From positions 1 through 64,000 of the forward strand of contig NZ_BLAD01000080.1 in the NCBI RefSeq assembly GCF_009687845.1: DNA of 64,000 nt, read 5' to 3'. The position numbers and the translations under genes were made by a program. Source of the stretch: Acrocarpospora corrugata (GTDB taxonomy: Bacteria; Actinomycetota; Actinomycetes; Streptosporangiales; Streptosporangiaceae). The notes under the pieces were generated by a model. It ran no database searches and was not told where the DNA came from. It saw only the letters and a list, made by a program, of their open reading frames with translations. The number at the start of each line of letters is the position of its first letter. Position 1 is the stretch's first letter. This document shows positions 1 to 64,000 of the stretch, piece by piece.

Positions 1-4
1 GTTG

Positions 5-38
5 GGCCCCAGCCCGATGGCTGGGGCCTTTCGCTTTT
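5..38 (+). terminator. Rho-independent-type terminator at window start
   Basis: A perfect 10-bp stem (5-14 pairing with 19-28) closes a 4-nt loop and is followed by a T-rich run at 29-38. It probably ends a gene lying to the left of the window. It also shows that the open frame running through it is not coding. Confidence 0.75.
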
Positions 39-118
39 TACCTGGGCGCACGGGACGCAGCGCCCAAACCCGGACTAAGTTGGGACCCAAACCCCCCACC
101 CTCCGGAGACCACCCCCC

Positions 119-1006
119 ATGGCGCTCAGGCAACTGATGGCAGCAGCGACCCTGGCCCTGACCGCCTGCGCCCCCGCTTCCACCACGGTCATCACCACCC
201 CCGCGGCAACCCCCCAGCACCAATCGCTCCCCGCCGGCCTGAGCGCCGTACCCACCGAACAGACCGAGCAAGTCCCCCCGATCGACCAGGCCCAGCTCAC
301 CAAGCGCCTCCGCAGCTACCTCGCCACCCACCCAGGCCGCACCACCGCGTCAGTAGCCGACCTCCTGACCGGCCGCGTCTACCACTTCCGCCCCGAAGAG
401 CAGCTCCCCACCGCCAGCACCGCCAAAGTCAACATCCTGATGGCCCTCCTCAGGACAACCCGCTGGAAATCTCTCCCGGCCTCGGTCCGCAAAGACGCCG
501 ACATCATGATCCGTCTGAGCGACAACAAAGCCGCCGACCGCCTCTGGGAACGAATCGGCCGCGAATCCGGCCTCACCGCGGCGAACAAAGCCTTCAAGCT
601 GAAACAGACCACCGCCATCGGCGGCCGCTGCGTGGACCTGTACTGCTGGGGCATCACCAAGACCACCTCCCCCGACCAGATCCGCCTGCTCAGGCTCCTG
701 GCCCGCAAAGACAGCCCCCTCAAAGACCGCAGCACCATCCTCAAACTCATGGAACAAGTAGCCCCGGAACAGAAGTGGGGCATCAGCGCCGGCGCCTGCG
801 AAGGCGAAACCGTCGCCCTCAAGAACGGCTGGCTCAAACACGTCGCCAACGACCAGTGGGCCATCGTCAGCGCCGGCCTCGTAGCCAACAGATTCGCCCT
901 CTCGGTCTTCACCGAGGACAACCCCACCAGCGAATCCGGCATAACCAAGGTCGAGGCCATCACCGAATACCTGATGACCGCTTTCCGCACCTGCCCAACA
1001 GACTGA
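119..1006 (+). CDS. Lipoprotein serine hydrolase, class A beta-lactamase-like fold
   Basis: The 295-aa product begins with a short signal peptide ending in a lipobox (LTAC, Cys17), so it should be anchored to the outer face of the membrane. Motifs of the penicillin-recognising serine hydrolases are present: S100-T-A-K103 as the SxxK nucleophile motif, SDN at 134-136, and KNG at 235-237 in place of KTG. I do not see a clear ExxLN deacylation motif, so it could be a carboxypeptidase-like or divergent hydrolase rather than an active beta-lactamase. The start at 119 is chosen because GGAG lies 10 nt upstream and the lipoprotein signal follows directly; the in-frame extension to position 2 runs through a terminator. 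Substrate is not known. Confidence 0.8.
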   Translation: MALRQLMAAATLALTACAPASTTVITTPAATPQHQSLPAGLSAVPTEQTEQVPPIDQAQLTKRLRSYLATHPGRTTASVADLLTGRVYHFRPEEQLPTASTAKVNILMALLRTTRWKSLPASVRKDADIMIRLSDNKAADRLWERIGRESGLTAANKAFKLKQTTAIGGRCVDLYCWGITKTTSPDQIRLLRLLARKDSPLKDRSTILKLMEQVAPEQKWGISAGACEGETVALKNGWLKHVANDQWAIVSAGLVANRFALSVFTEDNPTSESGITKVEAITEYLMTAFRTCPTD

Positions 1007-1107
1007 GCCCCATCAACAGCTGGAGGGCCGATCGTCCCCTTCGACGACTTCCCTGGGCCCTGCCGTCGTAGGGCGCGACGCCGTTCGGGTGGGCTCCGGC
1101 GGGGTAA

Positions 1108-1142
1108 CGAAAACAGAGGACCCGGGTAACCGGGCCCTCTGT
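1108..1142 (-). terminator. Terminator after the response regulator gene
   Basis: Arms 1113-1125 and 1130-1142 form a 13-bp stem with one imperfect pair and a 4-nt loop. Read on the minus strand the stem is followed by a short T run, and it lies just beyond the stop codon of the regulator at 1150. Confidence 0.65.
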
Positions 1143-1149
1143 CGCAGGT

Positions 1150-1851
1150 CTAAGGGGTGACGAGGCGGTAGCCGACTCCTCGTACCGTCTGGATGAGCTT
1201 GTCGTCCTCGTCGCCGAGGCGGGCGCGTAGGCGTTTGACGTGGACGGCGATGGTGTTGGTGGACATGGCGTCGACCGCGTGCCAGACGTGGCGCATGATC
1301 TGTTCCCGGGTGACGGTCCGGTCGGCGTTTCGCATCAGGTAGTGCAGCAGTTCGAACTCACGGAGGGGCAGGTGTACCACCCGCCCGTCGACTTTCACCT
1401 GGTAGGCGGTGACGTCCAGGGCCACTTCCCCGATGGTGAGAACCGTTCGCTGGATTCCCTGACGACGGAAGGCCGCCTGTACCAGGGGCAGCAGCTCGGG
1501 GACGCGGTAGGGCCGGGCGACGCAGGCGGTGGCCCCCGCCGCGAGCGCTTCCATGGCTTGTTCCGCGTACCCCTCGCCGACGCCCAGGAGCACGGGTATC
1601 GCCCGCGCGAGCCGTACGGCGCGGACGAAGTCGACTGGGCCGATGATGGGCAGTGAGGCGCTGATCAGCACGGCGTCGGGGCGCAGGGCGCCTGCTTGAA
1701 GCAGGGCCTGCGCCCCGTCGAAGACACCGGTGACGTCTATGCCCTCGGATTGGAGTTCGGACACCAGCGCCTGCACCAGGTCGCTGTCGGGATCCGCGAC
1801 CAAAAGCACCGGCGCCGATCGAGTGTCCCCCTCCACTGCGGGTGCCGTCAC
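1150..1851 (-). CDS. OmpR-type winged-helix regulator with a degenerate receiver domain
   Basis: The 233-aa protein has a receiver-like domain (about residues 13-125) and a C-terminal OmpR/PhoB winged helix (about 138-232, ending in the usual GVGYRL). The receiver lacks the phosphorylation chemistry: the phospho-acceptor Asp expected in the LLDxxLP strand is Ser (LISASLP), one acidic-pocket Asp is Ala (VADPDS), the switch Thr is Gly, and the conserved Lys is Arg (ARPY). It is therefore probably an aspartate-less receiver. It lies 52 bp downstream of pstB on the same strand with its own GGGAGG ribosome site, so it may be read with the pst operon. A role in phosphate control is inferred only from position. 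Confidence 0.82.
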   Translation of the reverse strand: MTAPAVEGDTRSAPVLLVADPDSDLVQALVSELQSEGIDVTGVFDGAQALLQAGALRPDAVLISASLPIIGPVDFVRAVRLARAIPVLLGVGEGYAEQAMEALAAGATACVARPYRVPELLPLVQAAFRRQGIQRTVLTIGEVALDVTAYQVKVDGRVVHLPLREFELLHYLMRNADRTVTREQIMRHVWHAVDAMSTNTIAVHVKRLRARLGDEDDKLIQTVRGVGYRLVTP

Positions 1852-1903
1852 CCGAGTCCTCCCTGCGAGTCTGCCTGCGAGCCGGCGCCAGTCCGGAGAA
1901 AGG

Positions 1904-2776
1904 TCAGCCGAAGCGCCCGGTGATGTAGTCCTCGGTCCGCTTGTCCGAGGGCTTGGTGAAGATCCGGGTGGTCTGGTCGAATTCGACCAGTCGCCCGTGC
2001 CGGACTCCGGCGCTGTCGACGTCGGCGGTGAAGAAGGCGGTCCGGTCGGAGACGCGGGCTGCCTGCTGCATGTTGTGGGTGACGATGAGGATCGTGTACT
2101 CCTGGCGCAGTTCCTGCATCAGGTCTTCGATCTTCGTCGTCGCGATGGGGTCGAGCGCGGAGCAGGGCTCGTCCATCAGGATGACCTCGGGCTTGACCGC
2201 GATGGCCCGGGCGATGCACAGCCGCTGCTGCTGACCGCCGGAGAGGGAGAGCGCGTTCTGCTTGAGCTTGTCCTTGACCTCGTCCCAGAGGGCGGCCTTG
2301 TTCAGGGCCTCTTCGACGACGGTGTCCATATTCTTCTTCATGCCGTTGACCCGGGGGCCGTACGCCACGTTGTCGTAGATGGACTTGGGGAACGGGTTGG
2401 GCTTCTGGAACACCATGCCGATGCGGCGGCGGACTTCGATCGGGTCGACGTGGTCGCCGTACAGGTCCTCTTCGTGGTAGAGGATCTTGCCCTTGATGTG
2501 TGCGCCGGGGATGAGGTCGTTCATCCGGTTGAAGCAGCGCAGCACCGTGCTCTTGCCACAGCCCGAGGGCCCGATCATGGCGGTGATCTCGCGGCGGCCG
2601 ATCATCATGTCGACGTTCCGGACCGCCTCGTAGTCGCCGTAGAAGACGCTGAGGTCCTCGACGGTGAAGACGGGGTCGAGGGAGCCGGGCGTGTTGGGGA
2701 CCTCGGGGCCGCGGAGGGTCACGTTGGGCTGGGTCACTCTGCCTGCCTGAGTCGTTCCGTGCTTCAAAGGAGTCAC
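1904..2776 (-). CDS. pstB: Phosphate ABC transporter ATP-binding protein PstB
   Basis: This is the ATPase of the high-affinity phosphate importer, acting at the inner face of the membrane with PstA and PstC. It has Walker A (GPSGCGKS), the ABC signature (LSGGQQQR) and Walker B (VILMDEP). The GTG start at 2776 overlaps the pstA stop as GTGA, which suggests translational coupling and gives 290 aa. A second GTG at 2737 gives 277 aa, closer to the usual length of about 260, and cannot be excluded because neither start has a strong ribosome site. The gene order pstS-C-A-B is the standard one. Confidence 0.95.
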
Positions 2777-3663
2777 CAGCGCTTCTGGTAGCGGTTCCGG
2801 AGCCAGATGGCGAGGGAGTTCATCAGCAGCAGGATCGCGAGCAGCACGACGATCGCAGCCGCGGCGAGGATGTGGAACTCCTCGCGGGACTGGCTGATGA
2901 GGTTGTAGATCTGCAGCGGCAGCACGGTGAAGCTGCTCCAGACCCCGTCGGGGTTGAAGCGCACCAGCGTCGCCGCGCCGAGCATGAGGAAGGGGGCGGC
3001 CTCGCCGATGGCCCGGGACAGGGCCAGGATCGAGCCGGTGGCGATGCCCGGGATGGAGGCGGGCAGCACCTGCCGGTAGATCGTCTGCCACTGGGTGGCC
3101 CCCAGCGCCAGGGAGCCTTCCCGGATGGAGGGCGGCACCGCGCGGATGGCCTCCCGGGCCGAGATGATGACGATCGGGAGCACCAGCAGCGAGATGGTGA
3201 CCGCGCCGGTCATCACCGTGAAGCCGAAGTCGAGCCAGCGGGCGATGATGCCGAGGCCGAGGATGCCGTACACGATGGACGGGACGGCGGCCAGGTTGGC
3301 AATGTTGAGCTCGATCAGCCGGTTGTACCACTTGGTGTTGTCGGCATACTCCTCCAGGTAGATCGCGGCGAGGACGCCGGTGGGGAGTGCCATCACGGCG
3401 GTGAGACCGATGATCCACAGGGTGCCGGCGATGCCGGAGAGCACGCCGGAGGTCTCCGGGCGACGGACCGACGGGAAGTTCTCCCAGAGGCGGGAGTCCA
3501 GCCGCGGCCAGCCTTCGGTCAGCGTGTACGCGAGGAGCAGGCCGAGGAAGATGAGCGCGACGGCCAGGCTGGACAGCAGGGCGATCCGGAACAGATGCTC
3601 GCGGATCGGGCGCCCTTTGCCGACCAGATCAACCTGGGAGCGCGGTGTCGAGAGAAGTGCCAT
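2773..3663 (-). CDS. pstA: Phosphate ABC transporter permease PstA
   Basis: A 296-aa integral membrane permease of the phosphate importer with about six hydrophobic segments and the cytoplasmic EAA-type loop (around the segment [16 protein letters not shown]) that contacts PstB. It pairs with PstC to form the channel. The ATG start overlaps the pstC stop by one base (TAATG), and its stop overlaps the start of pstB, so the four pst genes are tightly coupled. Confidence 0.95.
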
Positions 3664-4604
3664 TACTCGTACACCTCACGGTATTTCTTCACCATCCGGG
3701 CGCTGAACCAGTTCATCGCGAACGTCATGATGAACAGCAACGACCCGACCGCGAAGATGGTCTTGTACGCGATGGACCCCACCGGAGCGTCCCCCGACCC
3801 GGCGCTCGCGATGAAGGCCGCCATGGTCGCCATCTCGCTGCCGGGGTTGAACGTGAAGATCGACTTGAACCCGGCCGCGATGGCCACGATCATCGTCTCG
3901 CCCGCGGCCCGGGAGATGGCCAGGATGATGGCCGCCACGATGCCGGAGAAGGCCGCCGGCAGCACCACGCTGACCGACGTCGTCATCTTCGAGGCACCGA
4001 GCGCGAACGAACCTTCCCGCAGGCTGCGCGGCACCGCCGACATGGCGTCCTCGGACAGCGACGCCACGATCGGGATGATCATGACGCCGACCAGCAGACC
4101 CGCGCTGAGCGCGTTCCTGGGGTCGAGCGTGAACGGCAGGATGTCCTGCAGCAGCGGAGTGACGAAGCTGAACGCGAAGAAGCCGAAGACCACCGTCGGG
4201 ATGCCCGCGAGCACCTCGAGCACCGGCTTGAAGATCTTGCGGACCCGGGTGGTGGCGTACTCGGACAGGTAGATCGCCGCCGCCAGGCCGAGCGGGATCG
4301 CCACGATGACGGCGATCAGGGTGATCTCCAGGGTGGCCACGATGATCGGCCAGACGCCGAAGGCCGGCGGCGAGAACAGCGGGCCCCACGAGGTGGAGCC
4401 GAAGAACTCGCCGAAGCTGACCTCGGAGAAGAACTCGATGGTCGGCTCCAGCAGGGCGGCGACGATGCCCAGCGTGGTCGCGATCGACACCAGCGCGGCG
4501 GCGAGGAGCAGCACCTTGATGGCGGCCTCGCCGTAACGCGGGCGCGACCGCGCCAGGGACCGGTTGGGTCCCGGCGCGGTCGCTCGGTTGTGGCCCGCTG
4601 CCAT
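3663..4604 (-). CDS. pstC: Phosphate ABC transporter permease PstC
   Basis: A 313-aa permease with a short hydrophilic N-terminus followed by multiple membrane segments and an EAA-type loop (SLREGSFALGASKMTT). It is the second channel subunit of the Pst importer. The start codon overlaps the pstS stop by one base (TGATG). Length and order fit the family. Confidence 0.95.
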   Translation of the reverse strand: MAAGHNRATAPGPNRSLARSRPRYGEAAIKVLLLAAALVSIATTLGIVAALLEPTIEFFSEVSFGEFFGSTSWGPLFSPPAFGVWPIIVATLEITLIAVIVAIPLGLAAAIYLSEYATTRVRKIFKPVLEVLAGIPTVVFGFFAFSFVTPLLQDILPFTLDPRNALSAGLLVGVMIIPIVASLSEDAMSAVPRSLREGSFALGASKMTTSVSVVLPAAFSGIVAAIILAISRAAGETMIVAIAAGFKSIFTFNPGSEMATMAAFIASAGSGDAPVGSIAYKTIFAVGSLLFIMTFAMNWFSARMVKKYREVYE

Positions 4605-5605
4605 CAGCCGGCCTGCGTCTTGAGGGACGCGGAGTCCGTCTTGAGCTTGGCCTCCTGCTCGGGGTTGAGCGTGATGAACTTGGCGTCCTTCGCGATGGTC
4701 GCGATGTTGGCCACCAGGTAGTCCACGAACGCGGTGACCTCAGGGCGCTTCAGCTCGGTGACGTTCGGGTAGATGAACAGCGGCCGGGAGAGCGGGGTGT
4801 AGGTCCCGTCCTGCGCGGACTGCGCGCTCGGCCCGACGCAACCGGCGCCGGAGTCGACCTGCACGGCCGTCAGCTTGTCCATGTTCTCCTCGTAGTAGGT
4901 GTAACCGAAGTAACCAAGGCCACCCTTGGCGCCGGCGACACCCTGCACGATGACGTTGTCGTCCTCGCTCGGGGAGTAGTCCTTGCGGCTGACGTTCTTC
5001 TCACCGTTGATCTCTTCGGTGAAGTACTCGAAGGTGCCCGAGTCGGTGCCGGGACCGAAGAGCTTCAGGTCCTCCTTCGGGAACTTGGGGTCAACCTGGT
5101 CCCAGGTCATGACCTTGCCCTCGGCGCCCGGCTCCCAGATCTTCTTGAGCTGGTCGACGGTGAGGCAGGTGGCCCAGGTGTTCTCCTTGGGCACGACCAC
5201 GGTGAGTGCGTCGGTCGCGACGCGGAGCTCGCCGAAGTTGATGGCCTTGGCCGTGCAGGCCGCCTTCTCCTCGTCCTTGATCGGACGGGAGGCGTTGGCG
5301 ATGGCGGTCTCACCGGCGCAGAACTTCTCGAAGCCACCGCCCGTGCCGGAGGTGCCGACCGCGAGCTTGACCTGCGGCTGCTCCTCACCAAAGATTTCAG
5401 CGGCGACCTGGATCAGCGGGGCCACCGTGCTCGAGCCATCGATCTTGATTTCGCCGGCGAGCGCGGCGGCGGCGGGCGCACTTTCCGCGCCCGAGGTAGC
5501 TTCGGCGCCGGGGTCGGCCGTAGTGCCCGTTTCGCCGCCGCCACATGCAGCGAGCGAGAGCACGCCGGCGAGCGTCACCGCGGCGAGTCGACCTGCATAC
5601 TTCAC
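4604..5605 (-). CDS. pstS: Phosphate-binding lipoprotein PstS
   Basis: A 333-aa extracellular phosphate-binding protein with a lipoprotein signal (lipobox LAAC, Cys21). It shows PstS hallmarks such as DGSSTVAP near the N-terminus of the mature protein and SGTGGGF, which contribute phosphate ligands. It delivers phosphate to PstCA. The start is GTG at 5605, preceded by GGGAGG at 9-nt spacing. It is the first gene of the operon, and the upstream region carries PHO-box-like repeats, so phosphate-starvation control is likely. Confidence 0.95.
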   Translation of the reverse strand: MKYAGRLAAVTLAGVLSLAACGGGETGTTADPGAEATSGAESAPAAAALAGEIKIDGSSTVAPLIQVAAEIFGEEQPQVKLAVGTSGTGGGFEKFCAGETAIANASRPIKDEEKAACTAKAINFGELRVATDALTVVVPKENTWATCLTVDQLKKIWEPGAEGKVMTWDQVDPKFPKEDLKLFGPGTDSGTFEYFTEEINGEKNVSRKDYSPSEDDNVIVQGVAGAKGGLGYFGYTYYEENMDKLTAVQVDSGAGCVGPSAQSAQDGTYTPLSRPLFIYPNVTELKRPEVTAFVDYLVANIATIAKDAKFITLNPEQEAKLKTDSASLKTQAG

Positions 5606-5653
5606 GGTCTTCGTCCTCCCATTTGTTTCATCAACGGGTAGGACGCTAAGCAG

Positions 5654-5697
5654 CCAAGGTGACCTATTCCCCAGGCAAAGGTGAACGCATAATGAAC
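5654..5697 (-). promoter_or_regulatory. PHO-box-like direct repeats upstream of pstS
   Basis: Read on the minus strand, two adjacent 11-nt units begin GTTCATT (5697-5687) and GTTCACC (5686-5676), matching the GTTCACC-type repeat bound by PhoP in Streptomyces. A third related unit, GGTCACC, is in register two units further on (5664-5654). The block lies about 50-90 bp upstream of the pstS start. Binding by a PhoP-type regulator is inferred; its gene is not in the window. Confidence 0.65.
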
Positions 5698-5794
5698 GGG
5701 CCCGGTCATCTCACTGCAGATTACGAGCAGGTCACGCCATGGATGTTCATCTGAGATAGGGGATTCGAGGCGGGGCGTCGGCACGCCCCGCCAG

Positions 5795-7048
5795 TCAGAC
5801 GGCGGTTGATCTGAGCCGGTCGTCGAATTCGCGGACCAGCAGGGATGGCGGGCCCTCGTAGTCGCGCCGGAACCGCCGAACGCGCTGGAGAACACGCTCG
5901 GAGGAATAGACGACGCCCGCTTTGAGGGCTTCTTGGGCGAGTGTGAACGCTTCGTCCACTTCGCCGGCCATTCGCCGGGCGGTCGCGATCTCCAGCATCA
6001 GCAGGGCCTGCTGTTTGGCGGCGGGCCGTACCGACACCAGGGATTCGGCGAAGGCGGCGACGGCGTCCTGGGGGCGGCCGAGCCGGACCATCACCAGCGC
6101 CCGGTAGCCGGCCAGTTTGCCGGGATCGAAGGGGAACACCCAGGGCCACGGGGGCGACTCGGCCCGCTCGCTGGCGGCCACGGCCAGCTCCGCCTCGCGT
6201 AAGCAGCGCAGCGCGCCGTGCACGTCGTGGCGGGCCGCGTGGCCGAGCGCCTCGATGCAGGACAGCCAGGCCCGCGCGGTCGGCGGCGGGTGCGAGCCGG
6301 TCTGCGCCCGCGCCTGGGCGACCATGGACAGGCCCAGCTGCGGGTCGTCGTGGTCGATCTCGAAGGCGGCCAGGCTGCCCAGCATGTACGCCTCAAGCAG
6401 CCCGTGCTCGGCCCGGCGCGCCGAGTCCACCGCGAACCGGTAGAACATCCGGGCGGTGCCGATGTCCTGCATGTCGGCGTGCAGCCAGGCGGCGAACCCG
6501 GCGGCCTCGCTGACCGTGGGGCACACCTCGACCGCGAACGGCGTCTCCGCCGACCGGGCCAGCGCGCGCTTGGTCAGCTCCACGTGCGCGACCGCGCCCC
6601 TGGCCAGCTCGCGCGCGGGCGTGTCGGATTCCAGCCTGCGCTGCGCGCCGGTGATCGCGGCGAGCGAGGAGGCGGTGGTCTCGTCGGCGGCCCGGTAGGA
6701 GATGGACGGCGCCACCGGCAGCGCGGCCAGGAAGGCTACCTTGCTGAAGTCGCGGCGTTTCGTGGGATCCTCACCTCCCCGGTCGCCAATCCTGAGTAGG
6801 TACTGGGGGACGCCGAGCGTCCTGGCGATGTCCCTGATCTGGTCGACCGAGAGCATCTGCTGCCCGCGCAGGATCTTGGACACCCAGCTTTGCGAGTAGC
6901 CGACCGCGTGGGCGAGCTGGCTCTGGGTCCACCCGTGGGCGGAGCGGACCTCGTCGAGAAGTGCCGCCATGTCGCATTCCGCGAGTGCGGTGGCGACCCG
7001 GGGGCGGGCCCAGAATTCGGGCTGTAGACCGTTTCCGTCATGACCCAT
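5795..7048 (-). CDS. XRE-family helix-turn-helix regulator with helical C-terminal region
   Basis: A 417-aa protein with an N-terminal helix-turn-helix (about residues 28-85; WTQSQLAHAVGYSQSWVSK) and a long alpha-helical remainder rich in Ala and Arg, consistent with TPR-like repeats. Such proteins are abundant in actinomycetes, often next to a small divergent gene as here (7165-7479). Its target is unknown. The start is the ATG at 7048; the ribosome site is weak. Confidence 0.8.
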   Translation of the reverse strand: MGHDGNGLQPEFWARPRVATALAECDMAALLDEVRSAHGWTQSQLAHAVGYSQSWVSKILRGQQMLSVDQIRDIARTLGVPQYLLRIGDRGGEDPTKRRDFSKVAFLAALPVAPSISYRAADETTASSLAAITGAQRRLESDTPARELARGAVAHVELTKRALARSAETPFAVEVCPTVSEAAGFAAWLHADMQDIGTARMFYRFAVDSARRAEHGLLEAYMLGSLAAFEIDHDDPQLGLSMVAQARAQTGSHPPPTARAWLSCIEALGHAARHDVHGALRCLREAELAVAASERAESPPWPWVFPFDPGKLAGYRALVMVRLGRPQDAVAAFAESLVSVRPAAKQQALLMLEIATARRMAGEVDEAFTLAQEALKAGVVYSSERVLQRVRRFRRDYEGPPSLLVREFDDRLRSTAV

Positions 7049-7164
7049 GACGGTAAGTTACCCCCATTCCCGGCGTCACGCAGGAATTCGTCTCACGAAT
7101 AGTGCGATTGCTGATCGTGGTCGCGTATTCCTCCGGTCCGCACCCCCTGATGAGGATCGCGGGT

Positions 7165-7479
7165 ATGGACGCACTCATCAGAACAGGCCCGCGTGGAAAG
7201 GTCATGACCAGCTATCACGGCCCGCACGTGCCGAGTCGGCCGGAGCCGGACGCCAAAGCGCTCAGCTGGCGTCCCGGAATCCGGTGGACGGATCGGGAAC
7301 GTGTCAGGGCCCATTCGTGCTCGTGCCGTGGGGTGGTGTACGAATTCGTCGGCGCGGCCGGGCAGTACTTCATCCGGCGGACGACTCTGACGAACGGCGC
7401 GATGGAGGAGACCGAGCGCATGCTGGCGGTGCGCGCCGAGCAGATGTGGGCCGACCTGTTCGCGGGCCGCGTCTACTAG
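7165..7479 (+). CDS. Small hypothetical protein divergent from an XRE regulator
   Basis: A soluble protein of about 104 aa that I cannot assign. The C-terminal part contains the segment CSCRGVVYEF and ends in a charged helix. The ATG at 7165 is chosen because GAGGA lies 8 nt upstream; ATG at 7204 (91 aa, preceded by GGAAAGG) is an alternative. It is transcribed away from the XRE gene, an arrangement frequent for regulator/small-partner pairs, but a functional link is only inferred. Confidence 0.6.
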   Translation: MDALIRTGPRGKVMTSYHGPHVPSRPEPDAKALSWRPGIRWTDRERVRAHSCSCRGVVYEFVGAAGQYFIRRTTLTNGAMEETERMLAVRAEQMWADLFAGRVY

Positions 7480-7494
7480 ATCAGCCGTTACTGA

Positions 7495-8274
7495 TCAGCC
7501 ACCGAGGCGTTTGAGCACTTCACCGTGGAGCAGGCCGTTGGTGCACACCAGGTTGCCCGCTTCGAGAGGGGAGGCGCCGTTCACCCCGGTGCATGTGCCG
7601 CCCGCTTCCTCCACGATCACCGTGATGGCGGCCATGTCCCAGGGCGAGAGCTCGGGTTCCGCGGAGATGTCCACCGCGCCCTCGGCGACCATCACGTGCG
7701 ACCAGAAGTCGCCGTAGCCGCGGCTCCGCCAGATGGCGCGGTTCAGGTCGAGAAAGTTTTCGAGCTTGCCCGCCTGCTCCCATTCGTGCAGGTCGGAGAA
7801 GGACGCCGAGGCGTCGTCCAGGCGGCGCACCGAGGAGACCTGGCAGCGGGTGGCCTTGGTCAGGCTGCGGCCGGTCCAGGCGCCGCCCTCCTTCGCGGCC
7901 CACCAGCGGCGTTGCAGCGCGGGCGCGGAGACCACGCCGACGACGACCTTGCCCTCGTCCATCAGGGCGATCAGGGTGGCCCAGACCGGGACGCCGCGGA
8001 CGTAGTTCTTGGTGCCGTCGATGGGGTCGATGACCCAGGAGCGTATGCCGTACCCGGTCTTGCCGAACTCCTCGCCGACGACGGCGTCGCGGGGGCGGGC
8101 CCGGCGCAGGGTGCCGCGGATGGACTCCTCGACCGCGCGGTCGGCGTCGCTGACCGGGGTGAGGTCGGGTTTGGTGTCGATTTTGAGGTCGACGGCTTTG
8201 AAGCGGCGCATGGTGATGTCATCGGCGGCGTCCGCCATCACATGCGCGAGGCGCAGGTCGTCGCTGTATCCCAT
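7495..8274 (-). CDS. hisN: Inositol-monophosphatase-family phosphatase, probable histidinol-phosphatase
   Basis: A 259-aa member of the Mg-dependent IMPase family. Metal ligands are visible: GEEFG (Glu68/69), DPIDGT (Asp83, Asp86) and a later SPWDMAA Asp. In actinobacteria this family at this locus is annotated as the histidinol-phosphatase HisN, acting in histidine synthesis. The ATG at 8274 is chosen over an in-frame TTG 12 nt upstream because family members begin near this point. It lies downstream of aroA and rsgA on the same strand. Confidence 0.85.
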   Translation of the reverse strand: MGYSDDLRLAHVMADAADDITMRRFKAVDLKIDTKPDLTPVSDADRAVEESIRGTLRRARPRDAVVGEEFGKTGYGIRSWVIDPIDGTKNYVRGVPVWATLIALMDEGKVVVGVVSAPALQRRWWAAKEGGAWTGRSLTKATRCQVSSVRRLDDASASFSDLHEWEQAGKLENFLDLNRAIWRSRGYGDFWSHVMVAEGAVDISAEPELSPWDMAAITVIVEEAGGTCTGVNGASPLEAGNLVCTNGLLHGEVLKRLGG

Positions 8275-8349
8275 CACGGGACACAACGCTATCGCGTCTA
8301 CACGGGGTGCATCAGGACTGGGATCGGTCCAAATGCTACGCGCCGGTAG

Positions 8350-9429
8350 TTACTCCTCGGCGTTGCCCTCCCGGCTGAGCAGCAGCCGGCGCAGTGATTC
8401 GAGGCGGGCCGGTTCGGCGTTTCCCTCGGCCACGAAGGCGTTCAGCGCGCAGTCCTCGCCCAGATGGTTGCAGCCCTTCGGGCAGTTGACGGCGGCCTCG
8501 TTGAAGTCGGGGAAGGCCACCAGGACGTTCTCCATCTCCACGTGGCCGAGTCCGAAGCTGCGCACCCCGGGCGTGTCGATGATCCAGCCGCCCTCGGGCA
8601 GTTCCAGCGCGACGGCGGAGGTGGAGGTGTGCCGCCCGCGCCCGGTGACCGCGTTCACGTCGGACACCGCCCGCGCGGCGGTCGGCACCAGCGCGTTGAC
8701 CAGGGTGGACTTGCCGACGCCCGAATGCCCGACGAGCACGCTGACCCGGTTGACGAGATGGTCGCGCACCTCGCTCAGATCTCCGCCCCGCCGCACCACC
8801 AGGTACGGCACGCCGAGCGGCTCATACTGCGCGACCAGCGAGTCCGGCGAGGCGAGGTCGGCCTTGGTGAGGCAGAGCAGCGGTTCGATGTCGGCGTCGA
8901 AGGCGGCCACCAGCATCCGGTCGATCATCCGCGGCCGCGGCTCCGGGTCGGCCAGCGCGGTGACGATGACGAGCTGGTCGGCGTTGGCCACGATCGGGCG
9001 CTCGACCTCGTCGTTGTCGTCCGCGCTGCGGCGCAGCATGGACCGGCGGGCTTCCCTGCGGACGATCCTGGCCAGCGTGTCCGGCCGGCCCGACACGTCG
9101 CCGACCAGCGCGACCAGGTCGCCGACGACGATGCCCTTGCGGCCGAGCTCGCGCGCCTTCATGGCCACCACGACGGCGGTGCCGGCGCTCCGGCGGCGCG
9201 GGATCGGCGCCTCGCCGTCGTCCACCAGGGGCGGCAGGGCCGGGATGTCGGGCCCGATCAGGCAGGTGATGCGGCCCCGGTCGACGGCCACCACGAAGCC
9301 TTCGACGGCCTCCTCGTGGGCAGGGCGGAGCCGGGTCCGCGGGCGGGAGCCCTTCCCTGGGCGGATCCTGACGTCGTCCTCGTCGTATTCCCTTTTCCTC
9401 AGGAGAGGTCTCCGAGCATTCGCGCCCAC
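8350..9429 (-). CDS. rsgA: Ribosome small-subunit GTPase RsgA (start codon uncertain)
   Basis: A circularly permuted GTPase that helps mature the 30S subunit. After an N-terminal OB-like region come G4 (TKAD), then G1 (GHSGVGKS), then G3 (DTPG), and a C-terminal zinc knuckle ([12 protein letters not shown]). The frame has no ATG, GTG or TTG where the family normally begins. The first standard start is GTG at 9429 (359 aa), inside aroA. The family-like N-terminus would instead begin at CTG 9402, which overlaps the aroA stop as CTGA and has GGAG 7 nt upstream (350 aa). I give the GTG as the conservative choice. Confidence 0.88.
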
Positions 9430-10676
9430 ATCCGGGGGAACTCCGGCAGGGTCTTGCGCGTGGTGGCGATGTCCTCGACCTCGACGCCCGGGACCACCAG
9501 GCCGAGCACCGCGCCCGCGGTGGCCATCCGGTGGTCCTCGTAGGAGTGGAAGACGCCCCCGGTGAGCGGGCGCGGCCGGATCTCCAGGCCGTCCTCGGTC
9601 TCGTTGGCGTCGCCGCCGAGGCGGTTGATCTCGGCCACCAGCGCGGCCAGCCGGTCGGTCTCGTGGCCGCGGATGTGGCCGATGCCGCGCAGCCGGGACG
9701 GCGAGTCGGCCAGCGCCGCCAGGGCGGCCAGCGTCGGCGCCAGCTCGGACGCCGCGCGCAGATCGGCGTCGAGGCCGGTGATCGTCCCGGTGCCGCGCAC
9801 TTCGAGGCCACCGGGCACCAGGTTCACCTGGGCGCCCATCTCGGCCAGCAGCCGGCGCAGGTGGTCTCCTGGCTGGGTGGTCTCGGCGGGCCAGTCGGGC
9901 ACGGTCACCGCGCCGCCGGTGACCATCGCGGCCGCGAAGAAGGGGGCCGCGTTGGACAGGTCGGGCTCCACCGTGAAGTCGGTGGCCGCGATCGGGCCGG
10001 GGGCCACCCGCCAGAGGTCGGGTTCGCTGTCGTCCACCTCGACGCCGCGGGCGCGCAGCATCTGGACGGTCATCGCGATGTGCGGCATCGAGGGCACCGG
10101 CGGGCCGACGTGCCGGACCGTGATGCCCTTCTCGAAACGGGCGGCGGTCAGCAGCAGGCCGGAGACGAACTGGGACGAACCCGAGGCGTCCAGGACGACT
10201 TCGCCGCCGGTCAGCGGGCCCCGGACGGTGAAGGGCAGGGTGTCGGGGCCGGCCTGCGCGCCGAGGGTGCGCAGCGCGGACAGGATGGCGCCCATCGGGC
10301 GTTTGCGGGCGGGCGGGTCGCCGTCGAAGGAGACCTCGCCGTCGGCCAGCGCGGCCATCGGGGGAACGAAGCGCATCACCGTGCCCGCCAGGCCGACCTC
10401 GATGTGGCCGCCGCCGGTGATCGGGCCGGGGGTGAACGCCCAGTCGAAGCTGGCGGCGGTCTCGTTGGAGGCGGTCATGCGGGCGCCGAGCGTGGTCAGC
10501 GCGGCGGTCATCAGGTCGGAATCCCGGCTGCGCAGCGCCAGCCGGACCCACCCGGGGCCGTCGGCGAGCGCGGCCAGCAGCAGCGCGCGGTTGGTCACCG
10601 ACTTCGAGCCGGGCAGCCGGACGGTCGCGGTCACGGGGTCGGCGACCGTCGGCGCGGGCCACAGGGGAACGGACAT
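9399..10676 (-). CDS. aroA: 3-phosphoshikimate 1-carboxyvinyltransferase (EPSP synthase)
   Basis: A 425-aa cytoplasmic enzyme joining phosphoenolpyruvate to shikimate-3-phosphate in chorismate synthesis. The N-terminal [17 protein letters not shown] motif binds substrate, and GTVMRF and RP-type motifs follow. Length is typical. It is upstream of, and overlaps, rsgA, and diverges from the SRAP gene with a 122-bp gap that contains a long inverted repeat. Confidence 0.95.
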
Positions 10677-10709
10677 GCGGCAAGCTTATCGGTGGGGCGG
10701 GCTGTGGGT

Positions 10710-10800
10710 ATTAATGAGAAAGTCGTGATCTGGGCAGCCGCCGCGGCGAGGTGTCCGGTCGGTGTGGTGCGGCTGTCTATGGGACGGGTTTCTCATTAAT
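10710..10800. repeat. 12-bp perfect inverted repeat spanning the aroA/SRAP promoter gap
   Basis: The 12-mer ATTAATGAGAAA at 10710-10721 is repeated as its exact reverse complement at 10789-10800. The arms are 67 bp apart. They are AT-rich in a very GC-rich sequence, and the right arm overlaps the ATG of the SRAP gene (10799-10801). A paired operator site for a regulator is the likeliest meaning; a loop-forming RNA element is an alternative. Confidence 0.7.
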
Positions 10801-11515
10801 GTGCGGAAGATATGCGTCGGCGCGGAATCGGCACGATCTACTCGAGGAGTTCGAGGTCGAGCTCGACGACGAGGAAGAGATCGAGCCCGACTACAACGTG
10901 GCCCCCACCAAGGACGTGTACGCGGTGCTGAGCCGGGTGCCCAAGGTCGAGGGCGCCACCGAGCCGGTACGGCAACTGCGCGTGATCCGCTGGGGCCTGG
11001 TCCCCAGCTGGGCCAAGGACCCGTCGATCGGCTCCCGCCTGATCAACGCCCGGATGGAGACGATCGCCGAGAAGCCCGCCTTCCGCCGGGCGTTCGCGTC
11101 CCGGCGCTGCCTGCTCCCCGCCGACGGCTACTTCGAGTGGATGCCGACGGCGGACAAGAAGAAGCAGCCGTACTACATCCACCCCGCCGACGGCGGCCTG
11201 CTGGCCATGGCCGGTCTGTACGAGTTCTGGAAGGACCCCGGCGGCGAGTGGCTCTGCACCTGCACGATCATCACCACGGCCGCCGCCGACCACCTGGGCG
11301 AGATCCACGACCGCACCCCGATGTGCATCGACCGGGCCCACTGGGCCGACTGGCTTGACCCTCGCATTACGGACGCCGCCGAACTCCTGGTTCCGGCCGG
11401 CGCCGCCGGACTGGTCGCGGACCCGGTCTCCACGGCGGTCAACAACGTCAGGAACAACGGCCCCGAACTCATCGACCCACTTCAGGACACCGGGGACCCC
11501 AGCACGCTCTTCTAA
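10799..11515 (+). CDS. SRAP-family protein (HMCES/YedK), abasic-site crosslinker
   Basis: A 238-aa SOS-response-associated peptidase-like protein. Members use Cys2 to form a thiazolidine crosslink with abasic sites in single-stranded DNA. Here Cys2 directly follows the start (MCGRYAS), and the other conserved parts are present: NVAPT, RWGLVPSWAKD, PADGYFEW and HDRTP. The start at 10799 is fixed by the requirement for Cys2. No strong ribosome site is visible, and one arm of an inverted repeat covers the start codon. Confidence 0.92.
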   Translation: MCGRYASARNRHDLLEEFEVELDDEEEIEPDYNVAPTKDVYAVLSRVPKVEGATEPVRQLRVIRWGLVPSWAKDPSIGSRLINARMETIAEKPAFRRAFASRRCLLPADGYFEWMPTADKKKQPYYIHPADGGLLAMAGLYEFWKDPGGEWLCTCTIITTAAADHLGEIHDRTPMCIDRAHWADWLDPRITDAAELLVPAGAAGLVADPVSTAVNNVRNNGPELIDPLQDTGDPSTLF

Positions 11516-11646
11516 CCGCCCACTGGTGTAAGAAGACCCCCAAGTGGGCATCCGGTGAGGAAAGCATGTAACAAATGGCCTTTGCCGGGAGACCGGGGGA
11601 CATCCCCGGCAGGGGTTTCCCCCCATTTTCCCGGAGGTGCGGGTTC

Positions 11647-11979
11647 GTGAACGACGCGACCGCGCGTATGCGCCTGGAGAGCATGCTCGAAGAACTGGAC
11701 CGCTCGATCGGAGTGCTGACCGGCGACCCGGTCTCGGTGCGGGAGCGGTCGGCCGCCGACGCGGGGGCCGACCTGACGGACGCGGACCGGAACCGGGCGA
11801 TGATCGACGTCGCCACCCGGCAGCGTACGGCCGTGCTGGCCGCGCTGAAACGCCTGGACGAGGGCGGGTACGGCCGCTGCGTGGACTGCGGCAAGATCGT
11901 CCCCGAGGGGCGGCTTGAGGCGCGTCCTGAGGCCGCCCGCTGCGTGAACTGCCAGGCCAGGGTGGAGCGCCGCCGCTAG
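11647..11979 (+). CDS. DksA/TraR-type zinc-finger protein
   Basis: A 110-aa protein with a helical N-terminal region and a C-terminal four-cysteine zinc finger (Cys78, Cys81, Cys99, Cys102). The family binds the RNA polymerase secondary channel or related targets; the specific role of this actinobacterial member is unknown. GTG at 11647 is preceded by GGAGGTG with 7-nt spacing, which rules out the longer frame from 11575. It converges on the methyltransferase gene with a 4-bp overlap of ends. Confidence 0.85.
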   Translation: MNDATARMRLESMLEELDRSIGVLTGDPVSVRERSAADAGADLTDADRNRAMIDVATRQRTAVLAALKRLDEGGYGRCVDCGKIVPEGRLEARPEAARCVNCQARVERRR

Positions 11980-12716
11980 CCGGGCTTGCGGGCGCTGGCC
12001 ACCAGGTGGATGCCGACCGTGTCGTCGTCGTCCGGATGCGCGTCCAGCTCGGTCCGTACCAGCCAGGACAGGGAGCGGCCGTCGGCGCCGAGGACGTGGT
12101 CGACCGTGGACGGTGACAGCACCGTGCGCGGGCGCACCCACTCGACCTCCAGGCCCGCGTCGGTGAGCACCTCGCGCAGCTGGAGGCTGGTGAAGCAGCG
12201 GGTGATGTTGCCGTCCGGCCAGGGCACCAGCATGACCTCGCCGGTCTGGCACAGGTGCGCCCAGTAGTTCTGCTCGGCTAGGATCGCCATGCCCAGCACC
12301 AGCGAGTCCACGCAGACCAGGGCCCGCCCGCCGGGCTTGAGCACCCGGGCCACGTCGGCCAGCGCGGACTCGGCCATGATCTCCATGGAGAGCGCGCGCT
12401 CCTCGGCGACCACGGCGTCCACCGATTCGTCCGGCAGGAAGCTCAGGTCGTCGGCCCGGACCTTGTGGATCAGGTCGGACGCCTCCCGCAGCCAGGGCTC
12501 GCCGTTGCGGCGGAAGTCCACCAGTTCCACCACCCGGTGCCCGGCCCGCGCCGCCTGGGCGGGCCAGCGCCCGCGCCCGCCGGACAGATCCAGCAGCAGG
12601 GACGGCCGGTCCGGCAGCCAGCGCCGCAGCTGCTCGGCGACGACCGCGTGGTAAAAGGTCCAGTACGGCCCGAGAGTTCCCGTGCCGTTGGATTGGGTGG
12701 CCGGAATGGGCAGCAC
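11976..12716 (-). CDS. Class I SAM-dependent methyltransferase
   Basis: A 246-aa cytoplasmic protein with SAM-binding motif I (DLSGGRGRW) and a motif-IV/post region ([14 protein letters not shown]). It resembles small-molecule methyltransferases; the substrate is not evident. GTG at 12716 is preceded by AGGAG. It diverges from sigR across 120 bp that contains a SigR-type promoter directed at sigR. Confidence 0.8.
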
Positions 12717-12800
12717 ACGCGGCTCCTGGACGTTTGGTTTCCGGGCTACCAGCCGGTACGTAGCTTTTTCCCCGAACTTGGCCGTGTGTACCTTTCCACG

Positions 12801-12826
12801 GGAACAGACTCTACGCCTGCCCGGTT
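12801..12826 (+). promoter_or_regulatory. SigR-type promoter (GGAAC-N18-GTT)
   Basis: GGAAC at 12801-12805 and GTT at 12824-12826 are separated by exactly 18 nt, matching the thiol-stress SigR consensus GGAAT/C-N18-GTT. Transcription would begin near 12833, only a few bases before the ATG at 12837. This is the position expected for sigR autoregulation. Confidence 0.75.
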
Positions 12827-12836
12827 ACAGACGAGC

Positions 12837-13523
12837 ATGAACGCGTTGCTGGTGAGGCCTTCACAGGCTGCCGATACCGTGCCGGTATTCTCAAGGGCGT
12901 TAGACGTCCTTGAGGGGGTGGGTCCGGTCTCCAAGACAGCCGAGGAGACTCTGGAGCAGCGCAGTGAGCGGTTCGAGCGGGATGTCATGCCGTATTTGGA
13001 CCAGCTTTATTCTGCCGCGCTCCGGATGACCCGAAATCCCGCCGACGCGGAGGATCTCCTGCAGGAGACCTTCGCGAAGGCCTTCGGTTCGTTCCACCAG
13101 TTCCAGGTGGGCACCAACCTGAAGGCCTGGCTCTACCGCATCCTGACGAACACCTTCATCAACAGTTACCGCAAGAAGCAGCGGGAACCGAAGCAGGCCG
13201 GGACCGAGGAGATCGAGGACTGGCAGCTCGCGCGGGCGGAGTCGCACACCTCCAGCGGGCTCAAGTCGGCCGAGATCGAGGCGCTGGAACATCTGCCCGA
13301 CAGCGATGTGAAGGACGCTCTGGCGGCCCTGCCGGAAGAGTTCCGTATCGCGGTATATCTGGCTGATGTAGAGGGCTTCCCGTACAAGGAGATCGCCGAC
13401 ATCATGGGGACCCCTATCGGGACCGTGATGTCGCGTCTGCACCGCGGTCGCAGGCAGCTGCGGTCGCAACTGGAGGATTACGCGCGCGAGCGCGGGCTTG
13501 TGCGATCGGAGGACGAGGCATGA
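12837..13523 (+). CDS. sigR: ECF sigma factor SigR (thiol-oxidative stress)
   Basis: A 228-aa group-IV sigma factor with sigma-2 ([20 protein letters not shown]...[16 protein letters not shown]) and sigma-4 ([20 protein letters not shown]...[15 protein letters not shown]) regions, closely matching Streptomyces SigR. It directs the response to disulfide stress and is held inactive by RsrA, encoded by the next gene with ATGA overlap. The ATG at 12837 is adopted; translation of a shorter product from GTG 12918 is possible, since Streptomyces makes two SigR forms. A SigR promoter lies immediately upstream. Confidence 0.92.
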
Positions 13524-13786
13524 GCTGTGGCGACCACCACGACACGGACTGCAGTGACGTGCTGGACCGCGTGTACAGCTACCTGGACGGGGAGCTGGAC
13601 GACGCCGGATGCGACGACATCAGGCAGCATCTCGACGAGTGCAGCCCGTGCCTGCGCGAATACGGCCTGGACAAGGTCGTGAAGCAGCTGGTCGCCAAAC
13701 ACTGCGGCTGTGACCCGGTGCCGGACGACCTCCGCGCCAGGATCCGCACCAGAATCGACGAGGTCCGCGCCGAACTGGTCGAGTGA
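13520..13786 (+). CDS. rsrA: Redox-sensing zinc anti-sigma factor RsrA
   Basis: An 88-aa zinc-binding anti-sigma factor. The ZAS motif H37-x3-C41-x2-C44 is present together with Cys3 and Cys11, the same positions as in Streptomyces RsrA, plus Cys62 and Cys64 near the C-terminus. Disulfide formation is known to release zinc and SigR. It overlaps the sigR stop as ATGA, so the pair is coupled. Confidence 0.93.
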
Positions 13787-13802
13787 CCTAGGATCGGTGC
13801 CC

Positions 13803-14714
13803 ATGCGGATCCTGGTCACCGGCGGCGCGGGTTTCATCGGCTCGACGCTGGTGGATCGGCTGCTGGTGGACGGGCACGAGGTGCTGGTCGTGGACGATCT
13901 GTCGTCCGGGACTCACCGCAACGTGGACGCGCCGTTGCACGGACTGGACGTGCGTGACCCGGCACTGGCCGAGGTCGCGAAAAACGTCGAGGTGGTCTGC
14001 CACCTGGCCGCCCAGATCTCGGTACGGCGGAGCGTGGCCGACCCGGTGTTGGACGCACAGGTGAACGTGCAGGGCACGGTCAACGTTCTGGAGTCCGCAC
14101 GCAGGTCCGGTGTTCGCAAGGTCGTGTTCGCGTCTTCCGTGGCCGTGTACGGCACCCCCGCCAAGATCCCCGTACCCGCCGACGCGGCCCTCGACCCCCG
14201 CTCGCCCTACGCCGCCAGCAAACTGAGCGCCGAAACCTACCTGTCCTCTTACCGCGCCCTGCACGGCCTCGAATACACCACCCTCGTCCTCTCCAACGTC
14301 TACGGCCCCCGCCAATCCCCCGAAGGCGAAGCCGGCGTCGTCGCCATCTTCACCGACGCGCTCCTCACCGGCCGCCCCACCGTGCTGTTCGGCGACGGCG
14401 GCCAGACCCGCGACTACATCTTCGTGGAGGACGTGGTGGACGGCTTCGCCCGCGCCTGCGGCCCCCGCGGCGACGGCCGGCGGTTCAACCTCGGCACCGG
14501 CCTCCAGACCACCGACCGCGACCTGCACACGCTCATCGCCGCCGCGGCCGGCGCGCCCGACCTGCCTGCCCTGGCCCCGGCCCGCCTCGGCGACCTCCCC
14601 GCCATGGCCGTCGACCCCGCCCCCGCCAGGGACGGCCTCGGCTGGCAGCCCAGAACCGACCTCCGCACCGGCTTGAAGATCACGGTGGACTGGGTGCGCA
14701 ACCACGGAAAGTGA
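13803..14714 (+). CDS. NAD-dependent epimerase/dehydratase (UDP-glucose 4-epimerase-like)
   Basis: A 303-aa extended short-chain dehydrogenase. It has the NAD-binding GGAGFIG motif at the N-terminus and the SPYAASK active-site Tyr-x3-Lys. Sequence features such as VYGPRQ and GDGGQTRDYIFVEDV are typical of nucleotide-sugar 4-epimerases, so it may act on UDP-sugars. ATG at 13803 is preceded by AGGA. The second half shows strongly C-ending codons compared with the start, without disruption of the frame. Confidence 0.85.
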   Translation: MRILVTGGAGFIGSTLVDRLLVDGHEVLVVDDLSSGTHRNVDAPLHGLDVRDPALAEVAKNVEVVCHLAAQISVRRSVADPVLDAQVNVQGTVNVLESARRSGVRKVVFASSVAVYGTPAKIPVPADAALDPRSPYAASKLSAETYLSSYRALHGLEYTTLVLSNVYGPRQSPEGEAGVVAIFTDALLTGRPTVLFGDGGQTRDYIFVEDVVDGFARACGPRGDGRRFNLGTGLQTTDRDLHTLIAAAAGAPDLPALAPARLGDLPAMAVDPAPARDGLGWQPRTDLRTGLKITVDWVRNHGK

Positions 14715-14863
14715 TTGCTTGATTACGTTTTGGCGGCGGTTCGCCGACATCCCTGACCAGGCACGTTGATTTCTGTAGCCTGAGTGGCGAATCGAGTGGA
14801 GGCAGCGCATGTCAACAGCGCACCCGGGAATCTCCTGGACCTGAGCACGCGCCTTCGTGAGGG

Positions 14864-16216
14864 ATGGCCGCATTGCGGGAACTACCGTGGCCTGCCAAGG
14901 TCTACTTCGTCGTTCTCATCGGGGCCGCCGGAGTGCTGCTCGCCCGCAGCGCACTGGCCTACGACCGCCTGGAGTGGTCGACGCTGCTGGTGCTCGCGCT
15001 GCTGTTCCTGGTGTGCGAGTCCGTTCCCACCCTGCTGAGCGTGCGGCAGGCGGCGGTGTCGGTCAGCTTCTCGGCCGCGCTGGCCGCGGTGGTGCTGGTC
15101 GGGCCGCAGGGCGCGGCCCTGGTCGCGGCCACCGCGGTGCTCAGCGTGCGGCCGGGCCTGCCGATGGTGAAACGGCTGTTCAACGGCGCCCAGTTCGCGG
15201 TGTCCGGATACGCGGCCGGGCTCGCGTACGGGTGGGCGGGCGGCACGGTCGGGCTGCCGGAGAAGACGGACTTTCCGGAGATCATCCTGCCCTACGGGGC
15301 GGCCACCGGGGTCTTCGTGGCGATGAACTTCCTGCTGACCGCGCTCATCCTGGCGCTGGCCGAAGGGGTCGGCAAACGGCAGGTCCCGGTCCGCAACATG
15401 GTGCAGTTCCTCGTCTCGTACTGCGGGTACGCGACGTTCGGGGTGCTGATCGCCGGGTTGTGGGCCACCGTGCAGTCGATCTCCGCCGTGCTGGTGCTGC
15501 TGCCGCTGTTCGTGGCCCGGTGGGCGTTCGGGCAGTACCACGCGCAGCAGCGCTCGTACGAGGCGACCATCGCCGCGCTCTGCCAGGCGGTGGAGACCAA
15601 GGACTACTACACCCGGGGCCACTGCACCCGGGTCTCGCTGGCCTCCTCGATGATCGCCGAGGAGATCCGGATGGGCACCGAGCGGCTCAACGCCATCCGC
15701 TACGCGGGCATGCTGCACGACGTCGGCAAACTCGGCGTGCCCACCAAGGTCCTGCAGAAGGACGGCACCCTCACCGAGGAGGAGTTCGCCGCCATCCAGC
15801 TGCACCCGATGCGCGGCCTGGAGATCGTCCGCGGCATCGACTTCCTGGACGAGGCGTTCGCCGGCATCATGCACCACCACGAGAAGTACGACGGCCGCGG
15901 CTACCCGATGGGCCTGGCCGGGGCCGAGATCCCGGAGTTCGCCCGGATCATCGCGGTCGCCGACGCGTTCGACTCGATGACCTCCGACCGCTCCTACCGC
16001 AAGGCCAAACCGCTTCCCGAGGCCGTCGGCGAGCTGCGCAAGAACGCCGGCACCCAGTTCGACCCGGTCATGGTGAGCGCCTTCATCCGGGCCCTGGACC
16101 GGGACGGCTGGCAGCCGCCGCGCACCAAGCCGGAACCCGCGGACCTGGCCAGGGAGTCGGCCGCGAAGGACCACGACGACCCGACCACGCCGATCCAGGT
16201 GGTGTCGGAGCGATGA
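14864..16216 (+). CDS. Membrane HD-GYP domain phosphohydrolase
   Basis: A 450-aa protein: residues about 10-220 form a multi-pass membrane region, followed by an HD-GYP domain (about 230-420). Metal ligands and signatures are intact: His253, HD at 285-286, His314, HHE at 338-340 and GYP at 346-348. HD-GYP enzymes typically degrade cyclic di-nucleotides, so a cyclic-di-GMP or related activity is likely but not proven. The start abuts a GAGGG sequence with poor spacing. The next gene overlaps it as ATGA. Confidence 0.82.
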   Translation: MAALRELPWPAKVYFVVLIGAAGVLLARSALAYDRLEWSTLLVLALLFLVCESVPTLLSVRQAAVSVSFSAALAAVVLVGPQGAALVAATAVLSVRPGLPMVKRLFNGAQFAVSGYAAGLAYGWAGGTVGLPEKTDFPEIILPYGAATGVFVAMNFLLTALILALAEGVGKRQVPVRNMVQFLVSYCGYATFGVLIAGLWATVQSISAVLVLLPLFVARWAFGQYHAQQRSYEATIAALCQAVETKDYYTRGHCTRVSLASSMIAEEIRMGTERLNAIRYAGMLHDVGKLGVPTKVLQKDGTLTEEEFAAIQLHPMRGLEIVRGIDFLDEAFAGIMHHHEKYDGRGYPMGLAGAEIPEFARIIAVADAFDSMTSDRSYRKAKPLPEAVGELRKNAGTQFDPVMVSAFIRALDRDGWQPPRTKPEPADLARESAAKDHDDPTTPIQVVSER

Positions 16217-17499
16217 CGGTGACCGGCCGCGGCGTCCACGGCGCGCAGAGCGGCATCCAGAAACTCGACTCCGGCCAGCTGCTGCTGATCTGCGCGGCCG
16301 GGTTGCTGACCATCGCCGGGATCGCCTACACCGCCGCCGTCGGGCTGGTCGGCGCGCCGGTGGCCATCGGCTTCGGCGCGCTGATCGCGGCCGGCGAGCT
16401 GGCCAGGCTGACCATGCCGGGCAACCGCGAGGTGGCCCCGATCAGCACCGCCGCCGCGCTCGGCTACGCGCTCCTGCTGGACGTCGGCGGGCAGCCCGCC
16501 ACCCACTCGGCGCTCCAGGTGGTCGCGGTGATGGCCGTCGGCATGATCGCGGGCGGGCTGCCGCATCTGGCGGTCGGCCGCGCGCCCCGGCTGGACGCGA
16601 TCGCCAGGCGGCTGTTCTCCGGCTCGCTGCTGGCCTTCGCGTTCCGGCCGCTGGCCGACGTGCTCCGGCCGGAGCCGGGGGAGGGCTGGTGGGCGGCGCT
16701 GGGCGTGATGACCGTGCTGATCGGGCTGATGCTGGCGGCCGACGTGGTGATCGCGTCGATGCTCCGGGCCGAGCAGGTGCGCACCGCGTTCGGCGTGGCC
16801 GTACGGGACGAGACCAGGATGGCCGCGCCGCTGGGGGCGGCGGTGGCCGCGTCCGGGATCCTGCTGGCGCTGGCCTCGCACAGCATGGACATGACCGCGC
16901 TGCTGGCGTTCGCGGCCCCACTGCTGGTCACCCAGGTGGCCTTCCGCAAGTACGCCGGGATCAGGGCCACCTACCTGCAGACCATCCGGGCGCTGGCCCG
17001 GGTCACCGAGGTCGGCGGCTACGTCGAGCCCGGCCACTCGCGCCGGGTCAGCCGGCTGGCGGTGGCGGTCGGCCGGGAGCGCGGCATGGCCGAGCCGGAG
17101 CTGCTGGAGCTGGAGTACGCGGCGCTCATGCACGACATCGGCCAGCTCTCGCTGAGCGACCCGATCCCGGGCGGCGCGACCGTGCTCACCGACGCCGACC
17201 AGGCGCACCGGATCGCCGCGCTGGGCGCGGAGGTGATCAGGGAGACCGGCGTGCTCGGCCGGGTCGCCGAGATCGTCAGGCGGCAGTGTGAGGGGTTGGA
17301 GAAGAACCCCCCGGCGGCCAGTAGGATCATCAAGGCCGCGAACGCCTACGATGATCTCGTCAGCGGCTCCACCGACCGGGATCGGGCCGCCGCCGCGCTG
17401 GAACGGCTCCGCCTGGACGGCGGCAGTGAGTACGACCAGGAGGTCGTGGCCGCGATGGCCCGAGTGGTCGACCGCCTCGCCCCGGTGAACCGCCTCTGA
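16213..17499 (+). CDS. Membrane HD-domain protein, degenerate HD-GYP paralogue
   Basis: A 428-aa membrane protein with the same architecture as its upstream neighbour: membrane segments up to about residue 245, then an HD domain. It keeps His275, the HD pair at 307-308 (MHDIG) and His332, but where the neighbour has HHExxDGxGYP it has RRQCEGLEKNPP, so the GYP motif and two metal-binding His are missing. It may be a regulatory or altered-specificity partner. ATG overlaps the preceding TGA, implying coupled production. Confidence 0.8.
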   Translation: MTVTGRGVHGAQSGIQKLDSGQLLLICAAGLLTIAGIAYTAAVGLVGAPVAIGFGALIAAGELARLTMPGNREVAPISTAAALGYALLLDVGGQPATHSALQVVAVMAVGMIAGGLPHLAVGRAPRLDAIARRLFSGSLLAFAFRPLADVLRPEPGEGWWAALGVMTVLIGLMLAADVVIASMLRAEQVRTAFGVAVRDETRMAAPLGAAVAASGILLALASHSMDMTALLAFAAPLLVTQVAFRKYAGIRATYLQTIRALARVTEVGGYVEPGHSRRVSRLAVAVGRERGMAEPELLELEYAALMHDIGQLSLSDPIPGGATVLTDADQAHRIAALGAEVIRETGVLGRVAEIVRRQCEGLEKNPPAASRIIKAANAYDDLVSGSTDRDRAAAALERLRLDGGSEYDQEVVAAMARVVDRLAPVNRL

Positions 17500-17594
17500 G
17501 GAGCCCAATTGTGGGTTTCCTACAGTTCCAGGCCGGGTGATCGGTGGTTTGCGATGTACGGCTGACAACAGGCACTGCCCGTAGGGTTGGCTGC

Positions 17595-18926
17595 GTGTTC
17601 GACTCTGTACTGATCGCCAATCGTGGTGAGATCGCGCGCCGGATCAGCCGGACCGTCCGCGGCCTGGGCCTGCGGGCCGTCGCCGTGTACTCGGAGGCCG
17701 ACGCCGAACTGCCGTTCGTGCTCGAAGCCGACCAGGCCATCCTGATCGGCCCGGCCAATCCCGCGCAGAGCTACCTGGACCAGGACAAGGTCCTACAGGC
17801 CGCGCGGGACTCGGGCGTGCAGGCGATCCATCCCGGCTACGGCTTCTTCTCCGAGAACGCGGACTTCGCGCAGGCGGTCCTGGACGCCGGCCTCACCTGG
17901 ATCGGCCCGTCGCCGGACGCGATCCGCCGGATGGGCGACAAAATCAACGCGCGGAACCTGATGGAGGCCGCCGGGGTCCCGGTGGCCGCGGGCACCCGCG
18001 AGCCGGTGACCGAGCCAGGCGCGGCCGCGGCCGCCGCCGAGCGGATCGGCTACCCGGTCATGGTGAAGACCGCCGGGGGCGGCGGCGGCATCGGCATGGG
18101 CGTCGCCTACGACGAGGCGTCCCTGGCCAAGGCCTTCGAGCAGGCCTCCCGGGCGGCGGCCAGGTTCGGCGGCAGCCCCGCCATCCTGCTGGAGCGCTAT
18201 ATCGAGCGGGCCCGCCACGTCGAGGTCCAGATCCTCGGCCTGGCCGACGGCACCGTGATCGCGCTGGGCGAGCGGGACTGCTCGGTCCAGCGGCGGCACC
18301 AGAAGGTCGTCGAGGAGTCCCCGTCGCCCGGCATCACCCCCGAGCTGCGCGCCCGCATGCTGGCGGCGGCCGTCCGGACCGGCGAGGCGGTCGGCTACCG
18401 GGGCGCCGGCACGGTCGAGTGCCTGGTCGACGCCGACGCGCAGGACTTCGTGTTCCTGGAGATGAACACCCGCCTCCAGGTCGAGCACCCGGTCACCGAA
18501 CTCGTCACCGGCGTGGACCTGGTCGAGGCCCAACTGCGCATCGCGGCGGGCGAGGACCTGCGGATCGACGCCACGCCGTCCGGCCACGCCATCGAGTTCC
18601 GGGTCTACGCGGAGGACCCGAAGCGGTTCTTCCCCGGCCCCGGCCAGATCACCGTGTGGAAGGAGCCGACCGGCGAGGGCGTCCGGGTCGACTCCGGCTA
18701 CGTCGAGGGCAACACGGTGACACCCTTCTACGACCCGCTGATGGCCAAACTCTGTGTGTACGGCCAGACCCGCGCAGCAGCCCTGGACCGGGCCCGCGTC
18801 GCGGTGGCCTCGTTCGCGCTCGAAGGCCCCAAGAACAACCTGCCGTTCTGCGCGGAACTGCTGGACCACCCCGAGTTCGTCAGCGGGGACTACGACACCG
18901 GCCTGGTGTCCCGCATGAGATCGTGA
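17595..18926 (+). CDS. Acyl-CoA carboxylase biotin carboxylase subunit
   Basis: A 443-aa ATP-grasp enzyme that carboxylates biotin on a carrier protein. The N-terminal IANRGEIA, the glycine-rich ATP loop (GGGGGIGMG) and the catalytic EMNTRLQVEHPVTE motif are present, and the length is normal for AccC. The GTG at 17595 fits the family start. The carrier protein is encoded 27 bp downstream; no carboxyltransferase subunit is nearby, so it may share one encoded elsewhere. Confidence 0.92.
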   Translation: MFDSVLIANRGEIARRISRTVRGLGLRAVAVYSEADAELPFVLEADQAILIGPANPAQSYLDQDKVLQAARDSGVQAIHPGYGFFSENADFAQAVLDAGLTWIGPSPDAIRRMGDKINARNLMEAAGVPVAAGTREPVTEPGAAAAAAERIGYPVMVKTAGGGGGIGMGVAYDEASLAKAFEQASRAAARFGGSPAILLERYIERARHVEVQILGLADGTVIALGERDCSVQRRHQKVVEESPSPGITPELRARMLAAAVRTGEAVGYRGAGTVECLVDADAQDFVFLEMNTRLQVEHPVTELVTGVDLVEAQLRIAAGEDLRIDATPSGHAIEFRVYAEDPKRFFPGPGQITVWKEPTGEGVRVDSGYVEGNTVTPFYDPLMAKLCVYGQTRAAALDRARVAVASFALEGPKNNLPFCAELLDHPEFVSGDYDTGLVSRMRS

Positions 18927-18953
18927 TCAGGAAAGATTGAAGGGGAGACAACC

Positions 18954-19166
18954 ATGGCTGAAGTGCGCGCGGAGATGGTGGCGAACGTCTGGAAGGTCGT
19001 CGTCGCCCCCGGGGACGCGGTCGAGGACGGCGACACCCTGGTCATCCTGGAGTCCATGAAGATGGAGATCCCGGTGCTGGCCGAGGACGCCGGTGTGGTG
19101 GCACAGCTGAAGGTGGCCGAGGGCGACGTGATCCAGGAAGGCGACCTGATCGCCGTTATTGAGTGA
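18954..19166 (+). CDS. Small biotin/lipoyl carrier protein
   Basis: A 70-aa stand-alone biotinyl domain with the target lysine in ESMKMEIP (Lys36). It is the minimal carrier size, lacking the Pro/Ala-rich N-terminal region of AccB. ATG is preceded by GGGGAG. It presumably serves the biotin carboxylase encoded just upstream. Its stop overlaps the convergent thioesterase gene by 11 bp. Confidence 0.9.
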   Translation: MAEVRAEMVANVWKVVVAPGDAVEDGDTLVILESMKMEIPVLAEDAGVVAQLKVAEGDVIQEGDLIAVIE

Positions 19167-19539
19167 TTCTGGCCAGGAAACGGGCGCGGTCGACCAGCAT
19201 GCGTTCGATGGTGGCGGTGAACACGAGCGTGCCGTGCCGGTCGACCGCGGTGACCGAGAAGACCAGCCGTCTCCCCTCCACCTCGGTCAGCTCGGCGGCG
19301 ATCTCGACGTGCGCGCCGACGCCGCTGGCGGCCAGGTGGCTGAGTTCGACGCGGGTGCCGACCGTGGTCTGGCCGGGTTCCAGCTCCTTGGCGATGGCCA
19401 CCGTGGTGACGCCTTCTGCGAAGGCGAGCAGCCTCGGGGTGGCGAGCACGGGGACGTCTCCGCTGCCGGCCGCGATGGCGGTGTCGTCGCGCTCGACCAT
19501 GATCAGCCGGGTGGCGCGGAGGCCGGGTGCCAGAGTCAT
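19156..19539 (-). CDS. Hotdog-fold thioesterase, FlK-like
   Basis: A 127-aa single hotdog-domain protein resembling the fluoroacetyl-CoA thioesterase FlK family: LATPRLLAFAEG with a candidate catalytic Glu, GQTTVGTRVELSHLAAS with the candidate His, and EVEGRRLVF. It probably hydrolyses a short acyl-CoA. It is convergent with the biotin carrier gene and divergent from the small Cys-rich gene at 19563. Confidence 0.8.
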   Translation of the reverse strand: MTLAPGLRATRLIMVERDDTAIAAGSGDVPVLATPRLLAFAEGVTTVAIAKELEPGQTTVGTRVELSHLAASGVGAHVEIAAELTEVEGRRLVFSVTAVDRHGTLVFTATIERMLVDRARFLARITQ

Positions 19540-19562
19540 GTGGGCGATTGTAGGGGAGCGCT

Positions 19563-19745
19563 GTGAATACCTACTGTGACCATTGCGGCGAGGCGGTGGA
19601 TGTGGGCGATCATGATGCCTGCCGTACCGCGCGGGTGATGGAGCCGCCGCGATACTGCGGCGCGTGCCGCCGGAGAATGGTCGTGCAGGTCACGCCGACC
19701 GGGTGGACGGCGCGCTGCGCCGAGCACGGCGTGATTGCCTCCTGA
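19563..19745 (+). CDS. bsaP: Probable biotin synthase auxiliary protein (BsaP-like)
   Basis: A 60-aa Cys-rich protein with CDHC near the N-terminus, Cys20, YCGAC at 31-35 and a final Cys, plus the signature RRRMVVQVTPTGWTARC. This resembles the small protein next to bioB in mycobacteria that biotin synthase needs for activity. GTG at 19563 is preceded by GGGGAG. Here it lies about 3.4 kb from bioB, next to a biotin carboxylase and its carrier. The assignment is by recollection of family features; a generic zinc ribbon is the alternative. Confidence 0.65.
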   Translation: MNTYCDHCGEAVDVGDHDACRTARVMEPPRYCGACRRRMVVQVTPTGWTARCAEHGVIAS

Positions 19746-19891
19746 CCAGTTTTGCGGGGGTAAAATCCATTCGTCGGTGGCCCGCTACACTTCCGCACAG
19801 GGTCTGTGACCGTGACGTGACCCGCCCGCGATGCCGATCTGCTTGGTTGGACAACTCCGGGGTGGAGTGATTTAGGGGGTACAGGGGCACC

Positions 19892-21472
19892 ATGGTTGCC
19901 CAAGGGACGACGCTCGACGGGCGCTACCGCTTGGACGTCCGAATCGGCGCCGGTGGTATGGGCGAGGTGTGGCGGGGCGAGGACACGGTTCTGGCGCGCA
20001 CCGTCGCTGTCAAGGTGCTGCTCCCGGGCCGCCTGGACGATCCCGGTTTCGGGGTGCGCTTCCAGCACGAGGCCCGCGCGATGGCGACCATCAACCACCC
20101 TGGCGTCGTCGACGTCTACGACTTCGGCGTCACCGAGGTCCCCGGCGACGGCGCCACCGCCTACCTGGTGATGAAGTTCGTGGACGGCGAGCCGCTGGAC
20201 CGGCTGCTGTCCCGGCTCGGCCGGATCCGCCCGGAACCGGCGATGGAGCTGATCGCCCAGGCCGCCGCCGCGCTGCAGGCCGTGCACGACCGCGGCATCG
20301 TGCACCGCGACGTCAAACCCGGCAACCTGCTGGTCCGGCCGGACGGCACACTGGTGCTCACCGACTTCGGCATCGCGCGCTCGGACGCGGCCAGCCGCCT
20401 CACCGACGCGGGCATGGTGCTCGGCACGGCCGCCTACTGCGCGCCGGAGCAGGCCGAGGGCGAGCCGGTCACGTTCGCGGTGGACATCTACGCGCTGGGC
20501 GTGGTCGCGTACGAGTGCGTGCGCGGGCGACGCCCCTTCGAGGGCGACACGCCGGTCACGATCGCGCTCAAGCACATCCGCGAGATGCCGCCGCCGCTGC
20601 CCGCCGACATCCCGCCCGCCATCCGTCACGTGGTCGAGCGCGCCCTGTCCAAGGCCCCGGCCGACCGCTGGCCGACCGCCCTGGCGATGAGCCAGGCCGC
20701 GTCGGCGTCGATCAACGCCGCCGGTCCTGTCTCCGCCGTGTTCCCCGAGCAGTACCCGCAGACCGGCGGCTTCGCGGCCGGCCAGGGCTACAGCGGGCCC
20801 GCGACCGGGATGACCGGCTGGAACGAGGAGGTCCGGCTGGGCGAGGCGCCCACCGGGATCACCGCCGTCACCCCGCAGCAGCAGCCCAACCGGCCGTCCC
20901 GCCGGGCCGCCAGGAAGCTGGGCAAGGGCCCGGTCATCGCGGCGGCCGTGGTCGGGGTCGCGCTCGTCTCGGGGCTCGCGGTGCTCGGCGCCAACATGGT
21001 CGCCAACGCGGACCCTGAGCCCACGCAGATACCGCAGGGCGGCGTGGTAACCGACACGCCGAGCCCGTCACCGTCCAAGACCAAGCCGTCGCCACGCCGG
21101 TCGCCGACGCCCACGCCGTCGCCGACCCGGGAGACGCCCACGCCCAGCGTGACACCGTCCATCGACAAGCCGACGCCCACCCCGACGCCGAAGGCCACCC
21201 CCAAGCCGACACCGACGCCGTCGCCCACCCCGAAGGGGCCGACCAAGCGGGTGCCCACGCTGTGGCAGAAGACCGAGGCGCAGGCCAACACCATCCTGCT
21301 GAACGCCGGGTTCCGGGCCAAGTTCACCTTCGACGGCGACGGCGACTGCACCACGGTGTACAAGCAGGTTCCGCAGGCGAACACCCTGGCCCCGCTCAAC
21401 TCGACCGTGATCGTGTCGGTGCGCCGGATGGCGTGCCCGTCGGTCACGCCATCCCCCACGCCGAGCCCCTAA
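19892..21472 (+). CDS. Membrane Ser/Thr protein kinase with one PASTA domain
   Basis: A 526-aa PknB-type kinase. The catalytic domain (about 12-270) has GAGGMGEV, the catalytic HRDVKPGN and DFG; a membrane helix lies around 348-368; a long Pro/Thr/Ser-rich extracellular stretch follows, then a single C-terminal PASTA domain beginning VPTLWQKTEAQANTIL. PASTA domains bind peptidoglycan fragments or beta-lactams, so a role in cell-wall sensing is likely. It ends in convergent 4-bp overlap with the ThDP enzyme gene. Confidence 0.9.
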   Translation: MVAQGTTLDGRYRLDVRIGAGGMGEVWRGEDTVLARTVAVKVLLPGRLDDPGFGVRFQHEARAMATINHPGVVDVYDFGVTEVPGDGATAYLVMKFVDGEPLDRLLSRLGRIRPEPAMELIAQAAAALQAVHDRGIVHRDVKPGNLLVRPDGTLVLTDFGIARSDAASRLTDAGMVLGTAAYCAPEQAEGEPVTFAVDIYALGVVAYECVRGRRPFEGDTPVTIALKHIREMPPPLPADIPPAIRHVVERALSKAPADRWPTALAMSQAASASINAAGPVSAVFPEQYPQTGGFAAGQGYSGPATGMTGWNEEVRLGEAPTGITAVTPQQQPNRPSRRAARKLGKGPVIAAAVVGVALVSGLAVLGANMVANADPEPTQIPQGGVVTDTPSPSPSKTKPSPRRSPTPTPSPTRETPTPSVTPSIDKPTPTPTPKATPKPTPTPSPTPKGPTKRVPTLWQKTEAQANTILLNAGFRAKFTFDGDGDCTTVYKQVPQANTLAPLNSTVIVSVRRMACPSVTPSPTPSP

Positions 21473-23103
21473 ACGCCGGTCGTGGTCCGCGGGTAGGCGA
21501 CTTCCGGGTCGGTGGCGATGTTCACCAGGTACGGCACGCCCGAGTCGAAGGCGCGCTGCAACGCCGGGCCGATGTCGGACGGCTTGGTGACCAGTTCGCC
21601 GCCGCCGCCCAGAGCTGTGACCACCTGGTCGTAGCGGGCCTGCGGTTGCAGGTCGGCGGCCACGTCGTAGCCGTACAGCATCCGCATCGGGTGCTTCTCC
21701 AGGCCCCACATGCCGTTGTTGCCGCAGACCATCACGACCGGCAGGTTGTGCCTGACCAGGGTGTCCACGTCCATCAGCGAGAAGCCGGCCGCGCCGTCGC
21801 CGAGGAGCAGGACGACCTGGGAGGACGGGCGGGCCAGCCGGGCCGCGATGGAGTAGCCCAGGCCGGTGCCCAGGCAGCCGTACGGGCCCGGGTCGAGCCA
21901 GTTGCCGGGGTTGCGTGGTTCGACGTACTTGCCGGCGTAGGAGACGAAGTCGCCGCCGTCGCCGATGACCACGGCGTCGTCGGCCAGCTGGCGGTTGAGC
22001 TCGCCGTACACGCGCATGGGGTGGATCGGGTCGGAGTCGGACTCCAGCAGGCCGGTGTCGGCGGCGATGGCCGCGGCGGCGGCCTCGCGCAGCTTCTCGG
22101 CCCAGTCGGCGCGCGGGGTGACGCCCGCGGTGGCGCAGGCCTGGGTGAGGGCCCAGAACAGCATCGACAGGTCCCCTGCCGCCGAACCGGCCAGGCCGGT
22201 GTGGGTGGCCAGCTGGGACGGCGCGTCGGCCAGGTGCACGACGCGGGCCAGCGGAGCACCGTTCTTGCCGCCGAACCAGCCGTAGCCGAGCCGGAAGTCC
22301 AGCGGGGCGCCGGCCACGATGACCAGGTCGGCCTGGCCGAACGCGAGCCCCCTGGCCCGGGTGGCCAGCAGCTCGTGCCCGGCGGGCAGGATGCCGCGGC
22401 CCTGGCCGTTGGGGATCACCGGCAGCCGGAACTCCTCGGCGAAGTCCCGGGCGGCCTCCTCGGCGCGGTCCATCCAGACGTCGGAGCCGAGCACCAGCAC
22501 CGGGCGCTCCGCCTCGGCCAGCAGGCGGGCGATCTCGGCCAGCCGGTCCGGGTCGGGCTCCAGCGGGGACGGCGCGAGCGTCTCGGTGACCCGCTCGGCG
22601 GCCGGGGCGAACAGGTGGTCCATGTAGAAGTCCAGGAACACCGGGCCGCGGTGCGGGGCCAGCGCGGTGCGGAACGCCATCTCCACGTCCTGGCCGATCG
22701 CGTCCGCGCCGGAACCGGTGAAGGCCAGCTTGGTGATCGACTCGAACAGCGGCGGGTGGTCCATCTCCTGGAGCGCGCCGGAACCCCAGCGGGACGCGGG
22801 CGCGCGGCCGCCCAGGACGACCACGGGGGAGCCGTTGAAATGCGCGGTCGCGACGCCCGACACGCCGTTGGTGATGCCGGGGCCCGCGGTCAGGACCGCC
22901 AGGCCCGGTTTGCGGGTCAGCCGCGCGGTCGCCTCGGCGGCGAAGACGGCGCTCTGCTCGTGGCGCACGTCCAGAATCCGCATGTTCTCGTGAACGGCGC
23001 CGTCGTATAACGGGAAGACGTGGCCGCCCGACAGCGTGAACATGGTGTCGACGCCGTATGCCTGGGAGACGGCGACCGCGATGTCGCCGGCATGCTTGTC
23101 CAT
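21469..23103 (-). CDS. Thiamine-diphosphate enzyme, acetolactate synthase-like
   Basis: A 544-aa ThDP-dependent enzyme of the acetolactate synthase/oxalyl-CoA decarboxylase family, with the catalytic Glu in RHEQSA, a central domain, and the ThDP motif GDGAAGFSLMDVDTLVRHN followed by NN. It lacks nearby ilvN/ilvC, so it is not obviously the biosynthetic IlvB. Substrate is uncertain. Confidence 0.85.
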   Translation of the reverse strand: MDKHAGDIAVAVSQAYGVDTMFTLSGGHVFPLYDGAVHENMRILDVRHEQSAVFAAEATARLTRKPGLAVLTAGPGITNGVSGVATAHFNGSPVVVLGGRAPASRWGSGALQEMDHPPLFESITKLAFTGSGADAIGQDVEMAFRTALAPHRGPVFLDFYMDHLFAPAAERVTETLAPSPLEPDPDRLAEIARLLAEAERPVLVLGSDVWMDRAEEAARDFAEEFRLPVIPNGQGRGILPAGHELLATRARGLAFGQADLVIVAGAPLDFRLGYGWFGGKNGAPLARVVHLADAPSQLATHTGLAGSAAGDLSMLFWALTQACATAGVTPRADWAEKLREAAAAAIAADTGLLESDSDPIHPMRVYGELNRQLADDAVVIGDGGDFVSYAGKYVEPRNPGNWLDPGPYGCLGTGLGYSIAARLARPSSQVVLLLGDGAAGFSLMDVDTLVRHNLPVVMVCGNNGMWGLEKHPMRMLYGYDVAADLQPQARYDQVVTALGGGGELVTKPSDIGPALQRAFDSGVPYLVNIATDPEVAYPRTTTGV

Positions 23104-23180
23104 GCGCTGAAACCTACCAGTGGGTTAACTAGTGGGGCAGGAGATGTTCATGCTTCCCGCCCCGCTCGCGTTCATGCCTG

Positions 23181-24209
23181 TCAGAGCGTCTGGGAAAGCG
23201 CCTTGATCGGCATCTTCAGGTCGACGAGCAACCCGAGGTCCTGCTCGGCCGAGCGGCCCAGGGTGGTCAGGTAGTTGCCGACGATGATGGCGTTGATGCC
23301 GCCGAGCATGCCGTCCCTGGTGCCGAGGTCGCCCAGGGTGAGCTCACGGCCGCCCGCGTAGCGCAGGATCGTGCGGGGCAGCGCCAGCCGGAAGGTGGCG
23401 ATGGTCTTGAGCGCCTCGGTGCCGTCGACCAGCGGGTAGTCGGCGAACGGGGTGCCGGGGCGCGGGTTGAGGAAGTTGAGCGGCACCTCATCCGGCTCCA
23501 GTTCGCCCAGCTGGGCGGCGAACTCGGCGCGCTGCTCGACCGTCTCGCCCATGCCGATGATGCCGCCGCAGCACAGCTCCATGCCGGCCTCGCGGACCAT
23601 CAGGCAGGTGTCCCAGCGCTCCTCCCAGGTGTGCGTGGTCACCACCTTGGCGAAGTGCGACTCGCAGGTCTCCAGGTTGTGGTTGTAGCGGTGCACGCCC
23701 ATCGCGGCCAGCTCGTCCACCTGCTCCTGGGTGAGCATGCCGAGCGAGCAGGCGACGTTGATGTCGACCGCTGCTCTGATCGCCTTGACGCCCTCCCTGA
23801 CCTGCTCCATCAGGCGCCGGTCCGGCCCGCGTACGGCGGCGACGATGCAGAACTCGGTCGCGCCGGTGGCGGCCGTCTCCACCGCCGCCTGGACCAGGGA
23901 GGGGATGTCCAGCCAGACGGCCCGCACCGGCGAGCTGAACTGCCCCGACTGCGAGCAGAAGTGGCAGTCCTCCGGGCAGCCGCCCGTCTTCAGCGAGATG
24001 ATCCCCTCGACCTCCACCTCCGGCCCGCACCATTTCATCCGCACCTCGTGCGCGAGCGCCAGCAACTCGGCCACCCGCTCGTCGGGCAGGGTCAGGCAGG
24101 CGAGCGCCTGTTCCCTGGAGAGCCCCCGCCCCTCCTCCAGAACCTGCCGCCGCGCGACATCGAGAATGTCGCCCTGAACCTCACTGCGAATCTCCGCGGT
24201 CTCCGTCAC
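23181..24209 (-). CDS. bioB: Biotin synthase
   Basis: A 342-aa radical-SAM enzyme inserting sulfur into dethiobiotin. The CxxxCxxC cluster motif (CPEDCHFC) and the family's YNHNLET and GGIIGMGE segments are present. It is the last gene of a minus-strand biotin cluster (bioF, GntR, bioD, RCC1-like, bioB), separated from bioD by the RCC1-like gene. Its probable auxiliary protein is encoded at 19563. Confidence 0.96.
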
Positions 24210-24261
24210 AGGCCAAAGCCTAAGGGTGAGCCAATTCCCACGGGCTCCAACCCACCGGGGA

Positions 24262-25404
24262 TCAGAACGTGACGGCCACGGTGTGGTCGCGCCCGGCGGT
24301 GACCTGGGCCACGTGGTGCAGGCCAGGACCGGTGGTGAACACGTTGCCCTGGGTGAAGGTGCCGTTGCCCAGCTGTCCCTTGGCGTTGCGTCCGGTGGTC
24401 CAGAGCCGGCCGTCGCCGCTCACGGCCAGGCTGAAGGAGTGGCCGGCGGCGGCGTCCACGACCGGGAGGCGGACCGCGATCCGTTTGGGGGTGCTGCGGC
24501 CCATCGCGAGGCCGTCGCCCAGTTCGCCGAACGCGCCGTGTCCCCAGCTCCACAGGGTGCGGTCGGACCGCACCGCCAGGCTGTGCATGCCGCCGGCGGC
24601 CACGTCCACGCAGGTGCACGAGAAGACCGGCACCGGGCTCAGCGCGTCGTTGCTCACGGAGGTGGCCAGCTGGCCGGCGCCGTTGTCGCCCCAGCCCCAG
24701 ACCCGGCCGTCGGTGCGCAGGGCGAGGACGTGCCTGCCGCCCGCCGAGATCTGGCGCACCCCGGTCAGCGACGTGACCAGGGACGGAGTCGGCCGGTCGC
24801 CGGTGACGCCCAGGCCCAGGGTGCCCTCGCTGTTGGCCCCCCAGGTCCAGACCTCGCCGGTCTCGGTCCTCGCCGTGGAGAAGTCACGGCCCGCCGACAC
24901 GGCCGCGATGGCGGGCAGGCCGGTGGACTGGGTGACGGGGACCGGCAGGGTCCGCGGCTTATGGGTGCCGTCGCCCAGTTGTCCCCGCGCGTTGTCCCCC
25001 CAGGTCCAGACCGTGCCGTCGGCGGTGACCGCCATCGAGAAGCCCCAACCGGCGGAGACGTCCACGACGCCGGTCAGGCCGTCCACCCGGGCGGGCTTGA
25101 TGGTGGCGCCGGTGGAGGTGGTGCCGTTGCCGAGCTCGCCGTGCTCGTTGGAGCCCCACGTCCAGACCGAATTGGACTCGCCGATCGCGAGGGTATGGGT
25201 CCACCCGGCCGCGATCTTGGTGAAGTGGTCGAGTCCGGGGATCGGTCCCGGGGTGGGGCGGGCGCCGACGGTGCCGTCGGCGAACTGGCCGAACTCGTTG
25301 CTGCCCCAGGCGTAGGGCTTGGAGCCGTATTGGACGTCCGCGGCGGCCGGCTGGCTCGCGAACGTGGCGACGAGCGAGGCCGCCAAGATTAACCCGAACC
25401 TCAT
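24262..25404 (-). CDS. Secreted RCC1-repeat beta-propeller protein
   Basis: A 380-aa protein with a signal peptide (cleavage likely near AAADV) followed by about seven repeats of the RCC1 type (xVWTWGxNxxGQLGxGT and AAGxxHxLAV units), which predict a seven-bladed propeller. It should be exported, and a binding partner is unknown. It sits between bioD and bioB on the same strand with gaps of 103 and 52 bp, an unexpected location for a secreted protein. Confidence 0.9.
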
Positions 25405-25507
25405 GGATGATCACGATTCCCGGTGGGTTTGTGGAACTCCATGGGAACCCGGGGTGAGGGCGCTGCCCAGCACCACTCACCGGCGAATGAGACGGCCGAG
25501 TGGTCCT

Positions 25508-26230
25508 TCAGTGGGGCAGGGCGAAGGTCGACCGGAAGGTCTGGGCGTCGAAGGCGCCGCCCAGGCTCGGGCCGAGGGAGCGGTGCGCCAGGTCGCGGAA
25601 GCCGGCTGCCGGGAGGTCGCCCGCCGCTTCCGGGATGGCGCCGGTGAGCGGGCGGGCCGCCAGCATTTCGAGGTCGGGCACGTTGCAGCGGTCGGCGAGG
25701 CCGGGGTGGCGAGGCCAGGAGCCGATCACGACGCCGGCCAGTTCGAGGCCGCGGTTGGCGAGCACCTCCAGGGTCAGCGCCGTGTGGTTCAGGGTGCCCA
25801 GGCCCGAGCGCGCCACGACCAGCACCGGGACCTGGAGCGCGTGGGCGAGGTCCGCGATCGTGCCGCCCTCCTCGTCGAAGCGGACGAGCAGGCCGCCGGC
25901 GCCTTCGACCAGGACCAGCCGGTGGGAGTCGGCCAGCTCGCTGATCCGGGACGCCGCCGAGCTCAGGGAGAGCGGCGGCAGGCCCGAGGCGCGTGCGGCG
26001 GCGGCCGGGGCCAGCGGGTCCGGGTAGCGGGAGAACTCGAAGGTCGTCGTCACACCCGCCAGGCGGATGATGTCGTCCAGGTCCCCGGGTTCGCCGGGGG
26101 CGACTCCGGTCTGCGCGGGCTTCACGATCGCGACCGACGAGCCTCGGGCGACGGCCAGCGCCGCTATCGCGGCGGTGACCACCGTCTTGCCGACACCCGT
26201 ATCGGTTCCCGCAATCACCAGCACGCTCAT
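25508..26230 (-). CDS. bioD: Dethiobiotin synthetase
   Basis: A 240-aa ATP-dependent enzyme that closes the ureido ring of biotin. The P-loop GTDTGVGKT is at the N-terminus, with KPAQTG and EGAGGLLV motifs following. ATG at 26230 is chosen because the P-loop must start close to the N-terminus; upstream in-frame sequence overlaps the GntR gene region and lacks similarity. Confidence 0.93.
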   Translation of the reverse strand: MSVLVIAGTDTGVGKTVVTAAIAALAVARGSSVAIVKPAQTGVAPGEPGDLDDIIRLAGVTTTFEFSRYPDPLAPAAAARASGLPPLSLSSAASRISELADSHRLVLVEGAGGLLVRFDEEGGTIADLAHALQVPVLVVARSGLGTLNHTALTLEVLANRGLELAGVVIGSWPRHPGLADRCNVPDLEMLAARPLTGAIPEAAGDLPAAGFRDLAHRSLGPSLGGAFDAQTFRSTFALPH

Positions 26231-26261
26231 TCGCCCCACCTTAGGGGTGCACCCGTCCCGG

Positions 26262-26981
26262 CTATGGGCGGCGCAAGCGGGTGACGAATTTGTAGCGGTC
26301 ACCGCGGTAGAGGGATTGCGCCCATTCGACCGGGTTGCCGTCGGCGTCGAAGGCGTGGCGGGTGAGCAGCAGCATCGGGAGGCCCACGTCCACGCCGAGG
26401 ACCTGGGCGTCGTAGGGGGTGGCCAGCACGGTCTCGATGATTTCCTCGGCGTCGGTGAGACGGACGCTGTAGGCGTTGTGCAGGGTCTCGTAGAGGGAGG
26501 GGTGGCCTTCGAGCTCGCGGCGGAGGCGGGGGAAGCGGCGGGCCGAGAGGTGGGTGGTGTCGATGGACATGGGTTCGCCGTTGGCGAGGCGGAGGCGGTG
26601 GATGCGCAGGACGCGTCCGCCCGGGTTGATGGCCAGGCGGCGGCCCAGGCTCTCGTCCGCGGTGATGTAGCTGATGTCGAGGATCTTGGTGTCCGGTTCG
26701 AGGCCGACCGTGCGCAGGTCCTGGACGTAGGAGGTCAGCTGGAGGACCTGGGCGACCTTGGGCTGGGCGACGAAGGTGCCCTTGCCCTGGATGCGGAGCA
26801 GGCGGCCCTCGACGACCAGTTCGGTGAGCGCCTGCCGTACCGTCGTGCGCGAGGTTTCGAAGCGCACGGCCAGCGTCCGCTCCGGGGGGAGCGCGCTGCC
26901 GGCGGAGAGGCTCTTGGTCAGTTCGAGCAGGCTGCGCTTGACGTCGTAGTACTTCGGCACCCGGGGAGTGTCTTCGGTCAC
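26262..26981 (-). CDS. GntR/HutC-family regulator, DasR-like
   Basis: A 239-aa repressor with an N-terminal winged helix ([20 protein letters not shown]) and a C-terminal UTRA effector domain. Long stretches such as VPKYY near the start, [10 protein letters not shown] and YRGDRYKF match Streptomyces DasR, the N-acetylglucosamine-responsive master regulator. The GTG start overlaps the bioF stop by 4 bp, placing it inside the biotin operon. Whether it is the DasR orthologue or a biotin-locus paralogue cannot be settled from this window. Confidence 0.88.
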
Positions 26982-28126
26982 GCGGTCACCTTCGTTCCGG
27001 CCACGGCGGCGAGCGCGCGCCCGATCACCGCGAGATCATCGCACCCCAGATTGGCCCGAGCGGTCAACCTAAGACAAGAGCGACCTTGCGGGACGGACGG
27101 CGGACGGAAACATCCGACCCTGACCCCATACTCCGCGCACAGCGCCGCGGCGGCCAGCGCGGCCTGCGGCGCGCCCAGCACCACGGGCACCACGGCGGCG
27201 GCCGGATCCGCGCTCTCCAGGCCCAGGTCGCGGGCCAGAGCGGCCAGCTCCCGAGCCCGCGACCTGGCCTGTTCCGGCAGGTCAGAGCCCTGATCCAGCA
27301 GATCGACCGCGGCCAGCGCGGCCGCCGCGCAGGCCGGGGCCAGACCGGTGTCGAAGATGAACGACCGGCCGGTGTCGATCAGCGTGTCGATCACGTCGGC
27401 CGCGGCCAGCACGGCGCCACCCTGCGCACCCAGGGACTTCGACAACGTGACGGTTCTCACAATGGAAGAATTCCCCGCCAGCCCGGCTTCGTGCACCGCG
27501 CCGCGTCCGTGCCGGCCGACCACCCCGAGCGCGTGCGCCTCGTCCACCACCAGCAGCGCCCCATGCCGTACGGCTGCCGCCGCCAGCCCCGGCAACGGCG
27601 CGAGATCCCCGTCCACCGAGAAGACCGCGTCGGTCACCACGACCGCCCGCTCCTCCGCCCGCTCGCCCAGCGCCCGCTCGACGGCCGCCACGTCCCCGTG
27701 CGGCGTCACCACCACCCGCGCCCTGGCCAGCCGGCAGGCGTCCACGATCGAGGCGTGGTTGCCCGCGTCCGACACCACCAGCCCGCCCCGCCCCAGCGTC
27801 GCCACCGCCGCCAGATTGGCCAGATACCCGGAGGAGAACACCAGCGCCCGCTCCGCCCCCGTGAAGGCCGCCAGCCGCGCCTCTAACTCCGCGTGCAGCA
27901 GCGTGCTGCCGGTGACCAGGCGGGACCCGGTGGACCCGGTGCCCCACTCGCGGGTGGCCGCCACGGCGGCCTCGATCAGGCGCGGGTCCCTGGACAGGCC
28001 GAGGTAGTCGTTGGAGGCCAGGTCGATCAGGCCGTCATGGTCGGGGTCCCGGGGGCGCAGGATCCGGCGCAGCCCCGCCCGCTCGCGCGCCGCCGTGTCC
28101 GCCCGCAGCTGGTCCAGGGGTTTCAT
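26978..28126 (-). CDS. bioF: 8-amino-7-oxononanoate synthase
   Basis: A 382-aa PLP-dependent enzyme of the alpha-oxoamine synthase family. The PLP lysine lies in [21 protein letters not shown] and SNDYLGL are also typical. It condenses pimeloyl thioester with alanine. ATG at 28126 is preceded by AGGA. It is the first gene of the minus-strand biotin cluster; bioA is not seen in the window. Confidence 0.94.
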
Positions 28127-28193
28127 GGAGGCATCCTGACAGGTCGCGTGGGTCGATTCGCTTTCGACCCGGCGAAGCACGCATCATGCACAG

Positions 28194-29651
28194 GTGCCCA
28201 CTCTCAGCGATCTGGTCGTGAAACACAGTGACCTCGACTCGGCAGACCTCGAATGGATGCACTCGCTGGTCTCCGACTGGCAGCTGCTGGCCGACCTGTC
28301 CTTCGCCGACCTGATCCTCTGGATCCCCAGCCGGGAGGGATGGCTCGCGGTCGCCCAGATGCGCCCGACCACCGGTCCCACTGTCTACCACGACGACGTG
28401 GTCGGCTCCGTGGTGGCCAAGGGGGAACGTTCCCTGATCGAGACGGCCTGGAACGAGCGGCGGATCTGCCGGGAGGGCGACCCCGACTGGTCGACCGGGG
28501 TGCCGGTGCGGGAGGAGACCATCCCGGTGCGGCGGTCGCTGGAGGGCGACTTCATCGCGGTCATCCAGCGGTCCACGAACCTGTCGTCGGCGCGTACGCC
28601 GTCGCGGCTGGAGCTGACCTATCTGCAGAGCGCCTCGGATCTGGCCCAGATGGTGGCGGAGGGGCGGTTCCCGTTCGCGGAGGCCGAGCCGATGCTGGTG
28701 CGCTCGCCGCGGGTGGGGGACGGGCTGCTGCGGCTGGATCGGGCCGGGCGGGTGACGTACGCGTCGCCGAACGCGCTGTCCGCCTACCGGCGGCTGGGGC
28801 TCCACGCCGACCTGGTCGGTTCTGAGCTGGGCAAGACGACGGCGGATCTCTGCTACCGGGACGAGCCGATCAACGAGGATCTGATGCTGGTCGCCAGCGG
28901 GAAGGCGCCGCGCGAGACCGAGGTGGAGAAGGGCGGCACGGTGGTCCAGCTGCGGGCCATCCCGCTGATCGTGGGCGGCGGCAGGATCGGCGCGCTGGTC
29001 CTGGTCCGGGACGTGACCGAGCTGCGGCGGCGGGAGCGTGAGCTGCTCACCAAGGACGCCACCATCCGGGAGATCCACCACCGGGTGAAGAACAACCTGC
29101 AGACGGTGGCGGCGCTGCTGCGCCTGCAGGCGCGCCGGATGCGCATCCCGGAGGGCCGGGAGGCGCTGGAGGAGGCGGTGCGGCGGGTCGGCTCGATCGC
29201 GATCGTGCACGAGACGCTGGCGCAGATGCCGGAGGAGCTGGTCGAGTTCGACGACATCGCGGACCGGGTCATCTCGATGACGGCCGAGGTGTCGGTGACG
29301 CCGGCGATGGTCCGGCGGGTGGGCTCGTTCGGCATCCTGCCCGCGGCGGTGGCGACGCCGATCGCGATGGTCCTGACCGAACTGCTGCAGAACGCGGTGG
29401 AGCACGGTTTCCAGCACCAGACCGGCAGGGTGGAGGTGCTCGTGTCGCGGGATCAGGACCTGCTGGAGGTGGTCGTCGCCGACGCGGGCCGCGGCCTGCC
29501 CGAGGATTTCGATCTGGAGGTGAACTCCAACCTCGGCCTGCAGATCGTGCGCACGCTGGTGGTGGGAGAACTGTCCGGCCGGCTGGGAATCGCGCCGCGC
29601 CCCGGCGGCGGCACGGAGGTGACGCTCAGCATTCCGGTCAGTCCGGCATGA
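28194..29651 (+). CDS. pdtaS: Sensor histidine kinase PdtaS
   Basis: A 485-aa soluble kinase with an N-terminal GAF-type domain, a PAS-like region (about 180-280) and a HisKA_2-type phospho-acceptor segment (IREIHHRVKNNLQT) followed by an ATPase domain. PdtaS pairs with the RNA-binding antiterminator PdtaR (not in the window). Its convergent position to whiB1, followed by a lipid kinase gene, matches the mycobacterial order. GTG at 28194 lacks a clear ribosome site. Confidence 0.9.
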   Translation: MPTLSDLVVKHSDLDSADLEWMHSLVSDWQLLADLSFADLILWIPSREGWLAVAQMRPTTGPTVYHDDVVGSVVAKGERSLIETAWNERRICREGDPDWSTGVPVREETIPVRRSLEGDFIAVIQRSTNLSSARTPSRLELTYLQSASDLAQMVAEGRFPFAEAEPMLVRSPRVGDGLLRLDRAGRVTYASPNALSAYRRLGLHADLVGSELGKTTADLCYRDEPINEDLMLVASGKAPRETEVEKGGTVVQLRAIPLIVGGGRIGALVLVRDVTELRRRERELLTKDATIREIHHRVKNNLQTVAALLRLQARRMRIPEGREALEEAVRRVGSIAIVHETLAQMPEELVEFDDIADRVISMTAEVSVTPAMVRRVGSFGILPAAVATPIAMVLTELLQNAVEHGFQHQTGRVEVLVSRDQDLLEVVVADAGRGLPEDFDLEVNSNLGLQIVRTLVVGELSGRLGIAPRPGGGTEVTLSIPVSPA

Positions 29652-29774
29652 GCCATCGCCGGTGAATGCCGCCCATTGCCCATGTGACAAATGACATTCA
29701 CCGGAATTGACGCGGAGCAAAGCCGCGCCCGACAATACGAAGATCAGTTTCAGCGAAATTTCGAGCGTTTTTAA

Positions 29775-30029
29775 TCAGGCGGTGGCACGGGCCCGCGCGC
29801 GGGCGACCCGGCGCTTCACGGCGCGGCGTTCGTCTTCGCTCAGCCCGCCCCAGACACCGGCGTCCTGGCCGGATTCGAGGGCCCACTTGAGGCAGTGCTC
29901 GCTGACCGTGCACGCTCGGCAGACCTGCTTGGCCTCTTCGATCTGCATCAGCGCGGGCCCGGTGTTGCCGATCGGGAAGAACAGCTCGGGGTCCACGTCA
30001 CGGCAGGCAGCGCGGTGGCGCCAGTCCAT
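29775..30029 (-). CDS. whiB1: WhiB1-type iron-sulfur transcription factor
   Basis: An 84-aa Wbl protein with four cluster cysteines (Cys9, Cys37, Cys40, Cys46), the GVWGG turn (58-62) and a basic C-terminal tail. WhiB1 binds the major sigma factor and responds to nitric oxide. ATG at 30029 is chosen over GTG at 30038 because AAGGAG lies 8 nt before it and the family starts MDW. A CRP-like site lies about 50 bp upstream. Confidence 0.93.
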   Translation of the reverse strand: MDWRHRAACRDVDPELFFPIGNTGPALMQIEEAKQVCRACTVSEHCLKWALESGQDAGVWGGLSEDERRAVKRRVARARARATA

Positions 30030-30075
30030 GCGTTCCACTCCTTCGTAAGTGGAGCCTCCACGGCTCCTGCACCTT

Positions 30076-30091
30076 TGTGAACTCTTTCACT
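30076..30091. promoter_or_regulatory. CRP-type box upstream of whiB1
   Basis: TGTGA-N6-TCACT, one mismatch from TGTGA-N6-TCACA, lies 47-62 bp upstream of the whiB1 start. The M. tuberculosis whiB1 promoter is known to be controlled by the CRP homologue Rv3676, which makes this site credible. The rest of the 30030-30303 gap shows nothing else I can assign. Confidence 0.6.
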
Positions 30092-30303
30092 AACTGGGGC
30101 GAACGCGTGCCCCCCGGAGTCGGGGCCCGTGTCCGCGATTGTGATCGCCGGGGACCCTCCGGAAGCTGTGGCTCCCGCAAAGGTCCTACGTTCCGACGTC
30201 GCGTTCAGCTTTTCAGGCACGCCTAGCGCACACAAGAGGTTTGGGAGAACGTTTTGCCGGTTATAGCTGTCGGATGCGTCACACTATGACCGCATGTAAC
30301 GGG

Positions 30304-31317
30304 CTAGACCAGAACTTGTAACGCGTCCGGGATAGAGCGAAAAACCACCCGTTCCCGTTCACCCAGGTAATCGCCGTCAAGCTGGAAAGCGACCGGGCGT
30401 TCCGCTGACAAGGTGAACTCGGCCTCGTCATGCGCTTGCACGAGGTGTTTACCCGCCGGCAACCCAGCGCGCTCTCCGACGATCTGCCGGACGAGCCCCA
30501 GCATGGCAGGCAACCCCAGCCGCTGGAGGCCGATCAGGTCCAATCCGGTGTCGAATCCCGCCCACGGCGTCGGGTTGACCGGACGGTTTCCGATATACGT
30601 CCACGGCGCGGTGTTCGAGACGATCGCCAGGAAGATCCCGCGCTCGTCCGCGAGCCTCGGCCGGTGCAGCGTCATCGCGGGATGCCGCCGGTCCGTCATG
30701 AAGTAGTGCCGCAGCGCGGTGTTGACGTAGAGCGTCGGCGAAGCCCGGTAACCCGCGCTCCGCAGACCTTCCACCGCCCGGATGACCTCGGCGTCGTAGC
30801 CGAGCCCGGCACAGAATGTAAAGTAGCGAGACCCGCCCCCTGCCCGCCGCCGCGGTCCGCTGACATCCGACGCCCCGGCGATCTCGGCGGCCAGCCCGCC
30901 GCCGTCGCCCAGGGTCTCGTCCAGGTCCCAGGTCGCGTGGCCGAGGCTGATCGTGCGGTGCCGGCCGTCGCGCAGCGCCTCCAGGACGGCGCCGGTGGCC
31001 TCGATCGGATGGTTCGGCAGGCCCAGCGCGCGGGCCAGCACATTCGCGCTGCCCCCGGGGATGATGATCAGTTTGGGCCGGGCCTCGCCCGCCATCAGCC
31101 CGTTGGCCACCTCGTTGACCGTGCCGTCGCCCCCCAGTACGGCTACCGCGTCGAAACCCTTGGCCCCCGCCGTCCCCGCCAGCACGGCGGCGTGGCCGCG
31201 ATAGCGGGTCTCCTCGACGGTGAGTTCCACGGCCGCGCCGAGGGCCCGGATCAGCACGTCGCGGGAGCGCCGGTTGGTGGAGGTCGCCTTGGGATTGACC
31301 AGGAGAAGAGCCCGCAT
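30304..31317 (-). CDS. Diacylglycerol/lipid kinase family protein
   Basis: A 337-aa cytoplasmic enzyme of the DAGK catalytic family with GGDGTVNEV at the nucleotide site and PGGSANVLARALGLP following. It probably phosphorylates a lipid or diacylglycerol. It neighbours whiB1, as in other actinobacteria. Confidence 0.87.
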   Translation of the reverse strand: MRALLLVNPKATSTNRRSRDVLIRALGAAVELTVEETRYRGHAAVLAGTAGAKGFDAVAVLGGDGTVNEVANGLMAGEARPKLIIIPGGSANVLARALGLPNHPIEATGAVLEALRDGRHRTISLGHATWDLDETLGDGGGLAAEIAGASDVSGPRRRAGGGSRYFTFCAGLGYDAEVIRAVEGLRSAGYRASPTLYVNTALRHYFMTDRRHPAMTLHRPRLADERGIFLAIVSNTAPWTYIGNRPVNPTPWAGFDTGLDLIGLQRLGLPAMLGLVRQIVGERAGLPAGKHLVQAHDEAEFTLSAERPVAFQLDGDYLGERERVVFRSIPDALQVLV

Positions 31318-31352
31318 GCCTGAAGGTTAGACCAGCGATAGGGTCGGCAACT

Positions 31353-31730
31353 GTGTCGAATCGTCCGGTGACCTTGACCGTGGCAGCCGCCGTACTGGCT
31401 CTGCAGGGCCTGACCGCCCTGGTGCTGGGCGGATATGTCCTTTACGAGATTGTGATCGGCCAGGGCGAGGACATCGGCAGCGCGTTCGCGCTGGCCGGGT
31501 TCGCGTTCGCCGTGGCGGCCGGTTTCGGCTGGGTGGCGCTGGGGACGCTGCGGGTGCTGCGGTGGAGCCGGGGCCCCGCGGTGGTGGCCCAGATCTTCGC
31601 GCTGCCGCTCGCGGTGACGCTGATCCAGTCGCAGCAGTACCTCTGGGGTGTCCCGCTGGTGGTCGCGGCCGCGGTGGCGCTGGTCACGCTGCTCGCCCCG
31701 CCGTCCACCAAGGCGCTGACGGACGACTAG
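31353..31730 (+). CDS. Small integral membrane protein
   Basis: A 125-aa protein with four predicted membrane helices and short loops; no motif gives a function. GTG start at 31353, divergent from the lipid kinase gene by 35 bp. A similar small membrane gene accompanies whiB1 and the lipid kinase in mycobacteria, by recollection. Confidence 0.75.
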   Translation: MSNRPVTLTVAAAVLALQGLTALVLGGYVLYEIVIGQGEDIGSAFALAGFAFAVAAGFGWVALGTLRVLRWSRGPAVVAQIFALPLAVTLIQSQQYLWGVPLVVAAAVALVTLLAPPSTKALTDD

Positions 31731-31757
31731 GAACCGAGCCCGGCCGGGCAGCCCCAC

Positions 31758-31781
31758 GCCGGTCCGACGAGCGGGACCGGC
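31758..31781. terminator. Hairpin between convergent genes
   Basis: 8-bp perfect stem (31758-31765 with 31774-31781) in the gap between the convergent membrane protein and Roadblock genes; it lacks a long T run. Confidence 0.45.
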
Positions 31782-31802
31782 ACTGCCCAGCGGGGCGAAG
31801 TT

Positions 31803-32168
31803 TCAGAGCGAGAGCTCGCGCTCGATGCGCTTGAGGTGGTGGCGGGCCAGCGCCAGGTTCGCGCGGTCCCGGTCCAGGACCAGGTAGAGGAACAGCTGCC
31901 CGCCTGGCGCGGCCAGCAGCCGGATGATGTGGTACTGCTTGTTCAGCGTGATCAGCATGTCCTCGATCGTGTCGTCGAGCGCCAGTGAGGCCATGGTCCG
32001 CAGCTTGGCCCGGACCACCTCGGTGTTTCCGGCGGCCGCCACCTCCAGGTCGAGGGCCCGGCCCCCGCCGATCGTTCCGAGCGACATTCCGCTCCCGTAG
32101 TCCACCAGCGCCGCGCCCTGCGCGCCGTCGATGGTCATGGCTTCCTTCAGTGCGGTTTCGATGTTCAT
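31803..32168 (-). CDS. Roadblock/LC7-domain protein (first of two)
   Basis: A 121-aa protein with the Roadblock/longin-like fold pattern: alternating strands around ALVDYGSGMSLG and LITLNKQYHIIRLL, ending in a helix. Such proteins regulate small Ras-like GTPases in bacteria (MglB, CvnB). No GTPase gene is in the window. It is divergent from the DUF4388-like gene. Confidence 0.75.
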   Translation of the reverse strand: MNIETALKEAMTIDGAQGAALVDYGSGMSLGTIGGGRALDLEVAAAGNTEVVRAKLRTMASLALDDTIEDMLITLNKQYHIIRLLAAPGGQLFLYLVLDRDRANLALARHHLKRIERELSL

Positions 32169-32378
32169 AGAGCTCTTTCGACTCAGCGCGTGATCTGGCA
32201 GATCTGGCCCCCAGATAGGGGCTGGATGTCACACGCTCTTGCAGTTGTAGGGACATAAAGTACTCTTGCGGCCTCAGATAGTGAAGGGGACATAGTGTGC
32301 AGAGTGACAAGCCGCCCGGTTAACACCCCCTGACCGACCCCGACCCCCCCGCTGGCACCATCACGCAGGACGTCAAAC

Positions 32379-33323
32379 GTGAACGGGCAATACTCCAACG
32401 GCCTCTCCACCCCTTCCACCGCGTCGCTGGACGACCTCGGCCCTGTCGGGGCGATGTTGCGTGAGCACGGGCGCGCCAACTTCTCCGGCCTGCTGCGGAT
32501 CACCGGCAGCCCCGGCGGAACCGTGTTTCTCCGCGACGGTCTGGTCGTCGCCGCCTCGACCCCCGCCTCGCCGGGACCGGAATCGCTGCTGCTCAGGTCG
32601 GGCCGGATCAGCGAGGAGGCCTGGAACCTGGCCTTCACGGCCGGCGCCCCCTCCGGCCATCTGGCCGCGGAACTGGTCGGGCAGAGCGCCATCGGCTCGG
32701 CCGGGCTGGAGGTCGTCTGCCTGTCGGCCATCTTCGACGCGGTGTACGCGATGGAGCTGTTCGGGGTGGAGACCTGCGAACCCGAGACGACCGGCCCGAA
32801 CGGGCTGCTCCCCCCTTTACCCGTCCTTCCGGGCATCACCACCGACCGCCTGGTCCGGGACCTCAGCCGCCGGATGGCCATGACCGCGGCCTGGGCGGAG
32901 ATCGGGGTCACCGCCCACAGCCGCCCGGTCGCGCACCACCCGATCGCCGAACCGCAACTCCAGGCCGAGAAGATCCGCCACGACGTGCTGACGAAGTCCA
33001 ACGGCCGCAGAACCCCCCGCGACATCGCCTTCGCGCTCGGCCAGGGCCTCTACGTGATCATGCAGGAGATCGCCTCGCTGGCCGAGGCCGGGCTGCTGGA
33101 ACCCAGCCCGCCGGAGCTGCGGACCCGCCCGGCCGTGTCAGCCGAAGACCCGACGAAGCCCCCCTCGCTGCCGCAACGCCGGCGGGGCTCCAGCAAGGTC
33201 AACAAAGTGCTGCCACCCCAGACCGGCAAGCCGGACGGTCGCCGTCCGCTGCTTGGCCCGCGCATCCCGCCTGACCTCGCGGTGCGCCCAGACAAGAACC
33301 CTGACGATGAGCCGGAAGCCTGA
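32379..33323 (+). CDS. DUF4388-like protein with disordered tail
   Basis: A 314-aa protein. The N-terminal region (about 20-130; LREHGRANFSGLLRITG, FLRDGLVVAAS) resembles DUF4388 effector domains; a middle region (about 165-245) looks like a winged-helix-type helical domain; the last 70 residues are basic, Pro-rich and probably disordered. GTG at 32379. It lies 84 bp upstream of a Roadblock gene on the same strand. Confidence 0.7.
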   Translation: MNGQYSNGLSTPSTASLDDLGPVGAMLREHGRANFSGLLRITGSPGGTVFLRDGLVVAASTPASPGPESLLLRSGRISEEAWNLAFTAGAPSGHLAAELVGQSAIGSAGLEVVCLSAIFDAVYAMELFGVETCEPETTGPNGLLPPLPVLPGITTDRLVRDLSRRMAMTAAWAEIGVTAHSRPVAHHPIAEPQLQAEKIRHDVLTKSNGRRTPRDIAFALGQGLYVIMQEIASLAEAGLLEPSPPELRTRPAVSAEDPTKPPSLPQRRRGSSKVNKVLPPQTGKPDGRRPLLGPRIPPDLAVRPDKNPDDEPEA

Positions 33324-33407
33324 CATCCCGACCGCCCTAGCGCTCCAAGGGCCGTGAGAGGCGGCTTGGCACCACACTCCCGCACCAAAGAAATAGAAGG
33401 TCAGAAC

Positions 33408-33788
33408 ATGGCGCACAACGCGTTACTTTCCGAGTTGCATTGGCTTCGCGACCAAGTCACCGGGGTCATGGAATCCGCGGTCGCCACCGTGGACGGGCTG
33501 CTGGTGGTCGCCGACACCGACGGAGCTCAGCCGGAGGTGGTGTCCGCGCTCGCGGCGGCCACGCTGGGCCTGGGCAAGCGCACCGGCCACGAGGTCGGCA
33601 TGGGCGAACTGCGTGAGGTGGTGATCCGCTGTCGCGGCGGATACATCGTCGTCTACGCGGTCGGGCAGGTGGCGCTGCTGGCGGTGCTGGCCGACGAGGG
33701 CTTGGACGTCGGCCGCCTGCACATCGAGTCCCGCCCGGCCGTGGAACGGCTGGGCGCCCTGCTCACGCAGGAGCACGCCGCGAACTGA
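33408..33788 (+). CDS. Roadblock/LC7-domain protein (second)
   Basis: A 126-aa Roadblock protein (ATVDGLLVVADTDGAQPEVVSALAA at its core is typical, given here by position 25-50). ATG at 33408 is chosen over the longer frame from 33354 because of AAGG upstream and typical family length. It follows the DUF4388-like gene and probably shares its transcript. Confidence 0.82.
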   Translation: MAHNALLSELHWLRDQVTGVMESAVATVDGLLVVADTDGAQPEVVSALAAATLGLGKRTGHEVGMGELREVVIRCRGGYIVVYAVGQVALLAVLADEGLDVGRLHIESRPAVERLGALLTQEHAAN

Positions 33789-33823
33789 GCGCGGGGTTGA
33801 ACGTTGTCGCCACGAGCATGATC

Positions 33824-33852
33824 GACCGCGCGCACGCCGGGTGCGCGCGGTC
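33824..33852. terminator. Bidirectional terminator
   Basis: A perfect 12-bp stem (33824-33835 with 33841-33852) with a 5-nt loop lies directly between the convergent Roadblock and sigma-factor genes. Confidence 0.7.
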
Positions 33853-34653
33853 TCAATCCTCGGCCGTCAGGCCTTCACGGAGCTGGGTGAGCGTGCGGGC
33901 CAGCAGCCGGGAGACGTGCATCTGCGAGATGCCCAGTTCGGTGGCGATCTGGGACTGGGTCATGTTGCCGAAGAACCGGAGCAGCAGAATGCGCTTCTCG
34001 CGCGGCGGCAGCCGTTCGAGTAGCGGTTTGAGCGATTCCCGGTATTCGACCCCTTCCAGTGACTCGTCCACGATGCCCAGCGAGTCGGACACGGCCGGCG
34101 CGTCGTCGTCGCCCGAGTCGGGCGCGTCCAGGGAGACCGTCGAGTAGGCGTTCGCCGACTCCAGGCCTTCCAGCACCTCTTCCTCGGTCATCTGCAGGTG
34201 CGCGGCCAGCTCGGCCACGGTGGGCGCGCGGCCCTCCCGCTGGGACAGCTCGCTGATCGCCTTGGTCAGCGACAGCTTGAGCTCCTGCAGGCGGCGCGGC
34301 ACCCGGACCGCCCAGCCCTTGTCGCGGAAGTGCCGCTTGATCTCACCGACGATGGTCGGCGTCGCGTACGTCGAGAACTCCACACCCCGGCCCAGGTCGA
34401 ACCGGTCGATCGACTTGATCAGGCCGATGGTGGCCACCTGGGTGAGGTCGTCCAGCCACTCGCCGCGGTTGCGGAACCGGCGGGCCAGATACTCCACCAG
34501 CGGCAGATGGAGCTCCACGAGCTCGTCACGGATGCGCTGACGGCGCGGGTCGTCGGTCGGCAGCTCCGCCAGCTCTCCGAACAGCGTGCGCGCGCGCACC
34601 CGATCCGGCACGCCGGAGTCGCTGGAGGCCATGGCACGGGTCCTTTCCGTCAC
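33853..34653 (-). CDS. SigF/SigB-family sigma factor
   Basis: A 266-aa group-3 sigma factor with sigma-2 (LDDLTQVATIGLIKSIDRFD), sigma-3 and sigma-4 (LPPREKRILLLRFFGNMTQSQ) regions, typical of the stress/sporulation SigB/F family. The upstream gene encodes an RsbW-like anti-sigma factor. GTG at 34653 overlaps its stop (GTGA); ATG at 34632, with GGAAAGGA upstream, is an equally possible start. Confidence 0.9.
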   Translation of the reverse strand: MTERTRAMASSDSGVPDRVRARTLFGELAELPTDDPRRQRIRDELVELHLPLVEYLARRFRNRGEWLDDLTQVATIGLIKSIDRFDLGRGVEFSTYATPTIVGEIKRHFRDKGWAVRVPRRLQELKLSLTKAISELSQREGRAPTVAELAAHLQMTEEEVLEGLESANAYSTVSLDAPDSGDDDAPAVSDSLGIVDESLEGVEYRESLKPLLERLPPREKRILLLRFFGNMTQSQIATELGISQMHVSRLLARTLTQLREGLTAED

Positions 34654-35072
34654 GCCGGCCTCGCCGCGCCTCGCCGCTTGCGCAGCACGATCGCCATGTG
34701 ATCGGGGGAGTCGGACACGGCGTCGACGTCGTCGGCGAGTGCGGTGAGCACCATCCAGGCGAAGTCATCGCGTTTGGGCTCGGCGATGCCGACCGTGCTG
34801 ACCTCGACCCGGATCGACATCTCCTGCCCGGTCAGCTCGAACTCAGCCGTGAGATCGGTGCCCGGCACCGCCTGCCTGAGCAGCATGGCGCACGCCTCGT
34901 CCACCGCGATCCGCAGGTCCTCGATCTCGTCGAGCGTGAAATCGAGCCGGGCGGCGAGGCCGGCCGTAGCCGTCCGCAGCACGGACAGATAGGCGCTGGC
35001 GGCGGGCAGCCGGACGCTCACCGCGTCCCTGATCCCAGCCAGATCCCCTGTGACATCAGTTGCGTCGGTCAC
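34650..35072 (-). CDS. RsbW-type anti-sigma factor (GHKL kinase fold)
   Basis: A 140-aa HATPase_c_2 protein. The N-box region IAVDEACAMLL is recognisable and the size is that of RsbW/UsfX. It should bind and silence the sigma factor encoded next. The final four bases overlap the sigma gene, as expected for stoichiometric coupling. Confidence 0.85.
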   Translation of the reverse strand: MTDATDVTGDLAGIRDAVSVRLPAASAYLSVLRTATAGLAARLDFTLDEIEDLRIAVDEACAMLLRQAVPGTDLTAEFELTGQEMSIRVEVSTVGIAEPKRDDFAWMVLTALADDVDAVSDSPDHMAIVLRKRRGAARPA

Positions 35073-35179
35073 GTTCCTCCTTGCCCTGTCGGCCGAGTTC
35101 TTTGGGGGCCGCTTCCCTGCAACCTACCGCCCTCGGCACCGGATTGCTCGGCTTGGACGCGCCGATGCCCGAAATGCGA

Positions 35180-35208
35180 GGACCCCGCACGACTTTCGCG
35201 CGGGGTCC
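35180..35208 (-). terminator. Hairpin downstream of sodN
   Basis: 9-bp stem (35180-35188 with 35200-35208) with an 11-nt loop lies about 50 bp past the sodN stop and before the anti-sigma gene; probably ends the sodN transcript. Confidence 0.55.
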
Positions 35209-35259
35209 GTCACTTTGGCCGCGCCTTCGGCACGGCGGGCTTGCCCGGCTTGGCAAAGG

Positions 35260-35646
35260 TTAGGCCGCCTTTGTCTCCCAGAAGATCTTGGAGATTTCGT
35301 CGACCTTGGCGAGCAGGTCGTCGGCCTTGCCGAGGTCGACCGTGCCCTTGGCGCCGGCCGCGCCCGCCAGCTTGGTGGCGTCCCAGAACAGCTGGTGGAG
35401 CTGCGGGTAGGTCTCCAGGTGCGGCGGCTTGAAGTAGTCCGTCCACAGCACCCAGAGGTGGTGCTTGACCAGCTCGGCCCGCTCCTCCTTGATGGAGAGC
35501 GCGCGCGAGCGGAAAACCGGGTCATCGTTGTCGGCGTACTTGGCCATGATGGCCTTCACCGATTCGGCCTCGATGCGGGCCTGCGCGGGGTCGTAGACAC
35601 CGCACGGCAGGTCACAATGGGCCGATGCCACGTGCTTGGCAAGCAT
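35260..35646 (-). CDS. sodN: Nickel superoxide dismutase precursor
   Basis: A 128-aa precursor of cytoplasmic Ni-SOD. The nickel hook HCDLPCGVY is intact (His10, Cys11, Cys15). The leader removed by the maturation protease is only 9 residues (MLAKHVASA), shorter than the 14 of Streptomyces as I recall. ATG at 35646 has GGAAAGGA at 7-nt spacing. The processing enzyme is encoded divergently 63 bp away. Confidence 0.96.
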   Translation of the reverse strand: MLAKHVASAHCDLPCGVYDPAQARIEAESVKAIMAKYADNDDPVFRSRALSIKEERAELVKHHLWVLWTDYFKPPHLETYPQLHQLFWDATKLAGAAGAKGTVDLGKADDLLAKVDEISKIFWETKAA

Positions 35647-35709
35647 CGGGGTTTCCTTTCCTCAGACTGGCTACAACATCCAACCGTACTCCCCTCGCCG
35701 AGGCTGATC

Positions 35710-36009
35710 ATGTTCACCACCGTCCGAGTGGCCGGAGATTCGATGTTGCCGGGTCTTCGCCCTGGTGACTGCCTGCTGGTACGGCTCCGCGCCCCGGTCC
35801 GTCCCGGCGATCTGGTCATCGCCCGCCGCCCGCACGGCCTGATCGTGAAGCGCGCGTTCCGCCGTACCGACGGGGGCTGGTGGCTGGAGAGCGACAACCA
35901 GCGGGCCGCGGGACGGCAGGACAGCTGGGACTACGGCGCCGTCCCCGAGCAGGACGTCCTCGGCCGGGTGCTGCTGCGCTACTGGCCGGTCAGGCGTTCC
36001 GCTTCCTAG
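35710..36009 (+). CDS. sodX: Nickel-type SOD maturation protease (S26 family)
   Basis: A 99-aa signal-peptidase-like protein with the catalytic Ser in AGDSMLPGL and the Lys in HGLIVKRAF. It lacks a membrane anchor, fitting the cytoplasmic protease that trims SodN. Divergent from sodN; its 3' end overlaps the convergent CGNR gene by 20 bp. Confidence 0.9.
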   Translation: MFTTVRVAGDSMLPGLRPGDCLLVRLRAPVRPGDLVIARRPHGLIVKRAFRRTDGGWWLESDNQRAAGRQDSWDYGAVPEQDVLGRVLLRYWPVRRSAS

Positions 36010-36517
36010 CTCGGTAGGCGGCCACGTTGGCCCGGCTGGCGCAGCGTTCCGAGCAGTACCGGCGGGACTTGTTGGACGAGGTGTCCAGGTAGGCGTTGCG
36101 GCACGGGGGCGCCTGGCAGATGCCCAGGCGGTCGGGGCCGAGCCCGGTCACCACGCTGGCCAGGCCCATCACCGAGCCGACCGCGACGGCGTCGGCGACC
36201 CGGCCGCCCTCGGTCAGGTGCATATGCCAGGACTGCCCGTCATGACCGGAAATTTGCGGATGCACCGGATGGCGGACCAGTAAACCGTTGAGGCGTTCGA
36301 CCACATCGGCCGCATCCCCCTGCGCGGCCGACTCGAACACCCCGGTGAGCTCTTCGCGGAGTTCGCAAATAGCGTCCAGATCGCGCCGCGTCGCGCGGGC
36401 GGCGGCCTCGGTCCTGCCCGTCTCGGACAGGAGATCGCGAAGCGCTTCGAGGCTCCTCAGCCCGTGCTTCCGGTTGACCAGAAGCACGGCGAGTTCTGCA
36501 TAAGACGTCAGATCCAC
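35990..36517 (-). CDS. CGNR zinc-finger regulator (ABATE/RsmC-like)
   Basis: A 175-aa protein with an N-terminal helical ABATE-like domain and a C-terminal CGNR-type zinc finger (CQAPPCRNAYLDTSSNKSRRYC given as positions about 130-155, with two Cys pairs). It is probably a DNA-binding stress regulator. GTG at 36517 preceded by AAGG is preferred over the long in-frame extension to 36658, which has no family similarity. The 276-bp gap to the malic enzyme gene holds no feature I can name. Confidence 0.8.
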   Translation of the reverse strand: MDLTSYAELAVLLVNRKHGLRSLEALRDLLSETGRTEAAARATRRDLDAICELREELTGVFESAAQGDAADVVERLNGLLVRHPVHPQISGHDGQSWHMHLTEGGRVADAVAVGSVMGLASVVTGLGPDRLGICQAPPCRNAYLDTSSNKSRRYCSERCASRANVAAYRARKRNA

Positions 36518-36793
36518 CGTGAGACCTTGTAAGAAGTGACTCCGGACTTTGAGTATTACATGGTTGAGGAAAGTTCCAAAGGGGTTGTGACGGTGGTAAA
36601 TCTCCCTCCGCTGCTTGGATGCCCCGCCCGGGTGTCGCCATCTCAGCATGTGGCACAATCAACGACACGCGGGTGACCCCCGTACCCCGTCAGGAGACAC
36701 CGTCAACGGCGACGGCGCAGGGGCATATACCCATGCCTGGGCCCTCGTTCTCTTGCGGCGTCTAACGTGCTTTCTAGACAACTGGGGTCATCA

Positions 36794-37969
36794 ATGACTG
36801 CTTCCCTCGAAGCGCTCGATCTTGATCCGGCGTTCGCCCTGCATCGGGGCGGCAAGCTGGAGATCCGTTCCACCATTCCGGTGCGCAACGCGGACGACCT
36901 GGCCTTGGCGTACACGCCAGGGGTCGCGCGGGTGTGCAGCGCCATCGCCGACAATCCCGAACTGGCCCAGGACTACACCTGGACCTCCAACGTGGTCGCC
37001 GTGGTCTCCGACGGCACCGCCGTGCTCGGGCTCGGGGACATCGGCCCGGCCGCCGCCATGCCGGTCATGGAGGGCAAGGCGCTGCTGTTCAAGGAGTTCG
37101 GCGGGGTCGACTCGGTGCCGATCTGCCTGGCCTGCACCGGGGTCGACGAGATCGTCGAGACGGTGGCCCGGCTGGCGCCCTCCTTCGGCGGCATCAACCT
37201 GGAGGACATCAGCGCGCCGCGCTGCTTCGAGATCGAGGAGCGGCTGCGCGCGCTGCTGTCCATCCCGGTCTTCCACGACGACCAGCACGGCACCGCGATC
37301 GTGGTGCTGGCCGCGCTGCGCAACGCCGCCCGGCTGACCGGCCGCCCGCTGTCCGAGCTGCGCGCGGTGGTGGCGGGCGCGGGCGCGTCGGGGGTGGCGG
37401 TCACCCGGATCCTGGTCAACGCCGGGATCGGCGACATCGCGGTGGCCGACAGCAAGGGCCTGCTCTTCGAAGGCCGCGAGGGGATGAACCCGATCAAGGA
37501 CGCGCTGGCCAGGGACACCAACCGGCGCGGGCTGAAGGGCTCCACCGAGCAGGCGCTGGCCGGGGCCGACGTGTTCATCGGGCTGTCCGGCGCGACCGTC
37601 TCCGAGGCGGCCATCGCCGGGATGGCGGCCGGCTCGATCGTGTTCGCGCTGTCCAACCCGACCCCCGAGGTGCACCCGGAGGTCGCCGCCAAGTACGCCC
37701 GGGTGGTCGCCACCGGCCGCTCCGACTTCCCGAACCAGATCAACAACGTGCTCGCCTTCCCCGGCGTCTTCCGCGGCGCGCTGGACGTGCGGGCCACCAC
37801 GATCACCGAGAACATGAAGGTGGCCGCGGCCATCGCGCTGGCCGACGTGGTCGGCGACGAGGTGGCCGCCGACTACGTCATCCCGTCGCCGTTCGACGCC
37901 CGGGTGGCCCCGGCCGTGACCGCCGCGGTGGCCGGCCAGGCCCGGCTCGACGGAGTGGCTCGCAAGTAA
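36794..37969 (+). CDS. NAD-dependent malic enzyme
   Basis: A 391-aa short-form malic enzyme converting malate to pyruvate and CO2. Substrate and metal motifs ([18 protein letters not shown]) and the Rossmann motif GAGASGVA are present. Typical length and end. It lies in the conserved order sodN, malic enzyme found in Streptomyces. Confidence 0.93.
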
Positions 37970-37971
37970 AT

Positions 37972-38002
37972 TTGAGATTCCTTTAACAGAAAGTGCTATA
38001 AC
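37972..38002 (+). promoter_or_regulatory. Candidate promoter for the HTH gene at 38031
   Basis: TTGAGA (37972-37977) and TATAAC (37997-38002) are spaced 19 nt apart in an AT-rich pocket just after the malic enzyme stop. Spacing is long, so this is tentative. Confidence 0.4.
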
Positions 38003-38030
38003 AAAAGCTCTCCGTTACCGGGGGAGAGCG

Positions 38031-39401
38031 ATGCGACGCGAGCCCAATCCGTCATTACACCGGCACATCACCGAGGCGGGCCTGTCCCACAAGGGCCTGG
38101 CCCGCCGTCTGAACGACCTCGGACAGGCCCGTGGCCTGCTCGGTCTCCGGTATGACCACAGTTCGGTGCTGCGCTGGATCAGTGGCCAGCGCCCGCGCGA
38201 CCCCGTGCCGGGGCTGCTCGCGGAGATCCTCTCGCTGCGCCTGGGCCGGCCGGTCTCCGCCGAGGACATCGGTATGCCCCGCGAAGCGACGCCCCTCGAC
38301 CTCGGACAGGAATTCTCCCACTCGTGGCAGGAGGGCGTGCGGATCGTGACAGCACTCTGGCGGGCCGACGTGGAAAGACGCCGGTTCCTGATCGACTCCA
38401 CGTTCGCGATCGGCGCGGGTTCCGCGGGGATCGTGCGCTGGCTGACCTTCCCCGGCGAGGAGCCGTCCCCGGTGGCCGGCAGCCGCCGGGTGGGCGCCTC
38501 GGACGTCGGCGCGATCCGCGAGGTCACGCGGTCGTTCGGGGAGCTCGACAACCGGTTCGGCGGCGGCAGGGTCCGCGCCGCGGTCGTGAAATATCTGGAC
38601 ACGGGGGTGGGGCCGCTGCTGGCCGGCTCGTACGGCGAAGCCACCGGCCGCGCCCTGGCCGGAGCCGCCGCCGAACTCACCCGGCTGGCCGGCTGGATGG
38701 CCTACGACCTGGAACAGCACGGCCTGGCCCAGCGCTACCTGATCCAGGCGCTCCGGCTGGCCCGCCGGGCCGGTGACGACGGCCTGGGCGGCGAGATCCT
38801 GGCCGGGATGAGCCACCAGGCCCTCTACGTCGGCCAGCCCAGGCACGGGCTCGACCTGGCCAGAGCGGCCCAGGTGGCGGCCCGCAGCTCCGGCGTGGCC
38901 GCGCTCCAGGCCGAGGCGTACGCGCTGGAGGCCCACGCGCACGCCCTGCTGGCCGACCCGGCCGCCTGCGCGCACGCGCTGCACGCGGCCGAGCTCGCCT
39001 TCGACCGGCGGGCCGGCGGGAACGAGCCCGAGTGGATCGGCTACTTCGACGAGGCCTACCTGTCGGCCAGGTTCGCGCAGTGTTTCCGCGATCTCGGCGA
39101 TGGGCCGCACGCGGTCAGGCACGCCACCAGGTCGCTGGAGATGGACGGGCGGTACGTGCGCGGCCGGATGTTCAACCTGACCCTGCTGGCCTCCGCGCAC
39201 GTGCTGGCCGGCGAGGTCGAGCAGGCCTGCGTGGTGGCGGTCGAGGCGGTCGCGCTGGGCGAGGGCCTGGAGTCGGCCAGGACCCGCTCCTCGCTGGAGG
39301 ATCTGTGCCGCCGGCTCGGCCCGTACGAGCGGGAACCTGCGGTGGCGGCGGTGCTGGAGACCGGGGTCCGGCCTGGGCCGGACCCCGGGGATGCTACTTG
39401 A
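38031..39401 (+). CDS. HTH-type regulator with TPR-like C-terminal region
   Basis: A 456-aa protein: an N-terminal helix-turn-helix (about 15-70; YDHSSVLRWISGQRPRD) followed by helical repeats resembling TPRs. Actinomycetes have many such proteins; target unknown. ATG preceded by GGGGAGAG. The last 40 bp form a long hairpin that probably doubles as the terminator of the convergent protease P1. Confidence 0.78.
   Translation: MRREPNPSLHRHITEAGLSHKGLARRLNDLGQARGLLGLRYDHSSVLRWISGQRPRDPVPGLLAEILSLRLGRPVSAEDIGMPREATPLDLGQEFSHSWQEGVRIVTALWRADVERRRFLIDSTFAIGAGSAGIVRWLTFPGEEPSPVAGSRRVGASDVGAIREVTRSFGELDNRFGGGRVRAAVVKYLDTGVGPLLAGSYGEATGRALAGAAAELTRLAGWMAYDLEQHGLAQRYLIQALRLARRAGDDGLGGEILAGMSHQALYVGQPRHGLDLARAAQVAARSSGVAALQAEAYALEAHAHALLADPAACAHALHAAELAFDRRAGGNEPEWIGYFDEAYLSARFAQCFRDLGDGPHAVRHATRSLEMDGRYVRGRMFNLTLLASAHVLAGEVEQACVVAVEAVALGEGLESARTRSSLEDLCRRLGPYEREPAVAAVLETGVRPGPDPGDAT
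39361..39388 (-). terminator. Terminator of protease P1, inside the end of the neighbouring gene
   Basis: A perfect 13-bp stem (39361-39373 with 39376-39388) with a 2-nt loop lies 5 bp beyond the P1 stop codon and within the last codons of the convergent HTH gene. Confidence 0.65.
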
Positions 39402-40488
39402 CTTCGGTGAGGCCGAGCGTGCCGTCCTTCTTCACGATCGAGCCCGACCACAGCGGGGCCGCGGCCTTGTAGACGCCGAAGGTCTCGCTGTCGAAGTAGG
39501 GCGAGGTGATCAGATCGCTGCGCAGGTTGCCGTCGGTGTCGCCGCCGAGGCTGGTGACGCCGTTGATGTACCCGAGCCGCCGGTTGGAGCTGTAGCCGAT
39601 CAGCCACGGGCCGCCGGACGCGCCGCCGGTCATCGAACAGCGGAGCGCGACGTGCTCCTCGACCTTCACCGACGACTCCACCAGCGGGTACTGCGTCTTG
39701 CCGTAGCAGTACTTGAGGGTGTGGCCGGTGTAGGCGTAGTCGCCGTCCTCGTGCGCCATCGTCGGGTAGCCGAAGACGTAGGTGGCCTTGCCGACCGCCT
39801 GGTTGTAGGCCAGGCCCTGGCCGCCGACCTTGGCGCCGAGCGGGCCGACATCGATCCACTGGCCCTTGGACCTGGCGATGCCGTTGTAGACGGTGACGAA
39901 AGCGTAGTCGCGGTCGGCGTCCTCGTAGACGTCCCAGTCGTAGTGAGTGAAAGCCTGCTTGCCGATGTAGACGCCCCAGGGCGACTTGCCCTGGTAGTAG
40001 CCGGGCACGAAGATCCACTTGTCGAGGGTGCCGGTGTTGCCCACCGGGTCGTAGACGCAGTGCCCGGCCGTGGCGACCAGGTTCTTGTACGTCGACTGCA
40101 CCGAGGACGCGGAGCAGGAGTAGAGGTCGTCCCCGACCACGAAGAAGACCCGCCCGGTGGACTTGGGCAGGTTGACGTTCTTGGTCTTGGCGGCGGCCGC
40201 GGGGATGTCGGCGGTGGCCGGGACCACCCCGGGCTTGCCGTCGGCGGCGGGCCCGCCGGTGGAGACGTGCTTGGGCACCCGCTTGTGCTCCAGGCCGAAG
40301 GGGTCGGCGGCCTTGAGGTTGGCGCCGCCGTCCGAGGTCCAGAACTCCAGGGTGGCCGCGGCCTGGGCGGGGGTGTTCAGTTTGGCCGAGGTGGTGAACT
40401 TGGGTGCGGCGTTGGCGGCGCCGGTGAACGAGGCGGCCAGCAGGCCGCCCGCGGCCACTAAGCCGCTGACTGCGGTGATGCGCTTCAT
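39394..40488 (-). CDS. Secreted trypsin-like serine protease P1 (intact triad)
   Basis: A 364-aa secreted protease: signal peptide (1-28), a propeptide, then a chymotrypsin-fold domain from about NVNLPKSTGRVFF (104-116). The triad is intact: His143 (TAGHC), Asp194 (DRDYAFV) and Ser291 (GGASGGPW). Disulfide pairs Cys125-Cys144 and Cys261-Cys284 are present. It is the last member of a seven-gene tandem array and lacks the aromatic-rich insertion found in P2-P5. Substrate specificity cannot be read reliably. ATG at 40488 with GAGGAG upstream. Confidence 0.92.
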   Translation of the reverse strand: MKRITAVSGLVAAGGLLAASFTGAANAAPKFTTSAKLNTPAQAAATLEFWTSDGGANLKAADPFGLEHKRVPKHVSTGGPAADGKPGVVPATADIPAAAAKTKNVNLPKSTGRVFFVVGDDLYSCSASSVQSTYKNLVATAGHCVYDPVGNTGTLDKWIFVPGYYQGKSPWGVYIGKQAFTHYDWDVYEDADRDYAFVTVYNGIARSKGQWIDVGPLGAKVGGQGLAYNQAVGKATYVFGYPTMAHEDGDYAYTGHTLKYCYGKTQYPLVESSVKVEEHVALRCSMTGGASGGPWLIGYSSNRRLGYINGVTSLGGDTDGNLRSDLITSPYFDSETFGVYKAAAPLWSGSIVKKDGTLGLTEVK

Positions 40489-40598
40489 TGGGGGGAGAAC
40501 TCCTCAGTCTGTCGTGGTTCGCCTCTTGCGCCCCATACGTCAGAAATGGATCACTGGGAACCTACAACGAGGGCGACGAATCCGTCTAACTGCGCACA

Positions 40599-40628
40599 AA
40601 AGGCCGGGCGACGTCGCGCCCGGCCTTT
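40599..40628 (-). terminator. Terminator after P2
   Basis: Perfect 12-bp stem (40599-40610 with 40617-40628), 6-nt loop, with a T run on the minus strand, 14 bp past the P2 stop. Confidence 0.75.
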
Positions 40629-40641
40629 CGCAAGCAGATCG

Positions 40642-41856
40642 CTACGCGATCGAGCCCGACCAGACGTTCTTGGCCGCGCTGTAGACGCCGTACAGCTCAC
40701 CGTCGAAGTACGGCGAGACCGAGGTGTCGATGCGGTTGTTGCCGTCGGTGTCGGAGACGGCGCTGGTGACGCCGTTCAGGTAACCGAGGCGACGGGTGTT
40801 CTTGTAGCCCGCCAGCCACGCCGAGCCGAGCGAGCCCTGGCCGGTGAAGCTGGACTTGACGCCGATGAGCTCCTCGGCCTTGCGGCTCGCGGCGCTCGCG
40901 GCGAAGGTCTTGCCGTACGACCACTTGAGGGTCTTGCCAGAGAAGGCGTAGTTGCCGTCCGGGTGGGAGCCGCTCGGGTAGCCGAACACGAAGACGGGCT
41001 TGCCGACCGCCTGGTTGTAGGCCAGGCCCTGGCCGCCGACGTTGTCGCCGAGACGACCGGCGTCAGTGAACTTCCGCAGGTAGTACTTGCCACCGTTGGT
41101 CCACTTGAAGCCCGACCAGATGGCCGGGTTGTCGTAGACGGCCTTGGTGACCTCGCGCCAGTCGGTCAGGGTCGCGGACGGCACGAAAGGCGTGCCGGTC
41201 TCGCCCGGCCGGGGGACGTACTTGATGCCGTTGTAGACGGTGACGAACGCGTAGTCGCGGTCGCCGTCCTCGTAGACATCGAAGTCGTAGTGGGTGAAAG
41301 CCTGCTTGCCCACGTACAGGCCCCACGGGACCTTGCCGTCGTAGTAGCCCGGCACGAAGACCCACTGGTCGAGGGTGGCCTTGTTGGTCACCGTGTCGTA
41401 GACACAGTGGCCGGCGGTCGCGACCAGGTTGCGGTAGGTCGACTGCACGGAGGTGGCGGTGCACCAGCGCGCGTCGGGCTTGGTGTCGCTGTCGGAGCCG
41501 TCCGGAACGGTGAAGAACACCTTGCCCTGGGTCTTGGGCAGGTTGACGTTCTTCGACGTGGAGGTGGACTTCTTTTCGTCGCCAATGGCCGGGACGACGC
41601 CAGGCTTGCTGTCGGCCGCCGGTCCGCCTGTGGACACGTGCTTGGCGGTGACCTTGGTCTCCACGTTGTACGGCGTTGCGCCGACGAGGTTCTCCGCCTT
41701 GTTGCCCAGCCAGAAGGCGGCAACGTTGTACGCCGCGATACCGGTGTTCGCCAGCGTGTCGCTGGCGACGTCGGAGCTGGCGGTGGCGGGCTGGCTGACG
41801 ATCGCGGCGGCCAGCAGGCCGGTCACGACGCCACCCAGAGCGAGAGTGCGCTTCAA
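40642..41856 (-). CDS. Secreted protease homologue P2, catalytic serine missing (pseudoprotease)
   Basis: A 404-aa secreted paralogue of P1. His150 (TAGHC) and Asp201 remain, but the GASGG serine loop reads GSLGSAW, placing Leu343 at the nucleophile position. The disulfide flanking the active site is also lost, both Cys replaced by Ser (313, 335). An alternative alignment using Ser342 with an inserted Leu is possible but would disrupt the oxyanion hole. An extra 40-residue insertion lies at about 210-265. The TTG at 41856, preceded by AAGGAG at 7 nt and aligned with ATG in P3 and P4, is the start. The upstream region has a CRP-type box. Confidence 0.9.
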   Translation of the reverse strand: MKRTLALGGVVTGLLAAAIVSQPATASSDVASDTLANTGIAAYNVAAFWLGNKAENLVGATPYNVETKVTAKHVSTGGPAADSKPGVVPAIGDEKKSTSTSKNVNLPKTQGKVFFTVPDGSDSDTKPDARWCTATSVQSTYRNLVATAGHCVYDTVTNKATLDQWVFVPGYYDGKVPWGLYVGKQAFTHYDFDVYEDGDRDYAFVTVYNGIKYVPRPGETGTPFVPSATLTDWREVTKAVYDNPAIWSGFKWTNGGKYYLRKFTDAGRLGDNVGGQGLAYNQAVGKPVFVFGYPSGSHPDGNYAFSGKTLKWSYGKTFAASAASRKAEELIGVKSSFTGQGSLGSAWLAGYKNTRRLGYLNGVTSAVSDTDGNNRIDTSVSPYFDGELYGVYSAAKNVWSGSIA

Positions 41857-42126
41857 GGGGGTTCTCCTTGGTCTGTCGTGGGACACGTCTTGCGTCCCAT
41901 GCGTCAGGAAAGGGATAGCCCGGAACTTATCGTGCGGATCTTGGCCATAGGAACCCGTTCAGAGGGGACCGTGTGACGCCCATGTGCGCTTTATCATTTC
42001 GTGACATGTCAGGATTTCTTGTCAAGTCGTGATGCTAAAGCGACGTTTGTCCAGTTGGTTGACTGGATGATGACCGTGGAGTCCGAGATGGTCCTGTGAC
42101 AAGAGGGGCCGGCGCCGCGTCGGCGC

Positions 42127-42142
42127 TGTGACGCAAATCACA
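42127..42142. promoter_or_regulatory. CRP-type box upstream of P2
   Basis: Perfect TGTGA-N6-TCACA. Its centre is about 278 bp upstream of the P2 start. Confidence 0.7.
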
Positions 42143-42230
42143 GTGCTCAGATGGCACCGATTGGGTGCCTCGTTACGTCTAAGATCGCTCGACTGTTGCG
42201 GATTTCATGATTTATCTGATGATTCCGGGC

Positions 42231-42265
42231 AAAACGAAGGGCCCGGCCGATGGCCGGGCCCTTCG
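42231..42265 (-). terminator. Terminator after P3
   Basis: Perfect 14-bp stem (42235-42248 with 42252-42265) followed on the minus strand by four T; the core GAAGGGCCCGGC recurs in the terminators after P4, P5 and P7. Confidence 0.8.
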
Positions 42266-42283
42266 CTCACTGCTGGCTGAACG

Positions 42284-43465
42284 CTACGCGATCGAGCCGG
42301 ACCACAGGTTCTTGGCCGCGCTGTAGACGCCGTAGGTCTCACCGTCGAAGTACGGGGAGATGCTGGTGTCGTAACGGTTGTTGCCGTCGGTGTCGGAGAC
42401 GCCGATGGTGACACCGTTCAGGTAGCCGAGACGGCGGGTGTTCTTGTACCCGGCCAGCCAGGACGAGCCGAGCGCGCCCTCGCCGGTGAAGGACGACTTG
42501 ACACCGATGAGCTCCTCCGCCTTGATGGCGGCGGCGCTGGCGGCGAACGTCTTGCCGTAGCTCCACTTGAGGGTCTTGCCGGAGTAGGCGTAGTTGCCGT
42601 CCGGGTGCGACCCACTCGGGTAACCGAACACGAAGACCGGCTTGCCGACCTTCTGGTTGTAGGCCAGGCCCTGGCCACCGACGTTGTCGCCGAGGCGGCC
42701 AGCGTCGATCCACTTCCAGACGTAGAACTTGCTGCCGACCTTCCAGCGCGCCCACGGCGAGTACGTGTTGTACACGGCCTCGGTGACCTCGGCGAAGGAG
42801 CCGATGTCGGACGGCTTCTTGATGTCGGCGAAACCACCGTGCGGCAGCTTCAGACCGTTGTACACGGTGACGAACGCGTAGTCGCGGTCGCCGTCCTCGT
42901 ACACATCGAAGTCGTAGTGGGTGAACGCCTGCTTGCCGACGTACACGCCCCACGGGGTCTTGCCCTGGTAGTAACCCGGGACGAACACCCAGCGGTCGAG
43001 CGTGGCCTTGTTGGAAACCGTGTCGTAGACACAGCTACCAGCGGTGGCGACCAGGTTCTTGTAGGCGGCCTGGATCGACGTGGCGGTGCACCAGTGCGGC
43101 TTGAAGTCAGAGCCGAGGAAGAACACCTTGCCCGAGGTCTTGGGCAGGTTGATGTTCTTCGACTTGGCCGTCGACTTCTTCTCGTCGCCGATCGCCGGGA
43201 CGACGCCGGGCTTGCTGTCCGCAGCCGGGCCGCCAGTGGAGATGTGCTTGGCGACGATCTTGGTCTCAACGTCGTAAGGCGTAGCGGCGATCAGGTTGGC
43301 CGCACCTTCGGCAAACCAGAACGCCGCAATGTTCTTGCCAGCGATCGCGGTGGTGGCCAGCGGGGTGCCGACCACGTCACCGGCAGCGCCGGCGGGAGCC
43401 GCGAGGCCGGCTCCGAGGAGGCCGGCGGTGGCGATGACGCCACCAAAGGCGAGAGTGCGCTTCAT
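42284..43465 (-). CDS. Secreted protease homologue P3, His and Ser both missing (pseudoprotease)
   Basis: A 393-aa paralogue with a signal peptide (1-28). The catalytic His is Ser144 (TAGSC), and the serine loop is GALGSSW, placing Leu332 at the nucleophile position and leaving no Ser even in the alternative alignment. Asp195 remains. Both cysteines of the active-site-flanking disulfide are Ser, while the first disulfide is kept. The frame is full length with a good ribosome site, so it is a maintained non-enzymatic protein rather than a decayed gene. A variable insertion spans about 205-252. Its 3' end is identical to P4 for 174 bp. Confidence 0.92.
   Translation of the reverse strand: MKRTLAFGGVIATAGLLGAGLAAPAGAAGDVVGTPLATTAIAGKNIAAFWFAEGAANLIAATPYDVETKIVAKHISTGGPAADSKPGVVPAIGDEKKSTAKSKNINLPKTSGKVFFLGSDFKPHWCTATSIQAAYKNLVATAGSCVYDTVSNKATLDRWVFVPGYYQGKTPWGVYVGKQAFTHYDFDVYEDGDRDYAFVTVYNGLKLPHGGFADIKKPSDIGSFAEVTEAVYNTYSPWARWKVGSKFYVWKWIDAGRLGDNVGGQGLAYNQKVGKPVFVFGYPSGSHPDGNYAYSGKTLKWSYGKTFAASAAAIKAEELIGVKSSFTGEGALGSSWLAGYKNTRRLGYLNGVTIGVSDTDGNNRYDTSISPYFDGETYGVYSAAKNLWSGSIA
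42287..42460. repeat. 174-bp tract identical to 43950-44123
   Basis: Base-by-base comparison shows identity between the 3' coding end of P3 and that of P4 across 174 bp, ending sharply on the inner side. This indicates recent duplication or gene conversion. Confidence 0.85.
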
Positions 43466-43733
43466 GGGGGAACTCCTTGGTCTGTCGTGGAACGCCTCAT
43501 GCGTCCCATGCGTCAGGAAAGGGATAGCCCGGAATTTACAGTGCCGATCTTGGGAACGGGTAGTCGTTCGGGGGTGCCCGGAAGGCCCCGGATTCCCGTT
43601 ACGGTTCCGTGATCAGTCAGGCGGGGTGGTCAAGCTGTGATGCCGCAGCGACGTTTGGCCAGATCATTGACTGGATTTACGGACGGTGGGGTGGTGCACG
43701 GGGAGGCGCGGGGTGCCCGCGAGGTTTACGCGA

Positions 43734-43749
43734 TGTGACGTAAATCACA
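43734..43749. promoter_or_regulatory. CRP-type box upstream of P3
   Basis: Perfect TGTGA-N6-TCACA. Its centre is about 276 bp upstream of the P3 start. Confidence 0.7.
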
Positions 43750-43862
43750 GTTTCCAAATGGCACCGCAGGAGCGATCCAGGCGTCTAAGGCCCCTCCCAG
43801 CACTCTCCCCAGAGGTCCCCAGAGGGCTCCCCGGAGATTCCCAGCCGGGCCCCGACAACAAT

Positions 43863-43890
43863 GAAGGGCCCGGCCAAGGCCGGACCCTTC
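43863..43890 (-). terminator. Terminator after P4
   Basis: 13-bp stem with one mismatch (43863-43875 with 43878-43890), 2-nt loop; same GAAGGGCCCGGCC core as the P3 terminator. Confidence 0.7.
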
Positions 43891-43931
43891 AGAGTGTGGT
43901 GTCAGTCAGGTTCCAGTAACCCGACCCCGTC

Positions 43932-45176
43932 CTAGCTGTAGGACGGAACCGCGATCGAGCCGGACCACAGGTTCTTGGCCGCGCTGTAGACGCCGTAGGT
44001 CTCACCGTCGAAGTACGGGGAGATGCTGGTGTCGTAACGGTTGTTGCCGTCGGTGTCGGAGACGCCGATGGTGACACCGTTCAGGTAGCCGAGACGGCGG
44101 GTGTTCTTGTACCCGGCCAGCCACGACGAACCGAGCGAGCCCTCGCCGGTGAAGGACGACTTGACCCCGATGAGCTCCTCAGCCTTGATGGCCGAAGCGC
44201 TGGCAGCGAAGGTCTTGCCGTAGCTCCACTTCTGGGTCTGGCCGGAGTAGGCGTAGTTGCCGTCCGGGTGCGACCCGCTCGGGTAACCGAACACGAAGAC
44301 CGGCTTGCCGACCTTCTGGTTGTAGGCGAGGCCCTGGCCACCGACGTTGTCGCCGAGACGACCAGCGTCCTCGAACGCCCAGACGTAGTACTTGCCGTTG
44401 AAGAACCAGCAGTAGTAGCCCTTCTCCTTCCACGCGTACGGGAAGTTGTCGTAGACAGCCTTCGACACTTCCTTGTACCCGCCCAGTACGGCGCTGCCGT
44501 CGTGCAGGCCCTTGACGCCGTTGTAGACGGTGACGAACGCGTAGTCGCGGTCGCCGTCCTCGTAGACGTCGAAGTCGTAGTGCGTGAAGGCCTGCTTGCC
44601 CACGTAGATGCCCCACGGGGTCTTGCCCTGGTAGTAACCCGGGACGAAGATCCAGTTGTCCATCGTGGACTTGTTGCCGACGGTGTCGTAGACGCAGCTA
44701 CCCGCGGTGGCGACCAGGTTCTTGTACGCCGACTGGATCGACGTAGCGGTGCACCAGTGCGGGTTCTTCGCCTTCTTGTACCAGCGGTTCTCGGTGTTGG
44801 GCACCTTGACCCACTCGTACCCGTCGCTGAAGAACACCTTGCCCGTGGTCTTGGGCAGGTTGATGTTCTTCGACTTCGAGGTGGTCTTCTTCTCGTCGCC
44901 GATCGCCGGGACGACGCCGGGCTTGCTGTCCGCAGCCGGGCCGCCGGTGGAGATGTGCTTGGCGACGATCTTCGTCTCCACGTCGTAAGGCGTGGCAGCG
45001 ACGAGGTTGGCCGCGCGCTCGGTGAGCCAGAACGCGGTGATCTCGTACGCGGCGAGACCGGTGTTGGCCAGCGGGGTGCCGACCACGTCACCGGAGGCCT
45101 GGGCGGGGGCGGCGAGGCCCGCGGCCAGGAGGCCAGCGGTGGCGACAACGCCACCAAAGGCGAGAGTGCGCTTCAT
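43932..45176 (-). CDS. Secreted protease homologue P4, His and Ser both missing (pseudoprotease)
   Basis: A 414-aa paralogue most similar to P3, with nearly the same signal peptide. The catalytic His is Ser160 (TAGSC) and the nucleophile position is Leu348 (GSLGSSW); Asp211 remains; both active-site disulfide cysteines are Ser. It has an extra insertion after KVFF (about 117-140), a Trp/Tyr-rich variable insertion (about 221-270), and a five-residue C-terminal extension (VPSYS) relative to P3. ATG at 45176 with AAGGAG upstream; the longer frame to 45296 covers the conserved leader and is not coding. Confidence 0.92.
   Translation of the reverse strand: MKRTLAFGGVVATAGLLAAGLAAPAQASGDVVGTPLANTGLAAYEITAFWLTERAANLVAATPYDVETKIVAKHISTGGPAADSKPGVVPAIGDEKKTTSKSKNINLPKTTGKVFFSDGYEWVKVPNTENRWYKKAKNPHWCTATSIQSAYKNLVATAGSCVYDTVGNKSTMDNWIFVPGYYQGKTPWGIYVGKQAFTHYDFDVYEDGDRDYAFVTVYNGVKGLHDGSAVLGGYKEVSKAVYDNFPYAWKEKGYYCWFFNGKYYVWAFEDAGRLGDNVGGQGLAYNQKVGKPVFVFGYPSGSHPDGNYAYSGQTQKWSYGKTFAASASAIKAEELIGVKSSFTGEGSLGSSWLAGYKNTRRLGYLNGVTIGVSDTDGNNRYDTSISPYFDGETYGVYSAAKNLWSGSIAVPSYS
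43950..44123. repeat. 174-bp tract identical to 42287-42460
   Basis: Partner of the identical tract in P3; lies within the 3' coding end of P4. Confidence 0.85.
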
Positions 45177-45453
45177 GGGGGAACTCCTTGGTCTGTCGTG
45201 GAACGCTTCTTGCGTCCCATGCGTCAGGAAAGGGATAGCCCGGACCATATCGCGCGGATCTTGGGAACGATAAGCCGATCGCCGGAGTCGGATCATTACG
45301 CTGAGTACCCGAGATATTCCCGTTATTCAGTTGACTGCCGGAAAAACTATTGGTTTGCCCGGTGCTGGCGGTATTTGGGCAGCTGAATGGCCTGGTGAGG
45401 CTCCCCGGGGCCCAGGGGCAGGTGAGGCCGCTGTGGAACGGGCCACTTTCGAG

Positions 45454-45469
45454 TGTGACGCAGATCACA
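45454..45469. promoter_or_regulatory. CRP-type box upstream of P4
   Basis: Perfect TGTGA-N6-TCACA. Its centre is about 285 bp upstream of the P4 start. Confidence 0.7.
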
Positions 45470-45555
45470 CAACCTATAGAGGCCCTGTCGTTTGAGCGAG
45501 CCCTTTGGTTTACCTGGTTTTACGCCAATTTTTCTGAGTCAAAAGTCAGGGCATG

Positions 45556-45596
45556 CGAAGGGCCCGGCTTGGTGTGCGCCGCAGCCGGGCCCTTCG
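45556..45596 (-). terminator. Terminator after P5
   Basis: Perfect 14-bp stem (45556-45569 with 45583-45596) with a 13-nt loop, sharing the GAAGGGCCCGGC core. Confidence 0.7.
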
Positions 45597-45619
45597 GTCT
45601 CTGGGGTTATCTGGGGTTG

Positions 45620-46807
45620 TTACGCGATGGAACCCGACCACAGGTTGGCCGCGTGCTTGTAGATGTCGTAGGTCTCCCCGTCGAAGTACGGCGAGAGGCT
45701 GGTGTCGATCCGGTCGTTGCCGTCGGTGTCGGAGACCGCGGCCGTCACGCCGTTCAGGAAGCCGCGGCGGGTGCTGTTGCTGTACTTGTAGAGCCAGGCA
45801 GAGCCCGACGAGCCCTCACCGGTGAAGCTGCACTTGATGCCGAGCAGCTCCTCCGCCTTGATGGCGGCGGCCGAGGCGCCGAAGGTCTTGCCGTAGCACC
45901 ACTTCTGGGTCTGGCCGGAGTAGGCGTAGTTGCCGTCCGGGTGCGAGCCGCTCGGGTAGCCGAACACGTAGTCGCTGACGGTGCGGCTCTGGTTCCAGGC
46001 GATGCCCTGGCCGCCGACGTTGTCGCCGAGGCGGCCGGCGTCGACGAACTTCCAGATGTAGTACTTGCTGCCGACCTTCTTGGTGTAGTGGCTGACCACC
46101 CACGGGTTGCTGCCGTAGCTGCGGTACTTGTCGTACTCGGTCTTGCTGACCTGCTTCCAGTCGCCGTCGACCGGGCCGCCGCTGTGCGGGGCCTTCAGGC
46201 CGTTGTAGACCGTGACGAAGGCGTAGTCGCGGTCGAAGTCCTCGTACACGTCGAAGTCGTAGTGGGTGAAGGCCTGCTTGCCCACGTAGATGCCCCACGG
46301 GGTCTTGCCCTGGTAGTAGCCGGGCACGAAGATCCAGTACTTCATGGTGGCCGCGTTGGACTCGGTGTCGTAGACGCAGTGGCCGGCCGTGGCGACCAGG
46401 TTGCGGTACTTGGACTGGAGCGAGGTGGCGGTGCACCAGTGCGGGTTCTTGTCGGCGTCCAGGAAGAAGACCTTGCCGGTGGTCTTGGGCAGGTTGACGT
46501 TCTTGGAGCTGGTGGGGCCGGCGCCGCCGATGGGCTCGACCTTGCCGGGCTTGCCGTCGGCGGCCGGGCCGCCCTTGGAGAGGTGCTTGGCGACGACCTT
46601 CGTCTCCACGTCGTAGGGAGTGGCCGCGAGGAGGTTGGCCTTACTCTGCGCGTACCAGAAGGCGACGACGTTCCAGGCGGCGATGCCGCTGCCGGCCAGC
46701 GGGTCGGCGGCGACGTCGTCGGCGGCCGCGGCGGGGGAGACCAGCGCGGCGCTCAGTAAGCCGGCTGACGCGGTGAGGAGGACGAGGTTCTTCGCACGGG
46801 TGTGCAT
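45620..46807 (-). CDS. Secreted protease homologue P5 (triad present, altered serine loop)
   Basis: A 395-aa secreted paralogue intermediate between the active and inactive members. His143 and Asp194 are present and the nucleophile loop is GSSGSAW, keeping Ser334 but with Gly-Pro changed to Ser-Ala. The active-site disulfide (Cys304, Cys326) is retained. It carries the variable aromatic insertion (about 203-256) seen in P2-P4. ATG at 46807 has AAGGAG 4 nt upstream. It follows P6 by only 73 bp and may share its transcript. Activity is uncertain. Confidence 0.9.
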   Translation of the reverse strand: MHTRAKNLVLLTASAGLLSAALVSPAAAADDVAADPLAGSGIAAWNVVAFWYAQSKANLLAATPYDVETKVVAKHLSKGGPAADGKPGKVEPIGGAGPTSSKNVNLPKTTGKVFFLDADKNPHWCTATSLQSKYRNLVATAGHCVYDTESNAATMKYWIFVPGYYQGKTPWGIYVGKQAFTHYDFDVYEDFDRDYAFVTVYNGLKAPHSGGPVDGDWKQVSKTEYDKYRSYGSNPWVVSHYTKKVGSKYYIWKFVDAGRLGDNVGGQGIAWNQSRTVSDYVFGYPSGSHPDGNYAYSGQTQKWCYGKTFGASAAAIKAEELLGIKCSFTGEGSSGSAWLYKYSNSTRRGFLNGVTAAVSDTDGNDRIDTSLSPYFDGETYDIYKHAANLWSGSIA

Positions 46808-46880
46808 GGGACTCCTTCAAGCCAGAGGGTGTGCTGGGATGAAGGTAAAGACCAGCGCCTTCAAGTGGCTTGCAGACCAC

Positions 46881-47936
46881 TTACCCGGTGGCCTGTTTGG
46901 CCGCCTCGTTGTAGACCCGCTGGGTGATGGCGTTGAAGAACGGCGTCGAGATCGCGTCCAGCCGGCCGTCGCCGTTGACGTTCCAGGTCAGGCTGGTCAC
47001 GCCGTTGAGGAACCCGGTCCGCCTGGCCCGGTCGTAGTTGAGCACCCAGGGGCCGCCGCTGGCCCCGGCGGTGAAGCCGCAGGAGCGCAGCAGCACGCCG
47101 TGGCTGAGCAGGTAGGTCGGCGCGGTCACGTACTTGCGGTCGGTGACCCCGCTACAGGCCCGGACCGCCTGCCCGTTGTACGGCCGGCTCCCGTCCGGAT
47201 GCGCCCCCGCCGGGTAGCCGAACGCGTTGACCGCCAGCGAGGTGCCCTTCGTCGCGGCGAATCGGAACGCGCCAACCTTGTCCTCCAGGCGGCCGACGTC
47301 GGTCCGCTGATAACCGCCCGAGGTGGTCTTCCAGGTGAAACCGCGGTGCACGGTGACGAACGCGTAGTCCCGGTCGAAGTCGCCCTTGCCGGGATAGTCC
47401 AGGTGCAGGAAGAGGGTGTGGCCGACGTAGATCCCGGCGTCGGTGCTGCCGTTGGCGTACGACGGGATGAAGATCCAGTTCTCCACCGGGCGGTTCTGCG
47501 GGAGCGAGTAGCCGCAGTGGCCGGCGGTGGCCACCAGGTTGCGGTTCTTGGAGTGCACCACCGAGCCGGAGCACCAGTACTCCTTGGCGCCGAGCTTGAA
47601 GAAGACCTTGCCGACCATGGGCGGCTCGCCGGGCTCCTTCTTCTTGGGAGCCTTGGCGGCTCTCTTGCCGGACGGCACGACCTCGGCGATCGAGGGGGCG
47701 GCCCGCGCGCTGGCGGAGGGCTTGGTGCTCGGCACGTACGTGCTCGCCGACCTGAGGCGTTCCGGCGTCCAGTACGCGGCGATCCGCTGCATCTCGGCGC
47801 TGGAAGAGCCGAGCGGGTACGTCACCACGTCGCCTGGAAGCTGGGTCTGGGGAGCCTGCGCGAGGGCCGGTCCCGACGCCACGAGCACGGCGGCCACGCT
47901 CACGCCGAGGGCGGTGAGGGGGGTTCGCCTGGACAT
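46881..47936 (-). CDS. Secreted trypsin-like serine protease P6 (intact triad)
   Basis: A 351-aa protease with a signal peptide (1-26), a Lys/Pro-rich propeptide segment (about 85-108) and an intact triad: His140, Asp190, Ser293 (TAGASGGPW). It is the most divergent array member, with a changed region before the serine loop and no variable insertion. ATG at 47936. It is probably the first gene of a P6-P5 unit. Confidence 0.9.
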   Translation of the reverse strand: MSRRTPLTALGVSVAAVLVASGPALAQAPQTQLPGDVVTYPLGSSSAEMQRIAAYWTPERLRSASTYVPSTKPSASARAAPSIAEVVPSGKRAAKAPKKKEPGEPPMVGKVFFKLGAKEYWCSGSVVHSKNRNLVATAGHCGYSLPQNRPVENWIFIPSYANGSTDAGIYVGHTLFLHLDYPGKGDFDRDYAFVTVHRGFTWKTTSGGYQRTDVGRLEDKVGAFRFAATKGTSLAVNAFGYPAGAHPDGSRPYNGQAVRACSGVTDRKYVTAPTYLLSHGVLLRSCGFTAGASGGPWVLNYDRARRTGFLNGVTSLTWNVNGDGRLDAISTPFFNAITQRVYNEAAKQATG

Positions 47937-48011
47937 CGGGGGGCCTTTCCGCTGGTGATATCGATCGTAAGGGGTGATTTTTCCAGATCAACAGGTGTTC
48001 GGCACACCTTC

Positions 48012-48036
48012 TTGGCCTTCTCGTTATGAAACAACG
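48012..48036 (-). promoter_or_regulatory. Shared upstream motif before P6
   Basis: On the minus strand GTTTCATAACGAGAAGG lies about 80-100 bp upstream of P6. A similar GTTTAACGAGAAAGG lies 90-113 bp upstream of P7 (49805-49828). Conservation at the same distance suggests a common promoter or operator. Confidence 0.4.
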
Positions 48037-48126
48037 GGAACCGAACGAGACTGGACTGCGTCAGATTTCCCCATGGTGCGGAGTGGGCGCTTGATCATCC
48101 TGTGACCCGGGGAGATCGTTGCGCTC

Positions 48127-48561
48127 ATGATCAAGCCGTCTGGCGGCCGTCTGGCCGCCCTGCTCGCCGCCACCATCATCGCGACCTGTACGGCGGCCAC
48201 GCCGCCGCCAGCGGTCCAGCCTGATATCTCCGCTGATAGCGCGCTACCCGGAAAAGTCAGGGCTTTCGTCCTCACCATCGCCAAATCCGACTCCCGGCGG
48301 CCGTTCACCCGGGTGGCGCTGTTGGCCTGCTCGCCGCCGCGCGGCACCCACCCCAAAGCCGCGGAGGCGTGCGCCAAACTGGCCAAGGTCAGGGGGGACC
48401 TCTCCGTGCTGGAGCCGGACGGCACCGTCTGCACGCTGATCTTCGATCCGGTCACGGTCACCGCCACCGGCAGCTGGGATGGTGGAACGTTCTCATTCGA
48501 GCGTACCTACGGGAACGCGTGCGAACTGCGCGCGATGACCGGCCCGATCTTCGACTTCTGA
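48127..48561 (+). CDS. Subtilisin-inhibitor-like (SSI family) secreted protease inhibitor
   Basis: A 144-aa secreted protein with a signal peptide, then an SSI-family domain. The four conserved cysteines (Cys68-Cys82 and Cys102-Cys132), the GTHPKAAEACAKL segment, FDPV after the reactive loop, and the terminal IFDF all match Streptomyces subtilisin inhibitors. By alignment the reactive-site P1 residue is Leu104 (CTL before IFDPV), suggesting chymotrypsin- or subtilisin-like targets. It is encoded on the plus strand between P6 and P7, opposite to the proteases. ATG at 48127 has GGGGAG about 12 nt upstream. Confidence 0.9.
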   Translation: MIKPSGGRLAALLAATIIATCTAATPPPAVQPDISADSALPGKVRAFVLTIAKSDSRRPFTRVALLACSPPRGTHPKAAEACAKLAKVRGDLSVLEPDGTVCTLIFDPVTVTATGSWDGGTFSFERTYGNACELRAMTGPIFDF

Positions 48562-48568
48562 CAGCGCG

Positions 48569-48600
48569 AAGGGCCCGGCTCAGGCGAGCCGGGCCCTTTT
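48569..48600. terminator. Bidirectional terminator between the inhibitor gene and P7
   Basis: Perfect 13-bp stem (48569-48581 with 48586-48598) followed by T on the plus strand; serves both convergent genes and has the array's GGGCCCGGC core. Confidence 0.8.
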
Positions 48601-48617
48601 TGGTCGCTATCGATGGA

Positions 48618-49715
48618 TCACTGGGTCCACCGGTTGGCCGCGACCTTGTAGACGTCGTAGGTCTCGCTGTTGAAGTACGGCGAGGACAGACGGTCGTACC
48701 GGTCGTTTCCGTCGGTGTCCCAGGCGATGCTGTTGACACCGTTGAGGTAGCCGGTGCGGCTCTTGCTCTTGTAGTTCAGGAGCAGGGGGCCGCCGCTGGC
48801 GCCCGCGGTCATGCCGCACTTGATCCCGATGTGCTCCTGCACGTTGAACTTGGCAGCAGCCGGCATCGGCGCGGTCTTGCCGTAGCACCACTTCATCGTC
48901 CGCCCGGTGAAGGGACGGTCGCCGTCGGGGTGCGGGCCCGCGGGGTAGCCGAAGGAGAACACGGTGACCTTGGTGCTGCGGTTCCAGGTGAAGCCCTGGC
49001 CGCCCACGTTGTCACCGAGCCGTCCGACCGGCGTCTTGGTGAGCTTCCCCTTGTCCCAGCTGACCTTGAATCCGGAGGCGACGTTGACGAACGCGTAGTC
49101 GTAGTCGAAGTCCTCCTTCACCACGAAGTCGTCGTGCGCCTGGTACCACTTGGCGGGGTAGATCCCGTACGGGGTCTTGCCCTCCCAGGCCTGGTTCCCA
49201 TCCCAGTACGACGGGATGAAGATCCAGTTGTCGTAGAACCGGTTGCTGGCGGGGTCGTACACGCAGTGTCCCGCGGTGGCGACGACGTTGCGGTACTTGC
49301 CCTGCAGCGAAGTACCCGAGCAGTACTTCCAGCTCTTCGGGTCGAAGGGGTTCTTGCCCGGCAGGGTGAAGAACACCCGGCCGACCGTGTTGGGCAGGTT
49401 GACCTGCTTGCTCTTGTTGGACGTCTTCGCCTCGCCGCCGATCGGCGGGACCAGGCCGGGCTTTCCGTCCGGCTCGGCCGAGCTGGGCTGGCCGGAACCC
49501 TTGACGGAGTTGCCCAGTTCCTCGGTGCGGTCCTTGGCCGCCCGAAGCCGCTCGGGCGTCCAGAACGCGGTGGCCGCGTCCGCGGTGGTGACGGCCGCCT
49601 TGGCGGTGACGTCCTGGGGGTCGGTCGCGGCGGCGGAGGTGCTGGCGCCGACGACGCCGAACGCGACCAGCGCGCCGGCGACGGGGATTGAGATACGCCG
49701 TGCTCGGGAGATCAA
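48618..49715 (-). CDS. Secreted trypsin-like serine protease P7 (intact triad)
   Basis: A 365-aa protease with a signal peptide (1-30) and intact triad: His150, Asp206 (DYDYAFV), Ser307 (TAGASGGPL). Both disulfides are present. It shares GRLGDNVGGQG with P2-P5 but has no variable insertion. The start is TTG at 49715 with AAAGGAG 5 nt upstream. It is the first gene of the array in the direction of transcription. Confidence 0.92.
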   Translation of the reverse strand: MISRARRISIPVAGALVAFGVVGASTSAAATDPQDVTAKAAVTTADAATAFWTPERLRAAKDRTEELGNSVKGSGQPSSAEPDGKPGLVPPIGGEAKTSNKSKQVNLPNTVGRVFFTLPGKNPFDPKSWKYCSGTSLQGKYRNVVATAGHCVYDPASNRFYDNWIFIPSYWDGNQAWEGKTPYGIYPAKWYQAHDDFVVKEDFDYDYAFVNVASGFKVSWDKGKLTKTPVGRLGDNVGGQGFTWNRSTKVTVFSFGYPAGPHPDGDRPFTGRTMKWCYGKTAPMPAAAKFNVQEHIGIKCGMTAGASGGPLLLNYKSKSRTGYLNGVNSIAWDTDGNDRYDRLSSPYFNSETYDVYKVAANRWTQ

Positions 49716-50100
49716 TGTGACTCCTTTCTTAACGAGTCCCGCGTGCTTGGACGGGCCGCGCGGGCACCCACCAGGGCACCGTCGTCGCGGCGATCCACCT
49801 CACGCCTTTCTCGTTAAACAGTTGGGACGAATTCGAGGGCACGTCCCAATCCAGAGGAAACGCATAGAACGTTAATGACCGTTCGCCGCGTCCGGCGCAG
49901 CTATAACGAGAAGGCTCCGCTTGGTGGCCCTTCCGTTATTCATAACCCCCGGTTATGAATTGTTCTCGCAGGTCACAGGCCTACCGGGAATCGGTTGACA
50001 AGTTATTCCGGGCCGGTCTCCATCGATTTCCATCCCGCTGGCAACAGGCGTCCCAAAAGTTTTGGTTGCCAGCCGCGCGCCGAAGGACCATGATTTCGCT
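49716..50100. other. Divergent promoter region of P7 and the 50101 gene
   Basis: No gene is visible. It contains the P6/P7-type motif (49805-49828, minus), the same TAACGAGAAGG core on the plus strand at about 49904-49914, and a perfect 10-bp inverted repeat with 3-nt spacer (49938-49960) that may be an operator or hairpin. Confidence 0.55.
49938..49960. repeat. AT-rich perfect inverted repeat
   Basis: ATTCATAACC, then CCC, then GGTTATGAAT. An AT-rich palindrome in GC-rich DNA between divergent genes, so probably a protein-binding site. Confidence 0.65.
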
Positions 50101-50955
50101 GTGGCAAGGTTCGACGTGATCGAACAGCGGCCGTCCAGGCGGCGCTGGATCGCGGGTGTGGTGATCGCGCTGGCGGTGGCGGTTCCGGTGGGAGGCGTGC
50201 TGCTCAGCCGGGAGACCCCCGCGCCCGAGCCGACGCCGACGCCGCTCCCCGCGCTGTCCACGTTCCGGCCGACGGTGAACATGGTGCATCCGGACGCGAG
50301 CGGCGGCGAAACCCGGACGATCAAGGTGGCCTTCCCGGACGGGAGCCGGGCCAGGGTCAGCTATCCGGCCGAGTTGCGCCTGGCCGAGCTGGGGCTGCGG
50401 CCGTACGCGACGGTGCTGATGGGGACCGCCTTCCGCGAGCTGGTCGCGCCCTATCAGGGCGACGCGGAGGTGGTCGCGGGCGGTCCCATGATCCGCCGGC
50501 TGACCCCGGCGGTGACGCTCTGGCCGCGCCAGGTCGGTGGCGGCGGGCAGATCCTGCTGTACGGCTTCGACGACTGGCGGATCACCCTCCGCGACCAGCC
50601 GATGCCGCTCACCTTCGAGGAGCGGCTCACCCTGGCCGAGAGCGTGCACGGCGAGGTGACCTCGGATGGCTTCCTCACCTTCCGTACGGATCCGCCGGTC
50701 AAGATGATGGAGCCGGGCAGGATCCTGGCCGGGCAGCCGGTCGGCCCGCAACTCTGGATCGGCGGCGGGGTCGGCCCGCTGGTGGTGATCGCGCCCATGC
50801 CGGACTGTGACGGCAGCTCCCGGATCGCGCCCGAGATCACCCGCAGGTCCGGCTCGTTCGGCATGACCTGCCGGGGCGACTACCAGGTGTCGGCGTCGGG
50901 CCGCCGCGACTTCGTGGCGCGGGCGCTCGAAGGCATCAGGATCCGTCCCGAGTAA
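50101..50955 (+). CDS. Membrane-anchored hypothetical protein
   Basis: A 284-aa protein with a basic N-terminus, one membrane helix (about 15-33), a Pro/Thr linker and an extracellular domain I cannot assign. Two Cys near the C-terminus (PDCDGSS and MTCRGD) could form a disulfide. GTG at 50101 is chosen; a TTG at 50062 would add 13 residues. Neither has a strong ribosome site. Confidence 0.65.
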   Translation: MARFDVIEQRPSRRRWIAGVVIALAVAVPVGGVLLSRETPAPEPTPTPLPALSTFRPTVNMVHPDASGGETRTIKVAFPDGSRARVSYPAELRLAELGLRPYATVLMGTAFRELVAPYQGDAEVVAGGPMIRRLTPAVTLWPRQVGGGGQILLYGFDDWRITLRDQPMPLTFEERLTLAESVHGEVTSDGFLTFRTDPPVKMMEPGRILAGQPVGPQLWIGGGVGPLVVIAPMPDCDGSSRIAPEITRRSGSFGMTCRGDYQVSASGRRDFVARALEGIRIRPE

Positions 50956-50964
50956 TGTTCTGGC

Positions 50965-51927
50965 ATGTTCGCTGTCACCGCCACGCAGACCGATCCCGAC
51001 AACCCGCTCAAGGGCCTGACGCTCGGCGAGCGCCCTGACCCGGTGGTCCCCGACGGCTGGACCACGGTCACGGTCCGCGCCGCCGCGCTCAACCACCACG
51101 ACCTGTGGACCCTGAAGGGCGTGGGGATCAGCCAGGACCGGCTGCCCATCGTGCTCGGCTGCGACGCGGCCGGGGTGGACGAGGACGGGCGCGAGGTCAT
51201 CGTGCACGCGGTCATCGGGACGCCGGTGCACGGGGACGAGACCCTCGACCCCAAGCGGTCACTGCTGTCGGAGAGCTACGACGGCGTGTTCGCGGAGCAG
51301 GTCGCGGTGCCGCGCGGCAACCTGGTGCCGAAACCTGCGGGGCTGTCATTCGAGGACGCGGCCTGCCTGCCGACGGCGTGGCTGACCGCCTACCGGATGC
51401 TGTTCGAGAAGGCCGGCGTGCAGCCGGGCGCGACCGTGCTGGTGCAGGGCGCCGGGGGCGGGGTGGCGACCGCGCTGATCGCGCTGGGGCGGGCGGGGGG
51501 ACTGCGGGTGTGGGCGACCAGCCGGTGGGCGGAGAAGCGGGAGCGGGCCCTGGAGCTGGGCGCTGACCGGGTGTTCGAAAGCGGCGCCCGGCTGCCCGAA
51601 CGGGTGGACGCGGTGATGGAGACCGTCGGGCTGGCCACCTGGGACCACTCGCTCAGCGCGGTGCGGCCGGGCGGGCGGGTGGTGATCTCCGGGGCGACCA
51701 GCGGCATGGTCGCGCCGACCAAGCTGGCCCAGGTCTTCTTCCAGCAGAAGTCGATCATCGGCTCGACCATGGGGACGCGGGAGCAGCTGGCCCGGCTGGC
51801 GGTCTTCCTGGACCAGACCGGGATCCGGCCGGTGATCGACCGGGTGCTGCCGCTGGACCGGGCCGCTGAGGGCTTCGCCGCGATGCACGCCGGTGAACTG
51901 TTCGGGAAGGTGGTCTTCACCACATAA
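50965..51927 (+). CDS. Zinc-binding-type MDR dehydrogenase (quinone oxidoreductase-like)
   Basis: A 320-aa medium-chain dehydrogenase/reductase with an N-terminal GroES-like fold (NHHDLWTLKG, LGCDAAGVD) and an NADP-binding motif (GAGGGVATALI). The structural-zinc cysteines are absent, suggesting a zinc-free oxidoreductase. Substrate unknown. Confidence 0.87.
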   Translation: MFAVTATQTDPDNPLKGLTLGERPDPVVPDGWTTVTVRAAALNHHDLWTLKGVGISQDRLPIVLGCDAAGVDEDGREVIVHAVIGTPVHGDETLDPKRSLLSESYDGVFAEQVAVPRGNLVPKPAGLSFEDAACLPTAWLTAYRMLFEKAGVQPGATVLVQGAGGGVATALIALGRAGGLRVWATSRWAEKRERALELGADRVFESGARLPERVDAVMETVGLATWDHSLSAVRPGGRVVISGATSGMVAPTKLAQVFFQQKSIIGSTMGTREQLARLAVFLDQTGIRPVIDRVLPLDRAAEGFAAMHAGELFGKVVFTT

Positions 51928-51947
51928 GTGAAGATTTACTTGGATAT

Positions 51948-52787
51948 ATGGAGACCACTCGCGTGGAACCGTTCGGGCCCGGCTCGCTGCTCTGGGAGGG
52001 CATGGGCGACCGGCGGCTGATGCTGGTGCTCGGCGGCGCGCTGGTCATGCAGGTGATGCACCCGCAGATCGGCGCGGCCGTGGGCCAGCAGTCGGTCTAC
52101 CGGACCGATCCGTGGGGGCGGCTGGACCGCTCGCTCACCTCGCTGCTCACCTGGGTGTACGGCGGCCCACGGGCGATCGAGGAGGGCCGCCGCCTCCGGG
52201 AACTCCACAAGGACATCAGCGGCGTCGACCACCAGGGCCGGAAATATCACGCCCTGTCGGCGGAGCCGTACGCGTGGGTGCACCTGACCGCGTTCGAGCG
52301 GACGGTCACCGTGGCCCGCTACTTCGGCACGGAGCTCACCCCGGAGCAGGAGCGGCGGACCTACGAGGAGGTCAAGCACCTCGGGCGGATCCTCCAGGTG
52401 CCGGAACGCATGTTCCCGGCCACCGTCGCCGACTACTGGACGTACTTAGACGACATGGTGGCCAACACGCTGGAGGATCATCCGACCGCGCACGACGTGC
52501 TCGACTCGGCCCGGCGGGTGGGGGCGCCGCCGTACCTGCCGGGGGTGCTCAGGCGGCTGTGGGGACAGCATGCGCTGGGGGCGAACCGGGTCAACCTGTT
52601 CCTGATCGTGGGGACGCTGCCGCCGGCCGTCCGGGACCGGCTCGGGCTGGACTGGTCGGCCGCCGACGAGCGCCGGTTGCGGCGGCTCGGCCGGATGGTG
52701 GCCGCCGTCGCGCCCCGGCTGCCCGAACGGCTGCGTTACCTGCCGATCGCGTACCAGGCCAGAGTTAGGAGTCGAGGCGGGATTTGA
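51948..52787 (+). CDS. MpaB-type oxygenase (DUF2236)
   Basis: A 279-aa protein of the oxygenase MpaB/latex-clearing-protein family (GGALVMQVMHPQIGAAV and WVHLTAFE regions with candidate heme-binding His). Some members are b-type heme proteins acting on polyisoprenoids or peptides. It follows the MDR gene by 20 bp and overlaps the convergent PadR gene by 23 bp. Confidence 0.82.
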   Translation: METTRVEPFGPGSLLWEGMGDRRLMLVLGGALVMQVMHPQIGAAVGQQSVYRTDPWGRLDRSLTSLLTWVYGGPRAIEEGRRLRELHKDISGVDHQGRKYHALSAEPYAWVHLTAFERTVTVARYFGTELTPEQERRTYEEVKHLGRILQVPERMFPATVADYWTYLDDMVANTLEDHPTAHDVLDSARRVGAPPYLPGVLRRLWGQHALGANRVNLFLIVGTLPPAVRDRLGLDWSAADERRLRRLGRMVAAVAPRLPERLRYLPIAYQARVRSRGGI

Positions 52788-53535
52788 TCCGGGTCGCGGC
52801 CTCGTCCAGGATGGCCCGGCAGGCGGCCAGATCGGCCTCTGACAGCCGGGTCTCGGCCGCCGCGGAGCGGAGGTCGGAGACGAAGTCGGCCAGTGCGTGG
52901 CCGAGCGAGGCGTCGTTGGCGGTCGCCCGCTCCTCGGAGACCCCGCCGGGCCGTTCTGGGCCGAACGGGAAGCCGGTCATCGACCAGGTGTCGGTCCAGA
53001 TCCGCCGCCACTCGGTCTTCCAGCGTTCGGTCTCCTCCCGCCACTGCCGCTTCTGCCGCCGCCACTCGTCCTTCTGCTCGTCCCGCTGGCGCTGCCACTC
53101 GTGCTTCTGGTCGCGCCAGGCGTCCCTGGTCTCCCTGGCGCTGTCCGGGTTGATGTTGCGGGCCATCTGGGTGAGTTCGTGGCGGAGCGAGCGCACGGTC
53201 TGCCGCACGTCCTCGCCCACCTCGCGGGCGATGTCCTGGACCGAGGCGGTGAGCTCGCGCTCCAGCTCGGCCAGCTCGTCCATCCGGTCGGCCAGCTCGG
53301 CCCGGCCGAGGTCGGTGAGGGTGAACACCTTCTTGCCCTCCACCACCTCGTGGGTGACCAGGCCCTCCTCCTCCAGCCGGGCCAGCCGGGGGTAGATCGT
53401 GCCGGGGGAGGGGGAGTAGACGCCGAGGAACCGGTCCTGGAGCAGCCGGATCACTTCGTAACCGTGCCGCGGGCTCTCCTCCAGCAGCTTCAGCAGATAG
53501 AGCCGGAGCCGTCCATGCCCGAAAACGGGACTCAT
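52765..53535 (-). CDS. PadR-family regulator with Trp/Arg/Gln-rich C-terminal helix
   Basis: A 256-aa PadR repressor: winged helix at 1-90 (HGYEVIRLL, SPGTIYPRLARLEEEGLV), a dimerising coiled coil, then an unusual segment (about 150-195) with repeated QKxEWRRQ-like units that should form a long amphipathic helix. It is coupled to the DUF4097 gene (ATGA overlap). It probably represses its own operon. Confidence 0.88.
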   Translation of the reverse strand: MSPVFGHGRLRLYLLKLLEESPRHGYEVIRLLQDRFLGVYSPSPGTIYPRLARLEEEGLVTHEVVEGKKVFTLTDLGRAELADRMDELAELERELTASVQDIAREVGEDVRQTVRSLRHELTQMARNINPDSARETRDAWRDQKHEWQRQRDEQKDEWRRQKRQWREETERWKTEWRRIWTDTWSMTGFPFGPERPGGVSEERATANDASLGHALADFVSDLRSAAAETRLSEADLAACRAILDEAATRIKSRLDS

Positions 53536-54332
53536 GCCTGTGTTTCCTTACTTAGCAGGGTGATGTCGCCCGACACGGTGGTGGTCCGGAGCGAGGCCAT
53601 GCCCCCGCCCAACCGGCCGGACAGCGACCGCTGCCCGGGGCCGCCGCCGTTCACGAGCCCGGGGAACTCGCTCTCCAGCGTGCCGGAGGTGGATTTGAGG
53701 GACACGTCGGTGTGCACCGTACGGGGCAGCCGGACGAACACCGGGCCCGAGATGCTGGTGAAGGTGACGTTGCCGGTCGGGGCCAGCTCCAGGTCGGCGG
53801 TGATCCGGCCGGTCACCGTCTTGGCGCGCAGCCGGTGCGGCAGGCCGTCGGCCACGGTCAGCTCGCCCGAGACGCTGCTGAAGGTCAGATCCCCGGCCAG
53901 CGCCCGGCTCTCCACCGTGCCCGCCACGGTGTCGGCGGTGATGCTGCCGCTCACCCCATCAAGCACGATATTTCCAGACACGCTCTTGACCCGGGTGGTG
54001 CCCTCGAAGCCGGCCAGCACCGCCCCCGCCGTGATCACCCCGGCCTGCACCGGGCAGTCCTTCGGCACTGTCAGAGTGAGCACGCAGCGCCGGTCGCCCG
54101 ACCTGAGCCAGCTCAGCAGGCCCTCCCAGGTGAGGTCGCCGTAGCTGACGGTCAGCCGCCCCTCCTCGTCGTGCTCGACCACCAGCGGCGCGCCGCCGAT
54201 CTCGCTGACCTCCAGGGTGGGCGGCCCATCACTGGCGAGCACCGCCAGATGGCCGCCGACGATCCGCACCGACAGCGCGGTGACCGGGCCGAACGTCAGC
54301 TGCTCAGGTTTCTCTACGGTCCATTGGGACAT
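53532..54332 (-). CDS. DUF4097-family beta-solenoid protein
   Basis: A 266-aa protein with repeated SVSGNIxxDGVSGSITAD-type units that predict a right-handed beta-helix, the DUF4097 pattern. Often paired with PadR regulators; function unknown, no signal peptide seen. First gene of the operon. Confidence 0.85.
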   Translation of the reverse strand: MSQWTVEKPEQLTFGPVTALSVRIVGGHLAVLASDGPPTLEVSEIGGAPLVVEHDEEGRLTVSYGDLTWEGLLSWLRSGDRRCVLTLTVPKDCPVQAGVITAGAVLAGFEGTTRVKSVSGNIVLDGVSGSITADTVAGTVESRALAGDLTFSSVSGELTVADGLPHRLRAKTVTGRITADLELAPTGNVTFTSISGPVFVRLPRTVHTDVSLKSTSGTLESEFPGLVNGGGPGQRSLSGRLGGGMASLRTTTVSGDITLLSKETQA

Positions 54333-54367
54333 GGCGCAGTGCCTTTCACGCGAACATCACTACAAAC

Positions 54368-54409
54368 ACGATATGTCGCGTTAGGCGAAAGTCAAGATGT
54401 ATCGCGTTA
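54368..54409 (-). promoter_or_regulatory. Candidate promoter with PadR-type repeats
   Basis: On the minus strand TTGACT (54395-54390) and TATCGT (54373-54368) are 16 nt apart. Two 12-bp direct repeats (54372-54383 and 54398-54409, ending TCGCGTTA, 10 of 12 identical) overlap the promoter and lie just upstream of -35, as expected for autorepression by the PadR protein. Confidence 0.45.
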
Positions 54410-54583
54410 CTCGTCTTCGTCGTCCAGCCGGGCCAGCCAGGTCGCCAGGCGCTCGATCGGGGTCTCGAAGTCGGGATTGAGGTCGACGAACTCGCGCAGC
54501 CGCTCGGCCAGCCAGAGCATCGCCACCTCCTCCTCGCCCCGGCGCTCGACCAGTTCCTCGATGCCCCGGTCGGTGAAATACAC
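54407..54583 (-). CDS. Small DUF6104-like protein
   Basis: A 58-aa acidic protein beginning VYFTDRGIEEL and ending ATWLARLDDEDE. I recognise it as the small conserved protein that accompanies kgd in Streptomyces (DUF6104). GTG at 54583 has GGAGG at 7-nt spacing. It is downstream of kgd on the same strand, beyond a hairpin. Function unknown. Confidence 0.8.
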   Translation of the reverse strand: MYFTDRGIEELVERRGEEEVAMLWLAERLREFVDLNPDFETPIERLATWLARLDDEDE

Positions 54584-54604
54584 AGTGTTTCCTCCCTATA
54601 CGGA

Positions 54605-54638
54605 GAAGTCCCCCACGGCGGCGGCCGTGGGGGACTTC
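54605..54638 (-). terminator. Strong hairpin after kgd
   Basis: Perfect 15-bp stem (54605-54619 with 54624-54638) and 4-nt loop, 12 bp past the kgd stop; no T run follows, so it may attenuate rather than stop transcription into the DUF6104 gene. Confidence 0.65.
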
Positions 54639-54649
54639 CCGGCGACGTG

Positions 54650-57600
54650 CTATCCGAAGATCTCTTCCACGATCGCGGCGAGCTCGGCGTCGTGCGCGGC
54701 GTGCGAACCGGCCGCCGGCGACGAGTTCGGCGTCCGCGACACCCGGCGCAGGCGACGCCCGCCCAGCGTGTCCGGCCGCTCGGTCAGCCGCAGCGTCAGG
54801 TACGGCCACGGCCCCATGTTGACCGGCTCGTCCTGCGCCCAGACCAGCTCGACGTCCGGGGCATAACGCCCCAGTTCCGCCTTGAGCGGGTTCTCCGGGA
54901 ACGGGAAGAGCCGTTCGAGCCGGACCACGGCCACGTCCTGGCGGCCCGACTTGTCCCGGGCGGCGGCCAGGTCGTAGTAGACCTTGCCCGAGCAGAGCAC
55001 CACCTTGCTGACGTTCGCCGGATCCACCGTCTCATCGCCCAGCACCGGCCGGAACGCGCCCGAGGTGAAGTCCGCCGTCGCCGAGGCCGCGGCCTTGGCC
55101 CGCAGCAGCGACTTGGGCGTGAACACGATCAGCGGCTTGCGCCGGTCCGACAGCGCCTGCCAGCGCAGCAGGTGGAAGTAGTTCGCCGGAGTGGTCGGCT
55201 GCGCCACGGTCATGTTGTCCAGGGCGCACATCTGCAGGAACCGCTCGACCCTGGCGGAGGAGTGGTCCGGGCCCTGGCCCTCGTAGCCGTGCGGCAGCAG
55301 CAGCACGACCGAGGAGCGCTGGCCCCACTTCTGCTCACCCGACGAGATGAACTCGTCGATGATCGACTGGGCGCCGTTGACGAAGTCGCCGAACTGGGCC
55401 TCCCAGAGCACCAGGGCCTCGGGGCGGACCACGCTGTAGCCGTACTCGAAGCCGAGCGCCGCGAACTCGCTGAGCAGCGAGTCGTAGACGTAGAACTTCG
55501 TGGTGCCCTCGTTGAAGGTCTTCAGCGGGGTGTGGTCCTCGCCGGTGACCCGGTCCACCAGCACCGCGTGGCGCTGGCCGAAGGTGCCGCGGCGCGAGTC
55601 CTGGCCGACCAGGCGGACGGGGTGGCCGTCGAGGAGCAGCGAGCCGAAGGCGAGGGTCTCGCCGGTGGCCCAGTCGATCGAGTCCTCTTCGATCATCGAG
55701 CCGCGCTTCTGCAGCACCGGCGACAGGCGCGGGTGCACGGTGAAGCCCTCGGGCATGTTCAGCTGGGTGTCGATGACCCGCTTCACGGTCTCCTGGGAGA
55801 TCATCGACTTGACGTCGTCGTGCGACCACGGGATCGCCTCGTCGGTGGGCGGCTTGACCACCGCGCCCGGCTCCAGCGGCCTCCTGGACGCCTCGCGGGT
55901 CTCGGTGAAGGCCCGCTCCAGCTGCTCCTGGTAGTCGCGCAGCGCCTGCTCGGCCTCCTCGACCGAGATGTCGCCGCGGCCGATCAGGGCCTCGGTGTAG
56001 AGCTTGCGGGTGGAGCGCTTGGCGTCGATCAGGTCGTACATGAGCGGCTGGGTGAAGCTCGGGTTGTCGGCCTCGTTGTGGCCGCGCCGCCGGTAGCAGA
56101 TCATGTCGATCACGACGTCCTTGCGGAACGCCTGGCGGTACTCGAAGGCCAGCTTGCCGACCCGGACGACCGCCTCGGGGTCGTCGCCGTTCACGTGGAA
56201 GATCGGGGCCTGGATCATCTGGGCCACGTCCGTCGCGTACACCGACGAGCGGGAGGAGGCCGGCGAGGTGGTGAAGCCGACCTGGTTGTTGACCACGATG
56301 TGCACGGTGCCGCCGGTGCGGTAGCCGCGCAGCTGGGACAGGTGCAGGGTCTCGGCCACCACGCCCTGGCCGGCGAAGGCCGCGTCGCCGTGCACCAGCA
56401 CGGGCAGCACGGTGAAGCCCTCCTCGCCGCGCTCCAGCAGGTCCTGCTTGGCCCGGACGACGCCCTCAAGCACCGGGTCGACGGCCTCCAGGTGCGACGG
56501 GTTGGCCACCACCGAGGCGGTGATCTTGTTGCCGCCCGGCGAGACGAAGTCACCGGTCGCGCCGAGGTGGTACTTCACGTCGCCGGAGCCGTGCGCGGAG
56601 CGCGGGTCCAGGTTGCCCTCGAACTCGCCGAACACCTGCGCGTAGGACTTGCCGACGATGTTGGCCAGCACGTTCAGGCGGCCCCGGTGGGCCATCCCGA
56701 TGACGACCTCGTCCAGTTCCTCGGCCGCGGCCGAGCAGATCACCGAGTCCAGCAGCGGGATCAGCGACTCGCCGCCCTCCAGCGAGAAGCGCTTCTGCCC
56801 GACGAACTTGGTCTGCAGGAACGTCTCGAACGCCTCGGCGGTGTTGAGCCGGCTCAGCACGTGCAGCTGCTCTTCCCGGTTGACCCGGGCGTGCGGCTTC
56901 TCCACCCGCGCCTGGATCCAGGCGCGCTCCTCGGGGCCCTGGATGTGCATGTACTCGACGCCGACCGTGCGGCAGTAGGAGTCCCGCAGCACGCCCAGCA
57001 CCTCACGCAGCGTCATCAGCGGGCGACCGCCGAAACCGCCGGTGGGGAACTCGCGCTCCAGGTCCCACAGGGTCAGGCCGTGCTTGGTGATGTCCAGGTC
57101 GGGGTGCTTGCGCTGGCGGTACTCCAGCGGGTCGGTGTCGGCCATCAGGTGGCCGCGGACCCGGTACGCGTGGATCAGCTCGATCACCCGCGCCGACTTG
57201 GCCACGTCGTCGTCGTGCGTGGCCGACACGTCCTTGGTCCACCGGACCGGCTCGTACGGAATGCGCAGCGACTCGAAGATGTCGTCGTAGAAGTCGTCGG
57301 CCCCCAGCAGCAGCTGGTGGATCCGGCGCAGGAAGTCACCCGACTGCGCGCCCTGGATGATCCGGTGGTCGTAGGTCGAGGTGAGCGTCATCACCTTGCT
57401 GATGGCCAGCCTCGACAGCGTGTCGCCGGAGGCGCCCTGGTACTCGGCCGGGTACTCCATCGCACCCACGCCGATGATCGTGCCCTGGCCCGGCATCAGC
57501 CTCGGCACCGAGTGCACGGTGCCGATCGTGCCCGGGTTGGTCAGCGAGATGGTGGTGCCCTGGAAGTCGTCCACGCCCAGCTTGCCGGACCTGGCCTTGC

Positions 57601-58315
57601 GCACGATCTCCTCGTACGCCATCCAGAAGTGCTGGAAGTCGAGGGTCTCGGCGACCTTGATGGACGGGACCAGCAGCTGCCGGGTGCCGTCGCTCTTCTG
57701 CACGTCGATGGCCAGGCCCAGGCCCACGTGCTCGGGCTTGATCAGGGTCGGCTTGCCGTCCACCTCGGTGTAGGCGTGGTTCATCTCCGGCATGCTCTTC
57801 AGCGCCTGGACGATCGCGTAACCGATCAGGTGGGTGAAGGAGATCTTGCCGCCGCGCCCGCGGGACAGGTGGTTGTTGATGACGATCCGGTTGTCGATCA
57901 GCAGCTTGGCCGGGACCGCGCGCACGCTGGTCGCGGTCGGCACCGAGAGGGACGCCTCCATGTTGAGCGCGGTCCTCGCGGCTGCCCCGCGCAGCTTCTC
58001 CTCGTCGGCCCCCGAAGGCACCGGAGTGGCCGCCGCCTTCGGCTTCTGCGGCGCGGCCGCTTTCGGCGCGGCAGGCTTTGGAGCGGCTTTGGGGGGCGCC
58101 GGTGGAGTTGCGGGAGCGGCGGCAGGGGTGGCGCCGTTGGGTGCTCCCGGGGGCGGGGCTGTCTTCCCCGTCCCGTTGTAATCAGCGAAGAAGTGCCACC
58201 AGGCCTTGTCCACTGACTCGGGATCCTGGAGGTACTTCTGGTACAGCTCGTCGACAAGCCACTCGTTTTGCCCGAAGCTTGTCAGCGGGTTTGACCGCGA
58301 CGACTCTGACGACAC
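54650..58315 (-). CDS. kgd: Multifunctional 2-oxoglutarate decarboxylase/dehydrogenase (E1/E2 fusion)
   Basis: A 1221-aa enzyme of the TCA cycle. It has an N-terminal E1-type segment ([15 protein letters not shown]), an Ala/Pro/Lys linker (about 50-105), an E2-type succinyltransferase domain (about 110-330, with TYDHRIIQG) and ThDP-dependent E1 domains to the end. The fused form and absence of a lipoyl domain are typical of actinobacteria, where GarA/OdhI regulates it. Start GTG at 58315. Length matches mycobacterial Kgd. Confidence 0.96.
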
Positions 58316-58442
58316 GGCGGAAATCGCCCTCTTCCGCAGACCGGCGTTGATGTTAAGACCTGTCCAAGGCTACTCGCCCCGAACAGTAAGGCGCGCCCCC
58401 TCTCACCCTATGGGCTTTCGTCGTTGGAGCGATCCGAGCCCA

Positions 58443-59084
58443 TCAGCCCAGCGTGCGGGTTTCGGTCCGCACCTCGGGGGAGATCTGGGCCAGTAGATCC
58501 CGCAATTCCTCTCCCGCATCGGCGAGTTCGTCCATTGACATCGGTTCCAGGCGCTCCAGCAGGAACACCGCGTCCACGGTCTGCTCGGTGATCCGGGTCC
58601 GCACGCACTGCCGCCAGTTCCAGCGGCGGCAGGTGACGCCGACGTCGTCCCGCCAGACCACCTCGCCGATCTCCGGGTCGCCCAGGGCCTGGTCGGAGGG
58701 CTCGTCGCCGGTGGCGCGGACCAGCCGGGCCGGGCCCGCGTAGTGCCCGGCGTCCTCGCCGCCGATGGGCAGCGCGTGCCGTACCGACACGGCGTTGTAG
58801 GCGTCCACCACCAGGTTGATCTCGGGCAGCGGCATCCGCCGGATCAGCGCGTCCACCGAGGGCCTGGTCCGCTGCGGCTTCGCGCCGAAGGCGCGGTAGG
58901 CGGCCCGCCACGCCTCGATCTTCTCGTGATCGAGGGGTACGGCTCGCGCCGCCGCGTCGGCCAGCCAGGCCCGGGAACGTTCGTCGGAGGGGCCGTTGCG
59001 CAGCCCGGACGCGCCGATGACCAGCACGGCGAAGTCGGGCCTCAGCTCGCGGACGCGCTCGTCCACCCAGATGTCGTCGATCAC
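58443..59084 (-). CDS. B3/B4-domain (tRNA-synthetase editing-like) protein
   Basis: A 213-aa protein with the B3/B4 fold found in the phenylalanyl-tRNA synthetase beta subunit and in free-standing proteins (FGAKPQRTRPSVDALIRR, LVVDAYNAVSVRHALPIGGED). It may be a trans-editing enzyme for mischarged tRNA; that is inferred from family. GTG at 59084 is preferred; the frame extends to 59135 without similarity. Confidence 0.8.
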   Translation of the reverse strand: MIDDIWVDERVRELRPDFAVLVIGASGLRNGPSDERSRAWLADAAARAVPLDHEKIEAWRAAYRAFGAKPQRTRPSVDALIRRMPLPEINLVVDAYNAVSVRHALPIGGEDAGHYAGPARLVRATGDEPSDQALGDPEIGEVVWRDDVGVTCRRWNWRQCVRTRITEQTVDAVFLLERLEPMSMDELADAGEELRDLLAQISPEVRTETRTLG

Positions 59085-59139
59085 ACCGACCAGGGTAGGA
59101 CCCGCGGCGCCCCCGAGGAGCCGCGGATCCCGCACCCCT

Positions 59140-61704
59140 TTACTTACAAGCTGCGCCGTTGAGCGTGACCAGGTCGGGGACCGGGTTCGCGCCGGGAGCG
59201 CTCTTCGCGACGAAGCCGAACTTCACCGTCTTGCCGGGCTTGATCTGCTTGTTCAGCGCGATGTTCTTCGCGGTGACGGTCGCGCCGCTCTGGCTGTGGT
59301 CCGCGCCCACGGCGGCCAGGACCTTCTGGCCGCCCAGGAAGGACCACTTGAGCGACCAGCCGTTGATCGTGCTGGAGCCGGTGTTCTTGACCGACACCTC
59401 GGCCGCGAAGCCCTGCGAGACCGAGCCGAGGATCCGGTAGTTGACGTCGCACTTGCCGGCCGCGACGACCGAGCCGTCGCCCTGGTCGGCGATGAACGCG
59501 GAGAGCTGGGAGAGCGGCGAGTTCCAGTTGATGGTCAGCTCGTTGGTGGACCAGGACTCGATGTCGTCGATGTAGCAGAACTGCGGCTTGCAGCCCTGCA
59601 GCTTGGTCTGCGCGACCGGGTCCTGGATGGAGGAGTTCGGGCCGCCGGACAGGGTGCCGCGCGGCGGGTTCGGCAGGTCGGGGTTGAGCTGGTGGGAGTA
59701 CCAGCGGCTGTGCTGGTTCTTCGAGGCGACCTCGCCGTAGCCGGTCACGTAGGACTGGTTGAGCGCGTTGCGGCCGAGGATGTAGTCGATGCCCTCCAGC
59801 ACGCCGTCCAGGTACTTCTTCTGGCCGCTGAGGTCGTAGGCGGCGGCCATGACCGCCATGTTGTTCAGCACCAGGTTGTTGGAGCCCCAGTCCCAGACGT
59901 TGTCGGCCGGCGCGTACGGCACGCCGTACGGGTGGGCCTTCAGGGTGGCCAGGTACTTGTCGGCGCCCGCGAGGACCGAGGCGCGCACGGCGGCGCGGTT
60001 CGGCAGCGCGTTCGGGACGGTGGCCAGGTCCAGGCGGCCCAGCTGGGCGGTGGCGGCCCAGTCGAAACCGCGGTCGCGCCAGATGTCGGCGGTGTGCAGC
60101 GGGGAGGCGAGCAGGTAGTCCTTGTACTCCTTCTCGCCGGTGCTGATGTAGAGCTCGGCCGCCGCCCAGTAGAACTCGTCGGTGACGTTGTCGTCGTTGT
60201 AGGCGCCGCCGCCGTTGCCGTCGGCCGGGGAGGCCAGCAGCGACGGGTTGGCCTTGGCGGCCGTCCACGCCTTCTTGGCCGCGGTCAGGTTCTTCGCGGC
60301 GAACGCCGCGTCGTACGGGGCGAACAGGCGGGCGGCCTGCGCGGCCGTGGCGGCCAGGTTCAGGGTGGCCGCGGTGGAGACCGGGTGGAGTTCGCGCAGC
60401 TGCGGGTCCAGGTGCGGCAGCAGCGGCAGGCCGGTCCAGTTCTGGTCATGGATCTTGTGGTGCACCATGCCGTCGGGGCGCTGCATCTTCAGCAGGAACT
60501 CCTGCTCCCAGCGGGCCTCGTCCAGCACGTCGGGCACCGGGTTGCCGCTCTCCGGGATGGCCAGGCCGCCGATCGGCTCGGCGGTGGCGGCGTTCTTGGT
60601 GCGCTCGAAGGTGCTCATCACCTGCCAGGCCGAGATGCCGCCGTTGACGACGTACTTGCCGTGGTCGCCGGCGTCGTACCAGCCGCCGGCCACGTTCAGC
60701 GAGTAGTCGCAGACGCCCGGCTGGCAGGGCACGTTGGTGTCACCCTGGTTCGGGGCGGTGCCGACGTGTCCGGCCGGGCGGCCGTAGCCGGGGCGGAGCG
60801 CGTCGTCGATCGCGATGCCGCTGCGCTGGGTGTAGTAGAACTTGAGCGCGTCCAGCTTGAGCTGGTCGTAGGCGGTGGCGGAGAGGTCGAACGGGCGGCT
60901 TGTCTCACCGTCGGCGGTCAGCGTGAGGCCGGTGCCGGCGTTGGTGTAGCCGCCGAAGTTGATCGAGTGCACGTTCTGGCCGGAGGAGACGTCCACGCCG
61001 CGCGGGGTGGTCTGGCCGTGCGCGACGACCGCGCCGGCGGCGTTCTTCAGCTGCCAGGGGAGCGTGGTGGTCGCGGTGGTGACGACGGTGGCGTTCTTGG
61101 GGCCCTTGGGCAGGTAGGCGACCTGGTTGACGCGGACCCTGGGGCCGGTGTCCGGGGTGTACACCTCGGGCTCGGCGCCGCCGGTCAGGGAGACGTTGTC
61201 CAGGCAGAACCGCCACGGGGTGGCGCTGCCGCCGAGCTGGAAGGCGACCTGGCCGGTGGGGAGGTCCACCGGTGAGGTGAACGTGTAGTTGTAGGTGTTG
61301 CCGGAGACGCTCAGCTCCGGGTTGGCGGTGAGGTAGGACGTGAAGGGGTCCACCGGGAGCTGGATCAGCGCGCGGGCCACCCGGGCGGGGGTGGCGGTGG
61401 CGAAGAAGGTGTAGGCGTAGGTCTCACCGGCGACCAGGGGGATGTTGTCCAGGCCGATGATCGCGTCCCACGGGTTGACGGTGCCGCCCGGGACGTCGGT
61501 GCAGAGCCGCCCGTTGTCGAGGCCGACCGTGAGGTTGCCGGTGTTCCACCAGGGCGCGGTCGTGCTGTCGAAGGTGCCGTTGGCGATCTGCTCGGGGCCT
61601 TCCGCGTGCGCGGCGGTCGGGGTCAGTCCGGTGGCGAGCAGGGCCATGGCGGCGATGGCGGCGGCGAGTCGACGTGGTCTGTTCGGATGTCTCGCTGGAT
61701 TCAA
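59140..61704 (-). CDS. Secreted GH9 cellulase with CBM4/9 and CBM2 modules
   Basis: An 854-aa secreted endoglucanase. Order: signal peptide (1-34), CBM4/9-like module (about 38-180), Ig-like CelD_N (about 187-280), GH9 catalytic domain (about 285-745) with YDAGDHGKY bearing the catalytic Asp pair and [14 protein letters not shown] bearing the acid Glu, then a C-terminal CBM2 (about 755-854, with two bounding Cys). It degrades cellulose. The start is TTG at 61704 with GAGGTG upstream. A CebR-type operator lies 36 bp upstream. Confidence 0.95.
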
Positions 61705-61739
61705 GGTGCACCTCGGTTGCGGGCCGTGCGTCAGGGAGG

Positions 61740-61753
61740 TGGGAGCGCTCCCA
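61740..61753. promoter_or_regulatory. CebR-type operator
   Basis: The perfect palindrome TGGGAGCGCTCCCA is the known site of the cellobiose-sensing repressor CebR in Streptomyces and Thermobifida. It lies 36-49 bp upstream of the cellulase start. Confidence 0.9.
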
Positions 61754-61866
61754 TTACGGTGAGTCCATTGATGTTTCCAACACGTTTCCCCTCAGTCAAC
61801 GGCCGCCGACGGCGACCCACGGTGACCGGGCGATATCTCCTTCGCGCTCGTGAAAGTTTCACGATT

Positions 61867-61896
61867 GCAAAGTCTTGTTTGCAAAGCTATCTTTGC
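61867..61896 (+). promoter_or_regulatory. Palindromic operator before the ArsR-type gene
   Basis: GCAAAG-CTAT-CTTTGC (61881-61896) is a perfect inverted repeat; another GCAAAG half-site occurs at 61867-61872. It ends 3 bp before the ATG at 61900, so binding would block transcription or a leaderless start; autoregulation is likely. Confidence 0.65.
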
Positions 61897-61899
61897 GAT

Positions 61900-62472
61900 A
61901 TGGACGAGGTCTACCACGTCAGCGACCCCCGCACCCTCAAAGCGGTCGCCCACCCCCTCCGGGTCCGCCTCCTCGGCGCCCTCCGCGTCGACGGCCCCGC
62001 CACCGCCACGGAACTGGCCCAGCGCTTCGGAGAAAGCTCCGGCTCCACCAGCTACCACCTGCGCCAACTCGCCCGCTTCGGCTTCACAGAAGAAGACCCC
62101 ACCCCCCGCGACCGCCGCGAACGCCGCTGGCGCGCCCGTCACAGATACACCTCCTGGAGCAACGCCGAACTCGGCAGCACCCCCGAAGGCCGCGAAGCCG
62201 CCGCTTTCATGCGCCACCGCCAACTCGAAGTCATGACCGCCTCCATCGACGACTTCCACCGCGACCACGACAACTGGCCCAAACCCTGGATCGAAGCCGC
62301 CGGCATGTCCGACCTACTCGGCCGCCTCACCCCCGCCTCCGTCATGGCCCTGTACGAACGCGTCACCGCCTTGATCGAAGAACTCTCCGAACACGACGAA
62401 GCCGCCCTCGACGCCGAACAGGTGCACATCTACCTCGGCGCCTATCCCCACCGCTCGGAACCGTTCCGTTGA
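61900..62472 (+). CDS. ArsR-type winged-helix regulator
   Basis: A 190-aa regulator with an ArsR-like helix-turn-helix (about 8-90; LKAVAHPLRVRLLGAL, SGSTSYHLRQLARFGF) and a helical C-terminal region. No metal-binding Cys cluster, so it is a non-metal-sensing member. No ribosome site precedes the ATG, suggesting a leaderless transcript. It probably regulates the MFS gene 163 bp downstream. Confidence 0.87.
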   Translation: MDEVYHVSDPRTLKAVAHPLRVRLLGALRVDGPATATELAQRFGESSGSTSYHLRQLARFGFTEEDPTPRDRRERRWRARHRYTSWSNAELGSTPEGREAAAFMRHRQLEVMTASIDDFHRDHDNWPKPWIEAAGMSDLLGRLTPASVMALYERVTALIEELSEHDEAALDAEQVHIYLGAYPHRSEPFR

Positions 62473-62634
62473 TTCCCCAGTCGGGCGGGCCGCGCTTGGT
62501 CGTTCCGACCGCGCACGCGGCGGCGCACTCGACGGCGAAGCCGACAGCGGCGAGCGGGCAGAGCGCCAGCGACCCAAAGGGCGGGTGGGTGGGAGAACCC
62601 CCTGACCAACATCCAATCCCGTGAGGTGATCACA

Positions 62635-63873
62635 ATGTCCCCCCGTTCCATCCGCTGGCGATTCGTCCTCGTGAGCTTTCTGAGCTGGCTGCCTCCCGGC
62701 CTGATGATGGCTCCCCAGGTGCTGCTCATGACCTCGCGTGGGCTGGATCTGGCCGATGTCGGGGTGGTGTTCGCGATTTACGGGGTTACCGCGATCGCGC
62801 TTGAGTTGCCCACCGGTGGGCTTGCCGATGTGGTTGGGCGGCGGGCGGTTGTGGTGGTTTCCGCGGTGTTCACCGTTGCCGGGTTGAGTGTGCTCGCGGT
62901 TGCTCACTCGGTGGGGTTGTTCGTGGTGGCGATGGTGTTGAAGGGGATCGCCAGGGCGTTGTCGAGTGGGCCGGTGGAGGCGTGGTTCGTGGACGCGCTG
63001 CATGAGGCGGAAGGGCCGGAGGCGGATCTCAAGCCGGGGCTGGCCGCCGGGTCGGTGGCGAGTTCGGTCGCGCTCTGTGGTGGTGTTCTGGCCGGTGGGG
63101 CGCTGCCGTTGCTGGTGCCGGGGCAGGGGCTGGCGTTGCCCATCTGGGCGGGAGCGGGAGCCGGGGTCGCGCTGCTGGTGGCCGCGCTGGCGGTGTTGCG
63201 GGAGCCCAGGCGGATGAGCAGGGTCTCGTTCGGCGGGGTGCTGCGCGGCGTGCCGGTGGCCGTACGCGGCGGCTTCGGGGTGACGGTCCGGGATCGCGGG
63301 GTCGGGCGGCTGCTGCTGGTGTCGGTCGGGCTCGGCGTGATGCTGAACGCGATCGAGATGCTGACGCCGGGGCGGCTGGCCGTACTGACCGGGGGAGTGG
63401 AGACCGGGAGCACGGCCTACGCGGTCGTGGCCGCCGTCGGGTTCGCGGCGAACGGGGTCGGCGGCGCGCTGGCGCCCTGGTTCGCGCGCCGGTTCACGAC
63501 CTCGGAACGCGCCGCCATCGCCGGAACCGTGGTGACCGCCATCGCGGTGGGCGGCCTGGCCTGGTCGGTCGTGCTGATCGGCTCCGCCGGAATGATCGGC
63601 GCCGGATCCGGATATGTCGCCATCTTCGCCGGACTCTCACTGAGCGAGGTCATCCGGATGGAACTCCTGCACCGCCGCGTCGTCTCCGGCATGCGCGCCA
63701 CCGTCCTCTCCGTCAACTCCCTGCTGCTCCAGGCCGGCGGCACCGTCTCCGCCGTCGCCCTCGGCGCGCTCGCCACCACCACCGGCGTCGGCTGGGCCTG
63801 GGCGGCCTGCGCCGCCACCACCCTCCTGCTCGCCCTCCTGTACGTCCGCCTCCCCCCACCCCGAATAGAATGA
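62635..63873 (+). CDS. MFS transporter
   Basis: A 412-aa membrane protein with about twelve helices and the MFS motif A (GGLADVVGRRAVVVV). Probably an exporter of a small molecule or drug; substrate unknown. ATG at 62635 is chosen because GAGGTGAT precedes it; a GTG 9 nt upstream is in frame. Codons in 62750-63100 use more G/T-ending bases than the neighbours. Confidence 0.87.
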   Translation: MSPRSIRWRFVLVSFLSWLPPGLMMAPQVLLMTSRGLDLADVGVVFAIYGVTAIALELPTGGLADVVGRRAVVVVSAVFTVAGLSVLAVAHSVGLFVVAMVLKGIARALSSGPVEAWFVDALHEAEGPEADLKPGLAAGSVASSVALCGGVLAGGALPLLVPGQGLALPIWAGAGAGVALLVAALAVLREPRRMSRVSFGGVLRGVPVAVRGGFGVTVRDRGVGRLLLVSVGLGVMLNAIEMLTPGRLAVLTGGVETGSTAYAVVAAVGFAANGVGGALAPWFARRFTTSERAAIAGTVVTAIAVGGLAWSVVLIGSAGMIGAGSGYVAIFAGLSLSEVIRMELLHRRVVSGMRATVLSVNSLLLQAGGTVSAVALGALATTTGVGWAWAACAATTLLLALLYVRLPPPRIE

Positions 63874-63902
63874 TGTTCTACGAAAGAGGCACAATCGACG
63901 AC

Positions 63903-64000
63903 GTGAACAATCTGGCGAACCCCGCGAACCTCGCCCAGCGCGACGCCTGGCTCGACAAACGACTCCCCGCCGTGGAACAGGTCCGGCCCGGCCTCTGGTC
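63903..64000 (+). CDS. Start of a probable metallo-beta-lactamase-fold protein (cut by window end)
   Basis: Only about 32 residues are visible; the frame ends at the window edge with VEQVRPGLWS, which is typical of the beginning of MBL-fold hydrolases. GTG at 63903 has AGAGG upstream; an in-frame ATG at 63873 overlapping the MFS stop is an alternative start. Assignment rests on one short motif. Confidence 0.5.
   Translation, partial: MNNLANPANLAQRDAWLDKRLPAVEQVRPGLW

Follow-up and report, generated by a model that had tools for sequence, protein, structure and literature searches.

Why would a bacterium keep, beside serine proteases with a complete catalytic triad, paralogues in which that triad is broken and the reading frame stays open? 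This question is raised by a tandem gene array in the window, meaning the whole 64,000-nucleotide stretch of Acrocarpospora corrugata DNA that was analysed. In the best reading the array encodes a pseudoprotease system that is conserved, probably secreted and equipped with a leader RNA of its own. Three of its products, P2-P4, are taken to be folded AL20/Anisep-like S1 pseudoproteases that do not cleave by the serine mechanism and would be kept for binding, with a probability of roughly 0.8. This reading rests on the loss of the triad, the S1 fold of a model, purifying selection, synteny across genera and a conserved leader.

The paralogue array

Seven mutually alignable paralogues, P1-P7, lie on the minus strand with open frames, and the end of the array beyond P5 consists of two further intact members, P6 and P7. 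The genes, the codons at the place of the catalytic serine, and a stem-loop are as follows.

39394..40488, minus strand: P1, triad-bearing S1-type peptidase (H143, D194, S291), with leader
40642..41856, minus strand: P2, dead; Leu for Ser, His and Asp retained, second Cys pair absent
40828..40830, minus strand: Leu codon of P2 (353 from GTG, 343 from TTG)
42284..43465, minus strand: P3, dead; Leu for Ser and Ser for His, second Cys pair absent
42470..42472, minus strand: Leu332 codon of P3
43862..43891, minus strand: terminator-like stem-loop 3' of P4
43932..45176, minus strand: P4, dead; Leu for Ser and Ser for His, second Cys pair absent; S1 fold in the model
44133..44135, minus strand: Leu348 codon of P4, at the place of the catalytic Ser
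45620..46807, minus strand: P5, triad residues kept; inserted Glu in the oxyanion loop (TGEGSSGS)
46881..47936, minus strand: P6, triad-bearing S1-type peptidase
48618..49715, minus strand: P7, triad-bearing S1-type peptidase

P2 has two candidate starts, GTG at 41886 and TTG at 41856; judged from the sequence, the latter, which is preceded by AAGGAG, appears more likely. Stems similar to the one after P4 occur in the P2-P3 and P4-P5 gaps, and a sigma-70 scan of the minus strand of 39300-50100 found no promoter. One syntenic place holds the array in several genera. Elsewhere in this genome there are five dead members on other contigs, each the sole family match of its contig, and one truncated member (L112:5797-6696).

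Loss of catalytic residues and cysteines

An earlier note on this DNA had claimed that the catalytic serine is lost in P2, P3 and P4, the histidine in P3 and P4 only, and one of two cysteine pairs in all three. The paralogue alignment bears this out. The triad columns read H160/D211/L353 in P2 (counted from GTG at 41886; the Leu is 343 from TTG at 41856), S144/D195/L332 in P3 and S160/D211/L348 in P4, S144 and S160 being assigned via the paralogue alignment and the Cys positions. The motif KWCYG...KCSFT of P5 becomes KWSYG...KSSFT in P2, P3 and P4, and both Cys of WC..TAG.C are kept. Next to the Leu there is Ser in P2 and P4, and Ala in P3. An active S1-family peptidase has a His-Asp-Ser triad; P2 lacks the Ser, and P3 and P4 lack both Ser and His. 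All three are pseudoproteases in the usual sense, that is, protease homologues without catalytic residues.

P5 keeps H143/D194/S334, but its oxyanion loop has the same one-residue insert (Glu) as the dead members, plus GS for GG. The triad of its near relatives reads Q-S-S in A. macrocephala and H-N-S at four Herbidospora loci. Peptidase activity of P5 appears doubtful on these residues. Among P1-P7 only P6 passed the Pfam gathering cut-off for Trypsin/Trypsin_2 (Trypsin 28.6 vs 20.6); P2 stayed under it, P3-P5 matched no Pfam family at E 1, and an NCBIfam comparison gave no usable result.

Structure prediction, which the earlier note had proposed as a check, was run on P4 and yielded the double beta-barrel of the S1/PA-clan chymotrypsin fold, AL20/Anisep branch (pLDDT 84.7, pTM 0.84). 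The top solved relatives of the model are 3wy8 (Z 28.3, 217/219 residues, rmsd 2.2), with whose catalytic Ser Leu348 aligns, and 3cp7; a model of an Asp-type protein from Nonomuraea also matches these two best. These two structures, Anisep (3wy8) and AL20 (3cp7), are the nearest solved relatives by sequence as well as by structure, and have four Cys places in common with P1 and P5-P7. They carry TAGHC and GSSGG, whereas P2-P4 lack the Ser, P3 and P4 lack the His, and P2, P3 and P4 lack the second Cys pair.

Catalytic states across relatives

The earlier note had also asked whether these changes are conserved in related species, and they are widespread across genera. In a survey of 317 relatives in which no triad column is empty (26 of 343 hits, being partial, were dropped), Ser is absent in 204. 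The pattern of losses goes beyond chance. The catalytic Asp is lost as well in some relatives (55 N and 1 S among the 317), and all three triad residues are lost in 31 sequences of Herbidospora and Microtetraspora. The middle genes of the array are dead in one of two ways, Ser to Leu/Ile or, mainly in Nonomuraea, Ser to Asp. In the Leu/Ile/Phe type the Ser place holds Leu or Ile in 106 of 107 sequences, one related sequence has Ala, and all 107 have an extra residue in the oxyanion loop (E 86, Q 20, K 1).

His is lost in 46 of the 204 Ser-less sequences versus 1 of the 113 Ser-bearing ones. Loss of Ser thus precedes loss of His as a rule, in agreement with the earlier view of P2, which keeps its His, as a step before P3 and P4. 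The proposed pairing of Ser loss with disulfide loss does not hold as a rule. Of the 317 relatives, 182 have the second Cys pair, 135 lack it and none has a single Cys; Ser is kept without it in 14 sequences, and 83 Ser-less sequences retain it, 80 of them with Asp. An independent-pairs test of Ser against disulfide found few pairs, 4 on starred branches. Disulfide loss as a general companion of Ser loss is rejected, since the two come apart across Streptosporangiaceae.

These states also bear on whether another residue or pocket, such as the Ser preceding Leu or, in the Nonomuraea type, the Asp, performs a different catalysis. Such chemistry would fit the strong conservation of the dead group and the recurrence of Asp in those 80 of 83 sequences. 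Ala at the neighbouring position in P3, the 31 triad-less sequences and Leu or Ile (once Ala) at the Ser place speak against it, and we regard it as improbable.

Selection and descent

The earlier note had taken the paired losses within preserved frames as a sign of selection for a non-catalytic role, and selection on the dead genes finds support, of an indirect kind. Over 15 orthologue pairs of P2-P4 omega is 0.28-0.52, with a highest bootstrap 95th percentile of 0.70; the medians of P3 (0.46) and P4 (0.44) lie above those of P1 and P5-P7 (0.24-0.36). No internal stops occur among the family matches listed. With omega under 1 and frames open, P2-P4 are not in decay. Conservation of the dead Leu/Ile group is also close to that of the intact P1 orthologues, where P1-, P6- and P7-like sequences were sorted by loop pattern and not by tree. 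In region 106-220, 62 of 99 columns reach 95% identity in the dead group (102 sequences) and 58 of 98 in the P1 orthologues (21 sequences), with mean pairwise identities of 0.718 vs 0.743; region 346-410 shows lower conservation in the dead group (34/64 vs 44/64 columns). Together with the S1 fold of the P4 model, it is very likely that P2-P4 are dead, selected and so presumably expressed.

The contrary view is that they are relaxed or decaying duplicates in a copy-generating array, kept alike by gene conversion. The tandem arrangement, the truncated member and the third-position identity of P3 and P4, 0.81-1.00 in the last four alignment blocks vs 0.58-0.86 before, are what such an array would give, and P3 and P4 do look homogenised by gene conversion, to judge from these positions. 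Omega and its bounds, the conservation and open frames across genera among the matches listed, and the conserved leader and terminator-like stems oppose decay, which makes it very improbable.

Separate coordinated losses in P2, P3 and P4, as the earlier note implied, are rejected as unneeded, because the Leu/Ile sequences can form one clade and P3 and P4 are alike in their last blocks. When the 42 Leu/Ile sequences of an 89-sequence tree were held as one clade, the AU test gave p-AU 0.678, and the constrained tree beat the free one by 20.1 log units. Four long or odd sequences (L020_14226, L047_3602, L019_13020, L023_3236) and the loci L011, L012, L014 and L015 were left out of this tree; the constrained set was defined by Leu/Ile without the second Cys pair, so that the Ala sequence of the same clade falls outside it. 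A quick tree nested the P5 clade inside the Leu clade, a nesting that the AU test shows is not needed. On this evidence the Leu/Ile-type sequences would fit one old loss of Ser.

Possible roles of the dead paralogues

On the pseudoprotease reading P2-P4 would be expressed and exported by a Sec-type signal. Outside the cell their binding partners may be substrates, inhibitors or the intact paralogues P1, P6 and P7, and the paralogues so bound would be tuned in what they do. An intact enzyme is present in 45 of 46 loci with at least four full members (in two cases a pair of these loci shares a contig). Dead and intact genes occur together in 44 of them, and in 10 of these 44 the dead block encloses an intact gene. 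The dispersed members in this genome, by contrast, have no triad-bearing paralogue at their locus. No sequence with the P1-like loop was found in Nonomuraea in the family survey, which excludes P1 as the general partner, and none of the analyses pointed to a binding partner. That the particular job is to regulate or assist the intact paralogues is put forward tentatively, as somewhat less likely than not.

The company of intact genes would also suit decoys, dead proteins that keep the outer face of the intact proteases and absorb inhibitors or attackers aimed at them, as would the fold and the many motifs common to P1 and P2-P4. However, the loop insert and the Leu or Ile at the Ser place probably remodel the very site that canonical inhibitors read, and decoys are unlikely. 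Another possibility is that the fold is reused, apart from proteolysis, as an adhesive or Ca-binding block of the surface or matrix of hyphae or spores. The genera compared form spores, the N-termini look like signal peptides by eye, copies are many and an acidic loop, DTDGNxRxD, is conserved. Intact paralogues carry the same loop, which therefore does not set the dead proteins apart, and no anchor motif was seen by eye; a surface role is, on balance, rather unlikely.

To our knowledge few bacterial pseudoproteases have a known job, MamO of magnetotactic bacteria being the one case met; MamO is of the HtrA type and membrane-located. The consulted passages on MamO describe a serine-protease homologue with a degenerate active site that promotes MamE-dependent proteolysis, has a role in magnetosome formation and binds a transition metal (PMC4794232). 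From these passages, the likeness lies in a bacterial homologue with a degenerate active site beside a related protease; P2-P4 differ in being AL20-like, with signal-like N-termini, in arrays and with a leader RNA in common. The inactivated protease paralogues of scabies mites are, as P2-P4, multi-copy serine protease pseudoenzymes, though of animal origin and linked, in the titles of the papers, to complement and clotting. They share no claimed descent with P2-P4 beyond the S1 fold. A prokaryote survey of 2008 counted 42 putative inactive homologues among 966 serine proteases in 91 genomes, and its consulted passages do not discuss the AL20-like family (PMC2605481). Titles in the open-access literature, searched with limited wording, included none describing the family or its leader.

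A structured 5' leader

P1-P4 have in common a 5' leader of about 60 nucleotides with a covarying hairpin adjoining the ribosome-binding site. Besides the hairpin there is a putative CUU:AAG pairing, and transcripts would start near a conserved ATCCC.

40489..40565, minus strand: leader of P1, a weaker match (E 3.7e-12) outside the 71 leaders of the model
41853..41930, minus strand: leader of P2
43462..43539, minus strand: leader of P3
45173..45250, minus strand: leader of P4, overlapping the start of the gene by its last 4 bases

A model of 71 leaders, hand-picked from 104 non-redundant ones, matches seven times in the 9.27 Mb of this genome, always 5' of family members, six of them dead. It was found in 120 of 297 Streptosporangiaceae genomes, and in a class-wide draw all 11 genomes with a match belong to this family. 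Of 110 leader matches, the stretches of 40 were inspected (hand-chosen, mostly distant from the main array or on a different contig), and all 40 precede family members. By gene type, with 4 of 317 sequences near contig ends left out, the leader precedes 98/107 Leu/Ile/Phe, 49/89 Asp, 20/22 P1-like intact and 4/60 other intact genes; 20 of 208 matches stayed unassigned and were attributed by eye to partial genes, contig ends or contigs present twice (L044, L063 and L068 duplicate contigs found in L019, L022 and L023). Two Leu/Phe members in this genome lack the leader, as do seven in Herbidospora. Its presence on both P1 and the dead genes can be plain descent, because P1-like, Asp and Leu sequences form one clade in the quick tree.

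In the leader structure 97.1% of cells are paired vs 26.6-56.0% in slid controls. Six pairs changed on both sides, vs three in the control slid by +1 (43.2% paired), although that control has more cells so changed (18 vs 16). Single-sequence folds of the P2, P3 and P4 leaders are modestly better than shuffles. A DNA operator in place of an RNA hairpin is less likely, since the main helix holds 52 G-U/U-G cells vs 8 A-C/C-A (a hand count of cells, not events). With its conserved structure, compensatory changes and fixed place before genes, the leader bears the marks of a cis-regulatory structured RNA. Rfam had no family above its gathering score within 36000-52000, and at E up to 1 four weak matches in 40400-45400, none overlapping a leader.

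The leader may control translation of P2-P4, perhaps by partly closing the ribosome-binding site; from the sequence, the odds of such regulation are put at just short of even. Kept sequences and a folded leader together point to a real, non-cutting job. More speculative, and rather doubtful as a whole, is a secreted pseudoprotease system throughout Streptosporangiaceae, in which the middle genes of the array lost catalysis in two ways, with Leu/Ile or with Asp replacing Ser. The dead genes would then have reached other loci, and their products would act in trans on intact paralogues, with translation gated by an undescribed, dedicated class of leader RNA. The family offers a large natural series in one fold, from intact to triad-less, that sits beside triad-bearing enzymes and is tied to a leader RNA of its own. 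In soil actinomycetes it thereby becomes testable which function a protease fold has once catalysis is gone, and what the leader senses.

Ahead of the leader, a TAnnnT box can be read by eye from the leader set.

Catalytic residues of the protease array

Seven tandem paralogues of the S1-type (chymotrypsin-fold) protease lie on the minus strand, compared with the five of the earlier note, and all of their frames are open. P1–P4 are each preceded by a folded 5' leader RNA.

39394-40488, minus strand: P1, open frame
40489-40565, minus strand: folded 5' leader of P1
40642-41856 (or 41886), minus strand: P2, open frame
41853-41930, minus strand: folded 5' leader of P2
42284-43465, minus strand: P3, open frame
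43462-43539, minus strand: folded 5' leader of P3
43932-45176, minus strand: P4, open frame
45173-45250, minus strand: folded 5' leader of P4
45620-46807, minus strand: P5, open frame
46881-47936, minus strand: P6, open frame
48618-49715, minus strand: P7, open frame

The substitutions that had been read from P2–P4 earlier are present by alignment. P2 has Leu for the catalytic Ser and retains His and Asp, while P3 and P4 have both His to Ser and Ser to Leu. P2–P4 all retain the first Cys pair and have Ser at both positions of the second, active-site-flanking pair. The solved relatives 3wy8 and 3cp7, in contrast, carry His, Ser, and four Cys at the aligned places. P5 shares the one-residue oxyanion-loop insert of the Leu/Ile/Phe relatives, with its Ser still in place; since 5 of 27 P5-like rows lack His or Asp, P5 may be inactive too. 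An acidic loop, DTDGNxRxD (residues 374-384 in P4), is conserved in all seven paralogues, dead and intact, with a variant in P6; by eye it resembles a calcium-binding loop.

Predicted fold and selection

Only P6 exceeds the Pfam Trypsin cut-off, and P3–P5 have no Pfam hit at E 1. The best solved match of the P4 model (AlphaFold2, given 98 sequences from the window and the loci; pLDDT 84.7, pTM 0.84) is Anisep 3wy8 (Z 28.3, rmsd 2.2, 217/219 residues), and AL20 3cp7 is also matched; thus the barrel is retained without the triad, as predicted for P4. In the sequence alignment, Leu348 of P4 appears to occupy the place of the 3wy8 Ser. The Ser next to this Leu in P2 and P4, which by the earlier note would refute its reading if placed as a working nucleophile, is unlikely to serve the group, because P3 has Ala there.

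Omega (NG86, own script) was calculated over the mature region for Acrocarpospora orthologue pairs. It is 0.28-0.46 for P2 (6 pairs), 0.30-0.48 for P3 (3 pairs), 0.38-0.52 for P4 (6 pairs), and 0.27-0.50 for P1 (6 pairs); for P5, P6, and P7 (10 pairs each) it is 0.15-0.38, 0.15-0.33, and 0.16-0.32. The highest bootstrap 95th percentile among P1–P7 is 0.77 (P7). Conservation was compared between 102 dead Leu/Ile rows, from genera having P1 orthologues, and 21 P1 orthologues.

Columns at 95% identity (dead Leu/Ile rows; P1 orthologues)
Region 28-70: 10/43; 11/43
Region 71-105: 20/35; 19/35
Region 106-220: 62/99; 58/98
Region 269-345: 48/77; 39/76
Region 346-410: 34/64; 44/64

Mean pairwise identity is 0.718 for the dead Leu/Ile rows and 0.743 for the P1 orthologues; P7-like rows are more conserved (0.836) and P6-like rows less (0.600). 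At E 0.001, a protein scan found matches, often weak, in 271 of 297 family genomes, with no internal stops among the matches listed.

Order and number of losses

The relatives were drawn from 61 named loci, loci of the same genome, and the window. They comprise 343 domain hits, of which 317 have all three triad columns filled and form the census. The Ser place holds S 113, L 92, D 89, I 14, A 5, N 2, F 1, and G 1; the His place H 270, S 43, R 2, Q 1, and N 1; the Asp place D 261, N 55, and S 1. The entire triad is lost in 31 rows (25 Herbidospora, 6 Microtetraspora). His is lost in 46/204 Ser-less rows versus 1/113 Ser-bearing rows, so Ser was lost before His as a rule; the proposed order, with P2 an earlier step than P3 and P4, fits these counts.

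Of the 317 rows, 314 have the first Cys pair. The second is present in 182, absent in 135, and never single. Ser occurs with the second pair in 99 rows and without it in 14; all 107 Leu/Ile/Phe rows lack it, Asp-type rows keep it in 80 and lack it in 9, and the remaining 8 rows belong to other kinds. The Leu/Ile/Phe rows share a one-residue oxyanion-loop insert (E 86, Q 20, K 1). In the near relatives L045:7863-9164 and L046:7920-9158, from two Sphaerimonospora species, the second pair is CC and SS, respectively, with Ser kept in both.

A second dead type, in Nonomuraea (L050-L076, e.g. L056:7938-14696), carries Asp in place of the catalytic Ser (GADGG or GYDGG) and mostly keeps the Cys pair; in several members, ~500 aa in length, a long additional insert separates the Asp part from the Ser part. 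A third odd type, with an altered and shorter Ser loop (SRTADGSSW or PVAGSSW), adjoins a P1-like gene.

L031:11201-12385, strand not given: third odd type, by loop sequence
L033:6661-7872, strand not given: third odd type, by loop sequence
L038:10107-11378, strand not given: third odd type, by loop sequence
L068:8178-9344, strand not given: third odd type, by loop sequence
L020:14226-15533, strand not given: third odd type, by loop sequence

In an 89-row tree, a single clade of the 42 Leu/Ile rows is allowed (p-AU 0.678, the constrained tree being 20.1 log units better), which falls short of proving one clade. P3 and P4 (42284-45176) are near identical over the last third. Their third-position identity is 0.81-1.00 in the last four blocks versus 0.58-0.86 earlier, which suggests gene conversion, probably recent. 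Given this signal and the allowed clade, the common Leu and Ser-Ser of P2–P4 are best read as inherited. Minimum changes on the 317-row FastTree, direction not inferred, are 12 for nucleophile class, 7 for the Cys pair, 13 for His, and 12 for Asp.

Locus and neighbours

On one side the array borders a malic-enzyme gene; on the other, a single gene without a Pfam match separates it from a zinc-binding dehydrogenase gene. Relatives of both border array loci in Acrocarpospora, Herbidospora, Microbispora, Microtetraspora, Sphaerimonospora, and Nonomuraea, within the extent of the contigs; at Planotetraspora loci, neither was found within reach. Given these shared flanks, dead genes at a single locus are of the Leu type in some genera and of the Asp type in Nonomuraea; both types occur in Herbidospora. 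Among 46 larger loci (each with at least 4 full members; two pairs of loci share one contig each), an intact enzyme is present in 45 and a dead member likewise in 45. Of the 44 with both kinds, 34 have their dead genes in one uninterrupted block and 10 have an intact gene within it.

The plus-strand gene at 38031-39401 adjoins P1 and has relatives beside array loci in some Acrocarpospora, Microbispora, Sphaerimonospora, and Nonomuraea. It has no Pfam match at E 0.001 and is possibly a regulator. Dead members also lie elsewhere in the genome:

L107:6270-7778, strand not given: dead member with leader
L108:6613-8178, strand not given: dead member with leader
L109:6152-7735, strand not given: dead member with leader
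L011:733-2559, strand not given: dead member
L111:5985-7172, strand not given: dead member

Another own-genome member, L112:5797-6696, stops before the Ser part and looks truncated.

The 5' leader RNA

A block shared by P2–P4 just 5' of the genes extends to the ribosome-binding site. It recurs 5' of dead genes in each genus with dead rows, 60-69 bases from the aligned-domain start in 134/145 cases. Among 71 leaders hand-picked out of 104 non-redundant ones, there are 16 common pairs, 6 with both-sided changes. Pairing holds in 97.1% of cells versus 26.6-56.0% when slid by 1-3 columns, and 0/500 shuffles match the observed values, with the tool's caveats; the +1 slid control has 18 both-sided cells versus 16 for the leader structure. 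In a short outer helix, CUU of the conserved ATCCCTTT pairs with AAG of the ribosome-binding site, supported by invariance and wobble only, with zero both-sided changes. Folded one at a time, the three window leaders are only modestly better than shuffles (z -2.18, -1.60, and -2.67; 7, 15, and 4 of 200 shuffles equal or better).

In the 9.27 Mb genome, the covariance model at E 0.1 has 7 matches, which precede P1–P4 and three dead copies away from the array, and none before the remaining 8 of 15 family members. The leader occurs in 20/22 chosen family genomes (110 matches); downstream of all 40 matches examined is a family member whose frame opens at the leader. Under stricter filters it occurs in 120/297 genomes (24/68 genera) of an even family draw and in 11/296 of a class-wide draw, all 11 in Streptosporangiaceae. 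It precedes 98/107 Leu/Ile/Phe, 49/89 Asp, and 6/8 other dead genes, and 11/27 P5-like, 20/22 P1-like intact, and 4/60 other intact genes; a looser pattern count has a background of 46/2000 random stretches. P1-like, Asp-type, and Leu-type rows fall in one 80-row clade of a 97-row tree (95 starred; a quick tree with long-branch warnings), and the leader is therefore probably older than the catalytic deaths. Its upkeep afterwards argues for expression of the dead genes.

Proposed role

Pseudoproteases are a known kind, and PMC2605481 counts inactive homologues among prokaryotic serine proteases. No description of this family or of this leader was found among literature titles in an open library with the words used; what sets this case apart is its arrays, the two death routes at a single locus, and the dedicated leader.

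Computation shows loss of the catalytic sites, the predicted fold, selection on the genes, their synteny, and retention of the leader. The dead proteins would be exported by Sec, judged by eye from a basic start, hydrophobic stretch, and AxA; terminator-like stems suggest that each gene is transcribed singly. The leader would control translation, and the products would bind rather than cut. The nearest precedent is MamO (PMC4794232), a homologue of serine proteases whose active site is degenerate; it binds metal and promotes proteolysis that depends on MamE. By this analogy we tentatively favour, at a probability of roughly 0.35, that the dead members regulate intact paralogues. That they are surface or matrix proteins is only somewhat less likely, and that they are decoys slightly less likely again. 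For regulation, P1 as the only partner appears disfavoured by the Nonomuraea census rows, from which a P1-like loop is absent, and by the dispersed dead members, each the sole family match on its own contig.
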